Virus record (IMG/VR): IMGVR_UViG_3300030102_006696
Span: 1 to 39,143 of that record
Length of the DNA stretch: 39,143 nucleotides
Reading direction: 5' to 3' (one strand)
Origin: a virus
Positions 1-39,143 of this stretch are shown here, piece by piece. Both the position numbers and the translations under genes were made by a program. Within the stretch, counting starts at the first letter, position 1, and the number at the start of each line of letters is the position of its first letter. The notes beneath the pieces were generated by a model that saw only the letters and a list, made by a program, of their open reading frames with translations, was not told the origin of the DNA and made no database searches.

Positions 1-3000
1 TTAGTGTCTACGAGAGAAGGCAGCAGAGAGACAACGCTTTTGTTCAGCATCCAATTCCAAGAAATGATTTGCAGTATGGTTGGGTCGCTGCTTCGGCAAC
101 GGAATCGAGAGAAAAGTTCGTGGGTCATCGTCATAACTTTTCAGAACCACGAGGAGTGGACTCTGTATACCAGAGGGACATAAGTCTGATAAGTTCTTCT
201 GAGGAGTCTGCAAATACGACCGGCACCGCTTGGTCCGACTTCGTTGGATTAAACTTTTTACAAAAGGTGGGTCAGGGTATAGAGACCCCAGGTACAGACA
301 ACACTATTGATGCTACCAATAACATCTTGACACTAAAGAATGATGGAAGTTCTTGGACTTTGCGTACCCTTGTTCCAAAACTATCCCCATACGGGTGGAA
401 TAGTTGGAAGCAGATAAGGTCTGGCGATCACCCAATCGCAAGACACCACAAAAAAAATAACAATATCACTTTGCACTTGCGAGATGGAGAACCTAACACC
501 TCTCCGTTGATGAACTACTCTAGACCTCACGGGACTGAAAATAACACTACCGAGCAACATGACCGTGTTATTGGGGTATACCAGGAACCTCCAGTAACGT
601 CACAATATAAACCTATAGAACTTATGTTTGGTGTGATCTCTGACGATCAGTTTGGTGATCTAAGAGAGGATGTGGCAGGACATCAAGATACGGGCGCAAC
701 TTTTACATCGAAGAGAAATCGTGTTTTTGGTCAAGGTCGTGCAGAAATAAAGATGAAGATGACCTATGCAAATAACATTTGCAAGTTTGCAAATAGAGAC
801 CTAATGACGGTTTTGAAACTTGAAGATACAGATCGAACTAAATTTGACGCCATAATAGATAATATGAAAAAACCTGGGGGTGTTATGGTCCCAAGTGGTT
901 TTAAGTATTCGGAAACGATCTACCCTGCCGAGGTCAACTTATACCAGAAAGAAACCAGGTTAAGAACTTCTTTTGTTAGCAGAGAGTGGAGGGAGACAAG
1001 ACTGGAGAGAAATGAATTCTTAACAGCGACGCTAGGAGATAAGTACATGGAGGATGCAGCGAATCGCATGATTAGTCCGATCTCTTCTAGTACAAATTCT
1101 CAATATTCCGCTCTATACACCCACGGCAGCACTCAGTATGAATACTTCATAACACAAAGCATGTGGCCACTTGACGCAAGGTCGGACTTTGCTACTAGAC
1201 CTGCCTTCTTGTTATCATCCTCCATTAATTGGGATAATCACAACGCATATGGCGACCGAAGAGCTCTTGCCCGGATCAATGACGACGCGGGCGAGTTACA
1301 AAATTCGTATTCAAATTTTCATAACGGTGGAAATGCCTACCAAGCTGGCGATGACTCGCCCTTTGGTGCACTTTATAATCGAAGAATCCAACAAGAGGTA
1401 GCAGGTTTTACTTATCTTGCTGGCGAGGCAAAGTGGGAGGCAGGAGATCAATCGGGCAAATATCCGTTTGAAAAGAATTATGAAACTTGGGCAAGCGAAC
1501 TTAAGGTCGCACCAGACTTCGCTCTTGTACCAGAGTTTAAGATATCAGATCATATTGATAGAATTTTGTCATCTGGAAGTGTCACGACCCCACTGGAAGA
1601 CTTTTTGTCTCTCACGGGATCAACGGACAGTGCTTCGGGGACATTCTTTAAGACGTATTCTAACACTGATTTTATGAAATATTTTGAAACAGTCAATGAC
1701 AAGTTTTCGAGTTTAGACAAGGAACCCAGTTCTTTGTTTCTTGAGTGCAAGGCAATGTTAAAAATGTTGCCATACGAAGGTTTGTATCCAGCAACTAGAA
1801 CTTTGGCGTTGTGCGAGTTATTCAGAAAAGAATACACTGATATTCGCTTTGATGCCTCACAGATTGACCCAAGCGCCCTTGCAAGCGAAAGTAACAGAGA
1901 GTTGGTTGAGACACTCGTGTTTATCCGTGCTAGGCATAATCTTAAGAATGCTTCAAAGATGCTATACGCCCCCGGCGTTCTATACAATAGTATTAAGAGT
2001 GGAATGGCAGTGGATTATCCAATATTTTATAATACGGGCACAGGTTCTATGGAACAAACTGGCATCAACGACCGCGCAGACACCGCTGCTGAACTGCGCC
2101 AACAGTGGTCTCCCCATCGCGGCGCAGAAGAAAACCCTCTTGCTGGTGCTTATGGTCTTGCCTTTACTGGCAGTTACCTAACAACTGCCAATCCTGATAG
2201 AACATTTGGACAACCTAGGATCAAATCGAACATATACAGAAGAATTTTATTTGAAGAGATTATAAATCCAGACGTTCTGGATGGTGTCGCAATGTATGAC
2301 AATGAACCGCATCCGTCTGCTTCTGCAGGATCAGAGTATTTTGCCGCGACTCCACAGGTGAGTACATTCTTTGACATTCATCCTGTTTATGGGTCTATAT
2401 TCAGCGGTTCCGAATTCGGCCGCTCAAGATACTGGAGCGATGTAAACCCTAGTCTTAAGATGGGTTCTGTAGAGAATTATTCTTTAGCGATGAATAACTT
2501 TGTCGCAGAGGTTCCTAATTTCTTCTTAAAGAACGAATCTGTAACAACCCTCGTGTCAGAACCTGGTCCGTTTAATTTTAACAATTCTGAAATTGGTCAG
2601 ACCTTCGAGATGAAAGTTGAGATTAAGAACAAGGGCACCACAATGTATGAGAACCCATCTGCCTTTGGTCCTCCAGTAGATAATTCTCCAACGACTGATC
2701 AGAATGGCAATATTCGACACGGGTTTGCCCCGTATACACCAGGATTTTTAAAGAGAGATGGTACATCTTTTGTGACATTGCAGTTTACGCCAAGCAAGAG
2801 GACCTACACTTTGAATGAACTTTTTGGCGAAGTTACAACAAGTTTTTCAGACACTAGACTTGAGCATAGTTTGGCAGATCCTCTTTATACGGTCGACCCA
2901 GGTGTGGCACACTTTTTTAGTACAAATAAGACCAATATGATGAATATAGATGCATCTTTTAATTTGTTTTCCTCTGTAGAAGAACCAGAAGCAACCCAAG

Positions 3001-4058
3001 ATGATAAGGGTGCTATTATAAGTTTGTCAAACCCCGCCACCAGTCGTTCTCGATGGGTCATACAAAGCAAATGGGAGACTCCTATTCTGGACTTTGGAAG
3101 AGTCGACGCGACTTATTACGATGCTACTGGATCGCAGGAGATGTTGCACTCTGTCGCTTTTGGAGACGTCGAGACCCCTGCTCATTGGTCATCGAATATT
3201 TCAAGTAAATCATGCCTCCTAACCGGTTCAAGAGGTATGTGGCATCAATACGGTGAATTGCCAAATGCGAACGGAGGATATGAGGTAAAGATAACCGATG
3301 TACAAAAGGCACCCTCTTTGGCATCTAAGGTTGGGTTCCCCGTTGGACAATCCAGAAAGATTGGTGAAGTTGCAGAGACAAAGGAGATTAGTGAGGCAAT
3401 TGTTGCAATTCCATACTTTGTGGAGTTTGGGCAATTGACGTTCTGCGACCTTGATCCAGAAGATGTCAGGGAGGTCATGGGCGAACTAGACGCATTACGC
3501 GGTCAGATTGCCCTAACACCCGGAGTCCACCCAGCAGTCAGGCATCAGTTGGAGATGATGCAGAAGTACATTTTGCCTCCACAATTGGACTTCTTAAAGT
3601 ATAGAGATAAGTCCCCAATGGCGATGTATATTTTTGAATTTAAGCACGAACTAGACCAGCAAGATCTCGTAGATTTGTGGCAAAACTTGCCACCAAAAAT
3701 TGCAAGACATGCAGAAGGATTCAAGACTGCTGTTGTGGGTCACAATCTTGTAAAGAATGGACAGGTTCTTGATCCATTGAGCGGGGAAGTTGCAGAGAAG
3801 ATGCAATGGATGGTGTTCAAGGTCAAGAAGCGCGCAGAAGTTTCCTATTTTAAGAAACTAAACGACTCAGTATTTCAGACTAAGGGCGCAAAGGTAGATG
3901 TGTTTAGAGAGGGTAGAAATCGATCTCTTGTCGCTTCATCTTTAGAAGATATTTCCTTGCGTACAGACGGGTATTCTTACAACTGGCCTTACGATTACTT
4001 TTCCCTAGTAGAACTAATTAAATTGGACGCAAGTGTTGTCTTTAGAGATAAGACCTAA
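1..4058 (+). CDS. Giant virion structural protein, C-terminal part (5' truncated by window edge)
   Basis: The frame is open from base 3 to the TAA at 4056-4058, so about 1351 residues are visible and the true start lies upstream of the window. A TTG at 69 is in frame but has no convincing ribosome binding site, and the codons before it read as the same protein. The N-terminal visible part holds a motif resembling PYGWNSWKQIR...HPIARHHKKNN, and the C-terminal part holds FEFKHELDQQDLVDLWQNLPP followed by WMVFKVKKRAEVSY. From memory these recur in very large structural proteins of marine phages; I could not search. No transmembrane segment, signal peptide or enzyme motif is evident. It is followed after 19 bases by another structural gene with its own AGGAAG site. 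It is probably a tail or fibre component; the exact role is unknown. Confidence 0.75.
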   Translation, partial: SVYERRQQRDNAFVQHPIPRNDLQYGWVAASATESREKFVGHRHNFSEPRGVDSVYQRDISLISSSEESANTTGTAWSDFVGLNFLQKVGQGIETPGTDNTIDATNNILTLKNDGSSWTLRTLVPKLSPYGWNSWKQIRSGDHPIARHHKKNNNITLHLRDGEPNTSPLMNYSRPHGTENNTTEQHDRVIGVYQEPPVTSQYKPIELMFGVISDDQFGDLREDVAGHQDTGATFTSKRNRVFGQGRAEIKMKMTYANNICKFANRDLMTVLKLEDTDRTKFDAIIDNMKKPGGVMVPSGFKYSETIYPAEVNLYQKETRLRTSFVSREWRETRLERNEFLTATLGDKYMEDAANRMISPISSSTNSQYSALYTHGSTQYEYFITQSMWPLDARSDFATRPAFLLSSSINWDNHNAYGDRRALARINDDAGELQNSYSNFHNGGNAYQAGDDSPFGALYNRRIQQEVAGFTYLAGEAKWEAGDQSGKYPFEKNYETWASELKVAPDFALVPEFKISDHIDRILSSGSVTTPLEDFLSLTGSTDSASGTFFKTYSNTDFMKYFETVNDKFSSLDKEPSSLFLECKAMLKMLPYEGLYPATRTLALCELFRKEYTDIRFDASQIDPSALASESNRELVETLVFIRARHNLKNASKMLYAPGVLYNSIKSGMAVDYPIFYNTGTGSMEQTGINDRADTAAELRQQWSPHRGAEENPLAGAYGLAFTGSYLTTANPDRTFGQPRIKSNIYRRILFEEIINPDVLDGVAMYDNEPHPSASAGSEYFAATPQVSTFFDIHPVYGSIFSGSEFGRSRYWSDVNPSLKMGSVENYSLAMNNFVAEVPNFFLKNESVTTLVSEPGPFNFNNSEIGQTFEMKVEIKNKGTTMYENPSAFGPPVDNSPTTDQNGNIRHGFAPYTPGFLKRDGTSFVTLQFTPSKRTYTLNELFGEVTTSFSDTRLEHSLADPLYTVDPGVAHFFSTNKTNMMNIDASFNLFSSVEEPEATQDDKGAIISLSNPATSRSRWVIQSKWETPILDFGRVDATYYDATGSQEMLHSVAFGDVETPAHWSSNISSKSCLLTGSRGMWHQYGELPNANGGYEVKITDVQKAPSLASKVGFPVGQSRKIGEVAETKEISEAIVAIPYFVEFGQLTFCDLDPEDVREVMGELDALRGQIALTPGVHPAVRHQLEMMQKYILPPQLDFLKYRDKSPMAMYIFEFKHELDQQDLVDLWQNLPPKIARHAEGFKTAVVGHNLVKNGQVLDPLSGEVAEKMQWMVFKVKKRAEVSYFKKLNDSVFQTKGAKVDVFREGRNRSLVASSLEDISLRTDGYSYNWPYDYFSLVELIKLDASVVFRDKT

Positions 4059-4077
4059 CACTCAGGAAGATTTATAG

Positions 4078-5013
4078 ATGTCGTTTTTCAACAAAAGAGA
4101 AGAAGTAATAAACATTCAACTAACTCGCTTCGGCAGAGAATCGATTATGAAAGGAAAGTTTGAACCTGTTTTTTACAGATTTTTTGATGATGGCGTTATA
4201 TACGATTCCGCATGGGCAGGGTTTGAAGAGGTTCAGAATGCCGCTGAAGACAGAATAAAAGAAGCACCTGTTTCGAAACCACAGTCGGCATTCGTCGGCG
4301 TAGAGACTGCGCTAGAAAGAGATTATAACACAAGAAACCAAGGCGACCATAGTATAGACAGATTCTATGAACCTCTAAACGAAGACGCTGACGAAGAAGA
4401 AAGGGTGTACTCTTTGAGGAATCCTCTTTTTTCTGGCAAGGTCGGGTCTGATAAGACACCCGGATTCAGAGTGGTTGCGATGACAGAACCCTTTAGTGGC
4501 AGTTTAACATATAGTACTGGGTCTGGAGAGAACATCCCTGAAGCAAAAATTAAATTCGAATCAGTGACAATAGTCTCTGAAAACCAAGGCGAAGATCCAG
4601 ATTCTGTGTTTGAACCCATAATCGACGACGTCCAGACGTTTGAGGGAGGCGTGTCTTATGCAACAAATAACGAACCTCTTGTGTTTTCTGTGCAGGAGAC
4701 GAATGTCGCTAGTCATTTTGATGGTTTTGAAATAGAGATTTTTGAAGATATTAGTGGTTCGCTGGTACAGATGTATTTTGACCATGAGGATGAAAATAGG
4801 TTGATATCCGAGTATTTCGAGATACTAATAGATGACGAGGCGCAGGAGTTGGGTCTTGACATGGGCATGGGGCAAGACTTTCTTCCGCCTATGTTTTCAA
4901 GGAGGCGATTTATCGACCCTATTACGCGTTTGACTAATCGATCAAGGTCATCTGCTGGCGGCACTTACACTTCATTGCCTTCCGATGAAGATGTTGAGGA
5001 CTGCGAATCATGA
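4078..5013 (+). CDS. Virion structural protein with LT-x2-GR N-terminal motif
   Basis: This 311-aa protein starts at an ATG preceded by AGGAAG. Its N-terminus (LTRFGRESIMKGKFEPVFYR then FFDDGVIYDS) has the same plan as the protein at 11646 (VLTDAGRQRMSKGNFSIVKF then DDEINY): LT, two residues, GR, a basic KG-x-F step and an acidic DD. That suggests a shared N-terminal domain. The rest is acidic (many Asp and Glu) with no enzyme motif, and the C-terminus becomes Arg/Ser-rich and then acidic. The stop overlaps the next start as ATGA at 5010-5013, so the two genes are probably translationally coupled. A structural role is inferred from position among large virion genes; which virion part it forms is not clear. 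Confidence 0.65.
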   Translation: MSFFNKREEVINIQLTRFGRESIMKGKFEPVFYRFFDDGVIYDSAWAGFEEVQNAAEDRIKEAPVSKPQSAFVGVETALERDYNTRNQGDHSIDRFYEPLNEDADEEERVYSLRNPLFSGKVGSDKTPGFRVVAMTEPFSGSLTYSTGSGENIPEAKIKFESVTIVSENQGEDPDSVFEPIIDDVQTFEGGVSYATNNEPLVFSVQETNVASHFDGFEIEIFEDISGSLVQMYFDHEDENRLISEYFEILIDDEAQELGLDMGMGQDFLPPMFSRRRFIDPITRLTNRSRSSAGGTYTSLPSDEDVEDCES

Positions 5014-8000
5014 TAAGATCAAGTTCGGATCCAAACAGTTATGCCTCTATTTTGCCAGAGGTTTTAGTCAAGAAGGTTCACGTCAACAGAGAAAGACGCG
5101 GTGATCGCTTATCGTTGGATGTAGATCTTTTGGTCCGTGTAATGCCTTCATCCCCCTTGGAAAAAGAAAAAATGGACCTTATCAAGAGAAGTTCGACTGC
5201 CTATGTAGTCTTGTACGACCCAGAAAGTGTACAGGCAGGTGTGCATATATCAGGATTTCAGGATCCGACATCTGCGGGTCGAAATAGGTCTGATCTTAAG
5301 ACTAGGTTAAACGGGTTGTTCCCACAACCGCCGCTCCCATTTCTTGGCGGTGTTCATCGAAGGTTTGACATAGGGTCTTTCTTAAAAGAAGAGGCGTGTC
5401 AGTCAGAGTTGTACTATTCTACAGGTGCACAGATCTATGATTACACTAAAAAAGTAAAGTTTAAGAACATACCTGCGGTCGCAGGGTTGAAAATAATGGT
5501 ATTCGTCCACTTGGATACCGCAGCGCTTGTAGACGCAATGCAGGACTTTTCTGGAGTAAATTTAGATTTTGCCTCTGGATATTTCAACGGATGCTATTCT
5601 ATAGGTACTCAGGCGAAGACTACAACAATTTTGGAAGATTCTAAAGTACCAGAGTTTTACACAGTGTATGTAGACTCAAATTCTATAGCGTGGACGGGAC
5701 CAGTTCATGCCATGCGCAGCGAGACCGGAGAGTTGCTGTATTGGATGAAGGGTTCCACTCACGAGGAATCAGAACAATATAGCGCAGCGATGTTATCCGA
5801 AAGAGTTGTTAGGAACTCTAAGGTCATTGACACTAGAAAAGTTGAAAGTCAAGAACCAAGTTATTATGGCGGAAACTATCCTCAAGTGCAGGAAAGTCGA
5901 ACCGAAAGATTGGAAAAAAAGATACGTGCTCATTCTGCGCAGGTCCGATCACACGCTGCAAGAGGGGTGAGTGTTACTCCTCCTAGGACGCAAATTATAG
6001 ACTACCTTTCAGAAGTGGATCGTGGAAACTCTATAGGTGAGATATATTTGTCTGTTCTAAACAGCAGGGATTTAGATATCCTGTTTAATGTTAACTGGTT
6101 GGAGATTCTAAAAAGAAATTCACCATTTTTTAAGTTGATGCCTGTCTTGAGTCCAAGGGAGGTCGATCAGGTGTTATCTTTTTCTCAAGTTGTCTCGGTC
6201 TGTGTAAAGCGGAGACGAGTACATCCAGAAAACATTGGTATAAGCAAGTTTCTATCGAGGGCACCGAAACCAATAGAGAATGAACCTCCGGTTAAGGTCT
6301 CAAGTAATTATTCTATGCCATCATATGGTGTCACAGCACTTAGAGAGATAGATGTCGTCTATGAGGACATACCTGAAGCAGAGCATCGAGGTATAGTGAC
6401 TTTTCGCGCACGAGATGAGCAAGTAAAGAACTTGAAAGGGGTGTACCAATATTATGTAGAATATGAGTTCACCGACGGATTCTTATTGTTTTTTGAAAAT
6501 TTTATGCAAATAGTTGAAGAGATGGAAAGTGAGTTAAGTGCCTACATTACATCGGCAAGTATTCCAGTGAGTTTTATCACTGTGGATGGTATTAGTCAGA
6601 TAAATCCTAATTCTAGAGGAAATTATAATCCCATAACTGGTGAATTTACTGCACAATTTAGAGCAAACATTAGAAACAATACAACAGCGGCCGCCATTGC
6701 TAGGGTCTTTGCGTCAATGACTAGGTTTGTAGACGGGTCAATTAACCGCTCACCAATAGACGCCAATGAAAGTTTTGAAGAAATGAACGTAACAGCAAGA
6801 AGGATGCTAGATCCAGCACAGGGTGCAACGTTGGAGACTTTGACCAGGTTTACAAAGTCTTTTCTTGCGTACAAGGCGAAGGTCCACGCTTTGATCTCCG
6901 GGTCGTCCAAGAAGCAATCAAGGAGAGGGCAAAACTCAGCAACCACCCCAAAGGGCAACATGCCTGGGTACATAAAGTACGTGGATTTCTTCGATCAAAC
7001 TTTTAATACAGACAGTCTTTATCAACCACTGATCAACTACATGCCACCTGCCTCAGTGGACATTAGTGCCGCCGCCGATCTCTTTGCCGCAATGCAGGAA
7101 GAAGCGGACACTTTTGGGTTTGATGCTTTAACTGATTTCGCCAACGGTGCTTATCTGACAATGCATAGTTTTGAGTATACACCACCTATACCGATTGAGC
7201 ATACAGTTGAAGAGCGGGCGTTTCTAGACAATAGTTTTGCACCGCCACCTGAACCCACTCTCTATCGTGCAGATGGTCTTGTAAAGGTGCCACCAGTTAG
7301 GTATCAGTTCAAGGGTGGTGACAGTATTCCAAACTTTGGAGGAACTTCGGAAAACATGCTAAGAAAGGCACTATCTTTTTCAGGCAAGACTTCGAATGAG
7401 GCAACGGGTCAGCGTAAACCAGAATTGTCTTATGCGCCCCCACCTTCCGTTAGGGACAAAACTCCAGATCCAGTAATCGAGTCATCTTATGGTGGGGACG
7501 TTTTCTCATTTGCCAGTGATTTGAATACGATAAACAATGTCTTGGGTGCCACTCTGGAGATAGACTTCGTATCTCCTTCGATTGCTTCTATAGTGAACAA
7601 TATTCCAAATAATTTGTGGATGACGGAAGACCAAAGACTAAACCAGATCGACACGAAGTTTGACGTGTTGAAGAAGTTGACACAAAATCATATTGACCAA
7701 TTGACCAATCAAAAAAAGAAGTCAAAATTAGCAGAGCATGTCGTGGATGATCTGACAAATATATCGTTGAATAGTTTTACACCTAATTCGTCAGGTCTCT
7801 TGGGCACGATCAACATGTTGTCATCGATGACTTTTGATCAAAATTTTGAATCAGAAGCAATCGAGGTACCAGAACTCCAAGGTTTGTTGACGGATATCCC
7901 GCCAGAAATAGTTGAAGATGTTCCACCTCACTTCAGACCTAGTGTTGTAACAAGTGATTCTGCTCAAGGGGTGTTGCCCGATGGGACTTTGTCCAAATAT

Positions 8001-8306
8001 GTGCATGGATTTATGGTAGAGGTGAAGGAGTTGGGTTCTTTTTCGAAAGGAAAGAAAAGTGTACCTAATCAATCGAAGATAAATACCGACCTTGGCAAAA
8101 AAAATGATTCGACAAGGAGTAATTTCAACAAAATAAACCTGAATAGTTTTCCAAAAAAGGGGTCTTCTAATAATTCTCAATCACAGGGCAGAAAATATAA
8201 AATCTGTAAACTAATTCCTTATGAGAACAGAGAGGCAGGAATCAAAAAGAGCAAGGACTCTAGGGAAGTGACCATCATCGGTGAGCACTTTTTGGTGGAG
8301 GTGTAA
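5010..8306 (+). CDS. Large virion structural protein (1098 aa)
   Basis: The ATG overlaps the stop of the preceding gene (ATGA), with a weak GAGG upstream, and the stop lies directly next to the next ATG at 8307, so this sits in a tight structural operon. The protein is 1098 aa with no catalytic motif, signal peptide or transmembrane segment that I can see. The middle is beta-rich; from about residue 990 the sequence becomes basic and low in complexity (Lys, Ser, Asn), and the last ~40 residues return to an ordered-looking stretch ending EHFLVEV. Its size and neighbours suggest a baseplate or tail-associated protein. I do not recognise a named family, so the role is inferred from context only. 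Confidence 0.65.
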   Translation: MIRSSSDPNSYASILPEVLVKKVHVNRERRGDRLSLDVDLLVRVMPSSPLEKEKMDLIKRSSTAYVVLYDPESVQAGVHISGFQDPTSAGRNRSDLKTRLNGLFPQPPLPFLGGVHRRFDIGSFLKEEACQSELYYSTGAQIYDYTKKVKFKNIPAVAGLKIMVFVHLDTAALVDAMQDFSGVNLDFASGYFNGCYSIGTQAKTTTILEDSKVPEFYTVYVDSNSIAWTGPVHAMRSETGELLYWMKGSTHEESEQYSAAMLSERVVRNSKVIDTRKVESQEPSYYGGNYPQVQESRTERLEKKIRAHSAQVRSHAARGVSVTPPRTQIIDYLSEVDRGNSIGEIYLSVLNSRDLDILFNVNWLEILKRNSPFFKLMPVLSPREVDQVLSFSQVVSVCVKRRRVHPENIGISKFLSRAPKPIENEPPVKVSSNYSMPSYGVTALREIDVVYEDIPEAEHRGIVTFRARDEQVKNLKGVYQYYVEYEFTDGFLLFFENFMQIVEEMESELSAYITSASIPVSFITVDGISQINPNSRGNYNPITGEFTAQFRANIRNNTTAAAIARVFASMTRFVDGSINRSPIDANESFEEMNVTARRMLDPAQGATLETLTRFTKSFLAYKAKVHALISGSSKKQSRRGQNSATTPKGNMPGYIKYVDFFDQTFNTDSLYQPLINYMPPASVDISAAADLFAAMQEEADTFGFDALTDFANGAYLTMHSFEYTPPIPIEHTVEERAFLDNSFAPPPEPTLYRADGLVKVPPVRYQFKGGDSIPNFGGTSENMLRKALSFSGKTSNEATGQRKPELSYAPPPSVRDKTPDPVIESSYGGDVFSFASDLNTINNVLGATLEIDFVSPSIASIVNNIPNNLWMTEDQRLNQIDTKFDVLKKLTQNHIDQLTNQKKKSKLAEHVVDDLTNISLNSFTPNSSGLLGTINMLSSMTFDQNFESEAIEVPELQGLLTDIPPEIVEDVPPHFRPSVVTSDSAQGVLPDGTLSKYVHGFMVEVKELGSFSKGKKSVPNQSKINTDLGKKNDSTRSNFNKINLNSFPKKGSSNNSQSQGRKYKICKLIPYENREAGIKKSKDSREVTIIGEHFLVEV

Positions 8307-11300
8307 ATGGGTATTGGAATATACGGAAACGCACAGCAGGCTGCCCGCGCTGCTGTTGGTAGTGTTAGGACTGGAATTACTGCCACTGCCACTCAAGTGC
8401 AGACGCCCGCTGAACAAATGGCAAATGCCGTAAACAACGTTTCGAACAGTGTTCTGTTTGGGTGCCCACAGGGAGAACTTCTCCCAACTGAACCACCGCC
8501 CGATGTCGCAGAACCAGAAGAGCAGGGAAATCAAGTGATAGACGTGGTTCGAAATTTTGGACCCTCGCAGTTCTTTTTGGCACCGTCAAGTGTTATTGAT
8601 AGTCCTGCGACTCAAATTTCAAGGATTAAAACTGTTATCAATCAATCATTGTTTTTTGCAAAAGGTCGCGACCTGTCGGCACAAGAAATATCTGACACGG
8701 CAGGCAGACTGGTTCGTCCAACTTTGGTTAGGTACGCTGAAGAGGCGGACAACTTTCTTTCAGTGGGCAGTCGGACTAGGATGGACGGGTTTAGGTATAT
8801 CCTGGGATCTTTTTGGACTCTTGCGCATACTGATCAGGGTATGATATCTGCACCGAGAATGTATGAACCTGGCACCGATAATACGGTTGGAACCACATTT
8901 CCAGATAATCACATGTTTAGGAACATATACGCCAGAGAGTTAAATAATGATAATACAAAGTTCATAATTACAATGAGACCAAATTACGACTTCTTTAGAC
9001 CAGGACTGCAGGGACTGAGTTATGATCGTGGTCACGCTGCTTCTTTAAGAGAGTATGTCTTCGGCGGCGATTCCGTGCAACAAACAGACTATCCAGAGAG
9101 ATATGAGAGACCAATGATTGAAGCGCAGTCATTCTTTGATTACGTGCATGACGTAAAAATGCCTCTTTTCAGTGAGGAGATGGAAAATGCAAATACCGGA
9201 GGCAGGTTGCTGGACGCAAGTATTAAGTTAGAGTCCAATTACCGTCTTCCAGAAGGTGCATTTATAGGTGGCACTTTTGTAGCATCTCCGTACAGACTTC
9301 ACAATTCTGATGAAGAAGACGTTGTTTTGCAAGATGGCATATTTTATAGTGAAAACAGAAGACCGAACGATTCAGTGTTGGCGTTTACGCCATCGCACAT
9401 TAAGAAGTTTCCAGAAATATACAAGGAATACAAAGACTTATACCCATCAACTGTATGTCTAGACTTCGCAACAAGTCAGGGTGGCGAAATGCCCAGGATT
9501 TTAAAGACTCAGTCTAGTGTCGTTAAGGATTTGGCAATGCGCTTTGTCAATAGTGCTGCCACCGTGGGAACTTACGCAGAGGTAATATCAGAGACTATTG
9601 AGGAGGCGCGTAGTGATTCCGATGAAGATACGCCTGGAATCGACATGCAGAACGACAAGTTTGTTCAGGAACAAGACCTTGAGCACTATCATCCAATAGA
9701 TATCTTGGATTTAAGAACTCCTGCCGTCTTAAATATGGAGAACTTCCCTCTCCACAAAACAGTGGAACAACCTGCTGATCCTGATAGTCCATCTAATGCA
9801 CTGTCTAGGGTTTTCGAAAGATTAGAGAGGGCAGTAAGTATAGCAAAAGTAAGAGAGATTGAATCGACAAAGTACAGAAAATTTACAGATATACTAAAGG
9901 GCAGAAAAAGTTATTCAGAACCTATAGCGTATTTGGTCGAGAAGCATGACTCTGATCGAAACGGGCAGTCAAAGGGGGTTTTGCAAAGATTCCTTTTTAT
10001 GGACAATGATGATGTTGACAGGATACAGTTTTTGGACCCACAGTTGATTAATAAGAAGACATATTCTTACAGGGTGTTTGTCTTAAATCTGGTGGTCGGC
10101 AGTGAGTACATGTATGAAAAAGTAACCTTGCCAAATACTGTAGATGCTTTTCAATCCGTAACTGTCCCATCCGCTTTTTATTATGCAAATTTTGGGGGAA
10201 ACAGAGAGTCTGCTTATACCTTTTCACCGGATCAGGGAGAGTACACAAACGTCGCCACTCAAGAGGTTTTCGAAGGAGATGTTGAAGGGTTTAGGCAGTT
10301 TACTATGATCTTGAAAAGTGACACCTATAAGGGTATAGACCAGGTTTCGGCACAAATAAGATCAAATATAGAACCGGAACCAGCATATCCTGGTCGTGTA
10401 ATTTGGATATCCACGCCATCGTCCTTGAACAACCCAACAGAAATTGACGTCAGAAGAGAGATTCAGGCAAGAAGGGAGCGATTAGTTCTGGTTGGTATGA
10501 GACACGCCGGCACAGGACGCGGCGCGGTCGGTAACGATTTGGGATCTGTAGGTGCCCGCCTGGAGCATATCCAAAACGAACCAAGTTCCGAGCACAGAAA
10601 TGGGTTCAATGATCTGATAACGATTGCAGGCACTTGTGTCCCAAGGGCACTAGTTGTGAAAGTTCCGTACTTTAGAAAAGACATATTTGTTGACGATGAT
10701 CCACCATTGTCTCCCGACATAGACATCGTTCCTTATAAGGGGATCACGAATCGTATTAAGATCATAATGACTTCTCGCACTGGTGAAGAGATGGCGACCC
10801 CTGTGGTATTTGCTGCCATGGACTTACAAAGGTTTGACGATGCCCGCAGAGCACAAGACGTCAAACAGGGGCATCCAATACGGTTCAGTTCGGACGACCC
10901 TCCCTCTTTGTATGAAGTGTATAGGACAACCACCCCTCCGGAGAGTTATGATGACTTTTCGCAAAATCTTCACACAAGGGTGACCACGATTGGCAGCGCA
11001 GCAAGTCTTATAGACACTGTGGAACCAAACGTCAAGTACTATTACACGTTTAGATCTATAGATGCGTCAAATCACGTTTCTAATCCTGGAAAGGTTTTTT
11101 GTGCACAACTTGTGTCTACTGACGACGGCATGTATCTTGATTGGAGTGTCTATAAGTTCCCAAGGATAGTGACGGAAGATTCTTTAAGTTTTAATCAATA
11201 TGTGTCAATCCGTGCCGCACAGCAACAACTCTTGCCGGATCCAGAATCTCAACGTGGCGCAGACGGAGACACACAATTGGAACAACCTGAAGACCTATCC

Positions 11301-11564
11301 CCAGGTCCAAGAGACCGTCGTGTTTGGAATCGAAAGTTTGTGGTTAGGATAAAATCAAAAAACTCTGGAAATGTTCTTGATGTTAAGTTTACTTGTCAAA
11401 ATCTTAAAATCGACGAGAGAGACCCAGTGCAACCACAGTCTTCTACGGATTCAAATACACCACCGACTAAGCAGAAAACAACGAAGACTTCATCCAAGGC
11501 CGGGGTCGTCTGGGAAGGTGAGGGCAAGGTGAAAAAGAAGATGGTTCCGAGTACCGGTGAATAA
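8307..11564 (+). CDS. Large virion structural protein with fibronectin-III-like segment (1085 aa)
   Basis: The start is an ATG with GGAGGTG just upstream, immediately after the previous stop. The N-terminal ~60 residues are rich in Ala, Thr, Val and Gln. Around residues 862-936 there is a stretch resembling a fibronectin type III domain: LYEVYRTT near its start, and YYYTFRSIDASNHVSNPG near its end (the YxF/YxxRxxD pattern of Fn3 strands). The last ~60 residues are Ser/Thr/Lys-rich and probably disordered. There is no enzyme motif. A gap of 81 bases follows, the first real gap in the structural block, so this may end a transcription unit. The tail or baseplate role is inferred. Confidence 0.65.
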   Translation: MGIGIYGNAQQAARAAVGSVRTGITATATQVQTPAEQMANAVNNVSNSVLFGCPQGELLPTEPPPDVAEPEEQGNQVIDVVRNFGPSQFFLAPSSVIDSPATQISRIKTVINQSLFFAKGRDLSAQEISDTAGRLVRPTLVRYAEEADNFLSVGSRTRMDGFRYILGSFWTLAHTDQGMISAPRMYEPGTDNTVGTTFPDNHMFRNIYARELNNDNTKFIITMRPNYDFFRPGLQGLSYDRGHAASLREYVFGGDSVQQTDYPERYERPMIEAQSFFDYVHDVKMPLFSEEMENANTGGRLLDASIKLESNYRLPEGAFIGGTFVASPYRLHNSDEEDVVLQDGIFYSENRRPNDSVLAFTPSHIKKFPEIYKEYKDLYPSTVCLDFATSQGGEMPRILKTQSSVVKDLAMRFVNSAATVGTYAEVISETIEEARSDSDEDTPGIDMQNDKFVQEQDLEHYHPIDILDLRTPAVLNMENFPLHKTVEQPADPDSPSNALSRVFERLERAVSIAKVREIESTKYRKFTDILKGRKSYSEPIAYLVEKHDSDRNGQSKGVLQRFLFMDNDDVDRIQFLDPQLINKKTYSYRVFVLNLVVGSEYMYEKVTLPNTVDAFQSVTVPSAFYYANFGGNRESAYTFSPDQGEYTNVATQEVFEGDVEGFRQFTMILKSDTYKGIDQVSAQIRSNIEPEPAYPGRVIWISTPSSLNNPTEIDVRREIQARRERLVLVGMRHAGTGRGAVGNDLGSVGARLEHIQNEPSSEHRNGFNDLITIAGTCVPRALVVKVPYFRKDIFVDDDPPLSPDIDIVPYKGITNRIKIIMTSRTGEEMATPVVFAAMDLQRFDDARRAQDVKQGHPIRFSSDDPPSLYEVYRTTTPPESYDDFSQNLHTRVTTIGSAASLIDTVEPNVKYYYTFRSIDASNHVSNPGKVFCAQLVSTDDGMYLDWSVYKFPRIVTEDSLSFNQYVSIRAAQQQLLPDPESQRGADGDTQLEQPEDLSPGPRDRRVWNRKFVVRIKSKNSGNVLDVKFTCQNLKIDERDPVQPQSSTDSNTPPTKQKTTKTSSKAGVVWEGEGKVKKKMVPSTGE

Positions 11565-11576
11565 GACAAGCAGAGG

Positions 11577-11597
11577 CATAAAAAATAACTTTTTATG
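11577..11597 (+). repeat. AT-rich inverted repeat in intergenic gap
   Basis: CATAAAAA (11577-11584) and TTTTTATG (11590-11597) are a perfect 8-base inverted repeat with the 5-base spacer ATAAC. It lies in the 81-base gap between two structural genes. No run of T follows the second arm, so it is not a classical intrinsic terminator; it could be a weak terminator, an mRNA-processing hairpin or chance in AT-rich DNA. The rest of the gap holds only AT-rich sequence and the GGGAG ribosome binding site of the next gene. Confidence 0.35.
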
Positions 11598-11645
11598 TAA
11601 TATTAAACTAATTATTGTAGTTTTTTATAGTTATGGGAGTGAAGT

Positions 11646-12650
11646 ATGGCGTTTTTAGATAATTCCGGCGATATAATTCTAGATGCAGTTTTGACTGATG
11701 CTGGCAGGCAGCGTATGTCAAAGGGTAATTTTAGTATTGTAAAATTTGCCTTGGGCGATGATGAGATTAATTATGAGTTGTTTAACAGCAGTCACCCAAG
11801 CGGTTCTGCGTTTAACGATCTGGAGATAATGCAAACTCCAATTTTGGAGGCATTTACCAACAATACTTCGACCATGAAGTCAAAACTTTTGTCAATTTCA
11901 AGAACAAACATTTTATACATGCCAGTCTTGAAATTGAATGAGAAAAACAAGACCCCAGGTTTTCAGAACATCAACCATGCTAGAGTCCAGAGCAACGCAA
12001 GTCAGAATATGTTCGTAGTCGCGGTTGACAGAACGACGGTCACAGAACTCACACAAGCAGGAGGCACCCTGTGTCAGGGCGCGATGATCGGACCCGCGGG
12101 ACAACCAGGGGATCCAATTGAGACAATGATCTTGATCGATCAAGGAAAGGAGACGAACGGCGCAGAATCTATCGAAGATGCTTTAGACTCTGATCTGTTG
12201 GAAACGCAATATATTATTCAGATGGACCACCGCCTGGGCAGGTTGGCATCTCCATCAGGGCAGATTCAGAATTTTTCCTTTGTAGATGACGATGACATTG
12301 CGACGTATTACTTTGGCGTAAATGAGCAGGGTATTGTGCAAAACATCAATTACTTTGCTTTTTCTGACGAATCCAATAGGACCACTCTCCTTAACGACAA
12401 GGCAAACATTACGCCGTTTAATGGACCTCTGGGTACAAACGTTAGGTTTAGAATCAAATCTTCAAACTTGTTGCAGCAAAGCGACTTGTTATTCACGGAG
12501 ATTGGAGGCGGGGCAACCACAACAACAGTTCGAAAAGAATTAGATAGTGCAAATTCTTCCGCCTTAAAGTTTATCGACTCTATTGTTAGAGTCACTGGTG
12601 TTACGACAGGGTATAGTATTGACCTCCCTGTCCGATATGTGAAGAAGTAA
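11646..12650 (+). CDS. Virion structural protein, 'LDNSGDIILDAVLTDAGR' family
   Basis: This 334-aa protein starts at an ATG with GGGAGTG about 6 bases upstream. Its N-terminus (MAFLDNSGDIILDAVLTDAG then RQRMSKGNFSIVKFALGDDE) is a type I have seen in virion proteins of large marine phages, and it resembles the N-terminus of the 4078 gene. The rest is predicted mostly beta, with no enzyme motif or membrane segment; the C-terminus ends in a short basic tail. It begins a run of three medium-sized structural genes (11646, 12678, 13759), each with a clear Shine-Dalgarno. A tail-associated structural role is likely; the precise part is unknown. Confidence 0.65.
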   Translation: MAFLDNSGDIILDAVLTDAGRQRMSKGNFSIVKFALGDDEINYELFNSSHPSGSAFNDLEIMQTPILEAFTNNTSTMKSKLLSISRTNILYMPVLKLNEKNKTPGFQNINHARVQSNASQNMFVVAVDRTTVTELTQAGGTLCQGAMIGPAGQPGDPIETMILIDQGKETNGAESIEDALDSDLLETQYIIQMDHRLGRLASPSGQIQNFSFVDDDDIATYYFGVNEQGIVQNINYFAFSDESNRTTLLNDKANITPFNGPLGTNVRFRIKSSNLLQQSDLLFTEIGGGATTTTVRKELDSANSSALKFIDSIVRVTGVTTGYSIDLPVRYVKK

Positions 12651-12677
12651 TTTTTTTAAGGAGTTTAGGAGAGTACA

Positions 12678-13715
12678 ATGGCATCAACATTTAAGCATTT
12701 TTTGAGTTCAGACGCAACAAGCACGAGGACGCTTTTGCATGAGGCAATCCCCCTGACCGGATCTATCGTATCTGGAACATACGGTCACGCAACTATTGCC
12801 GCAGGAGGCGAGAGCAACATCAAGTCTTTCTCCCACGGCATGTTTCAGTCTGTTTATGATTATCCACACCTAAGTTCCTCTGCCAACCACATCTTTGACA
12901 TCTCGGTTGGTGTCACTGGGTCGTCAAGAGCAAAGTTGACCACTCAGGCATCAAAAAAGGTTAACATGTACTCTCAGATGGCGCAAATGTTGGTAGGTCA
13001 TGATGTTAATGGCAATATTCGCGCTTTTGACGCAGACGGAGATCTCTCCGCGGGCACTAAGCATGGTGACGTAGTTTTTCTTAGTTTGTCCAGACTTCTA
13101 GTGAAAGACGAGGTCAAGAAGGGGTCTTTCAGTATGAGCATTGCTACTGGTAGTGCGTATCACCGAGCAGCAATGGGTGCCGCAGTGAGAACCGTTGCAG
13201 ACACCGGCGCAGCAACCTCTTATAAAACTAATTCACCAGCAGGTGAGTATGGGATCTTGTACGCGCAGAGTACAAAGGTTGGGTTAATTTATTACCAAGC
13301 AGGAGTGGTTGTTTTGACTGGTTCGGTTTTTGGGAACGGCATCATTAAACCAGATTCAGTTGCTGCATCTGCAAAGTTCACTGGAGCAGTTACGGGTTCA
13401 ACGATCAATGATATCGCAACTGGTGTTAGAAACAGAATTAAGAACATCTCATTTAATAACACCACGGAACTTAATTCAACAGTTTACTTTTGTAGGGCAA
13501 ACCATAACGAGTTTAATTACAGTTCAAATCCGTCTTACTTGACTGGATCTCAGATCCGCGTAAAGAACAAAGCAATCGACGCACCTAGGAGTTATATTAC
13601 AACTGTTGGGATGTACTCTGCAGACAATGAGTTACTTGCTGTTGCTAAACTCTCAGAACCACTTAGGAAAGATCCAACAAATGAAGTTACACTTCGTGTA
13701 AGACTTGACTACTAA
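12678..13715 (+). CDS. Virion structural protein, paralogue of the 13759 gene
   Basis: This 345-aa protein has AAGGAG and AGGAG upstream of its ATG. Its C-terminal third matches that of the next gene: a GLIYYQAGVVVLTGS strand pair (GVVMYNHGLLLLTGS in the neighbour), an EFNYSSNPSY box (EMNLSSNPTF), a YITTVGMYSADNELLAVAKL box (YITKVGIYDKDKNLIGYATL) and a terminal VRLDY (VKVDF). This points to duplication followed by divergence. The region is predicted beta-rich, and no catalytic residues stand out. Located between structural genes, it is most likely a tail or baseplate component. Confidence 0.65.
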   Translation: MASTFKHFLSSDATSTRTLLHEAIPLTGSIVSGTYGHATIAAGGESNIKSFSHGMFQSVYDYPHLSSSANHIFDISVGVTGSSRAKLTTQASKKVNMYSQMAQMLVGHDVNGNIRAFDADGDLSAGTKHGDVVFLSLSRLLVKDEVKKGSFSMSIATGSAYHRAAMGAAVRTVADTGAATSYKTNSPAGEYGILYAQSTKVGLIYYQAGVVVLTGSVFGNGIIKPDSVAASAKFTGAVTGSTINDIATGVRNRIKNISFNNTTELNSTVYFCRANHNEFNYSSNPSYLTGSQIRVKNKAIDAPRSYITTVGMYSADNELLAVAKLSEPLRKDPTNEVTLRVRLDY

Positions 13716-13758
13716 AACTGCTTTTATGGTCCTATATAAGATAGGAGAAGTATAGAAA

Positions 13759-14973
13759 ATGTCTTACAAAAGATTTAATTCCGCTGAAATATTTCATAAT
13801 ACCGTAAAGACTCACCCTAAGTATATGTTCTTCATACATCAGAACAAGACTTATCTGAACAACGAACCACTGCTGGATGGTGAGTATTCGAACAAAATAA
13901 AGCATATTTCAAACCCCGGTCACGTAAGTCTGTACGAGATGAATGTAAACAGACCATCTGACTCGCTGGTATATCCTTTTATAACGAAGGATGGTGCACG
14001 TACTGCATTTTCAACCATCTCCACCTCAAATTTCAATTCTAGTTTTCAATTTGGCGATCAGATTTCAGGTAAATACCCCCACTCTGCAAGTGTGACAAGG
14101 ATCTACATACCTCAAGGTGAAGACTACCAGGCATCAACTTTTGAGCAACCAGCAACAACAGACACAGATAATAAAAAATACATCAGATCCTTGAAGGGTC
14201 CGCTTAGAGAGTACACTCGCATGTCTTCGTATTTTGAGTACTCGTCCTCTTTTGGCAACAAGGGATTTGACATAATGAACATTGTTGGTGTGCCATCTAT
14301 TTTTTACGGATCTCAAATCAAAAAGGGGACGGTAAAATTAAGAACGTATGTAACCGGAACATTAGTTGCTGAAGCACATGACAAGAAGAGCAACGGAGAA
14401 CTCATCGAGACTACTGGGTCTCAGGTTGGTTTAGTTGCGGGAGTAGTGATGTACAACCACGGACTGCTTCTACTCACTGGGTCTTGGAACATGGATACAA
14501 CAAACCAGGAACCGTATATCAACGCAGAGGGCAACTCACGTCCCAAGTGGATTACTTTTGGTGCCGGTATGACCGTTGCAAACAACGCAATAGATCGACC
14601 ACCAGGGGCAACACCAAACACTTCATACGAAATAATTTTTGAGGGTACCAACGAGATACCCACATTGACCATGCTTGCACACGCCGAAAAGGCAGAGATG
14701 AATTTGTCTTCAAATCCCACGTTCATAGAGAAGAGCACGATCAGTCCTGTAACTCTAGCGTCTTCAAGTTACGAACAACCGGCATCAACAATAAGAAACA
14801 TTGCAAAGTCTCCTTACACTAACCACTCTGCGTCTTTTGAGAAACTAACCTATATCACAAAGGTCGGCATTTACGATAAAGACAAGAACCTTATTGGGTA
14901 CGCTACATTGGCAAATCCAGTCAAAAAGCGAGAAAACAGAGATTACACCTTCAAACTCAAGGTCGATTTCTGA
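13759..14973 (+). CDS. Virion structural protein, paralogue of the 12678 gene
   Basis: This 404-aa protein starts at an ATG preceded by AGGAGAAG. It shares the C-terminal box order of the 12678 product (SSNP, YITKVGIY, LANPVKK, terminal KVDF) but has a longer N-terminal half and an insertion of about 25 residues between the SSNP and YIT boxes. That insertion is Ser/Thr/Pro-rich and probably a surface loop. There is no membrane segment or enzyme motif. It is the last gene of the structural block before the nucleic-acid genes. The function is inferred to be structural. Confidence 0.65.
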   Translation: MSYKRFNSAEIFHNTVKTHPKYMFFIHQNKTYLNNEPLLDGEYSNKIKHISNPGHVSLYEMNVNRPSDSLVYPFITKDGARTAFSTISTSNFNSSFQFGDQISGKYPHSASVTRIYIPQGEDYQASTFEQPATTDTDNKKYIRSLKGPLREYTRMSSYFEYSSSFGNKGFDIMNIVGVPSIFYGSQIKKGTVKLRTYVTGTLVAEAHDKKSNGELIETTGSQVGLVAGVVMYNHGLLLLTGSWNMDTTNQEPYINAEGNSRPKWITFGAGMTVANNAIDRPPGATPNTSYEIIFEGTNEIPTLTMLAHAEKAEMNLSSNPTFIEKSTISPVTLASSSYEQPASTIRNIAKSPYTNHSASFEKLTYITKVGIYDKDKNLIGYATLANPVKKRENRDYTFKLKVDF

Positions 14974-14982
14974 GGTGCAGAT

Positions 14983-15600
14983 ATGAGTATCAAAAAAAAG
15001 TATCGTCTTGTTTCCGCAAAACTTGATATATTAAAAACAGATCTTAAGATAACCAAGGAATTGTTTCAAGACGCCAAAAGAGAATTCTCAGAAGAATTTA
15101 TGAAACATGTTGTAGACGACGACAATGACCCAGTTGTCCCGCCAAAAAAGGAAGAACCAGAGTCGCCAGGACATGTGTCGAAAGATCGTCGCAAGGCAAA
15201 GGAAGACATCTCTGACGAAGAGATAGAGAAGCACGTAAAAGAAGATCGCGATGACGAATTAAAAAAGATTTTTAAGCAAATTGCAAGAAAAACTCATCCA
15301 GATTTGTTGTATAATAAATCACAGTTCGAAAGGCAGAGAAAAGAAGAACTTTTTAGAGACGCCAAGAGGGCAATGGAGGAGGATGACTATTTTGAATTAT
15401 CTAGAGTGGCAAATGATCTGGATATCTCAACACCAGAACCAACTGAGAAACATATTCGTATGCTAGAAGCAACTGCTGACCGTATCTCTAAGGAGATAAA
15501 AACGATAAAGAACTCTGTTGCTTGGCATTGGTATAATATCAACGACATCAACGACCGTATAAGGTATATGAATAGGTACATAGATGCGCTCAAGCAATAA
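14983..15600 (+). CDS. J-domain-like (DnaJ-type) protein
   Basis: This 205-aa protein starts at an ATG with GAGGTG upstream. Residues 91-150 look like the core of a J domain: helix II ELKKIFKQIARKT, the diagnostic HPD tripeptide at 105-107, and a helix-III-like KEELFRDAKRAMEEDDYFEL. J domains stimulate the ATPase of Hsp70 chaperones through HPD. The usual helix I (YxxLG) is not obvious. N-terminal residues 1-90 are charged and probably helical then disordered; residues 155-205 form another helical region. No zinc-finger or substrate domain of DnaJ is present. A role in bringing host DnaK to virion or replication proteins is possible but inferred. The 3' end overlaps the next gene by 17 bases. 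Confidence 0.65.
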   Translation: MSIKKKYRLVSAKLDILKTDLKITKELFQDAKREFSEEFMKHVVDDDNDPVVPPKKEEPESPGHVSKDRRKAKEDISDEEIEKHVKEDRDDELKKIFKQIARKTHPDLLYNKSQFERQRKEELFRDAKRAMEEDDYFELSRVANDLDISTPEPTEKHIRMLEATADRISKEIKTIKNSVAWHWYNINDINDRIRYMNRYIDALKQ

Positions 15601-16138
15601 CGTTATAGGTTTGGACATTTCAACTAGTATAACGGGAATATCAGTCTTTAATGATGAAGGTAAGTGTGTCTATAACGAGTTTGTAGACACTAGAAACAAA
15701 AACAAATATCCCGATCTCTATAAGAAGGCAAGGCACTTAAGGACTAGGTTGATAGCAATAGAGGGAGAATATTCGATTTCTTCTATCTATATCGAGCAAT
15801 CTCTGCATTCTTTTAGGAGCGGATTTTCTTCCGCGCAGGTTTTGTCAAAACTGTCAAGATTTAATGGGATGATGTCCTGGATATGCTATCAACTTTTCGG
15901 CAAAATGCCCGAAATGATCTCTGCCTCCACCGCTCGCAAGACTGCTGGAATAACTGTTAGGCGAGGCGAAAATGCAAAGCAAAAATGTTTTGATTTTGTA
16001 GTTGACGAATACCCTGACTTTGTGGTAGAGTACACAAGGAATGGCAATCTAAAACCTGGCATTCTTGATAAGTCTGACAGTTACATCATAGCAAAAGCAG
16101 GTTGGGAAATTTGGAAGAAAGAAAATTTAAACTGCTAA
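15584..16138 (+). CDS. RuvC-like Holliday junction resolvase (RNase H fold)
   Basis: This 184-aa protein is about the size of RuvC. It starts with the first RNase H-fold strand, IGLDIST, with the catalytic Asp at residue 11. A second acidic residue lies in YIEQS (Glu71), and the C-terminal pair LDKSDSYIIAKAG (Asp162, Asp165) matches the last RuvC motif, where two acidic residues bind metal. RuvC-type enzymes cut four-way DNA junctions. In a phage this would debranch recombined DNA before packaging, the job T4 gives to endonuclease VII. The start overlaps the J-domain gene by 17 bases, and its 3' end overlaps the primase gene, so the three are probably cotranslated. Family assignment is by motifs only. 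Confidence 0.75.
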   Translation: MRSSNNVIGLDISTSITGISVFNDEGKCVYNEFVDTRNKNKYPDLYKKARHLRTRLIAIEGEYSISSIYIEQSLHSFRSGFSSAQVLSKLSRFNGMMSWICYQLFGKMPEMISASTARKTAGITVRRGENAKQKCFDFVVDEYPDFVVEYTRNGNLKPGILDKSDSYIIAKAGWEIWKKENLNC

Positions 16139-17046
16139 GTGATACCTTGGGGCGCTCATATAGAAATGGGGAAGAGAGGTTGTATCACTGTCCAAAGTGT
16201 AAGCATCACAAAAAGAAGTTATCCGTCAATATCGCTAGAAATGTTTTTAAGTGCTGGGTTTGCGAATATTCTGGCGCTGATATTTTCAAACTAATCAAGA
16301 GGTACGCTTCCCGTTCGGTCGTCGCGGAATGGAGGCAGTTTTCAGATACCATAGAGATCTCTAACTTCGACAAAATATTCGAGGTTTCCCATGAGGAACC
16401 CGAGGAAGTGAGGTTGGATTTGCCAAAGGAGTTTGTCAGTCTTACTGGCGAGGTGACCACTTCTCTGCTTCGTCCTTACAAGTATTTGACGTCCAGAGGT
16501 TTGACCAAAGAGGACATAATTAGGTGGAAGATAGGATGCTGTCTTAGTGGTCCATATGCAAACAGGATTGTCGTACCATCTTTCGACCTCGACGGTCGTT
16601 TGAATTATTTTATTGCAAGAACATATGGAGACTCGTATGTCAGGTACAAAAACCCACCAACCAGCAAGGATATGGTGTTTAACGAGATTCAGATTGACTG
16701 GGGTAAACCGACGATTTTAGTCGAGGGCGTCTTTGACGCTATGAACGCAGAAAATTCCATACCAATATTGGGGTCTTCGTTAAACCCAAAATCAAAATTG
16801 TTTCAAAAAATAGTAGGCAACAGTCGTGATGTCTACGTTGCTCTTGATTCAGATGCCTCTGAAAAGTGCTACTCGATAGCAAGAAACTTGATGCTGTATG
16901 ACGTCAATGTTCACATAGTGGATACTTCTGGGTATGAAGATGTCGGGACAATGAGTAAAGAAGAATTTATGGAACTTAAAAATGCTGCTTCTTTTGTTTC
17001 TTTAGACGACTATTTACTTTACAAAACTAACGCTATATGGAGTTAA
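16102..17046 (+). CDS. DNA primase, DnaG-type (zinc finger plus Toprim)
   Basis: This 314-aa protein makes RNA primers for lagging-strand synthesis. It has an N-terminal zinc-binding region with C30-P-K-C33 and C51-W-V-C54, then a primase N-domain element YLTSRGLTKEDIIRWKIG (129-145), then a Toprim domain with EGVFDA (catalytic Glu208) and the acidic pair DSD (249-251). The order and size fit a short DnaG or T4 gp61-type primase; no helicase domain is fused. The frame overlaps the RuvC gene and no ATG occurs before the zinc finger. The start is TTG, either 16102 or 16111 (three codons later), and is uncertain. A partner replicative helicase is not in the window. Confidence 0.85.
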   Translation: MGNLEERKFKLLSDTLGRSYRNGEERLYHCPKCKHHKKKLSVNIARNVFKCWVCEYSGADIFKLIKRYASRSVVAEWRQFSDTIEISNFDKIFEVSHEEPEEVRLDLPKEFVSLTGEVTTSLLRPYKYLTSRGLTKEDIIRWKIGCCLSGPYANRIVVPSFDLDGRLNYFIARTYGDSYVRYKNPPTSKDMVFNEIQIDWGKPTILVEGVFDAMNAENSIPILGSSLNPKSKLFQKIVGNSRDVYVALDSDASEKCYSIARNLMLYDVNVHIVDTSGYEDVGTMSKEEFMELKNAASFVSLDDYLLYKTNAIWS

Positions 17047-17049
17047 GGT

Positions 17050-17250
17050 ATGAAAATTACAAAAAATAAACTACAAACAATTATAAAAGAAGAGGTCGCT
17101 AAGTTTTCTGGCAAATCAGAGGGCACTACAACAGAGGAGTTGCTAGAGGCAGTAAGGTCGATCTCCAAATCCACATCCAATACTCTCAGGGAAAATAAGG
17201 ATGTTTTGGAAATTATGATTGCCCACCTAAAAAAACACTTGACAGATTAA
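17050..17250 (+). CDS. Small protein of unknown function (66 aa)
   Basis: An ATG with GGAG and AAGG upstream starts a 66-aa, mostly helical, charged protein. Its N-terminus, ITKNKLQTIIKEEVAKF, is of the short 'LxxIIKEE' type that I have seen at the start of many small marine-phage proteins, often head-associated. No enzyme motif or membrane segment is seen. It sits 3 bases after the primase gene, and its last codons contain the -35 element of the promoter for the next gene. The function is unknown. Confidence 0.6.
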   Translation: MKITKNKLQTIIKEEVAKFSGKSEGTTTEELLEAVRSISKSTSNTLRENKDVLEIMIAHLKKHLTD

Positions 17251-17267
17251 AAGCAATATACTATAAT
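17239..17267 (+). promoter_or_regulatory. Perfect sigma70 promoter (TTGACA-17-TATAAT)
   Basis: TTGACA at 17239-17244 and TATAAT at 17262-17267 are separated by exactly 17 bases: both hexamers are full consensus at the ideal spacing. The predicted transcript would start near 17274, about 23 bases before the ATG of the nuclease-ATPase gene at 17297. The -35 lies inside the last codons of the 66-aa gene. Host RNA polymerase should read it without phage factors, so it would permit early or constitutive expression of the recombination gene and possibly the small membrane genes behind it. Confidence 0.8.
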
Positions 17268-17296
17268 AAAAGTGATCATATATAGATGGAGGATCA

Positions 17297-20200
17297 ATGC
17301 GAATCGGTCATATTGCTGACACACATATACGGAACCTAAAATATCACTATGAATACAATGAAGTATTTGAACAATTATACAAATCCCTAAGAAAGGAAAA
17401 GGTGGACTGCATTGTTCACTGCGGTGACATTGCACATACAAAGACACAAATCTCACCAGAGTTTGTCGACATGGCAAGAGATTTTTTTGCCAATCTTGCT
17501 GCAATTGCGCCAACATATATTATCCTAGGTAACCATGACGGTAACCTGAAGAACGCCAGTCGTCAAGACGCAATCACCCCAATCATAAAGGCAATGGACA
17601 ACGACAACATTCATCTGCTCAAGGACTCAGGCGAGACAAAGATTAATGATAAGTTTTGCCTAAACGTCTTGTCTGTTTTTGATGAGGACAACTGGGTTAA
17701 ACCCTCTGATAAAGAGGTGGTGAATATCGCACTATACCATGGAGCAATTGACAGATCCAAGACGGATTTAAACTGGACACTTGGCGGGGATCATGATATT
17801 GGAATCTTTGAACCCTTTGATTTTGCGTTCCTTGGAGACATTCACAAGACTCAGAAGTTGGACAAAGAGGGTCGAATCTGGTATGCGGGTTCCACCGTGC
17901 AACAAAACTTTGGAGAATCTTTGGACAAAGGGTATTTGCTGTGGGACATCAAGAGTAAGGACGAGTTTAAAAATAAACTCATTACTTTTAAAAACCCTAA
18001 ACCATTTGTAACAGTGACTTTGAATAAGGACGGATCCCTCCCCGACATTGAAGTGCCACCTGGCGCGAGACTTCGCCTTGTGGCAGATTCTAACATTTCT
18101 TTGGATGTGATGAGGAAGAGTGTTGACGTTGCAAAATTTAAGTTTAAACCTGAAAACATTACTTACTTAAATCGCGCCTCGAATTCATTGGTTGATGTGG
18201 ACGCCCCTGCACTAGAACAAGAGGACTTGAGGTCTTTAAAGGTACAAAATAAGTTAATCGGAAATTATCTGAGTGAATATGAGGTCAGCGACGAGATCAT
18301 GGACAAGGTCTTGTCACTGAATTCTAGAGTGAATAGACTGATCGAAGAGTCAGAAGAAGTCTATAGGAACGTCAATTGGAGCATTCAGTCTTTAGAGTGG
18401 GATGGTTTGTTTAATTATGGACAAGGAAACAAGATTGACTTTACCAAGTTGAATGGCATCGTCGGCATTTTCGGTAAGAATTTTTCAGGTAAGTCTTCGA
18501 TTGTTGACAGTTTGCTGTATGCAATTTATAACTCTACTTCAAAGTCAGTAAGAAAGAATCTTAACATAATTAATCAAAACTTGGATGTAGGTCGTGCAAC
18601 AGCGACAATTCGAGTTGGAGATAAAGAGTTTGAGATTAACCGCGTTTCCGAAAAATATGTTAAAAAACTCAAAGGCATATCGACCGAAGAGGCAAAGACT
18701 GATGTTGATTTTGTTTCGACAGACGCTATCGGAAATCAAGAGAGTTTGAATGGAACATCCCGACAGGATACTGACAAGAATATTAGAAAGTATTTTGGAA
18801 CACTAGACGATTTCCTGATGACATCAATGGCATCTCAGTTGGATTCTTTAACTTTTATTAACGAAGGTTCAACAAACCGCAAAAGTATCTTAGCAAAATT
18901 TCTTGATCTTGAAATATTTGACAGAAAATTCAAGATGGCAAAAGAGGAATCCGCGGATATCCGAGGTGCCCTTAGAAGGTTGGAGGGCACTGACTTTGAA
19001 GATCAGATCCAACAAGCGACTCAAGTTTTAAACGAAAAGTATTTAAGATTGGCAAAAAATCAAAAAAGATGCTCAAAATTAGAGTCAGAGATTTCGAATC
19101 TTCAAGAAGAGGTTTCTTTGATATCGGCGAAGGTTGAGTCCGCACCAACTGAATTTATAGACCCAGTAAAACTGCGACGGGAAATAGAAAATACATCGAA
19201 CACGCTAAACAAGATTCAAGTCGCCACCAACGCCTTGAATGTGGAGATAGAGCAGTCTAGGGATAAGCATGAGAAGATTGTAAAATTTATTTCTGAATTC
19301 GACATTGGAGAGTTGGAGGAAAAAAAGAAAAGAATTTTTGAGAATAAAGACCGCCTAGAATCATTGCTGTTGGAACTCAAGACAACCTCTGAGCAGAAAG
19401 ATTTTCTGATCTCCAAGAATGATCTTTTGTGTCCGAAGTGCAAACCACTCATTGAGGAGTGCATACATCAGGCACAGACCGACATGAGTAATTTAAGTGT
19501 CGAGATAAACTCAATGGGAGAATCTTTTAACGACATAGAGCAAAAAAGGGTTATTGATCACATTCAAAAGTTTGACCTATTAAAAGAAAAGCGAGTTCAA
19601 CTTTCGGAGTCCATAACCACCTTGCAACTGTCTATTGATAAGAGTAAGAGTGACGCCTTCAGGGAAGAGACTATTCTAGAAAAATTGACTGGCAAATTGA
19701 AACAGTATGACGACAATCGCGAGGCAATAGAAAATCTCGAACAACTTCTCTTGGAAAAGAGCAGAATCAGTAAATCCATAACTTCTCTGCGGGCAGAGTG
19801 TGATTCCTGCATTTCTTCTACTAATGACTTGTTTAAGGAGGTTGGGTCCGCTGAACAGCGCATTAAGAACTTAGAAGAGAAGCGAAAAGAGTTGGAAGAT
19901 CTCAGATCAGAATTTGCTGCATACGAGTTGTTCATGAGGTGTTGTCACCCAAATGGCATATCGTACAACATCATCAAGAATAGACTTCCAGTGATTAATG
20001 AAGAAATCGCAAAGATTTTAACAGGTGTTGTGGATTTTGAAGTTTTTATTTTGAATGAGGACAAAAAATTGGATATTCTGATCAAGCATCCAAAGTTTGA
20101 ACCTCGTCCTCTTGAAATGGGTTCGGGTGCGGAAAAAACTATTGCATCAATGGCAATTAGATTGGCATTTTTAACAGTGTCGAATTTACCAAAACCGGAC

Positions 20201-20392
20201 CTATTTATTATGGACGAACCTGGAACCGCTCTTGATGAAGACAATATGGAAGGGTTTGTCAGAATAATGGATATGGTGAAAAACTATTTTAAGACGGTTG
20301 TGCTGATTTCTCACTTAGATGCCCTTAAGGACGCTGTGGACATGCAAGTAATGATTGATCGAAAAGATGGTTTTGCTCATATAGAAATCTAG
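17297..20392 (+). CDS. Mre11/SbcD-type nuclease fused to Rad50/SbcC-type ATPase
   Basis: One uninterrupted 1031-aa protein carries both halves of a recombination nuclease complex. The N-terminal ~340 residues have Mre11 metallophosphoesterase motifs: DTH (8-10), GDIAH (43-47), GNHD (78-81), H148 and GDIH (180-183). The C-terminal part has Rad50 motifs: Walker A GKNFSGKSS (393-401), long coiled coils around a zinc hook CPKC (712-715), ABC signature GSGAEK (about 942-947), Walker B LFIMDEP (969-975) and an H-loop SHLD near 1009. In T4 these are separate proteins, gp47 and gp46. The complex resects ends and supports recombination-dependent replication. The start is an ATG with GGAGG upstream, driven by a consensus sigma70 promoter. 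Both halves look catalytically intact. Confidence 0.9.
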   Translation: MRIGHIADTHIRNLKYHYEYNEVFEQLYKSLRKEKVDCIVHCGDIAHTKTQISPEFVDMARDFFANLAAIAPTYIILGNHDGNLKNASRQDAITPIIKAMDNDNIHLLKDSGETKINDKFCLNVLSVFDEDNWVKPSDKEVVNIALYHGAIDRSKTDLNWTLGGDHDIGIFEPFDFAFLGDIHKTQKLDKEGRIWYAGSTVQQNFGESLDKGYLLWDIKSKDEFKNKLITFKNPKPFVTVTLNKDGSLPDIEVPPGARLRLVADSNISLDVMRKSVDVAKFKFKPENITYLNRASNSLVDVDAPALEQEDLRSLKVQNKLIGNYLSEYEVSDEIMDKVLSLNSRVNRLIEESEEVYRNVNWSIQSLEWDGLFNYGQGNKIDFTKLNGIVGIFGKNFSGKSSIVDSLLYAIYNSTSKSVRKNLNIINQNLDVGRATATIRVGDKEFEINRVSEKYVKKLKGISTEEAKTDVDFVSTDAIGNQESLNGTSRQDTDKNIRKYFGTLDDFLMTSMASQLDSLTFINEGSTNRKSILAKFLDLEIFDRKFKMAKEESADIRGALRRLEGTDFEDQIQQATQVLNEKYLRLAKNQKRCSKLESEISNLQEEVSLISAKVESAPTEFIDPVKLRREIENTSNTLNKIQVATNALNVEIEQSRDKHEKIVKFISEFDIGELEEKKKRIFENKDRLESLLLELKTTSEQKDFLISKNDLLCPKCKPLIEECIHQAQTDMSNLSVEINSMGESFNDIEQKRVIDHIQKFDLLKEKRVQLSESITTLQLSIDKSKSDAFREETILEKLTGKLKQYDDNREAIENLEQLLLEKSRISKSITSLRAECDSCISSTNDLFKEVGSAEQRIKNLEEKRKELEDLRSEFAAYELFMRCCHPNGISYNIIKNRLPVINEEIAKILTGVVDFEVFILNEDKKLDILIKHPKFEPRPLEMGSGAEKTIASMAIRLAFLTVSNLPKPDLFIMDEPGTALDEDNMEGFVRIMDMVKNYFKTVVLISHLDALKDAVDMQVMIDRKDGFAHIEI

Positions 20393-20401
20393 GAGGATCT
20401 T

Positions 20402-20605
20402 ATGATGGCAAGATTTAAAGCGATAGCAGATAAGTTTGTAGAAAGGTTTATTTCAAGAAAGTTTTTGGCATGGATTACAGCAACAGTGCTGTGTTGGTAT
20501 GGCATGGTGACCAGTGATAATTGGACCGCAGTTACGTTAGCATATATTGGCACTCAGGCGTTGGTTGACATGGCAGTTCAGTGGAAGCATGGACCAAAAG
20601 GGTAG
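20402..20605 (+). CDS. Small membrane protein, holin-like
   Basis: This 67-aa protein has AGGAGGATC just upstream of paired ATGs (20402 or 20405). It has a basic amphipathic N-terminus followed by two probable transmembrane segments, roughly residues 21-37 (FLAWITATVLCWYGMVT) and 41-60 (WTAVTLAYIGTQALVDMAVQ), and a short charged tail. Small two-TM proteins of this form are commonly holins, which open the inner membrane at lysis. Its position before a probable i-spanin-like gene and an exported protein supports a lysis role. No endolysin gene is seen nearby, and I cannot rule out another small membrane protein. Confidence 0.5.
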   Translation: MMARFKAIADKFVERFISRKFLAWITATVLCWYGMVTSDNWTAVTLAYIGTQALVDMAVQWKHGPKG

Positions 20606-20608
20606 TCT

Positions 20609-21013
20609 ATGTTTTGGATAAAATTTCAAACTATTGTTTCAAGAGCGCTTGTTTGGTTGAAAAATAACTGGAAAGTTCCTTTATTGGTTTTTTGGACCTT
20701 GTTGGTTTGGGTAATCGCCCGCCGCGATTCTGAGTCTATTAAGAAGGTTTTAGAGGCAAAAAAAGAGTCTCATAGAAAAGAGATCGACACCATAAACAGG
20801 ATACACGTTGAGAAGATGCTCAAGATCAAAAAAATAAATGAAAAGTATCAGGAAACAATATCTGAACTCGAAAAAAAGTTTAGAGAGCAAGACAAGGAAC
20901 TTTCTGAAAAACACATTGAAGATGTTAAGTCTGTTGTGGTAGAATCTAAGGGAAACCCAGATGAGATTAAAAGAAAAATTGAAGAAGAGTTTGGAATTGT
21001 GTTTAAGAACTAA
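20609..21013 (+). CDS. i-spanin-like protein (N-terminal TM, coiled coil)
   Basis: This 134-aa protein has one N-terminal transmembrane segment (about residues 21-37, KVPLLVFWTLLVWVIA) followed by a long charged, helical coiled coil (about 40-113), then a short tail. This is the plan of Rz-type inner-membrane spanins, which span the periplasm and help fuse the membranes at the end of lysis. The gene follows the holin-like gene by 3 bases, and its 3' end overlaps the next reading frame by up to 53 bases, as in Rz/Rz1 pairs. No sequence family is certain; the call is from topology and context. Confidence 0.5.
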   Translation: MFWIKFQTIVSRALVWLKNNWKVPLLVFWTLLVWVIARRDSESIKKVLEAKKESHRKEIDTINRIHVEKMLKIKKINEKYQETISELEKKFREQDKELSEKHIEDVKSVVVESKGNPDEIKRKIEEEFGIVFKN

Positions 21014-21482
21014 GATTATTACTGTCTTGATTGTCGCTTGTCTGCCGTCGCCTTCTCTGGCAGATCCGGTTGTTGCGGGAGAACTGCTGCCACCTGCAAC
21101 AGCGGTTTATATCACTGATCCGCAGGTAATTTCGATGCTAGGTCTTGATTCGATTCATGACCCTGTTTGGTGTTACACAAACCAAGCAAACGCAATGTTG
21201 ATTACCGCAAAAGAAAGGGAGAAGGAAAAGTGTCAATTAAGGTTGCAACAGGAAATAGAAAAACAAAAAGCAATTTTTGATTTAAGACTTGAAACTCTGA
21301 CAGCAGAATTGAACGCAAGTGAGTTGAAATTTGCGCAGATCGTTAAAATAAAAAACGAAGAAATCAAGAAATTAGAGGAGATTGCAACAAATAAACCGAA
21401 TGAATATTCGGCATGGTGGGCGACAGGCGGATTTGTTGCCGGCATGGCGACAACTATCGCCGTGGTTTATGCATTAAGGTGA
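20961..21482 (+). CDS. Exported coiled-coil protein with C-terminal TM (spanin-like)
   Basis: The longest frame gives 173 aa, but the start inside the previous gene is uncertain: ATG 20961, or TTG 20991 or 20997, which put the signal sequence nearer the N-terminus. A hydrophobic run KIITVLIVACLPSPSLA is followed by Asp. It can be read two ways: a type I signal peptide cut after SLA (residue 35), or a lipobox IVAC with Cys27. A coiled coil (about 82-141) and a C-terminal transmembrane segment (about 150-170) follow. A lipoprotein signal plus a C-terminal TM is the architecture of unimolecular spanins; if type I cleavage is used, it is a periplasmic protein anchored at its C-terminus. Confidence 0.5.
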   Translation: MRLKEKLKKSLELCLRTKIITVLIVACLPSPSLADPVVAGELLPPATAVYITDPQVISMLGLDSIHDPVWCYTNQANAMLITAKEREKEKCQLRLQQEIEKQKAIFDLRLETLTAELNASELKFAQIVKIKNEEIKKLEEIATNKPNEYSAWWATGGFVAGMATTIAVVYALR

Positions 21483-21486
21483 TTTT

Positions 21487-21873
21487 ATGAGCAAGGACGA
21501 TCCAAATTACATAATAAAGGTAGAAAAAGCAATCAGTGAGAAGTATGGGGACGAAACCGTACAGCATCCAAAAAGGCATTGGACTCAGGAAAAGGAACAA
21601 AAGTACTTAGAGCAACTGAAGGAATATCACGCCAGAAAGGATTCCCGATCCCAGGATAGAGAAAAAACCCTTTATAAAGGGATTTTAGTGTCTAAAAACC
21701 TAATTAATAGGAAATCCAGGAAGAAGTGCGATTGGTGTGGCAAATACTCCTTAGAAGAAAAGGATGATGTCTACTTCGTTAAGTACGATGCCTGTTTTCA
21801 GTGTTACGTGAAATATGTAGAAGACAGAGAGGAAAGGTGGGGTCAAGGTTGGCGACCCACCCAAGGAGAATAA
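21487..21873 (+). CDS. Zinc-ribbon-like protein of unknown function (128 aa)
   Basis: An ATG with AAGGTGA upstream starts a 128-aa charged protein. The C-terminal half has two Cys pairs, CDWC (81-84) and CFQC (103-106), spaced as in a small treble-clef or zinc-ribbon fold; a Trp-rich tail RWGQGWRP follows. The N-terminal half is probably helical. Such folds often bind nucleic acid or protein, but no enzyme is evident. It lies just before the packaging module, separated from the next gene by three bases. The function is unknown. Confidence 0.6.
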   Translation: MSKDDPNYIIKVEKAISEKYGDETVQHPKRHWTQEKEQKYLEQLKEYHARKDSRSQDREKTLYKGILVSKNLINRKSRKKCDWCGKYSLEEKDDVYFVKYDACFQCYVKYVEDREERWGQGWRPTQGE

Positions 21874-21876
21874 ATA

Positions 21877-22368
21877 ATGGCAACTATGTTAGAAATTGCT
21901 AATGGTATTTCGCAGGTATTGGCATCTGCTTATGACGGAGGTCAGGATTCTGAAGGCAATCCGATTACGATTGGTCTGAAGAGAGAAGAAGGACATCCCA
22001 TTCATGATAGCAGGGTGATGGATGGTTTTTCTGCCTGCATCAAAGGGGATTCCCTAAAGATAAGGTACCATACTGAGGTAAAATTGAAGGAGGTCCATAA
22101 CTCTAATTTTGAGAGTGATATAGACTCCATGATAGAGAAGGTTAAAAACTTCTTAGTCAAAGAGTACAAGAAGGTAACCGGAAAGTCTCTTTCTTTGGGA
22201 AAACCTTCAGAAGTTGAAGTCATGGTGGAATATGTCTCTAAGATCAGGACCGTTGTTCGTGCCTGCAAGTACTTTAAGATCTCTGGTGCTTCAGACGCCG
22301 AAACCGACGTTTCATACTCCAAGGATCTGGTCAGTGAGAACTGGGTACGACTGAGTGGGATCAAATAA
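21877..22368 (+). CDS. Protein of unknown function, just upstream of TerL (163 aa)
   Basis: An ATG with AAGGAG upstream starts a 163-aa protein of mixed alpha/beta pattern with the recognisable stretches SLKIRYHTEVKLKEVH and FLVKEYKKVTGKSLSL. Its length is close to T4 gp16, the small terminase subunit (164 aa), and its place directly before TerL would fit, but the sequence does not resemble gp16 and no helix-turn-helix is clear. I would treat it as an unknown conserved phage protein with a possible packaging role. Confidence 0.55.
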   Translation: MATMLEIANGISQVLASAYDGGQDSEGNPITIGLKREEGHPIHDSRVMDGFSACIKGDSLKIRYHTEVKLKEVHNSNFESDIDSMIEKVKNFLVKEYKKVTGKSLSLGKPSEVEVMVEYVSKIRTVVRACKYFKISGASDAETDVSYSKDLVSENWVRLSGIK

Positions 22369-22377
22369 TCTTGCTTC

Positions 22378-23964
22378 ATGGCATTCAAACTAACAAAAAA
22401 AGAAATGATGAGGGAGATTGTCAAATGTGGCAAAGATCCCTCTTATTTCATAGATAATTACGCAAAAATTTCCCATCCACAAAAGGGACTGATACCCTTT
22501 CGACTTTTCCCATATCAAAGGGACTGCTTACATGATTTTGAACAATTTCGATTTAGCGTAATCCTCAAGGCAAGGCAGTTAGGCATATCTACTATTACCG
22601 CTGCTTATATAGCGTGGTTGATGATGTTCCATAAGGAAAAGACTGTAGTTGTTGTCGCGACCAAACTAAGCACAGCAACTAATTTAGTCAAAAAAGTCAA
22701 GACTATAATGAAAAATCTTCCGTCTTGGGTGCAGATCTCTAAAGTGTCAGTGGACAACAGAACCTCTTTTGAATTGTCTAACGGTTCTTTGATTAAGGCG
22801 TCATCTACTTCTGGTGACGCTGGTCGTTCAGAGGCGCTAAGTTTGCTGGTCATAGACGAAGCAGCGTACGTGGAAGGTTTATCGGAACTGTGGTCCGGTT
22901 TGTATCCAACGCTTTCTACTGGTGGTCGTTGCATCGCCCTATCAACACCAAATGGTGTTGGTAATTGGTTCCACAAGACATATACAGACGCTGTTCAGAA
23001 GTCTAATGATTTCTATGCCATCAAATTGCCGTGGGATTGTCATCCTGATCGAGATCTTGCTTGGTTTGAAAAAGAAACAAAAAACATGTCGCGACGTGAG
23101 ATTGCACAAGAATTGGAGTGCAACTTCAACATGTCAGGTGAAACTGTTTTCCATGGCGAAGATATCGACAGAATGTTGTCAGACACAGGAGATCCAGAGT
23201 ATCGCACCGGGCATGATAGAAATTTTTGGATTTGGAAAAGGACCGATCCCGCAGGCACATACATGATATCTGCAGATGTTGCCCGAGGCGATGGCAAAGA
23301 TTATTCTGTTTTTCATGTCTTTGATCTTGCAAGTATGGAAATCGTCGCAGAATATCAGGGCAAAGTGACACCAGATGTTTTCTCTCAGGTGCTTTTTGAT
23401 GCTGGTCGTGAATACAACGATTGTATGTTGGTAGTGGAAAACAACACTGTTGGTTATGCTGTTCTAGAAAAATTAAGAGAGAAGGATTATCCTAACATCT
23501 ATTATTCAATAAAGTCGACTCACGAGTATATAGATCAATATCGCGGTGAGCACATGTCAAACGCTATAGCGGGTTTTTCCATGACCCAAAAGACTAGACC
23601 CCTAATCATAGCAAAACTAGAGGAATTCGTGAGAAACAAACTAATTAAAGTAAATTCTGTTCGATTACTGAATGAAATGAAAACATTTATATGGAACAAT
23701 GGTCGCGCTGAAGCAATGAGATCCTATAATGATGACCTTGTGATGTCATGTGCGATTGGTTGCTGGGTTAGGGACACGGCACTGGTTGAGAATCGAAGAG
23801 AAATTGAATATAAAAAGGTTTTCTTAAATTCTATGTCTAAATCGTCTACAATATTAAATACAACAATTCCAGGAATGCAGGGGTACAAAGAAGTGAAGAA
23901 AACCAAGGCACTCGACAAACACAAGAAGAACATTGAAGAATATTCCTGGTTGTACAAAGGGTAA
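22378..23964 (+). CDS. terL: Terminase large subunit, T4 gp17-like
   Basis: This 528-aa protein is the motor and nuclease that packages DNA. The ATPase half has a Walker A-like KARQLGIST (64-72, the terminase type of loop), Walker B LLVIDE (156-161, Asp160, Glu161) and the coupling motif STPNG (189-193). The nuclease half has the three acidic positions of the RNase H-like fold: SADVARGDGKDYS (Asp300), VVENN (Glu354) and YNDDLVMS (Asp452-Asp453). The length is somewhat shorter than T4 gp17 (610 aa). The stop is four bases before the portal ATG. A small terminase subunit is not recognisable in the window. Confidence 0.93.
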   Translation: MAFKLTKKEMMREIVKCGKDPSYFIDNYAKISHPQKGLIPFRLFPYQRDCLHDFEQFRFSVILKARQLGISTITAAYIAWLMMFHKEKTVVVVATKLSTATNLVKKVKTIMKNLPSWVQISKVSVDNRTSFELSNGSLIKASSTSGDAGRSEALSLLVIDEAAYVEGLSELWSGLYPTLSTGGRCIALSTPNGVGNWFHKTYTDAVQKSNDFYAIKLPWDCHPDRDLAWFEKETKNMSRREIAQELECNFNMSGETVFHGEDIDRMLSDTGDPEYRTGHDRNFWIWKRTDPAGTYMISADVARGDGKDYSVFHVFDLASMEIVAEYQGKVTPDVFSQVLFDAGREYNDCMLVVENNTVGYAVLEKLREKDYPNIYYSIKSTHEYIDQYRGEHMSNAIAGFSMTQKTRPLIIAKLEEFVRNKLIKVNSVRLLNEMKTFIWNNGRAEAMRSYNDDLVMSCAIGCWVRDTALVENRREIEYKKVFLNSMSKSSTILNTTIPGMQGYKEVKKTKALDKHKKNIEEYSWLYKG

Positions 23965-23967
23965 AAG

Positions 23968-25944
23968 ATGGCAGATCAAACAAAAAACGCAAAAAATTCA
24001 GAAAACATACTTTTTCGCCGACTTACAAAGTTACTATCGGGTCCAATTGTCGCGAGAAGAACTCAGACAGGACGCAGACTTAGAAGAATTGATCTAGATA
24101 AATACGCCAGTCGGTTTAGGTCTGCCAGTGGAAAGCAATTCAAGAAGACAGCATATGACCCATTTTCAAATATCCAAGCAAACGTCATGGCAAATCAGCA
24201 CCGCGCCGAACGCTATGTTGATTTTGATCAAATGGAGTACACCCCGGAAATTGCATCCGCATTAGACATATACGCAGACGAGATGACAACTAGTTCCCAG
24301 TTAAGACCACTGATCAATATAGATTGCGCAAACGAAGAGATAAAGTCTGTCTTAAATGCCCTGTATTATAATATACTAAACATTGAATACAATCTTTTTG
24401 GTTGGTGTCGGACCATGTGTAAGTACGGAGACTTCTTTCTATACTTAGATATCGATGAGCAACGTGGCATACAGTCCGCCATCGGTCTCCCAACTCCAGA
24501 AATAGAGAGACTAGAGGGCGAAGACAAGACAAATCCAAACTATACACAATTCCAGTGGAACACTGCCGGTTTAACTTTCGAGAACTGGCAAATGGGGCAC
24601 TTTAGGATTTTAGGAAACGACAAGTACGCCCCTTACGGCAGTTCAGTTCTAGAACCAGCACGCCGCATTTGGAGACAAATGACCTTGCTTGAGGATGCTA
24701 TGATGGCATATCGTATCGTTAGGTCCCCAGAACGCCGAGTATTTTATGTAGATGTTGGCAGTATTCCACCCGATGACGTTGAGCAATACATGCAAAAGAT
24801 AATGACTCAAATGAAAAGACACCAGGTTGTCGACCCGGATACTGGTCGCGTAGATCTACGATACAATCCGCTTTCAATCGATGAGGATTACTTTATTCCA
24901 ACCCGTGCAGGACAGAATTCAAGAGTAGAAAGTCTACCAGGTGGGTCTTATACGGGCGATATTGACGACGTCAAGTATTTGAGAGACAAGTTGTTCTCAG
25001 CGCTCAAGGTACCAAGATCTTATCTCGCCCAGTCAGACGACGCTGCAGAGGATAAGACCACCTTGGCACAGAAGGATATTAGGTTTGCCCGCACAGTTCA
25101 AAGGTTGCAACGCTCAGTTATAACTGAATTGGAAAAGATCGGCATTGTGCACCTATATGTCTTAGGTTTTCGCCAGGATGACTTGGTGTCCTTTAAGATC
25201 TCTTTGAACAACCCTTCAAAGATCGCAGAGATGCAGGAACTGGAACACTGGAAGACTAAGTTTGACGTCGCTGGCGCTGCAACAGAGGGATTCTTCAGTA
25301 GAAGATGGATTACCAAGAAGTTGTTTGGTATGACTGACGAAGAGTTCGTCAGGAATCAGCGCGAGATGTTCTATGACCGTAATTTTGATGCACAATTGGA
25401 GGCGGTAGGAGAACTTGTACAGGCAGAGGCATCGAAGGACCTTCCTGCTGACTCGTTTGAGGATACTGGAGATTTGGACACCGGTGAAGAAGGTGGGGAT
25501 TTTGGAGATATCGAAGGCATGGAAGATCCGGGTGGAGAAGCACCAGAGGATGACGTGCTTCCAATTCAACCTCCTGGCAGTCGCTGGACTCAACGAGAGA
25601 AGGATAAAATGAGGGGCAAGACGACTTTTGAAGATGGTTCGACAACAACTGCTCGATCAAAAGGCAAAAAGTATAAACCCGTTAAAAGTAGTTCAAATTC
25701 CTTTGGAGCGCAACAAAGATCTACAAAGGGGTCTTGGAACAACGAGATAACTAAAAATACTACAAGGAACATCAGCAAAGGTGCATCTGATCTCTCAAGA
25801 CTTGCAAAAGGCAGTATTACTGAGAAAAAGCAGACTAATTATAAAGAGGAAGAGAAGAGGATAATGGAAACAAATAGAGAGGTTTCCATGCTCATTGAGA
25901 CATTGAATCTAAGGAGTGAAAAGCATGAGACTAAAGCACAATAA
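23968..25944 (+). CDS. Portal protein, T4 gp20-like
   Basis: This 658-aa protein follows TerL directly, as expected for a portal, the dodecameric ring at the head vertex through which DNA passes. Recognisable gp20-like stretches include EIASALDIYADE (the N-terminal wing), DFFLYLDID, YGSSVLEPARR followed by LLEDAMMAYRIVRSPERRVF, YNPLSIDEDYFIPTR and KVPRSYLAQSD. The C-terminal ~180 residues (after about 480) are acidic, Gly/Glu/Asp-rich, then Lys/Ser/Thr-rich, so probably flexible. T4 gp20 is 524 aa, so this is longer by its tail. Its 3' end overlaps the next gene by 20 bases. Confidence 0.92.
   Translation: MADQTKNAKNSENILFRRLTKLLSGPIVARRTQTGRRLRRIDLDKYASRFRSASGKQFKKTAYDPFSNIQANVMANQHRAERYVDFDQMEYTPEIASALDIYADEMTTSSQLRPLINIDCANEEIKSVLNALYYNILNIEYNLFGWCRTMCKYGDFFLYLDIDEQRGIQSAIGLPTPEIERLEGEDKTNPNYTQFQWNTAGLTFENWQMGHFRILGNDKYAPYGSSVLEPARRIWRQMTLLEDAMMAYRIVRSPERRVFYVDVGSIPPDDVEQYMQKIMTQMKRHQVVDPDTGRVDLRYNPLSIDEDYFIPTRAGQNSRVESLPGGSYTGDIDDVKYLRDKLFSALKVPRSYLAQSDDAAEDKTTLAQKDIRFARTVQRLQRSVITELEKIGIVHLYVLGFRQDDLVSFKISLNNPSKIAEMQELEHWKTKFDVAGAATEGFFSRRWITKKLFGMTDEEFVRNQREMFYDRNFDAQLEAVGELVQAEASKDLPADSFEDTGDLDTGEEGGDFGDIEGMEDPGGEAPEDDVLPIQPPGSRWTQREKDKMRGKTTFEDGSTTTARSKGKKYKPVKSSSNSFGAQQRSTKGSWNNEITKNTTRNISKGASDLSRLAKGSITEKKQTNYKEEEKRIMETNREVSMLIETLNLRSEKHETKAQ
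25911..25916 (+). promoter_or_regulatory. Ribosome binding site deciding the start at 25925
   Basis: AAGGAG lies 8 bases before the ATG at 25925, which is ideal spacing. A GTG at 25916 is in frame three codons earlier but overlaps this site, so 25925 is the better start. Confidence 0.7.
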
Positions 25945-26764
25945 AAAGAGAAACACCGCGTTCTTGTATGAGTCGTTAGTTAGAGAGTTAACCAAGTCGA
26001 TTCTCAAGGAAGATAAGAATCGAAAAGAAAAGGCAGTTCGAATCCTTAAGCAATATTTTTCTGGTGATTCTGCCCTGAAAAAAGAGTTGGATCTGTATCG
26101 CTCTCTGTACGAGACTAAAGGTTTAGACCGACGCATTGCAGAAAAGATTGTTATGGAAACAAAGATAGCACACAAAGAGTTAAACAAGAGAGAGATTTAC
26201 AAAGATCAGACAAGTCTTATCAAGAACATGAACATCGCATTCACTCCAAAGATTTTCAACACATTTGTTCCAAACTACAGAAACATTGCTTCTGTATATT
26301 CAATTTTTAATGATTCGGTCCCTGCTTCTGAGAGGGTGCTGTTGGAAGAAAAGGTGCTAGAAACCATGTCAGGTTCTTCTGGAGATGGAAAGAGTGCCAT
26401 GGCACCCGTAGACAACTTGGTTTATCAGACGTTTGTTAACAAGTTTAACGAAGAATATAGCGAGGGGTTGTTGGACGAACAGAAGGAATTGCTTACAAAG
26501 TACATAACCTCGTTTTCCGATAACGGACTAGAAATTAAGACCTACCTTAATGAGGAGATCCAAAGGGTGTCTTCTAAGATCGAAGACGCAAAGACAAGCG
26601 AGTCCCTCAAGACAGACGCGGATTTACTGCGCAAATCAGAAGACATACTGCATGTGCTGGAAGGATTTTCAGACCAAAAGATCTCTCCTGAAATAATTGA
26701 AACAGTTTTAAAAACCCAACAGTTGGTTGGCGAACTAGAGAAGATGGACAATGATTGCAATTAA
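25925..26764 (+). CDS. Head-module protein of unknown function (279 aa)
   Basis: The start is the ATG at 25925, eight bases after AAGGAG, and overlaps the end of the portal gene by 20 bases. The protein is 279 aa, helical and charged, with the N-terminus MRLKHNKKRNTAFLYESLVR, a type I associate with a conserved unknown next to the portal in marine T4-like phages. The C-terminal half is predicted coiled coil. No enzyme motif or membrane segment is seen. Its position between portal and protease is where T4 carries head-core genes (67, 68), so a head-assembly role is plausible but not shown by sequence similarity. Confidence 0.65.
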   Translation: MRLKHNKKRNTAFLYESLVRELTKSILKEDKNRKEKAVRILKQYFSGDSALKKELDLYRSLYETKGLDRRIAEKIVMETKIAHKELNKREIYKDQTSLIKNMNIAFTPKIFNTFVPNYRNIASVYSIFNDSVPASERVLLEEKVLETMSGSSGDGKSAMAPVDNLVYQTFVNKFNEEYSEGLLDEQKELLTKYITSFSDNGLEIKTYLNEEIQRVSSKIEDAKTSESLKTDADLLRKSEDILHVLEGFSDQKISPEIIETVLKTQQLVGELEKMDNDCN

Positions 26765-27314
26765 GATTGAAAAAGACCCATCGACTGGCGAAGATTTGCC
26801 AAAAGAGGTAATCCACCTTAATGCATCCAGAAGTCTAAGTGGCGACATCATGATATTTGATCATGAGGATGTGGACATTGTTGTGATTCCCACTAAGAAT
26901 AAGTGTGTTGCTTTTCCAAAGGAAGAGATCGACGACAAAGCATACGGCGCTCAGGATAGATTATTTAATGTTCTTGCATCCAGAGGTGTGATCGACCCAT
27001 CAAGTATCCGTGGTGGATCATTTTACGGTGCAATGGAGGCATCTATACTGAAATCTTCTTTTGAGGGCATCGACGAAGTCCAAGCAGCACTTTATGTGAT
27101 ACACAAATTCTTGGAAGAAGAGAAACCATACTTTCAGGCAACAAAGTCAATCAGTGACCGCGACCTCGATCATGTCCTGGATCCAGAAGATGAGTATAGT
27201 ACTGAACTTGGTGACGTGCCCCACTCTGATAAGAAGGGTTCTATGGATCCACAAGTACGACCATATGGGTATATGTATAACTACAGTTTGATCCGTGAAG
27301 ACACCGACGAGTAA
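26751..27314 (+). CDS. Head-module protein of unknown function (187 aa)
   Basis: The ATG overlaps the end of the previous gene by 14 bases. The 187-aa protein has a beta-rich N-terminus (residues about 20-60) with IMIFDHEDVDIVVIP, a helical middle and an acidic, proline-containing C-terminus ending YGYMYNYSLIREDTDE. No enzyme motif is clear. It sits in the tightly packed head operon between portal and protease, so it may be a head component or assembly factor; the function is unknown. Confidence 0.6.
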   Translation: MIAIKIEKDPSTGEDLPKEVIHLNASRSLSGDIMIFDHEDVDIVVIPTKNKCVAFPKEEIDDKAYGAQDRLFNVLASRGVIDPSSIRGGSFYGAMEASILKSSFEGIDEVQAALYVIHKFLEEEKPYFQATKSISDRDLDHVLDPEDEYSTELGDVPHSDKKGSMDPQVRPYGYMYNYSLIREDTDE

Positions 27315-27629
27315 ATGAACCTGCTAACCTTTGTTCTTATTTCCTGGGGCATGACCCAAATCCTAGTATATGGAAAGATTTTTGATAAAGTCCGTCCTAC
27401 CGAGGGGTGGTTTGGAGAACTTCTGTCTTGTCCAATGTGCACCGGATTTTGGGTCGGTGTTATTTTATGGGGACTATCTTTTTTCAGCGCACTAATTAGT
27501 TTTGATTATAGTCCTGTGACAGGTTTTATGCTAGGGTGCCTATCGTCTGCGACGAGTTATGCACTCTGTTCCGTGTTCACTGACTATGGGATATCGCTCA
27601 TAAGGAGTAAAGATGAGACCACTAACTAA
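27315..27629 (+). CDS. Small membrane protein with CPMC motif (DUF1360-like)
   Basis: This 104-aa protein begins at an ATG directly after the previous stop and has no Shine-Dalgarno of its own, so it probably depends on coupling. It has a hydrophobic N-terminus, a LSCPMCTGFWVG motif (C39, C42), and two further hydrophobic segments around 44-62 and 70-90. A CPxC motif before a transmembrane helix is the pattern of the DUF1360 family of small membrane proteins. A membrane protein inside the capsid operon is unusual; a role in placing head assembly at the membrane (T4 proheads start there, through gp40) is an inference. Confidence 0.55.
   Translation: MNLLTFVLISWGMTQILVYGKIFDKVRPTEGWFGELLSCPMCTGFWVGVILWGLSFFSALISFDYSPVTGFMLGCLSSATSYALCSVFTDYGISLIRSKDETTN
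27602..27607 (+). promoter_or_regulatory. Ribosome binding site for the 33-codon ORF
   Basis: AAGGAG lies 5 bases before the ATG at 27613 and inside the end of the membrane-protein gene. It is the best Shine-Dalgarno in this junction and does not serve the ATG at 27636, which is more than 25 bases away. Confidence 0.5.
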
Positions 27630-27714
27630 AATTCGATGGATGATGCGCCCCGTTGCAAGGTGTTGCAGAGGGAAGATACCGATGCGGCGGGACGCCGCAA
27701 AGAGAGAGTTATAA
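27613..27714 (+). CDS. Short basic ORF coupled to the protease gene (33 aa)
   Basis: An ATG five bases after AAGGAG opens a 33-codon frame rich in Arg and Lys (8 Arg, 3 Lys, 2 acidic), starting MRPLTKIRWMMRPVARCCRG. Its TAA stop (27712-27714) overlaps the ATG of the protease gene at 27714 as TAATG, the standard layout for translational coupling. It overlaps the end of the membrane-protein gene by 17 bases. It may be a real microprotein (for example a prohead-core peptide) or a leader whose translation loads ribosomes onto the protease start. No family is recognisable. Confidence 0.45.
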   Translation: MRPLTKIRWMMRPVARCCRGKIPMRRDAAKREL

Positions 27715-28319
27715 TGAAGATTTTAAGAGAGTATTATGAACTTTGTGAGGGCGGAATCTGCTCCGACCTATTAACTGAAGACGAAAAGATCCGCGTTGCA
27801 AACGGTGCACTGATCTTATCTGGGGTTATGCAGATGTCAGAAACCCTAAATGGTAATGGCAGAGTTTATCCCCACAAGGTACTCATGAGAGAAATAGAAA
27901 ACTATCACAAACTCGTAAAAGAAAGAAGAGCAGTGGGCGAGTTGGACCACCCCGACGATTCAGTTATAAATTTGAAAAACGCCTCTCATGTTGTCACAGA
28001 CATTTGGATGGAAGATAACAAAGTTATTGGAAAAATCGAAGTCCTACCAACCCCCTCGGGTCAGATCTTACGCAGTCTCGTGGAGTCTGGAATTAAGATG
28101 GGTATTTCATCTAGGGGGATGGGGTCCGTACAGGAGTCAAATGGCAAAGTGGTTGTACAAGACGACTTTCAACTGATTTGTTTTGATATGGTTTCTGAAC
28201 CATCGACTCCCGGCGCTTTCATGATGAAAGAGGCGAAGCAAATCCCAAACATCTATACAAAGGCAGACAAGATCAATAGATTGATGAACGATATCTTGTC
28301 AACAAGGGGAGAGAAATGA
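27714..28319 (+). CDS. Prohead protease, T4 gp21-like (peptidase family S77 type)
   Basis: From the ATG at 27714 the protein is 201 aa. It has the gp21 signature: MQMSETLNGNGRVYP (39-53), the catalytic His in GELDHPDD (His79) and the catalytic Ser in GISSRGMGS (Ser132 or Ser133). In T4 this enzyme is part of the prohead core, becomes active after assembly, and trims scaffold and capsid proteins at sites of the form Leu/Ile-x-Glu. An in-frame ATG at 27636 would add 26 residues but has no Shine-Dalgarno, and its codons overlap the short ORF, so 27714 is preferred. The stop overlaps the next start (ATGA). Confidence 0.9.
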   Translation: MKILREYYELCEGGICSDLLTEDEKIRVANGALILSGVMQMSETLNGNGRVYPHKVLMREIENYHKLVKERRAVGELDHPDDSVINLKNASHVVTDIWMEDNKVIGKIEVLPTPSGQILRSLVESGIKMGISSRGMGSVQESNGKVVVQDDFQLICFDMVSEPSTPGAFMMKEAKQIPNIYTKADKINRLMNDILSTRGEK

Positions 28320-28954
28320 AAATCTTAGTTGAAAATGAGAGATTAGAAGAAATTATTGATGACATCTTGATTGAAGAGATCTTGCAAGAACTGATTGGCA
28401 ATCCATTTTCTTCGTCTTCCGCACCCACTTCTGGAAGAATGGGTTCTGGTCGCCGCAAGAAGGCAGGACTTTCTCCTTTGCCTGGTGAAGAACCTGCGGC
28501 AAAACCTGGGTTTCTTGCACGCTTGGGTCAAAAGTTGGGAATTGGAAAGGACTGGGAAAAAGAGGTTGAAAAACTATCAGACGTTGAAAAGGAGCAAGAC
28601 TTTGCTAAACCTTTCGACGAAGAACCACCCCCTGTTCAAGGACTTGAGACAGGTCAGTGGATACCTGAACCTGGATCTGTGTATGCTTACATTACAAAAA
28701 CTGGTAAGAGGGCGATCCTAAAGGTGCTGGGCGGCACGTTTGGAAATGACGCTCGTGGCAAAGCGAGTCTATCAGTTCAAAGGATTGGTCCTGGGTATGC
28801 AAACCGTGGAGTTTTAGGTGTCAAGCAACTTACAGATCGATTGCGCGGCAAGTTTGATGACGAAGAAACCGCTCGCAAGGCGCTGGCACTATCCGTGGCA
28901 GCAACCATGCAGGAAGTTAGACAAAGAATTAAAGAAAACTTGAGGAACAAATGA
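28316..28954 (+). CDS. Head-module protein of unknown function (212 aa)
   Basis: The ATG, with GGGGAGAG upstream, overlaps the protease stop by four bases. The 212-aa protein begins with an acidic helical stretch MKILVENERLEEIIDDILIE, followed by a Ser/Gly/Pro/Lys-rich linker (about 30-70) and a C-terminal domain (about 110-212) with EPGSVYAYITKTGKRAIL, which looks like a small beta domain, then a helical tail. The N-terminal region contains possible gp21-type Leu-x-Glu sites. A role as a head-core or internal protein is plausible from position; no family is recognised. Confidence 0.6.
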   Translation: MKILVENERLEEIIDDILIEEILQELIGNPFSSSSAPTSGRMGSGRRKKAGLSPLPGEEPAAKPGFLARLGQKLGIGKDWEKEVEKLSDVEKEQDFAKPFDEEPPPVQGLETGQWIPEPGSVYAYITKTGKRAILKVLGGTFGNDARGKASLSVQRIGPGYANRGVLGVKQLTDRLRGKFDDEETARKALALSVAATMQEVRQRIKENLRNK

Positions 28955-29355
28955 ATTCTGAGAATTTAAAAAAGATATTAAAACCGTTAGTTAAGCAGTG
29001 TGTTAAAGAAGTTATATTTGAAGAAGGTGCGCTCTCCAAAATAATACAGGAAGTTGTATCAGGACTATCCGGTGCTCAAAGTCTTGTTGAGTCAAAGAAC
29101 AACGAGGATATTCTCGCAAGAAGGCGAGAAGAGCAGGACAAAAAACTAAAAGAAGCAAAGAAAAGAATGCTTGATTCAATAGGTCGTGACTCTTACGGTG
29201 ATGTCTTTGAAGGTACAAAACCTTTGCCTTCCGGTGGATCTCCAGGGTCTAGTTCCTCACACTCCCCGATGGCAAATATTGACCCTAACGACCCCGGTGT
29301 GGATATCAGTACTATATTTGGCAATTTAAGCGAAAATTGGAAGAAAATGGTGTAA
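28951..29355 (+). CDS. Head-module protein of unknown function (134 aa)
   Basis: The start overlaps the previous stop (ATGA), with TGAGGAA upstream. The 134-aa protein has a helical N-terminus with LKKILKPLVKQCVKEVIFEE, a charged helix (about 52-75), the motif MLDSIGRDSYGDVFEGT (74-90), a Gly/Ser/Pro linker and the C-terminal motif GVDISTIFGNLSENWKKMV. These motifs look conserved rather than random, and I associate them with small proteins near marine-phage capsid genes. The stop is two bases before the bS21 start. The function is unknown. Confidence 0.6.
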   Translation: MNSENLKKILKPLVKQCVKEVIFEEGALSKIIQEVVSGLSGAQSLVESKNNEDILARRREEQDKKLKEAKKRMLDSIGRDSYGDVFEGTKPLPSGGSPGSSSSHSPMANIDPNDPGVDISTIFGNLSENWKKMV

Positions 29356-29357
29356 AA

Positions 29358-29588
29358 ATGGGTAGAAGAACTCCAGTAAACGTACAGGTAAAGATAAACC
29401 ATCCAGATCAAACTATGAGGATGATCAAGAGGTTTGCAAAGAAAGTTAAGAAAAGCGGAATACTAGATGAAGTCCGTGCAAAGGAATATTATGAGAAACC
29501 TTCCGCACGCAGGAGGCGCGAAAAAAAGAAGAGAGAGCGCGTTCTAAAGAAACTTCAACAAGAAAGAGACAACAAGTACAAACAGTAG
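29358..29588 (+). CDS. rpsU: Ribosomal protein bS21 homologue
   Basis: From the ATG at 29358 the protein is 76 aa and very basic. It carries the bS21 signature: MRMIKRFAKKVKKSGILDEV (residues 20-39), then RAKEYYEKPSARRRREKKK (40-58), matching the RRFKR...G-L-E-R...EFYEKPS-xRKR core of bacterial bS21. A short N-terminal extension (GRRTPVNVQVKINHP) replaces the usual first strand. bS21 binds the 30S platform next to the anti-Shine-Dalgarno and is needed for initiation on natural mRNAs; viral copies are known. A TTG at 29337 is in frame but lies inside the upstream gene without support. The gene lacks a good Shine-Dalgarno and is probably coupled to the gene ending two bases before. Confidence 0.85.
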   Translation: MGRRTPVNVQVKINHPDQTMRMIKRFAKKVKKSGILDEVRAKEYYEKPSARRRREKKKRERVLKKLQQERDNKYKQ

Positions 29589-29630
29589 TCTATTAAAATT
29601 CAAAATACCGTTCTTTTTGCAAAAAAAATA

Positions 29631-29641
29631 ACTATTTATTA
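29631..29641 (+). promoter_or_regulatory. Candidate late promoter element ACTATTTATTA
   Basis: This lies in the 103-base gap before the scaffold gene, 50 bases ahead of its ATG. The same 11-base pattern ACTATTTANTA occurs at 32670 and 33189, each in the gap before a head gene. It is not the T4 late motif TATAAATA in the forward direction, although its reverse complement contains TAAATA. The promoter function is inferred from recurrence and position. Confidence 0.4.
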
Positions 29642-29657
29642 AGAATACAAGTATTCT
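29642..29657 (+). repeat. Inverted repeat AGAATAC-AA-GTATTCT
   Basis: Two perfect 7-base arms are separated by AA, directly after the ACTATTTATTA element. The spacer is too short for a normal RNA hairpin, so a protein-binding site is more likely than a terminator. It could also be chance in AT-rich DNA. Confidence 0.3.
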
Positions 29658-29691
29658 CATAATTTTTTGATATTATTTTAGGAGAAAGAAA

Positions 29692-30759
29692 ATGTCATCA
29701 ATGCTAGAACAGGCGATTATCGATGCAAGAGCATTAAAGGAAGCCGCAATTAAAAACGCAGAAAACATGGTTGTTGAAAAGTACTCTGCCGAAGTTAAGA
29801 AGGCAGTAGAACAACTATTAGAAGCAGAAGAGATGGAAGACGAAGTTCCAGAACCTCATGACTCCACTCAGGACTTACCTGATTCTTTTCGAGATATCGC
29901 TGATGGCGAAGAGGTAGTGGAGATTGACCTAGATCAGTTGTCCGCCGCTGTCGAAAAGGCACTTGGTGGAGAAATGGAATCTCACGAAGACGCAGTCGAA
30001 GACGTCGCGGATCTTGCCCTTGAGGAACCCCCATCAGGGATGCCCAATGCAGACGAACCCGGTCCAAGCGCTATGTCTGAGTCTATTGAAGTTGAAATTG
30101 ATGAAGAATTACTTGAAACAGTCGCAAATGACCTTATTGAAGAATTAGATCTAGAAAATTTTGATGAAAACTCTATTGATGACATTGTAGAGAAGGTTGT
30201 TGTTGACATTGAACCTGTAAAGCGCGGATGGGCAGGAACCTCCGAGGCAGAAATGAAAGAACTCGAAAATCAAGCATTGGCAAAAGAGACCGACACAGAG
30301 CACGCAGAAGAAATGAAGGCGCTCCGTGATCGCGTTGCCGAATTGCAAGAGCAGAATGACCTATTGGCGTCAGCAGGAAACAAATTACAAAATAAGACTG
30401 CCGAACTTGAAGAGGCAGTTGTTACACTACAGGCAAAGATTAACGAAACAAATGTTATGAATGCCAAATTACTTTATATTAATCAGACGTTAGGAAATGC
30501 CTCCCTGAATGAGCGACAAAAGAAGAAAATTGTCGAAGCCATTTCTAAAGTTAAGTCTGTTGAAAACGCGAAGGTACTCTTTGAGACTCTTCAGGGCACA
30601 GTGGGAAGCACGGACAAGGACCCTCTTCCAGAATCACTTAGCGAAGCAGTCAGTAGGAAACCTTCATTGATGGTTGCTACACGCAACCAGACAGCAAAGC
30701 AAGAAAACAATCCTTTCTTTGATAGGATGAAGATTCTTGCAGGACTAAAGAATAACTAA
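29692..30759 (+). CDS. Prohead core scaffolding protein, T4 gp22-like
   Basis: This 355-aa protein has AGGAG upstream of its ATG. It is strongly acidic (Glu/Asp-rich through about residues 40-190) and ends with a long coiled coil (about 200-270). The stretch after the coil, LNERQKKKIVEAISKVKSVE (about 276-295), corresponds in place and pattern to LTESQKEKVAALVEGM of T4 gp22. gp22 forms the internal core on which the capsid assembles and is then digested by the protease; several Leu-x-Glu sites suitable for cleavage are present. Its place just before the capsid gene is as in T4. The assignment rests on pattern, context and this short match. Confidence 0.8.
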   Translation: MSSMLEQAIIDARALKEAAIKNAENMVVEKYSAEVKKAVEQLLEAEEMEDEVPEPHDSTQDLPDSFRDIADGEEVVEIDLDQLSAAVEKALGGEMESHEDAVEDVADLALEEPPSGMPNADEPGPSAMSESIEVEIDEELLETVANDLIEELDLENFDENSIDDIVEKVVVDIEPVKRGWAGTSEAEMKELENQALAKETDTEHAEEMKALRDRVAELQEQNDLLASAGNKLQNKTAELEEAVVTLQAKINETNVMNAKLLYINQTLGNASLNERQKKKIVEAISKVKSVENAKVLFETLQGTVGSTDKDPLPESLSEAVSRKPSLMVATRNQTAKQENNPFFDRMKILAGLKNN

Positions 30760-30777
30760 TTTAGGAGGTTTTATAAA

Positions 30778-32601
30778 ATGTCTATTTTGCAAAAGCTTAC
30801 AGAAGGCGTTGTGAATCGTGATGTCTCCAAGGAAGGTGCTGCTCTTCTTGAGAAGTGGCAGGCAACCGGTCTCCTCGAAGGTCTCAGTGATGACAACAAA
30901 GCACAAGGCATGGCAGTACTACTCGAAAACCAAGCAAAGGAACTTCTCCGTGAATCTTCCTCAATGGCTAGTGGTGATGTAGAGGGTTTTGCTGCTGTTG
31001 CTTTCCCAATCGTTCGTCGTGTATTCGGCGGTTTGATCGCTAATGATCTAGTTTCAGTTCAACCAATGAGTCTACCAAGTGGTCTCATTTTCTTCCTTGA
31101 CTTTACCAAGTCCACGGAAGTTCGACCACAGTCAGCAGGATCTGGACAATCTGTCTATGGTGGTAACGTTGTGGGTAGAAACATCCAGACCGGTGTTGAC
31201 CTTGATGGTCAGGCCACTTCTGAGTCAGGTGAACCTGGTGGTTTCTACGGATTGGCAACTGGTTACTCTCACGCAACCGGTTCCCTCGCTGCCGCCGATA
31301 ACGGTGGACTTCAATTTAGCAACACGCCTGTCGTTGGTGCCCTAGCTGATGGTGGTAAGTTGGTTTCTGCACTTACTGAAGCAGAAAAGAAGGTTATCCA
31401 GTATGATCCAGACATTCTTGCAATGGGATCTACCGCAAGAGTTTTGGTTTTGGACAGTCTTGAGGACGCCACGACCATTTTGCCAGGTTTGAACACAGAC
31501 GCACTTCAGGCAATCGAACTTCAGCGCGATGGTACAACCAAGGCAATTACGATCTTTGATGATGCCACCGGCGACCTTATGGACACTGGTGTACTTCATA
31601 TTCGTCGTTTAACATCTATTGTTAGTAGCAAACTTCGTCTTGTTTTGGTTAACCCAGCAGGCGTGGTTAAGACAGACGGAGCGGCCGCCCTTGAAGGTGG
31701 TGCCAATAAAGATAACTTTGGTGTGCATTTCCCAGTTGCAGACAACTTTGTCGTTGCAGGTTCACATGCTATCGGCGGTGTAAAGGGTTCTTCCACTGCA
31801 CCAGATTGGAATCTTGAATTGGAAGGTGGAATGGCAGAGATCGACATCAAGGTTGATAGTATTGCCGTGACAGCGATGACCAAGAAGTTGAAGGCAAAGT
31901 GGTCCCCAGAATTGGGTCAGGACCTCAACGCTTATCACAATCTTGACGCTGAAGTTGAGTTGACCGGTATTCTTTCTGAGCAGATTGCTCTTGAAATTGA
32001 CCGTGAAATTCTTTCCGACTTGGTTAAGGGCGCAACCGCCGGTACTCGTTACTGGAGTCGTGCACCAGGTCTTTTCGTTGACAGTAATGGTGCGGAACTC
32101 GGCGCAACCGCTGCCGCTCCAGACTTCACTGGCACTGTTAGCGAGTGGTACGAGACTCTCATTGAGACAATCAATGACGTAAGTGCTCAGATCCACCGTA
32201 AGACGCTTCGCGGTGGTGCAAACTTTGTTGTTTGTTCCCCAGAAGTCGCTAACATCCTTGAGTTTACCGCAGGTTTCCGCGCAAGCGTTACTGCTGACTC
32301 AGACCGTGGACAGATTGGTGCACAGAATGTTGGTTCCTTGAGTAAGAAGTTCGACGTTATGGTCGATCCTTACTTCCCACGTAACGTGATCCTCGTTGGT
32401 CGCAAGGGCAACTCCTTCTTGGAGAGCGGATACGTCTACGCCCCTTATGTGCCACTACAGGTTACTCCTACGATCTTCGGAACGGAAGATTTCGTACCAC
32501 GTAAGGGCGTCATGACTCGCTATGCGAAGAAGATGGTTCGTCCTGACATGTACGGTCTCGTTATCGTCCGAGGTCTCTTGGGAGAATCAGGCGGCAACTA
32601 A
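30778..32601 (+). CDS. Major capsid protein, T4 gp23-like
   Basis: This 607-aa protein starts at an ATG with a strong AGGAGG. gp23-like features are the N-terminal region LLEKWQATGLLEGL and VLLENQAKELLRE, the motif FPIVRRVFGGLIANDLVSVQPMS (compare T4 MVRRAIPNLIAFDICGVQPM) and the C-terminal FPRNVILVGRKG and VPLQVTPTIF. The Leu57-Arg58-Glu59/Ser60 site fits the protease consensus, so the first 59 residues are probably removed on maturation. It is longer than T4 gp23 (521 aa), with extra sequence in the middle. Codons look more uniform than in its neighbours, as expected for a highly expressed gene. A strong terminator follows. Confidence 0.93.
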   Translation: MSILQKLTEGVVNRDVSKEGAALLEKWQATGLLEGLSDDNKAQGMAVLLENQAKELLRESSSMASGDVEGFAAVAFPIVRRVFGGLIANDLVSVQPMSLPSGLIFFLDFTKSTEVRPQSAGSGQSVYGGNVVGRNIQTGVDLDGQATSESGEPGGFYGLATGYSHATGSLAAADNGGLQFSNTPVVGALADGGKLVSALTEAEKKVIQYDPDILAMGSTARVLVLDSLEDATTILPGLNTDALQAIELQRDGTTKAITIFDDATGDLMDTGVLHIRRLTSIVSSKLRLVLVNPAGVVKTDGAAALEGGANKDNFGVHFPVADNFVVAGSHAIGGVKGSSTAPDWNLELEGGMAEIDIKVDSIAVTAMTKKLKAKWSPELGQDLNAYHNLDAEVELTGILSEQIALEIDREILSDLVKGATAGTRYWSRAPGLFVDSNGAELGATAAAPDFTGTVSEWYETLIETINDVSAQIHRKTLRGGANFVVCSPEVANILEFTAGFRASVTADSDRGQIGAQNVGSLSKKFDVMVDPYFPRNVILVGRKGNSFLESGYVYAPYVPLQVTPTIFGTEDFVPRKGVMTRYAKKMVRPDMYGLVIVRGLLGESGGN

Positions 32602-32619
32602 GAGATAAACTAGTATCTC
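32602..32619 (+). repeat. Small hairpin after the capsid gene
   Basis: GAGAT (32602-32606) and ATCTC (32615-32619) pair around an 8-base loop immediately after the capsid stop codon. It is weak alone but lies just before the terminator and may protect the 3' end of the capsid mRNA. Confidence 0.3.
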
Positions 32620-32629
32620 AAAATAAATT

Positions 32630-32664
32630 CCCCCTTCATTAATTTGGAGGGGGTTTTTGTTTTT
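32630..32664 (+). terminator. Rho-independent terminator after the major capsid gene
   Basis: CCCCCTTC (32630-32637) pairs with GGAGGGGG (32646-32653), an 8-base stem with one G-T pair and the loop ATTAATTT, followed by TTTTTGTTTTT. This is a strong intrinsic terminator and would end or reduce the capsid transcript before the 124-aa gene. Confidence 0.85.
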
Positions 32665-32669
32665 CTAAA

Positions 32670-32680
32670 ACTATTTAGTA
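32670..32680 (+). promoter_or_regulatory. Candidate late promoter element ACTATTTAGTA
   Basis: This second copy of the ACTATTTANTA pattern is placed just after the capsid terminator and 66 bases before the ATG of the 124-aa gene. A new promoter is expected here because the upstream transcript ends at the terminator. Confidence 0.45.
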
Positions 32681-32689
32681 GAGAAAAGA

Positions 32690-32708
32690 TAAGGCGATTT
32701 ATGCCTTA
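32690..32708 (+). repeat. Small hairpin in the 5' leader of the 124-aa gene
   Basis: TAAGGC (32690-32695) and GCCTTA (32703-32708) pair around a 7-base loop. There is no following T tract, so it is not a terminator; it would sit in the leader of a transcript starting near the 32670 element and could stabilise that mRNA. Confidence 0.3.
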
Positions 32709-32746
32709 ATTCATTTAAAGCATAAAATAAAAGGAGATTCTTAAAA

Positions 32747-33121
32747 ATGAGTAAATTAGGAAGATATAGTGCAGATAGAAAAAAGGTTGAAACAGTCACT
32801 GCAAGCAAGGGTGTAGCGGTTGCTGAGTGTGGAACAATTTTTGTTGCCTCCGATAACTATACCTTAACATTGCCAACATGTGCTGAAGCAGGAAAAGGTT
32901 GGTGGATCAAGGGAGTCCAAACAAATGCAGGAAAGACTTTGACCATAGATGTTAACTCACAGACCACGATTGGTATTGAGGCATCTAACGCCGCCCTCGC
33001 AATTGATACCGACATTGCGATTACAGGAACACCAGGTGCACAGGTCGAGGTGGTATGTGATGGTACTCGCTTCATCGTTCTTGCTCATGGCGTCGCCGCA
33101 GATGACATCATTGGACAATAA
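32747..33121 (+). CDS. Small probable virion protein (124 aa), head decoration candidate
   Basis: An ATG after AAAAGGAG starts a 124-aa protein with a beta-rich pattern: TIFVASDNYTLTLPT, GWWIKGVQT, TLTIDVNSQTTI, DTDIAITG and VEVVCDGTRFIVLAH. The strand order resembles a small jelly-roll or beta-sandwich. The gene has its own candidate promoter and is bounded by terminators on both sides, which suggests separate strong expression, as for capsid decoration proteins. It shows no similarity I can recognise to T4 Soc or Hoc. The role is inferred. Confidence 0.6.
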   Translation: MSKLGRYSADRKKVETVTASKGVAVAECGTIFVASDNYTLTLPTCAEAGKGWWIKGVQTNAGKTLTIDVNSQTTIGIEASNAALAIDTDIAITGTPGAQVEVVCDGTRFIVLAHGVAADDIIGQ

Positions 33122-33150
33122 GTAATTAACTCGCCTTATCAATAGAATCA

Positions 33151-33184
33151 ACCCTAAGTCTTATGACTTGGGGTTTTCTATTTT
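33151..33184 (+). terminator. Rho-independent terminator after the 124-aa gene
   Basis: ACCCTAAGTC (33151-33160) pairs with GACTTGGGGT (33165-33174), a 10-base stem with one G-T pair and a TTAT loop, followed by TTTCTATTTT. This is a strong intrinsic terminator. Confidence 0.85.
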
Positions 33185-33188
33185 GTAC

Positions 33189-33199
33189 ACTATTTACTA
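33189..33199 (+). promoter_or_regulatory. Candidate late promoter element ACTATTTACTA
   Basis: This third copy of ACTATTTANTA lies immediately after the terminator and 26 bases before the ATG of the Lys/Thr-rich gene. Again a promoter is expected here because the terminator isolates the downstream genes. Confidence 0.45.
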
Positions 33200-33225
33200 T
33201 GACCATTTAGTTAAAGGAGTTTATA

Positions 33226-33564
33226 ATGGGAAAGCGTAGAAAAAGATTAACAATGGATAAATATGCCAAGAAGTATGTGAAGTTAAGAGCAGCACTGTTT
33301 GGAAAAAAAGAAGAGGTTGTTGAGGATTTGACGGAGGTAGTTAAAAAGGTCAAGAAAGTCTCCCCTTCAGCACTAAAAGAAATTGTAACAAATACAGAAG
33401 AAACCACCACAGAAGACACTTCTAAGACAGAGGATGTTACAACGAATACAACGACTAAGACTACAACTAAAAAGTCTACCACAAGGGCAAACAAGACCCC
33501 TACTGCCACAAAGAAGGCAACAACCACTAGGAAGAAGACTACTAGAAAAAGAACTAAGAAATAA
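33226..33564 (+). CDS. Lys/Thr-rich histone-H1-like protein
   Basis: An ATG after AAAGGAG starts a 112-aa protein in three parts: a basic N-terminus (MGKRRKRLTMDKYAKKYVKL), a mixed charged helix (about 25-55), and a long low-complexity tail (about 55-112) of Thr, Lys, Arg and Ala that becomes strongly basic after residue 78 (TTRKKTTRKRTKK at the end). Such tails bind DNA in histone H1-like and AlgP-like bacterial proteins. In a phage capsid operon it could be an internal DNA-condensing protein or a capsid-bound factor. The function is inferred from composition only. Confidence 0.6.
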   Translation: MGKRRKRLTMDKYAKKYVKLRAALFGKKEEVVEDLTEVVKKVKKVSPSALKEIVTNTEETTTEDTSKTEDVTTNTTTKTTTKKSTTRANKTPTATKKATTTRKKTTRKRTKK

Positions 33565-33653
33565 TCCTGAGAACAAAAAAATCAGTTTCGGTGTTTAGTG
33601 TAGGTTACAACTAATTATATTTGACTAGATTTTAACTTAGTGAGGATTAATTA

Positions 33654-34928
33654 ATGTCTTTACCCACTTTGACACCAGCATCAACAGTGAGCGCCATCGT
33701 ACTTCCCGTCACAGGGACTACTACGGATGTAAACTCACTCGTTCCCTATAAGGTATATTCAGATCCTACGGCACCACTTTATTCAGTTGATTTTTTATCA
33801 GGTGCAACTGAACAAGTTGCTTATGTTTATAAGAAACTTGGTGGTGACATCCTAGACATTGAATTAACAACAGGGAATATATACTCTGCCTATGAGGAGG
33901 CGTGCTTAGAGTATTCTTATCTTATTAACGTTCACCAAGCAAGCAATGTTTTGTCCGATGCTCTTGGTAACATGACGGGCACTTTTGACCACAAGGGTGA
34001 AATCAAGACAGGAGAGTTGAGTTCTTCTCTTGGTGGCACTCATGTTGCCTTGAAATATCCAAGGTTTGAGTATGGAACTACAAGAAGAGTCCTAGAAGGA
34101 GTTTCCGCTGAAGCAGGACTTGGACACTCCGTGGAGTATTCTGCTTCATTTGATGTAACTCCTGAAAAGCAAGATTACGATTTGCAGCAAATCATCTCAA
34201 CCGCCACGGGTGTTCCCTACCAAGGAAACTTGGCAGGCAAAAGAGTTTCGATTAAAAGGGTATTTTTCAAGACACCACATGCAATGTGGAGGTTTTATGG
34301 ATATTACGGTGGTTTAAATGTTGTCGGTAATTTGAGTAATTATGGACAATTTTCAGACGCTTCGACTTTTGAATTGGTACCAACATGGCAGAATAAATCT
34401 CAGGCGTTGGCGTTTGAAGATGCAATCTACACTAGGGCATCTCACTATTCATACGAGTTGAAGGACAATAAGATAAGATTGTTTCCACAACCAACAACAG
34501 GTGGACCATCTAAAATGTGGGTTCAGTTCTCTGTTCCAAGAGATGCCTTCATGTCGTCCAGTGCCAGTGACACTACAATGGATGGAATCAATAATCTGAA
34601 TACCTTGCCTTTTGGCAACTTGCCATATGGAAATATAAACTCAATTGGTAAGCAGTGGATTAGAAGGTTCGCACTTTCCTTGTCTAAGGAGATGTTGGGT
34701 CAAGTACGCTCTAAGTTTAGCACTGTGCCTATCCCAGGAGAGTCCGTCACTTTAAACGGTGGCGATTTGATTGCTCAGGCAAGAGAGGAACAGGAAAGAC
34801 TAAGAGAGGAACTAAAGGTAACATTATCAGATCTTACCTATGCTAGACTTGCCTCAATCGATGCAGAGAAGGTTGAAGCAAGCGAAAAGGTGGTTCAGAG
34901 AATACCAGTTAATATTTTTGTAGGATAG
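33654..34928 (+). CDS. Neck / head completion protein, T4 gp13-like
   Basis: This 424-aa protein starts at an ATG with GAGG upstream. The N-terminal part YVYKKLGGDILDIELTTGNI matches VILRRLGAPIINVELTPDQV of T4 gp13 in order. The C-terminal part, with ALSLSKEMLGQVRSKFSTVP, GGDLIAQAREEQERLREEL and the final NIFVG, matches ALAKELNGQILARHQG, GQRLIEEARLEKEALREEL and the final GILVG of gp13. gp13 joins the portal after DNA packaging. The protein is longer than T4 gp13 (309 aa), with an extended N-terminus and middle. It is followed by gp14- and gp15-like genes in the T4 order, which supports the call. Confidence 0.85.
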   Translation: MSLPTLTPASTVSAIVLPVTGTTTDVNSLVPYKVYSDPTAPLYSVDFLSGATEQVAYVYKKLGGDILDIELTTGNIYSAYEEACLEYSYLINVHQASNVLSDALGNMTGTFDHKGEIKTGELSSSLGGTHVALKYPRFEYGTTRRVLEGVSAEAGLGHSVEYSASFDVTPEKQDYDLQQIISTATGVPYQGNLAGKRVSIKRVFFKTPHAMWRFYGYYGGLNVVGNLSNYGQFSDASTFELVPTWQNKSQALAFEDAIYTRASHYSYELKDNKIRLFPQPTTGGPSKMWVQFSVPRDAFMSSSASDTTMDGINNLNTLPFGNLPYGNINSIGKQWIRRFALSLSKEMLGQVRSKFSTVPIPGESVTLNGGDLIAQAREEQERLREELKVTLSDLTYARLASIDAEKVEASEKVVQRIPVNIFVG

Positions 34929-34946
34929 GCATAGGAGTTTTATGAA

Positions 34947-35435
34947 ATGAGTGACAACAAGTGGACACAACCAGATAATCCTCCACCCCCAATGTTTACA
35001 GGCAAAAAAGAAAAAGACCTTGTAAAGCAAGTAAATGATGAAGTCATTGAACGGGTCATAGGACAGACAGTAATCTATTATGCAATCAGTACGGAACATA
35101 CAGATTACAATGAAGTCTATGGAGAAGCGATAGTAAAAAACTTTTACAACCCTATAAGGGTACATGCACTAGTCAAGTGGGACTCACAAGAGACGACCAC
35201 TACAGGACTTGGTGTTGATAGGATCGAAAGAATAACTGTTTATTTTCATAAAAGAAGGTTGACAGAAGATCAGAATTTGTTTGTTAGAGAAGGAGACTTT
35301 ATTTTGTTTGGAGACAGGCACTATGAAATCCTTACCCTTCAAGAACCAAGGTGGTTGTTTGGTCAAGTAGAGAGTTCATTTGAGATTATGGCGACTTGCG
35401 TAAGAGCAAGAGAGGGACTGTTTGATGCGACCTGA
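34947..35435 (+). CDS. Neck protein, T4 gp14-like
   Basis: This 162-aa protein has AGGAG upstream of its ATG. Its middle has YYAISTEHTDYNEVYGEAIV, resembling the YYVPREYVSPDLIFGEDLK stretch of T4 gp14. REGDFILFGDRHYEILTLQE followed by PRWLFGQ resembles [20 protein letters not shown] followed by PYDPFYQLGQ. gp14 forms the neck with gp13. It is shorter than T4 gp14 (256 aa), lacking the C-terminal part. It lies between gp13- and gp15-like genes, as in T4. Its 3' end overlaps the next gene by 11 bases. Confidence 0.75.
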   Translation: MSDNKWTQPDNPPPPMFTGKKEKDLVKQVNDEVIERVIGQTVIYYAISTEHTDYNEVYGEAIVKNFYNPIRVHALVKWDSQETTTTGLGVDRIERITVYFHKRRLTEDQNLFVREGDFILFGDRHYEILTLQEPRWLFGQVESSFEIMATCVRAREGLFDAT

Positions 35436-36690
35436 AGATTGTGTTTTAGATACAAAGAAAATACCTTTTCCACCATCTACAATTCAAAATGTGGATAGTG
35501 CAATGCTTGTCTATATGTTGGAGACGATGTCTATATTCACATCAACCAACAAAGGGTGGTCAAAGGTTCCAGTGATTTGGTCTTCTGCTGAAAGGGCATT
35601 TCAGTCTAAAAGAGGTCAGGAAATAAGAGACAAGCAGGGAACTCTGGTGTTGCCAATTATAACTATTGAAAGAGAGTCGGTAGTAAAAGATCCCAATAGA
35701 AAGGGAACTATTCAGGGCAATGCCCTGCCGGAAGATGATGAGAAGGGTGGTGTTATTCCTATTGCAAGAGAAATAAACCAGGAGAAGACTACAATATTTA
35801 CAAACGCTGATACTAGAAGGTTGACAGGAGGAAAGATTAACTTTCCTACTCCACCAGATAATAAGATAGTGTACTCAACGGTGACTATTCCTTTGCCGGT
35901 TTATGTTACTGTAACCTACAATGTCAAGATCAGGACAGAATATCAGCAACAGATGAATGATATCATTACCCCGTTTGTCACTCGTCCGGGTGGAGTAAAT
36001 TACATTAATCTAATCAACAATGGTCATAGATATGAAGGGTTCATACAGCAAGACTTTGCTCAAAATAATAATTTAAACAACTATACAAATGAAGAAAGAA
36101 GTTTTGAAACGAACATAAAGATCGACGTGCTTGCTTATCTTATAGGTGACGACAAGAATCAAATTAAACCCAATTTTGTTTATAGAGAGAACGCTGTAGA
36201 AGTAAAGATTCCTAGAGAAAGAATTACTTTGGGCGAGATACCTGATCACGAAAATGGCGAGTACTATGGTTTATCAGGGATCAATCTTCCTCATGATTGT
36301 CCTCCTCATCTTAATCCGTTCTTTTCTCCATTTTCAAACGTCCCTGCTGCTGGCACAAGCAGATCAGGAACTCAGAATATAACCATTCTTACGAGCAGAG
36401 GCACAGGTGCAGGCGTGCAGTCTGATGAAGTCATGACAATTGTGCAAGACAATTTTGTGATTAGAGAATTTCTTAAACAAGCAGATGATGCGCTGCCTGG
36501 AGATAACAAAACCTTTACCACTGCTAACAATATTGCCAGCAACACAGAGACTATTTTTATCAATGGTTTGTTGGCAACAGCAGGTGCATCTGGAGACTAT
36601 ACTGTGGTTGGGACTAACAAGATTGTCTTTAACGAGGCAGATTTTCTTTTAGCTGATGATATAATATATGCGTCTTATCTCAAGGGATAA
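35425..36690 (+). CDS. Tail completion / sheath stabiliser, T4 gp15-like, with C-terminal extension
   Basis: The start is the ATG at 35425, inside the end of the gp14-like gene (a TTG at 35422 is in frame but less likely). The 421-aa protein matches T4 gp15 in order: KVPVIWSSAERAFQSK (RVPITYASKEHFMMK), LVLPIITIERESVVKD (ILPRINLHLVDF) and TYNVKIRTEYQQQMNDIITP followed by F (YELSIFTRYEDDMFQIVEQI). gp15 caps the tail tube and binds the neck. T4 gp15 is 272 aa; here a C-terminal region of about 75 residues, with KTFTTANNIASNTETIFING then GDYTVVGTNKIVF, resembles a small fibre-type beta domain. This appears to be an added module. Confidence 0.8.
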   Translation: MRPEDCVLDTKKIPFPPSTIQNVDSAMLVYMLETMSIFTSTNKGWSKVPVIWSSAERAFQSKRGQEIRDKQGTLVLPIITIERESVVKDPNRKGTIQGNALPEDDEKGGVIPIAREINQEKTTIFTNADTRRLTGGKINFPTPPDNKIVYSTVTIPLPVYVTVTYNVKIRTEYQQQMNDIITPFVTRPGGVNYINLINNGHRYEGFIQQDFAQNNNLNNYTNEERSFETNIKIDVLAYLIGDDKNQIKPNFVYRENAVEVKIPRERITLGEIPDHENGEYYGLSGINLPHDCPPHLNPFFSPFSNVPAAGTSRSGTQNITILTSRGTGAGVQSDEVMTIVQDNFVIREFLKQADDALPGDNKTFTTANNIASNTETIFINGLLATAGASGDYTVVGTNKIVFNEADFLLADDIIYASYLKG

Positions 36691-36705
36691 CATTTAGAAT
36701 TTCGT

Positions 36706-36717
36706 AAGAATATTCTT
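36706..36717 (+). repeat. Perfect palindrome AAGAATATTCTT
   Basis: This 12-base perfect palindrome lies in the 88-base gap after the gp15-like gene. It shares the half-site AAGAATA with the inverted repeat at 29642. It could be an operator or simply chance in AT-rich DNA. Apart from a GGAGAG ribosome binding site near its end, I see nothing else in the gap. Confidence 0.3.
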
Positions 36718-36778
36718 CTGTGTTTGATTCCACTACATACTAATTAAATCATATTACAACGATGGAGAGTTTACGGAA

Positions 36779-37006
36779 ATGAGTGAAGCAGAAAATTATA
36801 TTACAAGTGATATCGGCATTGCAGCATACTTGCAACTGTCGGGAATTAAGTTGGTCAAATGTACGAGACTGGAGAACGGAAAGTTCTATTTTGAGTTTGA
36901 GGACAAGGACCAAACATGCAAAATGAAGTCTTTAGAGTTTTTAGATTCTGATTTTTGTAAGTTCGATAATATTGTTAGAAATCTTAAAAAGATTCTTTTT
37001 TCATGA
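36779..37006 (+). CDS. Small DUF5659-like protein (75 aa)
   Basis: An ATG with GGAGAG upstream starts a 75-aa protein. The N-terminal pattern YITSDIGIAAYLQLSGIKLV followed by KCTRLENGKFYFEFED fits DUF5659: a Thr/Ser-Asp before a helix with A-x-L, a Gly-Ile-x-L turn and an F-x-F-x-D strand. Members are small proteins common in phages and of unknown function. No membrane segment is seen. Its stop overlaps an upstream in-frame ATG of the next gene. Confidence 0.6.
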   Translation: MSEAENYITSDIGIAAYLQLSGIKLVKCTRLENGKFYFEFEDKDQTCKMKSLEFLDSDFCKFDNIVRNLKKILFS

Positions 37007-37012
37007 GGAGGT
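37006..37012 (+). promoter_or_regulatory. Ribosome binding site deciding the start at 37021
   Basis: AGGAGGT lies 8 bases before the ATG at 37021. An in-frame ATG at 37003 would put this site inside the gene, so 37021 is the better start. Confidence 0.75.
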
Positions 37013-37020
37013 GTTTTGCA

Positions 37021-37440
37021 ATGAGTATATTAAATAAATTAAGAGATCTTGTCGCTGCTATGGAATCTGGTGAAAAAGGAGAATCAAATGAGGATATCAA
37101 AGATATCATAGATCAAATTTCCGAATCTCAAATGGTAGAAAATGAGAAAGAAGAAGAAATTGAAGAACTGCCATCCCACATAGAGTGCAGTGTAGAAGAG
37201 ACCAAGGCAGTGCTACTGTACAGAGAGCACGCCAAAAATGCTAAAACTAAATTGGCAGAACTTTTTATTGATTTTGAAAAGAAAAAGAATTTTCTTTTAC
37301 AAGAAATTGCCAAAGGTGATTCTGGTTTTTATAAAAGTTTGAATGATTTGAGAGAGGCATATGGAATTCAACAAGATGACCAATACAGTGCCTTGATCCC
37401 AGACTCAAACGAAGGCACCATTGCTTTCGAAAAAGAATAA
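37021..37440 (+). CDS. Acidic protein of unknown function (139 aa)
   Basis: The start is chosen at the ATG 37021 because of the AGGAGGT at ideal distance. The 139-aa protein begins MSILNKLRDLVAAMES and is rich in Glu, Asp and Lys. Residues about 60-100 look like a coiled coil, with KAVLLYREHAKNAKTKLAEL then FIDFEKKKNFLLQE. The C-terminus has GFYKSLNDLREAYGI. No enzyme motif, signal peptide or membrane segment is seen. It sits between the gp15-like gene group and the fibre-like gene. The function is unknown. Confidence 0.6.
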   Translation: MSILNKLRDLVAAMESGEKGESNEDIKDIIDQISESQMVENEKEEEIEELPSHIECSVEETKAVLLYREHAKNAKTKLAELFIDFEKKKNFLLQEIAKGDSGFYKSLNDLREAYGIQQDDQYSALIPDSNEGTIAFEKE

Positions 37441-37529
37441 GTTTTAGTTTCCTTTAATCACATCACGTTATCTTTCTTTATTAACAGTACCGGTTTAGTT
37501 TATGCGAACTATACAGGAGGAAGATATAT

Positions 37530-39143
37530 ATGGCATTCGCACAAGGTTCAATCACCCTCGGGGGATTACCGAACCAATACACTACAATTACCCTCAATGA
37601 CGGTCAGGGTGGTGCTTATAGTCAAGTCAAGTTCACGGTCTTAACGAATAGGTCCAGCGGTGGATACAGCGGGCATATGCTCTCTGGTTCTTCTGCCAAT
37701 GGGACTCATACGGTAGCAGGTAATGCTTCAGAGACTGTGGTACTATATCAAGATGGATCTCCAACTTCTGGGAGAGGATATTTTTATATCAAGTTTCCCC
37801 AGAACAATACAGATGAATGGAAAAGTGAGTGGGCAACTGACGGAACCAAACCAGCGGTAATTGAATTCAAGGACGCTGAAGAAAACTCCGTCGTTATCGA
37901 CTTTCATAACGCAAGTAGTGGATTTACAGCAAACGTTGCAAATACCAGTTTTGGTAGAAAGAACGCTGCTGGTGATTACAGTATTAACGTTAATACCATT
38001 TCCATGACCAATCTTCATAATGCTGTGAGACACATTCTCTTAGCAGCAGACGGCGACGGTGAAATCAAACTTTTTGATTCACATGTCAAGATAGAATCCG
38101 GTCGTTTGAAGGTCATGGCAGCAGATCTTGGTGATGAGGCAATTCCATTAAGCATTCGCTTGGGCGCAAGTGGGTCCGCATCGTGGACTACGGCATCTGA
38201 AACTGTTTTCAGAGTCACATCTACGACAGGCGACGTTACAACAATCGCTAATGTATTCACAAAGGATGAAGTAGTTTACTCCGTCCGTGGTGCATCAGAC
38301 GAGGCGTCAGGTACTCTAAGTACCAATCAATTCGCGTCTTACTTTAGTACAGTTATTAATAACTTACCATTGCAAATCAGCGCATCAGTTAGTAGTAATG
38401 TTATCAGTTTGACGAACCAAGTAGAAGGTACGTCAGGAAATGTCACAATAACAACGTCGGATAGCACGAACGTAACCCTTTCGGGTATGTCTGGTGGTTC
38501 CGCATCAGGAGGGAATACAGTGGCTAGAACAAAATTAAATGCAGGACAGTTTAAACTCCACTCTAGTGGTGGTATTGGTAGTTCGGGTTCCGTAGGTGAA
38601 CTCTCACTCGACATTAGCGGGTCTATGGACCTGATTACTTCGGCACAAGCAGTTGACCTTGTTGCCGTTCACGACGCATCCGCAGGTAAGGTTAGAAAGA
38701 TTTCTGTCGAAGACCTTATTGCAGCAGGTGTTGCGGGTAGTAATACCCAAGTTCAGTTTAATAACAGCGGTGTGCTTGGTGCTGCCGACAACCTTACTTT
38801 CGACGGAACCAACATCAAGATTGGTGCTGCTGATGCAGATGCAAAGCTTGAATTCCGCGATAGTGCTATTTCCTTGAACTCATCTACTGATGGACAGTTG
38901 GACATCGATGCTGACGGTGAGATCGAAATGGCATCTGCCAAATTGGACGTTGACATGTCTTCTGACTTCAACATCCAGGGTGGTGCAGAGTCTACAATGA
39001 AGACTACTGCTGGTGCTCTTCTTCTTGACGGTGGCGAAGGTGTTACCATTAAGGAAGGTGGAACTGCCGTTATCACCATCGACACGAACCGTGACGTTCT
39101 TTTCGGATCAACTGGTGGATCTACTTCTGATCCAGACGTAGAG
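37530..39143 (+). CDS. Fibre-like virion structural protein (3' truncated by window edge)
   Basis: An ATG after AGGAGGAAG opens a frame with no stop for 538 codons to the end of the window, so the protein is cut at its C-terminus. It is rich in Gly, Ser, Thr, Asn and Asp and predicted almost all beta. From about residue 405 it has NTQVQFNNSGVLGAADNLTF followed by DGTN, a motif I associate with phage fibre proteins, then short repeated strands of the type DSAISLNSSTDGQLDIDADG, EIEMASAKLDVDMSSDFNIQ and AGALLLDGGEGVTIKEGGTA. These look like a beta-helix-like shaft. No chaperone or peptidase domain is seen in the visible part. A tail fibre or baseplate-attached protein is likely. Confidence 0.75.
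   Translation, partial: MAFAQGSITLGGLPNQYTTITLNDGQGGAYSQVKFTVLTNRSSGGYSGHMLSGSSANGTHTVAGNASETVVLYQDGSPTSGRGYFYIKFPQNNTDEWKSEWATDGTKPAVIEFKDAEENSVVIDFHNASSGFTANVANTSFGRKNAAGDYSINVNTISMTNLHNAVRHILLAADGDGEIKLFDSHVKIESGRLKVMAADLGDEAIPLSIRLGASGSASWTTASETVFRVTSTTGDVTTIANVFTKDEVVYSVRGASDEASGTLSTNQFASYFSTVINNLPLQISASVSSNVISLTNQVEGTSGNVTITTSDSTNVTLSGMSGGSASGGNTVARTKLNAGQFKLHSSGGIGSSGSVGELSLDISGSMDLITSAQAVDLVAVHDASAGKVRKISVEDLIAAGVAGSNTQVQFNNSGVLGAADNLTFDGTNIKIGAADADAKLEFRDSAISLNSSTDGQLDIDADGEIEMASAKLDVDMSSDFNIQGGAESTMKTTAGALLLDGGEGVTIKEGGTAVITIDTNRDVLFGSTGGSTSDPDVE

Follow-up and report, generated by a model that had tools for sequence, protein, structure and literature searches.

The fused gene and its parts

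We analysed a 39,143-nt stretch of DNA (the window), which, like its relatives, is a metagenomic sequence. A gene at 17297..20392, on the + strand as are all features described here, encodes a fused Mre11-Rad50 (SbcD-SbcC) protein: an ATG start is followed by 1031 codons and a stop without an internal stop, the nuclease half coming first and the ATPase half second. This bears out the single-chain protein proposed in an earlier note on this DNA. A Shine-Dalgarno-like GGAGGA (17288..17293) can be read from the sequence ahead of the ATG. Further upstream, the promoter-like site TTGACA-17-TATAAT (17239..17267) is of the sigma-70 type by consensus match only (12/12); it is the sole perfect one of its kind, with 7 promoter-like sites observed and 8.7 expected. 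The neighbours of the fusion gene include RuvC-like, primase and terminase genes.

To assign the domains we used profile matches, an AlphaFold2 model (mean pLDDT 81) and fold comparisons. Pfam places Metallophos at residues 1-169 (E 5e-13), AAA_23 at residues 370-606 (2.7e-11) and SMC_N at residues 363-1016 (4.5e-10; slightly below the SMC_N cut-off), whilst PHROGs gives phrog_77 SbcC at residues 332-1026 (8.5e-53). Sequence matches in the PDB are to Rad50 (5.5e-11) and Mre11 (5.8e-6). The model is confident in both halves and, with the domains and motifs, upholds the suggestion that each is complete and folded. Almost all fold matches of residues 360-1031 are of the Rad50 or SMC type, and the Rad50 half aligns with E. 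coli SbcC (7yzo_D; Z 31.2, 350 residues, 4.0 Å) and with Rad50 (3av0_B; Z 31.0, 358 residues, 3.7 Å). The fold of the nuclease half was assigned from sequence and from Foldseek matches to SbcD/Mre11 chains (e.g. 7dog_B and 3thn).

The Mre11-like phosphoesterase and its capping region occupy approximately residues 1-304 (17297..18208); the boundary of the capping region was drawn from the model, which has strands and helices between residues 210 and 300. A helix-loop-helix follows (helices 314-328 and 332-352; 18236..18352), which by its position and by comparison with Yoshida et al. (PMC3175470) would be the Rad50-binding element of Mre11. Only seven residues (353-359; 18353..18373) then lead in the model to the first Rad50 strand. 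The ATPase N-lobe (18374..18994) carries the Walker A motif (18473-18496) and the Q-loop. In the model, the outward helices of the coiled-coil arm (residues 567-708; 18995..19420) run to the hook apex LLCPKCK (709-715; 19421..19441) with Cys712 and Cys715, and the returning helices (716-883; 19442..19945) lead back to the C-lobe (19946..20389), where the signature (20114-20140), the Walker B motif (20198-20224) and the His switch are found. Helices 670-708 and 716-745 flank the zinc-hook motif CPKC (712-715) at the apex.

Catalytic and ATPase motifs

The earlier note held that all key residues appear intact, which needs correcting: every motif is present, but two depart from the canonical form: motif II reads GDxxH, and motif V (residues 180-183; 17834..17845) is GDIH rather than GHxH. 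The residues D8, H10, D44, N79, H80, H148, D181 and H183 can be read in the sequence, so that phosphoesterase motifs I-V are all represented with a single substitution. At that position Pyrococcus Mre11 has His206 and T4 gp47 has GHFH, whereas the window protein has Asp181. GDIH, and with it D181, is invariant across all 35 aligned sequences. The change to Asp in motif V could reduce or alter nuclease activity.

Direct reading of the sequence also finds the whole Rad50/SbcC ATPase set: Walker A (393-400), Q514, the signature EMGSGAEK, Walker B (DLFIMDEPG), the D-loop and H1006.

The fusion is genuine and conserved

A fused frame of this kind could arise if an assembly or sequencing error had deleted the stop between two genes. 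Such a case likely exists in the Listeria phage LMTA-57, and in LMTA-57 only: its ‘fusion’ is 1 base shorter than the near-identical sequences of LMSP-25, LMTA-34 and LMTA-94, each annotated as two genes, pointing to a frameshift or lost stop. For the window this explanation is refuted because independent relatives carry the same open frame. A first scan gave 28 relatives, 24 of them full-length, and in 24/24 of these there is a single frame; in a second set of 89 loci, some of them partial, 88 are open across the matched stretch. Moreover, the junction is under strong purifying selection, with a pN/pS of 0.065 over 15 pairs (residues 350-366) and with R357 and W361 invariant among the aligned relatives. 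Over 15 pairs the corresponding values are 0.09 for the nuclease, 0.10 for the helix-loop-helix with the junction, 0.06 for the ATPase and 0.26 for the arms. A lost stop or frameshift near residue 340, which the earlier note had wished to see excluded, has a negligible probability. We also asked whether a separate Rad50 chain might be made from an internal start near residues 340-370. In 18/109 sequences the junction region does contain a start codon accompanied by a Shine-Dalgarno-like tetramer, but at differing places and at a frequency similar to background (14.2% of 1608 other 68-codon stretches), whilst the same rule applied at the true start fires in 77/107. Since its frequency is that of background, the internal start was rejected, and we regard a separate Rad50 product as very improbable.

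Distribution and closest known systems

The fusion is not unusual, contrary to what had been supposed from the sequence: it was published in 2011 and a scan of IMG/VR found at least 585 stretches encoding relatives. According to Yoshida, Claverie and Ogata (PMC3175470), Mre11/Rad50 fusions exist in Mimivirus (R555) and twelve others and do not form one clade; they further argued that, among R555-like reads in viral fractions of aquatic metagenomes, many are phage-derived. The fusion is therefore not new as a kind, and it is common in viruses of water bacteria. As described there, R555 and the other fusions resemble the window protein in having the Mre11 half first, a retained helix-loop-helix and the Rad50 half second, all in one frame. 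R555 shares both motif changes (Asp in place of His206 as well as GDxxH), but has 1351 aa and arms of cellular length, compared with 1031 aa and shorter arms in the window protein.

T4 gp47/gp46 is likewise a phage Mre11-Rad50 nuclease of recombination-dependent replication with short arms and a CXXC hook (CPTC), but it is encoded by two genes, separated by two small ones, has GHFH in motif V and is only distantly similar in sequence. The fold of both halves is shared by E. coli SbcCD and by the archaeal and eukaryotic Mre11-Rad50 complexes, which are made of two chains and have a canonical motif V. In the phage collection, the closest isolated phage is Microcystis phage Mel-JY01, whose WWT39521 (1066 aa, annotated as ‘AAA domain containing protein’) is the same fusion with a primase two genes upstream; it differs in its hook (CKHC) and is only 31% identical.

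A variable cysteine hook

Whilst the window protein itself has a CXXC hook (CPKC), 87/109 family members have another spacing. The counts (n=109) are CX6C 74, CX2C 22, CX7C 8, CX1C 3 and CX3C 2, with approximately 19 changes on the family tree. The hook of the isolated Moorella phage MTATph1 is CX7C. Hooks may have been exchanged by recombination or may simply change fast: in several pairs the synonymous divergence of the arms is above that of the heads, a comparison weakened by poor arm alignments and high saturation. The earlier note had suggested that fusion may change how the coiled-coil arms are held; the hook, which varies across the family, seems to alter this more than the fusion does. 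A search of titles and abstract openings in the open-access literature found no report of non-CXXC Rad50 hooks.

Relatives split again by homing endonuclease genes

In some relatives a homing endonuclease gene, or what remains of one, splits the gene inside the nuclease, directly after GDIH; where present, the endonuclease gene lies just downstream of the point equivalent to motif V. The window gene is intact, whilst relatives L279, L272, L330 and L410 are genes in pieces. The homing endonuclease profile phrog_3339 matches in L279 (4e-17) and L330 (4e-10), and a Vsr match in the split relatives (3.7e-4) is below the cut-off. One half gains an acidic tail and the other a basic head. On the tree, uninterrupted relatives sit beside split ones. 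Scars without an endonuclease are common and measure -13 to 42 bases, which leaves no room for an intron there; no Rfam match reached the gathering score at 17 loci, which speaks against a self-splicing intron, although an undescribed intron could lie within the long inserts. An intein is unlikely, as the extra tail and head (~40 residues) look too short.

A comparable arrangement is the nrdA gene of Aeromonas phage Aeh1, which PMC2988022 describes as split by mobE into halves that must reassemble. There too a homing endonuclease gene lies inside an enzyme gene; the present case differs in the enzyme that is split (Mre11-Rad50), in having a Vsr/EDxHD-like endonuclease instead of an HNH one, and in the common occurrence of endonuclease-free scars. 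A search of titles and abstract openings in the open-access literature gave no report of a split Mre11-Rad50. Tentatively, and with somewhat less than even confidence, we suggest that the fused gene is a homing target at its active-site motif. The cassette would equip the upstream half with an acidic tail and the downstream half with a basic head, both strand-forming (of the EVEIEID and KIKIKVK types, respectively), which together make a splint that allows reassembly without splicing; loss of the endonuclease would leave two translationally coupled genes. The hook, freely re-spaced from CX1C to CX7C, would be an exchangeable dimerisation module and not a fixed CXXC.

Proposed mechanism and role

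Our preferred reading, which we consider very probable, is that an aquatic tailed phage here encodes a single-chain Mre11-Rad50 nuclease of the gp47-gp46 type that acts on DNA ends. We infer a dimer in which two chains meet at their ATPase heads and, at the tips of the arms, through the cysteine hook. Since a linker of only some seven residues separates it from the first ATPase strand, the retained helix-loop-helix would keep the nuclease half in cis, at the foot of its own arm. In Thermotoga, the C-end of Mre11 is ~28 Å from the N-end of Rad50, a gap estimated to need 9-12 residues (Yoshida et al., PMC3175470). With a shorter junction, cis binding may need a local change, or the helix-loop-helix may instead engage the other chain of the dimer. 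By opening and closing under ATP, the heads would control whether DNA ends can reach the nuclease. The fusion does not change the stoichiometry: the 1:1 ratio that it was said to fix is already that of the normal two-plus-two complex.

Broken or terminal phage DNA would then be resected and tethered, allowing a UvsX/RecA-type recombinase to start recombination-dependent replication; breakdown of host DNA is probably aided too, as by T4 gp46/gp47. In each of nine relatives of 123-204 kb, AAA_23 and Metallophos match exactly once and share a frame; DNA_pol_A is present in 9/9 and a RecA-type recombinase in 8/9. That recombinase, and the RuvC-like, primase and terminase neighbours in the window, suit replication and recombination. 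Hence we find it unlikely that the main job is host-DNA breakdown or the countering of host defence instead of the phage's own recombination, even though T4 gp46/gp47 are annotated for host-DNA degradation as well as recombination. The substitution of Asp for His206 could alternatively mean that the nuclease half is weak or dead and that the protein mainly tethers DNA in an SMC-like manner. We judge this quite improbable: Asp is able to bind metal, all the other ligands are present, the substitution is fixed in the alignment and shared with R555, and the nuclease half is strongly constrained.

As a single chain, the protein offers a simpler system for studying communication between nuclease and ATPase, because one gene yields the whole unit. 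The hook variation and the re-split genes are of more interest than the fusion itself. The family casts doubt on the usual description of the Rad50 hook as a conserved CXXC, and natural pairs with near-identical heads and different hooks provide a direct test of hook function. It also presents a nuclease that mobile genes have repeatedly split beside an active-site motif, and that may have its own means of keeping the two halves together.

The fused gene and its surroundings

The window, a 39,143-base IMG/VR virus record, carries at 17297-20392 an uninterrupted ATG-to-stop frame of 1031 codons. Its product (the window protein) matches the Pfam families Metallophos (calcineurin-like phosphoesterase), from its N-terminal start to residue 169 (residues 1-169), and AAA_23 (Rad50/SbcC ATPase; residues 370-606), as well as phrog_77 SbcC in PHROGs (residues 332-1026). 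Genes for a RuvC-like protein (15584-16138) and a primase (16102-17046) lie upstream on the same strand, and those for terminase, portal, head protease and major head protein follow downstream, also on that strand. A perfect sigma-70-like promoter-like site, TTGACA-17-TATAAT (17239-17267), stands directly 5' of the fused gene and a GGAGGA ribosome site immediately precedes it; with these signals in place, expression of the gene probably begins at its own start. Elsewhere in the window, three frames of 1085-1351 codons (3-4058, 5010-8306 and 8307-11564) matched nothing in Pfam or PHROGs within the limits set.

Viral contigs scanned with the window protein yielded 28 relatives at 42-73% identity, and the junction was open in all 24 that were full length. 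A profile scan gave at least 585 confirmed stretches, of which 80 were kept; together with 9 of 13 loci from genome contigs these make 89 loci, and in 88 the frame is open across the matched stretch. The exception is L106, a locus with a disturbed 3' end. Over 15 relative pairs, pN/pS at the junction (residues 350-366) was 0.065, close to that of the ATPase (0.06); for the arms it was 0.26. The single 1031-codon frame described in the earlier note is thus confirmed, and both the open junctions and the junction pN/pS argue against a lost stop. An internal start at the junction was rejected, since such starts occur at about the chance rate (18/109, versus 14.2% of 1608 other stretches; 77/107 at the real start).

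Listeria phage LMTA-57 (L034) also shows a single frame, but its stretch lacks one base relative to near-identical phages that have two genes there; this 'fusion' is probably not genuine and due to a sequencing or frameshift difference. Isolated database 'fusions' therefore need the same length check against relatives. In L106:3001-6359 the gene's final 60 residues are encoded twice, in two frames (972-1031 repeated at 6180-6359). Two fused-gene pieces, L118 and L125, are widely separated on one MAG chromosome of a WOR-3 bin (CP070664.1) and are likely virus sequence inside the bin.

Protein model and motif residues

The AlphaFold2 monomer model of the window protein (35 aligned sequences; mean pLDDT 81, pTM 0.48) contains the nuclease and its capping region, with helices 314-328 and 332-352 at the position of the helix-loop-helix by which Mre11 binds Rad50. 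The first Rad50 strand begins at residue 360, and the arm stretches 567-708 and 716-883 join at LLCPKCK (residues 709-715). The relative placement of arms and heads is possibly arbitrary in a monomer model and no reading is drawn from it. In Foldseek the nuclease half matches SbcD/Mre11 chains (TM by target 0.69 for 7dog_B and 0.63 for 3thn), and structure alignment of the Rad50 half with solved SbcC and Rad50 heads gives Z ~31. Between the modelled elements the junction spans 7 residues. Yoshida et al. (2011; PMC3175470) place the ends to be joined ~28 A apart and judge 9-12 residues necessary to span the junction. As ours is shorter, we infer, rather than observe, that the helix-loop-helix binds the arm of its own chain.

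The ordinary Mre11-Rad50 complex holds two of each chain, so the 1:1 ratio that the earlier note credited to the fusion is not new with it. The same note had found all key residues intact, which is nearly right; the exception is motif V, GDIH (residues 180-183), with Asp181 in place of His. This second position is His206 in Pyrococcus Mre11 (PMC3175470), and motif V of T4 gp47 reads GHFH. Because Asp181 is invariant across the 35-sequence alignment and common to the Mimivirus fusion protein R555, which also has the same GDxxH in motif II (PMC3175470), it is, on these alignments, a trait of the family rather than damage.

Relatives divided after motif V

A scan for CX6C hooks (cysteine pairs at the tip of the Rad50 arm, here with six residues between them) gave at least 120 stretches, of which 119 were examined as loci. 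The hook was preceded by >680 residues in 67, all of them fused; another 44 ran off the end of the locus, and in the remaining 8 the part upstream was short. In seven of these eight, and also in L031 (from a phage of 484 kb), the division falls just 3' of GDIH; the eighth, L184, has many frame breaks. A larger scan of 194 loci, some of them the same contig fetched twice, gave 127 fused, 27 split (22 contigs, L184 among them) and 40 without the N-terminal half in view. In the split relatives none of the eight ligand positions (D8 to H183) is lost from the upstream piece, which has gained an acidic tail; the downstream piece has a new basic head, then the capping region, helix-loop-helix and Rad50. 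Net charge runs from -3 to -8 in 19 distinct tails (mean -5.9) and from +4 to +8 in 16 pattern-read heads (mean +5.6); the corresponding loop in 126 fused loci has a mean of +0.7. In fused proteins, 12-21 residues separate GDIH from the next conserved strand, with 12-20 in 240 of 243 rows (two rows of one contig have 21, one row is unread, and some contigs are counted twice). The records of five loci (G010-G014, for L255, L281, L284, L292 and L297) have an extra phosphoesterase frame of ~271-297 codons beside the Mre11-type one; G010 has two.

At four loci a homing endonuclease gene occupies the split, inserted directly behind the GDIH codons of a fused or an ordinary Mre11 gene whose halves bear the acidic tail and the basic head. 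The loci are L279 (2043-2968; a 300-residue open frame, Vsr/EDxHD-like), L272 (2141-2995; a 294-codon open frame without an early ATG), L330 (2843-3864) and L410 (3925-4906); in all four the endonuclease frame extends 8-17 bases past the point where the downstream half starts. The protein encoded in L279 has matches among homing endonuclease families (phrog_3339, 4e-17) and a weak one to Vsr (Pfam 3.7e-4, below cut-off; 1cw0 E 0.41). L330, in which RuvC-like and primase-like frames were seen upstream on inspection by eye, is a member of the same family as the window protein (51% and 43% identity in the two parts); a related endonuclease gene (39% identity) divides it at the identical point. 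The Mre11 gene of L410 is 33% identical and is split by another endonuclease gene; its downstream part has 98 codons in that frame, short enough that this copy may be broken. The L031 insert is a different nuclease (phrog_1271, 3.5e-15; TnsA-like, 5.8e-6).

Other split loci carry apparent scars of endonuclease gene loss. A short frame in L266 consists of the start and end of an L279-type endonuclease protein, the middle being absent; L271 and L296 retain the last bases of the endonuclease gene; residual bases between the halves number 42 in L273 and L274 and 12 in L292; and a clade of 13 (with L204, L249 and L256) mostly has a short stop-start overlap, down to 4 bases. Split forms stand beside fused ones in the tree (e.g. 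L271 next to L263, branches 0.05-0.06).

The best precedent for the split relatives is the split nrdA of phage Aeh1, whose halves still form an active enzyme (PMC2988022). The opposite charges and the pattern of tails and heads suggest that the two may pair as strands and so hold the halves together, although the L031 head is only +1; the likeness could instead reflect shared descent and co-conversion rather than function.

Hook variation

Among 109 full-length sequences (seven read by eye, the others by regular expression), apex spacing was CX6C in 74, CX2C in 22 (window included), CX7C in 8, CX1C in 3 and CX3C in 2. On a FastTree tree of the nuclease and ATPase parts only (100 sequences unique in these head parts), ~19 spacing changes are needed, against a mean of 32.6 (minimum 27) for shuffled labels; by this measure the spacing is inherited yet labile. 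L037 (CX2C) and L042 (CX6C) are 92-99% identical in head segments versus 21-70% in arm segments. The model of L042 (pLDDT 82) places its CX6C pair within an 18-residue apex loop (709-726) of low confidence (blocks of 50-67), compared with 7 residues in the window model. At the hook apex (window 19421-19441), close relatives (L002-L121) range from CX1C to CX7C.

We also inspected eight other phage proteins. The hook is CXXC in T4, VspSw_1, Eldridge, Grass, phiXF1 and LMTA-57. Moorella phage MTATph1, with SbcC as a separate gene (L324:810-2942), has a CX7C hook and is an isolate in which a hook other than CXXC could be studied. No hook was seen in Yoloswag gp183, which lacks the Walker A pattern used and is possibly the wrong gene. 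The CX6C tips are putative zinc hooks. In yeast an SMC hinge can replace the Rad50 hook (PMC6969161), which makes a tolerant hook plausible.

Discussion

The window protein belongs to a kind of fusion known since 2011, when Yoshida, Claverie and Ogata reported thirteen cases of joined Mre11 and Rad50 from Mimivirus, a Bacillus phage, bacteria, plasmids and eukaryotes, proposed multiple origins and inferred many in aquatic phages (PMC3175470). Such fusions are few among annotated phages: a search with the window matched 78 records, of which 4 were covered to >=80%, the best being Microcystis phage Mel-JY01 at 31% identity. Passages of a jumbo-phage overview handle SbcC and SbcD as two near-universal proteins (PMC7824862). 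The earlier observation stands and its interpretation was partly right; the surprise beyond the known fusion, read from sequence alone, lies in relatives, whose hooks vary and whose nuclease has been split repeatedly at motif V.

In each of nine large relatives, which measure 123-204 kb and of which none is certified complete, there is exactly one AAA_23 and one Metallophos match, both in the single fused frame. Eight of the nine have a RecA/UvsX-type recombinase, and all nine have DNA_pol_A matches (above cut-off in seven). This combination fits T4-type recombination-dependent replication, during which the fused protein would resect and tether DNA ends. It may possibly also break down host DNA, a role annotated for T4 gp46/gp47.

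Follow-up and report, generated by a model that had tools for sequence, protein, structure and literature searches.

A bS21 gene kept beside a partner gene in the head cassette of uncultivated T4-like phages

The entry of a viral bS21 into 70S ribosomes was already published by Mizuno et al. (2019), who found that the protein of HTVC008M, a T4-like marine Pelagibacter phage, is incorporated into E. coli ribosomes and that ribosomes carrying it retain about 5% of normal in vitro translation (PMC6375957). As a ribosomal protein, bS21 exchanges readily (PMC6375957), and F. johnsoniae ribosomes without it differ in initiation (PMC9976891). The position of bS21 beside head genes is likewise established: Chen et al. 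(2022) described hundreds of phages with bS21 beside prohead protease and capsid genes, expressed late and co-transcribed with structural genes (PMC9723584). The HTVC008M gene, in contrast, lies at 91228 beside hsp20, and that of PA5oct beside clpX, both away from head genes, which indicates that the head-gene setting is not needed for bS21 function.

Here we analysed a virus record of 39,143 bases (the window), in which an earlier note had recognized a small bS21 gene within the capsid assembly genes. The encoded protein (MGRRTPVNVQVKINHPDQTMRMIKRFAKKVKKSGILDEVRAKEYYEKPSARRRREKKKRERVLKKLQQERDNKYKQ) is a genuine bS21 homologue, and its match is well beyond chance. It scored above the cut-offs of both Pfam PF01165 (E=1.6e-12, 47.4 bits, cut-off 27) and NCBIfam TIGR00030 (E=1.1e-10, 41.1 bits, cut-off 28.95), and it also matched PHROG 21469 'ribosomal protein S21' (2.9e-11) and solved bS21 chains (best E 1.4e-8). 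A profile built from 38 bS21 relatives reached the solved chains at 7e-14, and all 38 diverse relatives scanned matched PF01165 and no other family. The AlphaFold model (mean pLDDT 87) has helices at residues 18-33, 35-43 and 48-75, with the two main helices around the Y/F-E-K-P core expected of bS21, here YYEKPS. Foldseek returned no significant match for this model, probably because the chain is small and helical; a plant mitochondrial ribosome chain, 6xyw_Bs, stood at rank 6 (E 8.9, TM 0.5-0.6). Among the relatives K47 is invariant. Purifying selection acts on the gene: over 65 usable pairs, with high dS, the median dN/dS was 0.08. The frame read on the minus strand of the same interval contained two in-frame stops and no feature of interest.

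Table 1. Features of the head-gene region, in window positions
Feature	Position	Strand	Evidence or remark
Terminase large subunit	22378..23964	+	PHROG 2, 3.5e-53
gp20-type portal	23968..25944	+	PF07230 5e-82
gp21-type prohead protease	27636..28319	+	PF03420 5.5e-29; PHROG 207 4e-54
212-aa gene, between protease and g134	28316..28954	+	BLAST match only in the nearest relative, L001
g134, 134 aa	28951..29355	+	Helical, no known family; 2-nt gap before bS21
Phage bS21 gene, 76 aa	29358..29588	+	ATG at 29358, stop ends at 29588; PF01165, TIGR00030, AlphaFold helices
Gap from bS21 to scaffold-position gene, 103 nt	29589..29691	+	Intergenic
Promoter-like motif ACTATTTATTA	29631..29641	+	Copy of the repeated ACTATTTANTA
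Probable scaffold, 355 aa	29692..30759	+	Named by its position before the capsid gene
gp23-type major capsid protein	30778..32601	+	PF07068 9e-72
Intrinsic terminator after capsid gene	32630..32653	+	Stem-loop kept in L001

The order of genes is terminase, portal, three genes of 282, 187 and 104 aa, gp21-type protease, the 212-aa gene, g134, bS21, the scaffold-position gene and the gp23-type capsid gene. Thus the placement among head genes given in the earlier note stands, with the protease and two small genes before bS21, although the 355-aa product that follows had no convincing family match and owes the name scaffold to its position only. bS21 lies within ten genes of the protease, portal, terminase and capsid genes, as in the head-gene type of Chen et al. 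(2022). Their freshwater Bacteroidota jumbo phages (PMC9723584) share with the window a bS21 among terminase, portal, protease and capsid genes, a conserved hypothetical neighbour, an N-terminal helix unlike the cellular form and a proposed late role. However, in the five clades of that study bS21 is on the strand opposite to the structural genes, whereas in the window and its relatives it is on the same strand, in the window directly after g134.

A similar arrangement was found in an isolate, Microcystis phage Mel-JY01 (PP395634), where RpsU occupies the same slot on the same strand in the order terminase, portal, protease, 154-aa gene, RpsU, two further genes, scaffold-position gene and capsid. 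Its RpsU has both K29 and K31, as in the window bS21, but is only about 30% identical to it, and g134 could not be recognized in the gene that precedes RpsU (hhalign probability 2%). Flavobacterium phage immuto (NC_055915), whose terminase (42% identity) makes it one of the nearest isolates, has the same head-gene order; neither bS21 nor g134 was found in its head-gene region.

The scans of the window for Rfam families and for tRNAs came back empty. Two strong intrinsic terminators, the one in Table 1 and another at 33150-33175, flank a 124-aa gene after the capsid gene, and L001 has kept the two stem-loops. Compared with L001, the neck-region proteins encoded from 33654 onward show 96-100% identity and most terminase-to-capsid proteins 66-92%; a recombination boundary relative to L001 lies just 3' of the capsid genes (window about 33200-37440 compared). 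At 17297-20392, a single 1031-aa ORF fuses an SbcD/gp47-like phosphoesterase (residues 1-169) to an SbcC/gp46-like ATPase (residues 332-1026), and full-length relatives of this fusion occur in Mel-JY01 and in a 484-kb uncultured phage. Beside replication genes, the interval 3-14973 encodes three very large proteins (1351, 1098 and 1085 aa) and four mid-size ones, none of which had a Pfam or PHROG match.

We then measured how constant the bS21 locus is by two scans of viral contigs, anchored on g134 and on the protease, so that bS21 was used in neither. bS21 was present in 80 of 80 loci found through g134. The protease anchor added 79 new loci, of which 60 had both g134 and bS21, 5 had g134 only and 14 had neither. 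In these 19 exceptions the sequence after the protease is short: less than 1 kb in 14, 1.2-1.8 kb in 4 and 2.6 kb in the longest, L200, where g134 is present and no bS21 was seen. Because a few contigs turn up in both scans (L139/L232 and L172/L247 are examples), the counts depend partly on each other. g134 and bS21 lie within 200 nt of each other on the same strand in 134 of 145 pairs, with a median gap of about 16 nt, and in the other 11 they are 0.6-5.9 kb apart with order and strand kept. The order protease, bS21, capsid gene on one strand was kept in all 54 loci that show the three, and each of 12 large records had exactly one bS21. In the protease-anchored set, bS21 distances follow those of TerL (Spearman 0.62) about as well as g134 distances do (0.60), indicating that bS21 is inherited with the head cassette. 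In a large group of T4-like relatives, bS21 is a fixed constituent of long standing. A special co-evolution of g134 with bS21 (first Spearman 0.41) was dropped once more control genes had been added: given TerL, the partial correlation in the protease-anchored set was 0.26 for g134-bS21 and 0.23 for another head gene, so that co-occurrence alone stands.

g134 had no convincing match in Pfam, PHROG, PDB or isolates, and its model (pLDDT 66) was too weak for a fold search. Its sequence was read against the T4 prohead protease consensus and cleavage rule. We found two conserved hydrophobic-x-E-G sites in g134 that resemble this consensus (82% and 87% conserved) and a similar site in the capsid protein N-terminus conserved at 100%, while bS21 contained no hydrophobic-x-E-[AGSNC] site and so lacks the N-terminal cleavage site of T4 internal proteins. 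This distribution suggests that g134 belongs to the head core and argues against packaging of bS21 in the T4 manner. It also bears on the idea that bS21 itself belongs to the virion or prohead core, a small basic protein that, like T4 internal proteins, is packaged with the DNA for the next cell or condenses it inside the head. Such a role would suit a very basic protein encoded between the protease and the scaffold-position gene, next to a partner with protease-like sites, and encapsidation was raised by Chen et al. (2022) (PMC9723584). We nevertheless consider it quite unlikely, since bS21 would have no cleaved targeting peptide of the T4 type, and the family match retained by every scanned relative, together with K47, is what would be expected of a ribosome binder.

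The earlier note had further proposed that the bS21 sequence could help to identify the host, and this was not borne out. A first genome scan with the bare protein as query gave no bacterial relative and was repeated with an alignment. The best identity to a bacterial bS21 was 37% over the aligned length, and the tree separated the phage lineage from the bacterial sequences except for one weakly placed row (L127). A single clade for phage bS21 was not rejected (p-AU 0.49), at the low resolution given by 75 columns. The HTVC008M protein grouped with bacterial sequences (support 100/94), in line with its placement with alphaproteobacteria by Mizuno et al. (2019) (PMC6375957), but the window bS21, 28% identical to it, did not group with it. 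From its position in the tree, outside all sampled Pseudomonadota bS21, the window bS21 is not a recent host capture, and it is therefore of no use as a host marker.

Two other features touch on the host. Bacteroidota ribosomes ignore Shine-Dalgarno sites (PMC9976891), whereas the window phage is rich in them, and this is one difference from the Bacteroidota phages of Chen et al. (2022). Those phages also have an aromatic residue at the position of F. johnsoniae Tyr54, which is R61 in the window (alignment offset to 7jil); an aromatic at aligned positions 60-62 was found in only 2 of 124 phage relatives. Together, the high Shine-Dalgarno use and the missing aromatic argue weakly for a host outside the Bacteroidota.

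The N-terminal helix departs from that of bacterial bS21 by a change of charge. We compared 124 distinct phage bS21 of the lineage with 110 distinct bacterial bS21, mostly from Pseudomonadota. Position 31 (window numbering) is basic in 124/124 phage and 3/110 bacterial sequences, where E dominates; position 29 in 122/124 and 15/110; and position 21 in 120/124 and 0/110. Positions 29 and 31 are both basic in 122 of the phage proteins against 3 of the bacterial ones. The window residues are R21, K29 and K31, and K31 is missing from the bS21 of HTVC008M, PA5oct and E. coli. The N-terminal helix of phage bS21 lies over the anti-Shine-Dalgarno and is the site of divergence in the phages of Chen et al. 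(PMC9723584), so the change reads as a further case of this published trend, now with specific residues. Its near-universal occurrence suggests a changed, and not merely copied, function. This weighs against a plain replacement, in which the phage protein would make good a lost or limiting host bS21 and complete 30S subunits with no preference among mRNAs. The ready exchange of bS21 (PMC6375957) and the different initiation of F. johnsoniae ribosomes that lack it (PMC9976891) would both agree with replacement; given the charge change, we see only a slim chance for it.

A Shine-Dalgarno-like site of -4.5 kcal/mol or stronger precedes 74% of window genes, compared with 18% of random places. The site of the capsid gene (-10.9 kcal/mol) was the strongest measured in the window, that of the scaffold-position gene reached -7.3 and that of bS21 -3.4 kcal/mol; among relatives, the -4.5 kcal/mol threshold is reached by 72% of bS21 genes. 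The genes running up to bS21 either overlap or leave almost no space between them. The 2-nt spacing from the g134 stop to the bS21 start, together with the weak site of bS21 itself, suggests that its translation is coupled to that of g134.

The 103-nt gap after bS21 contains a copy of ACTATTTANTA. This motif has three copies in the window (0.08 expected), each in a gap before a gene: the one in Table 1, before the scaffold-position gene, and those at 32670-32680 and 33189-33199. Across 2.06 Mb of related loci, the gene strand had ACTATTTA in 392 distinct contexts, compared with a median of 52 and a maximum of 166 for 60 sampled permutations; the opposite strand had 14. Of 450 copies, 230 fell outside predicted genes, in gaps that account for only 10% of the sequence. 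A copy stood no more than 150 nt upstream of the scaffold-position gene in 32/46 loci and of a neck gene in 19/34, but of the capsid gene in 0/55 and of bS21 in 2/139. By this distribution ACTATTTA looks like a candidate lineage-wide promoter element, perhaps a late one. The T4 late promoter TATAAATA was absent from the window, and a search of the literature for a motif of the ACTATTTA type gave nothing judged relevant from titles and abstracts.

Because the promoter-like motif stands between bS21 and the scaffold-position gene, bS21 is probably the last gene of the upstream transcription unit and does not have to be on the same mRNA as the capsid protein. No strong terminator was found in the gap; read-through from bS21 into the scaffold-position and capsid genes may occur. 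The suggestion that bS21 is made when capsid mRNAs are translated therefore holds in part: late translation fits the published systems (PMC9723584, PMC6375957), but the motif-bearing gap separates bS21 from the genes for the scaffold-position and capsid proteins.

Family match, gene position, conservation, purifying selection, charge change and Shine-Dalgarno-rich genes all support a role on the ribosome. We infer that the window bS21 is incorporated late, by exchange, and with preference for phage messages. In detail, it would be translated after g134 from a head-gene mRNA, probably by coupling, and would replace or supplement host bS21 on 30S subunits during the assembly phase. There it would take the usual place of bS21, next to the anti-Shine-Dalgarno end of 16S rRNA, and the extra-basic N-terminal helix (R21, K29, K31) would strengthen the binding of mRNAs whose Shine-Dalgarno sites are strong, the phage capsid mRNA being one. 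That a working bS21 enters host 30S subunits late and favours the Shine-Dalgarno-rich mRNAs of the phage is, in our judgement, reasonably probable.

Some observations count against this reading. The promoter-like motif separates bS21 from the capsid gene, and HTVC008M and PA5oct carry bS21 away from head genes. The loss of translation with HTVC008M bS21 (PMC6375957), the only functional test of a viral bS21 found, fits poisoning as well as tuning, or plain incompatibility. This drop makes host shut-off the main rival: a phage bS21 in ribosomes would mainly lower translation in the host and would not actively favour phage messages, and an N-terminal helix consistently unlike the cellular form would agree with that. 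We regard shut-off as unlikely, however: the phage depends on host ribosomes to make its late proteins, genes for shut-off are mostly early ones while bS21 lies among head genes, and the published loss may reflect incompatibility with E. coli. Returning to preference for phage messages, a more elaborate version joins the two neighbours in one module, in which g134 would act as an escort for bS21, either to the ribosome or into the head, while the fixed basic helix (K29, K31) would re-tune the 30S platform for Shine-Dalgarno-rich phage mRNA. We give this module a small chance; if true, a large T4-like lineage would have a defined ribosome variant specific to phages.

The fixed pairing with g134, the diagnostic charge change and the promoter-like motif were not found in the cited literature. 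Collectively, these data present phage bS21 as a stable and old member of the head cassette across a large uncultivated T4-like group. They provide handles on it in the partner gene and in three residues that mark the phage form, on the helix closest to the anti-Shine-Dalgarno region. The promoter-like element bears on whether bS21 is produced with or apart from the capsid protein. The diagnostic residues make the idea of specialised phage ribosomes directly testable by mutation.
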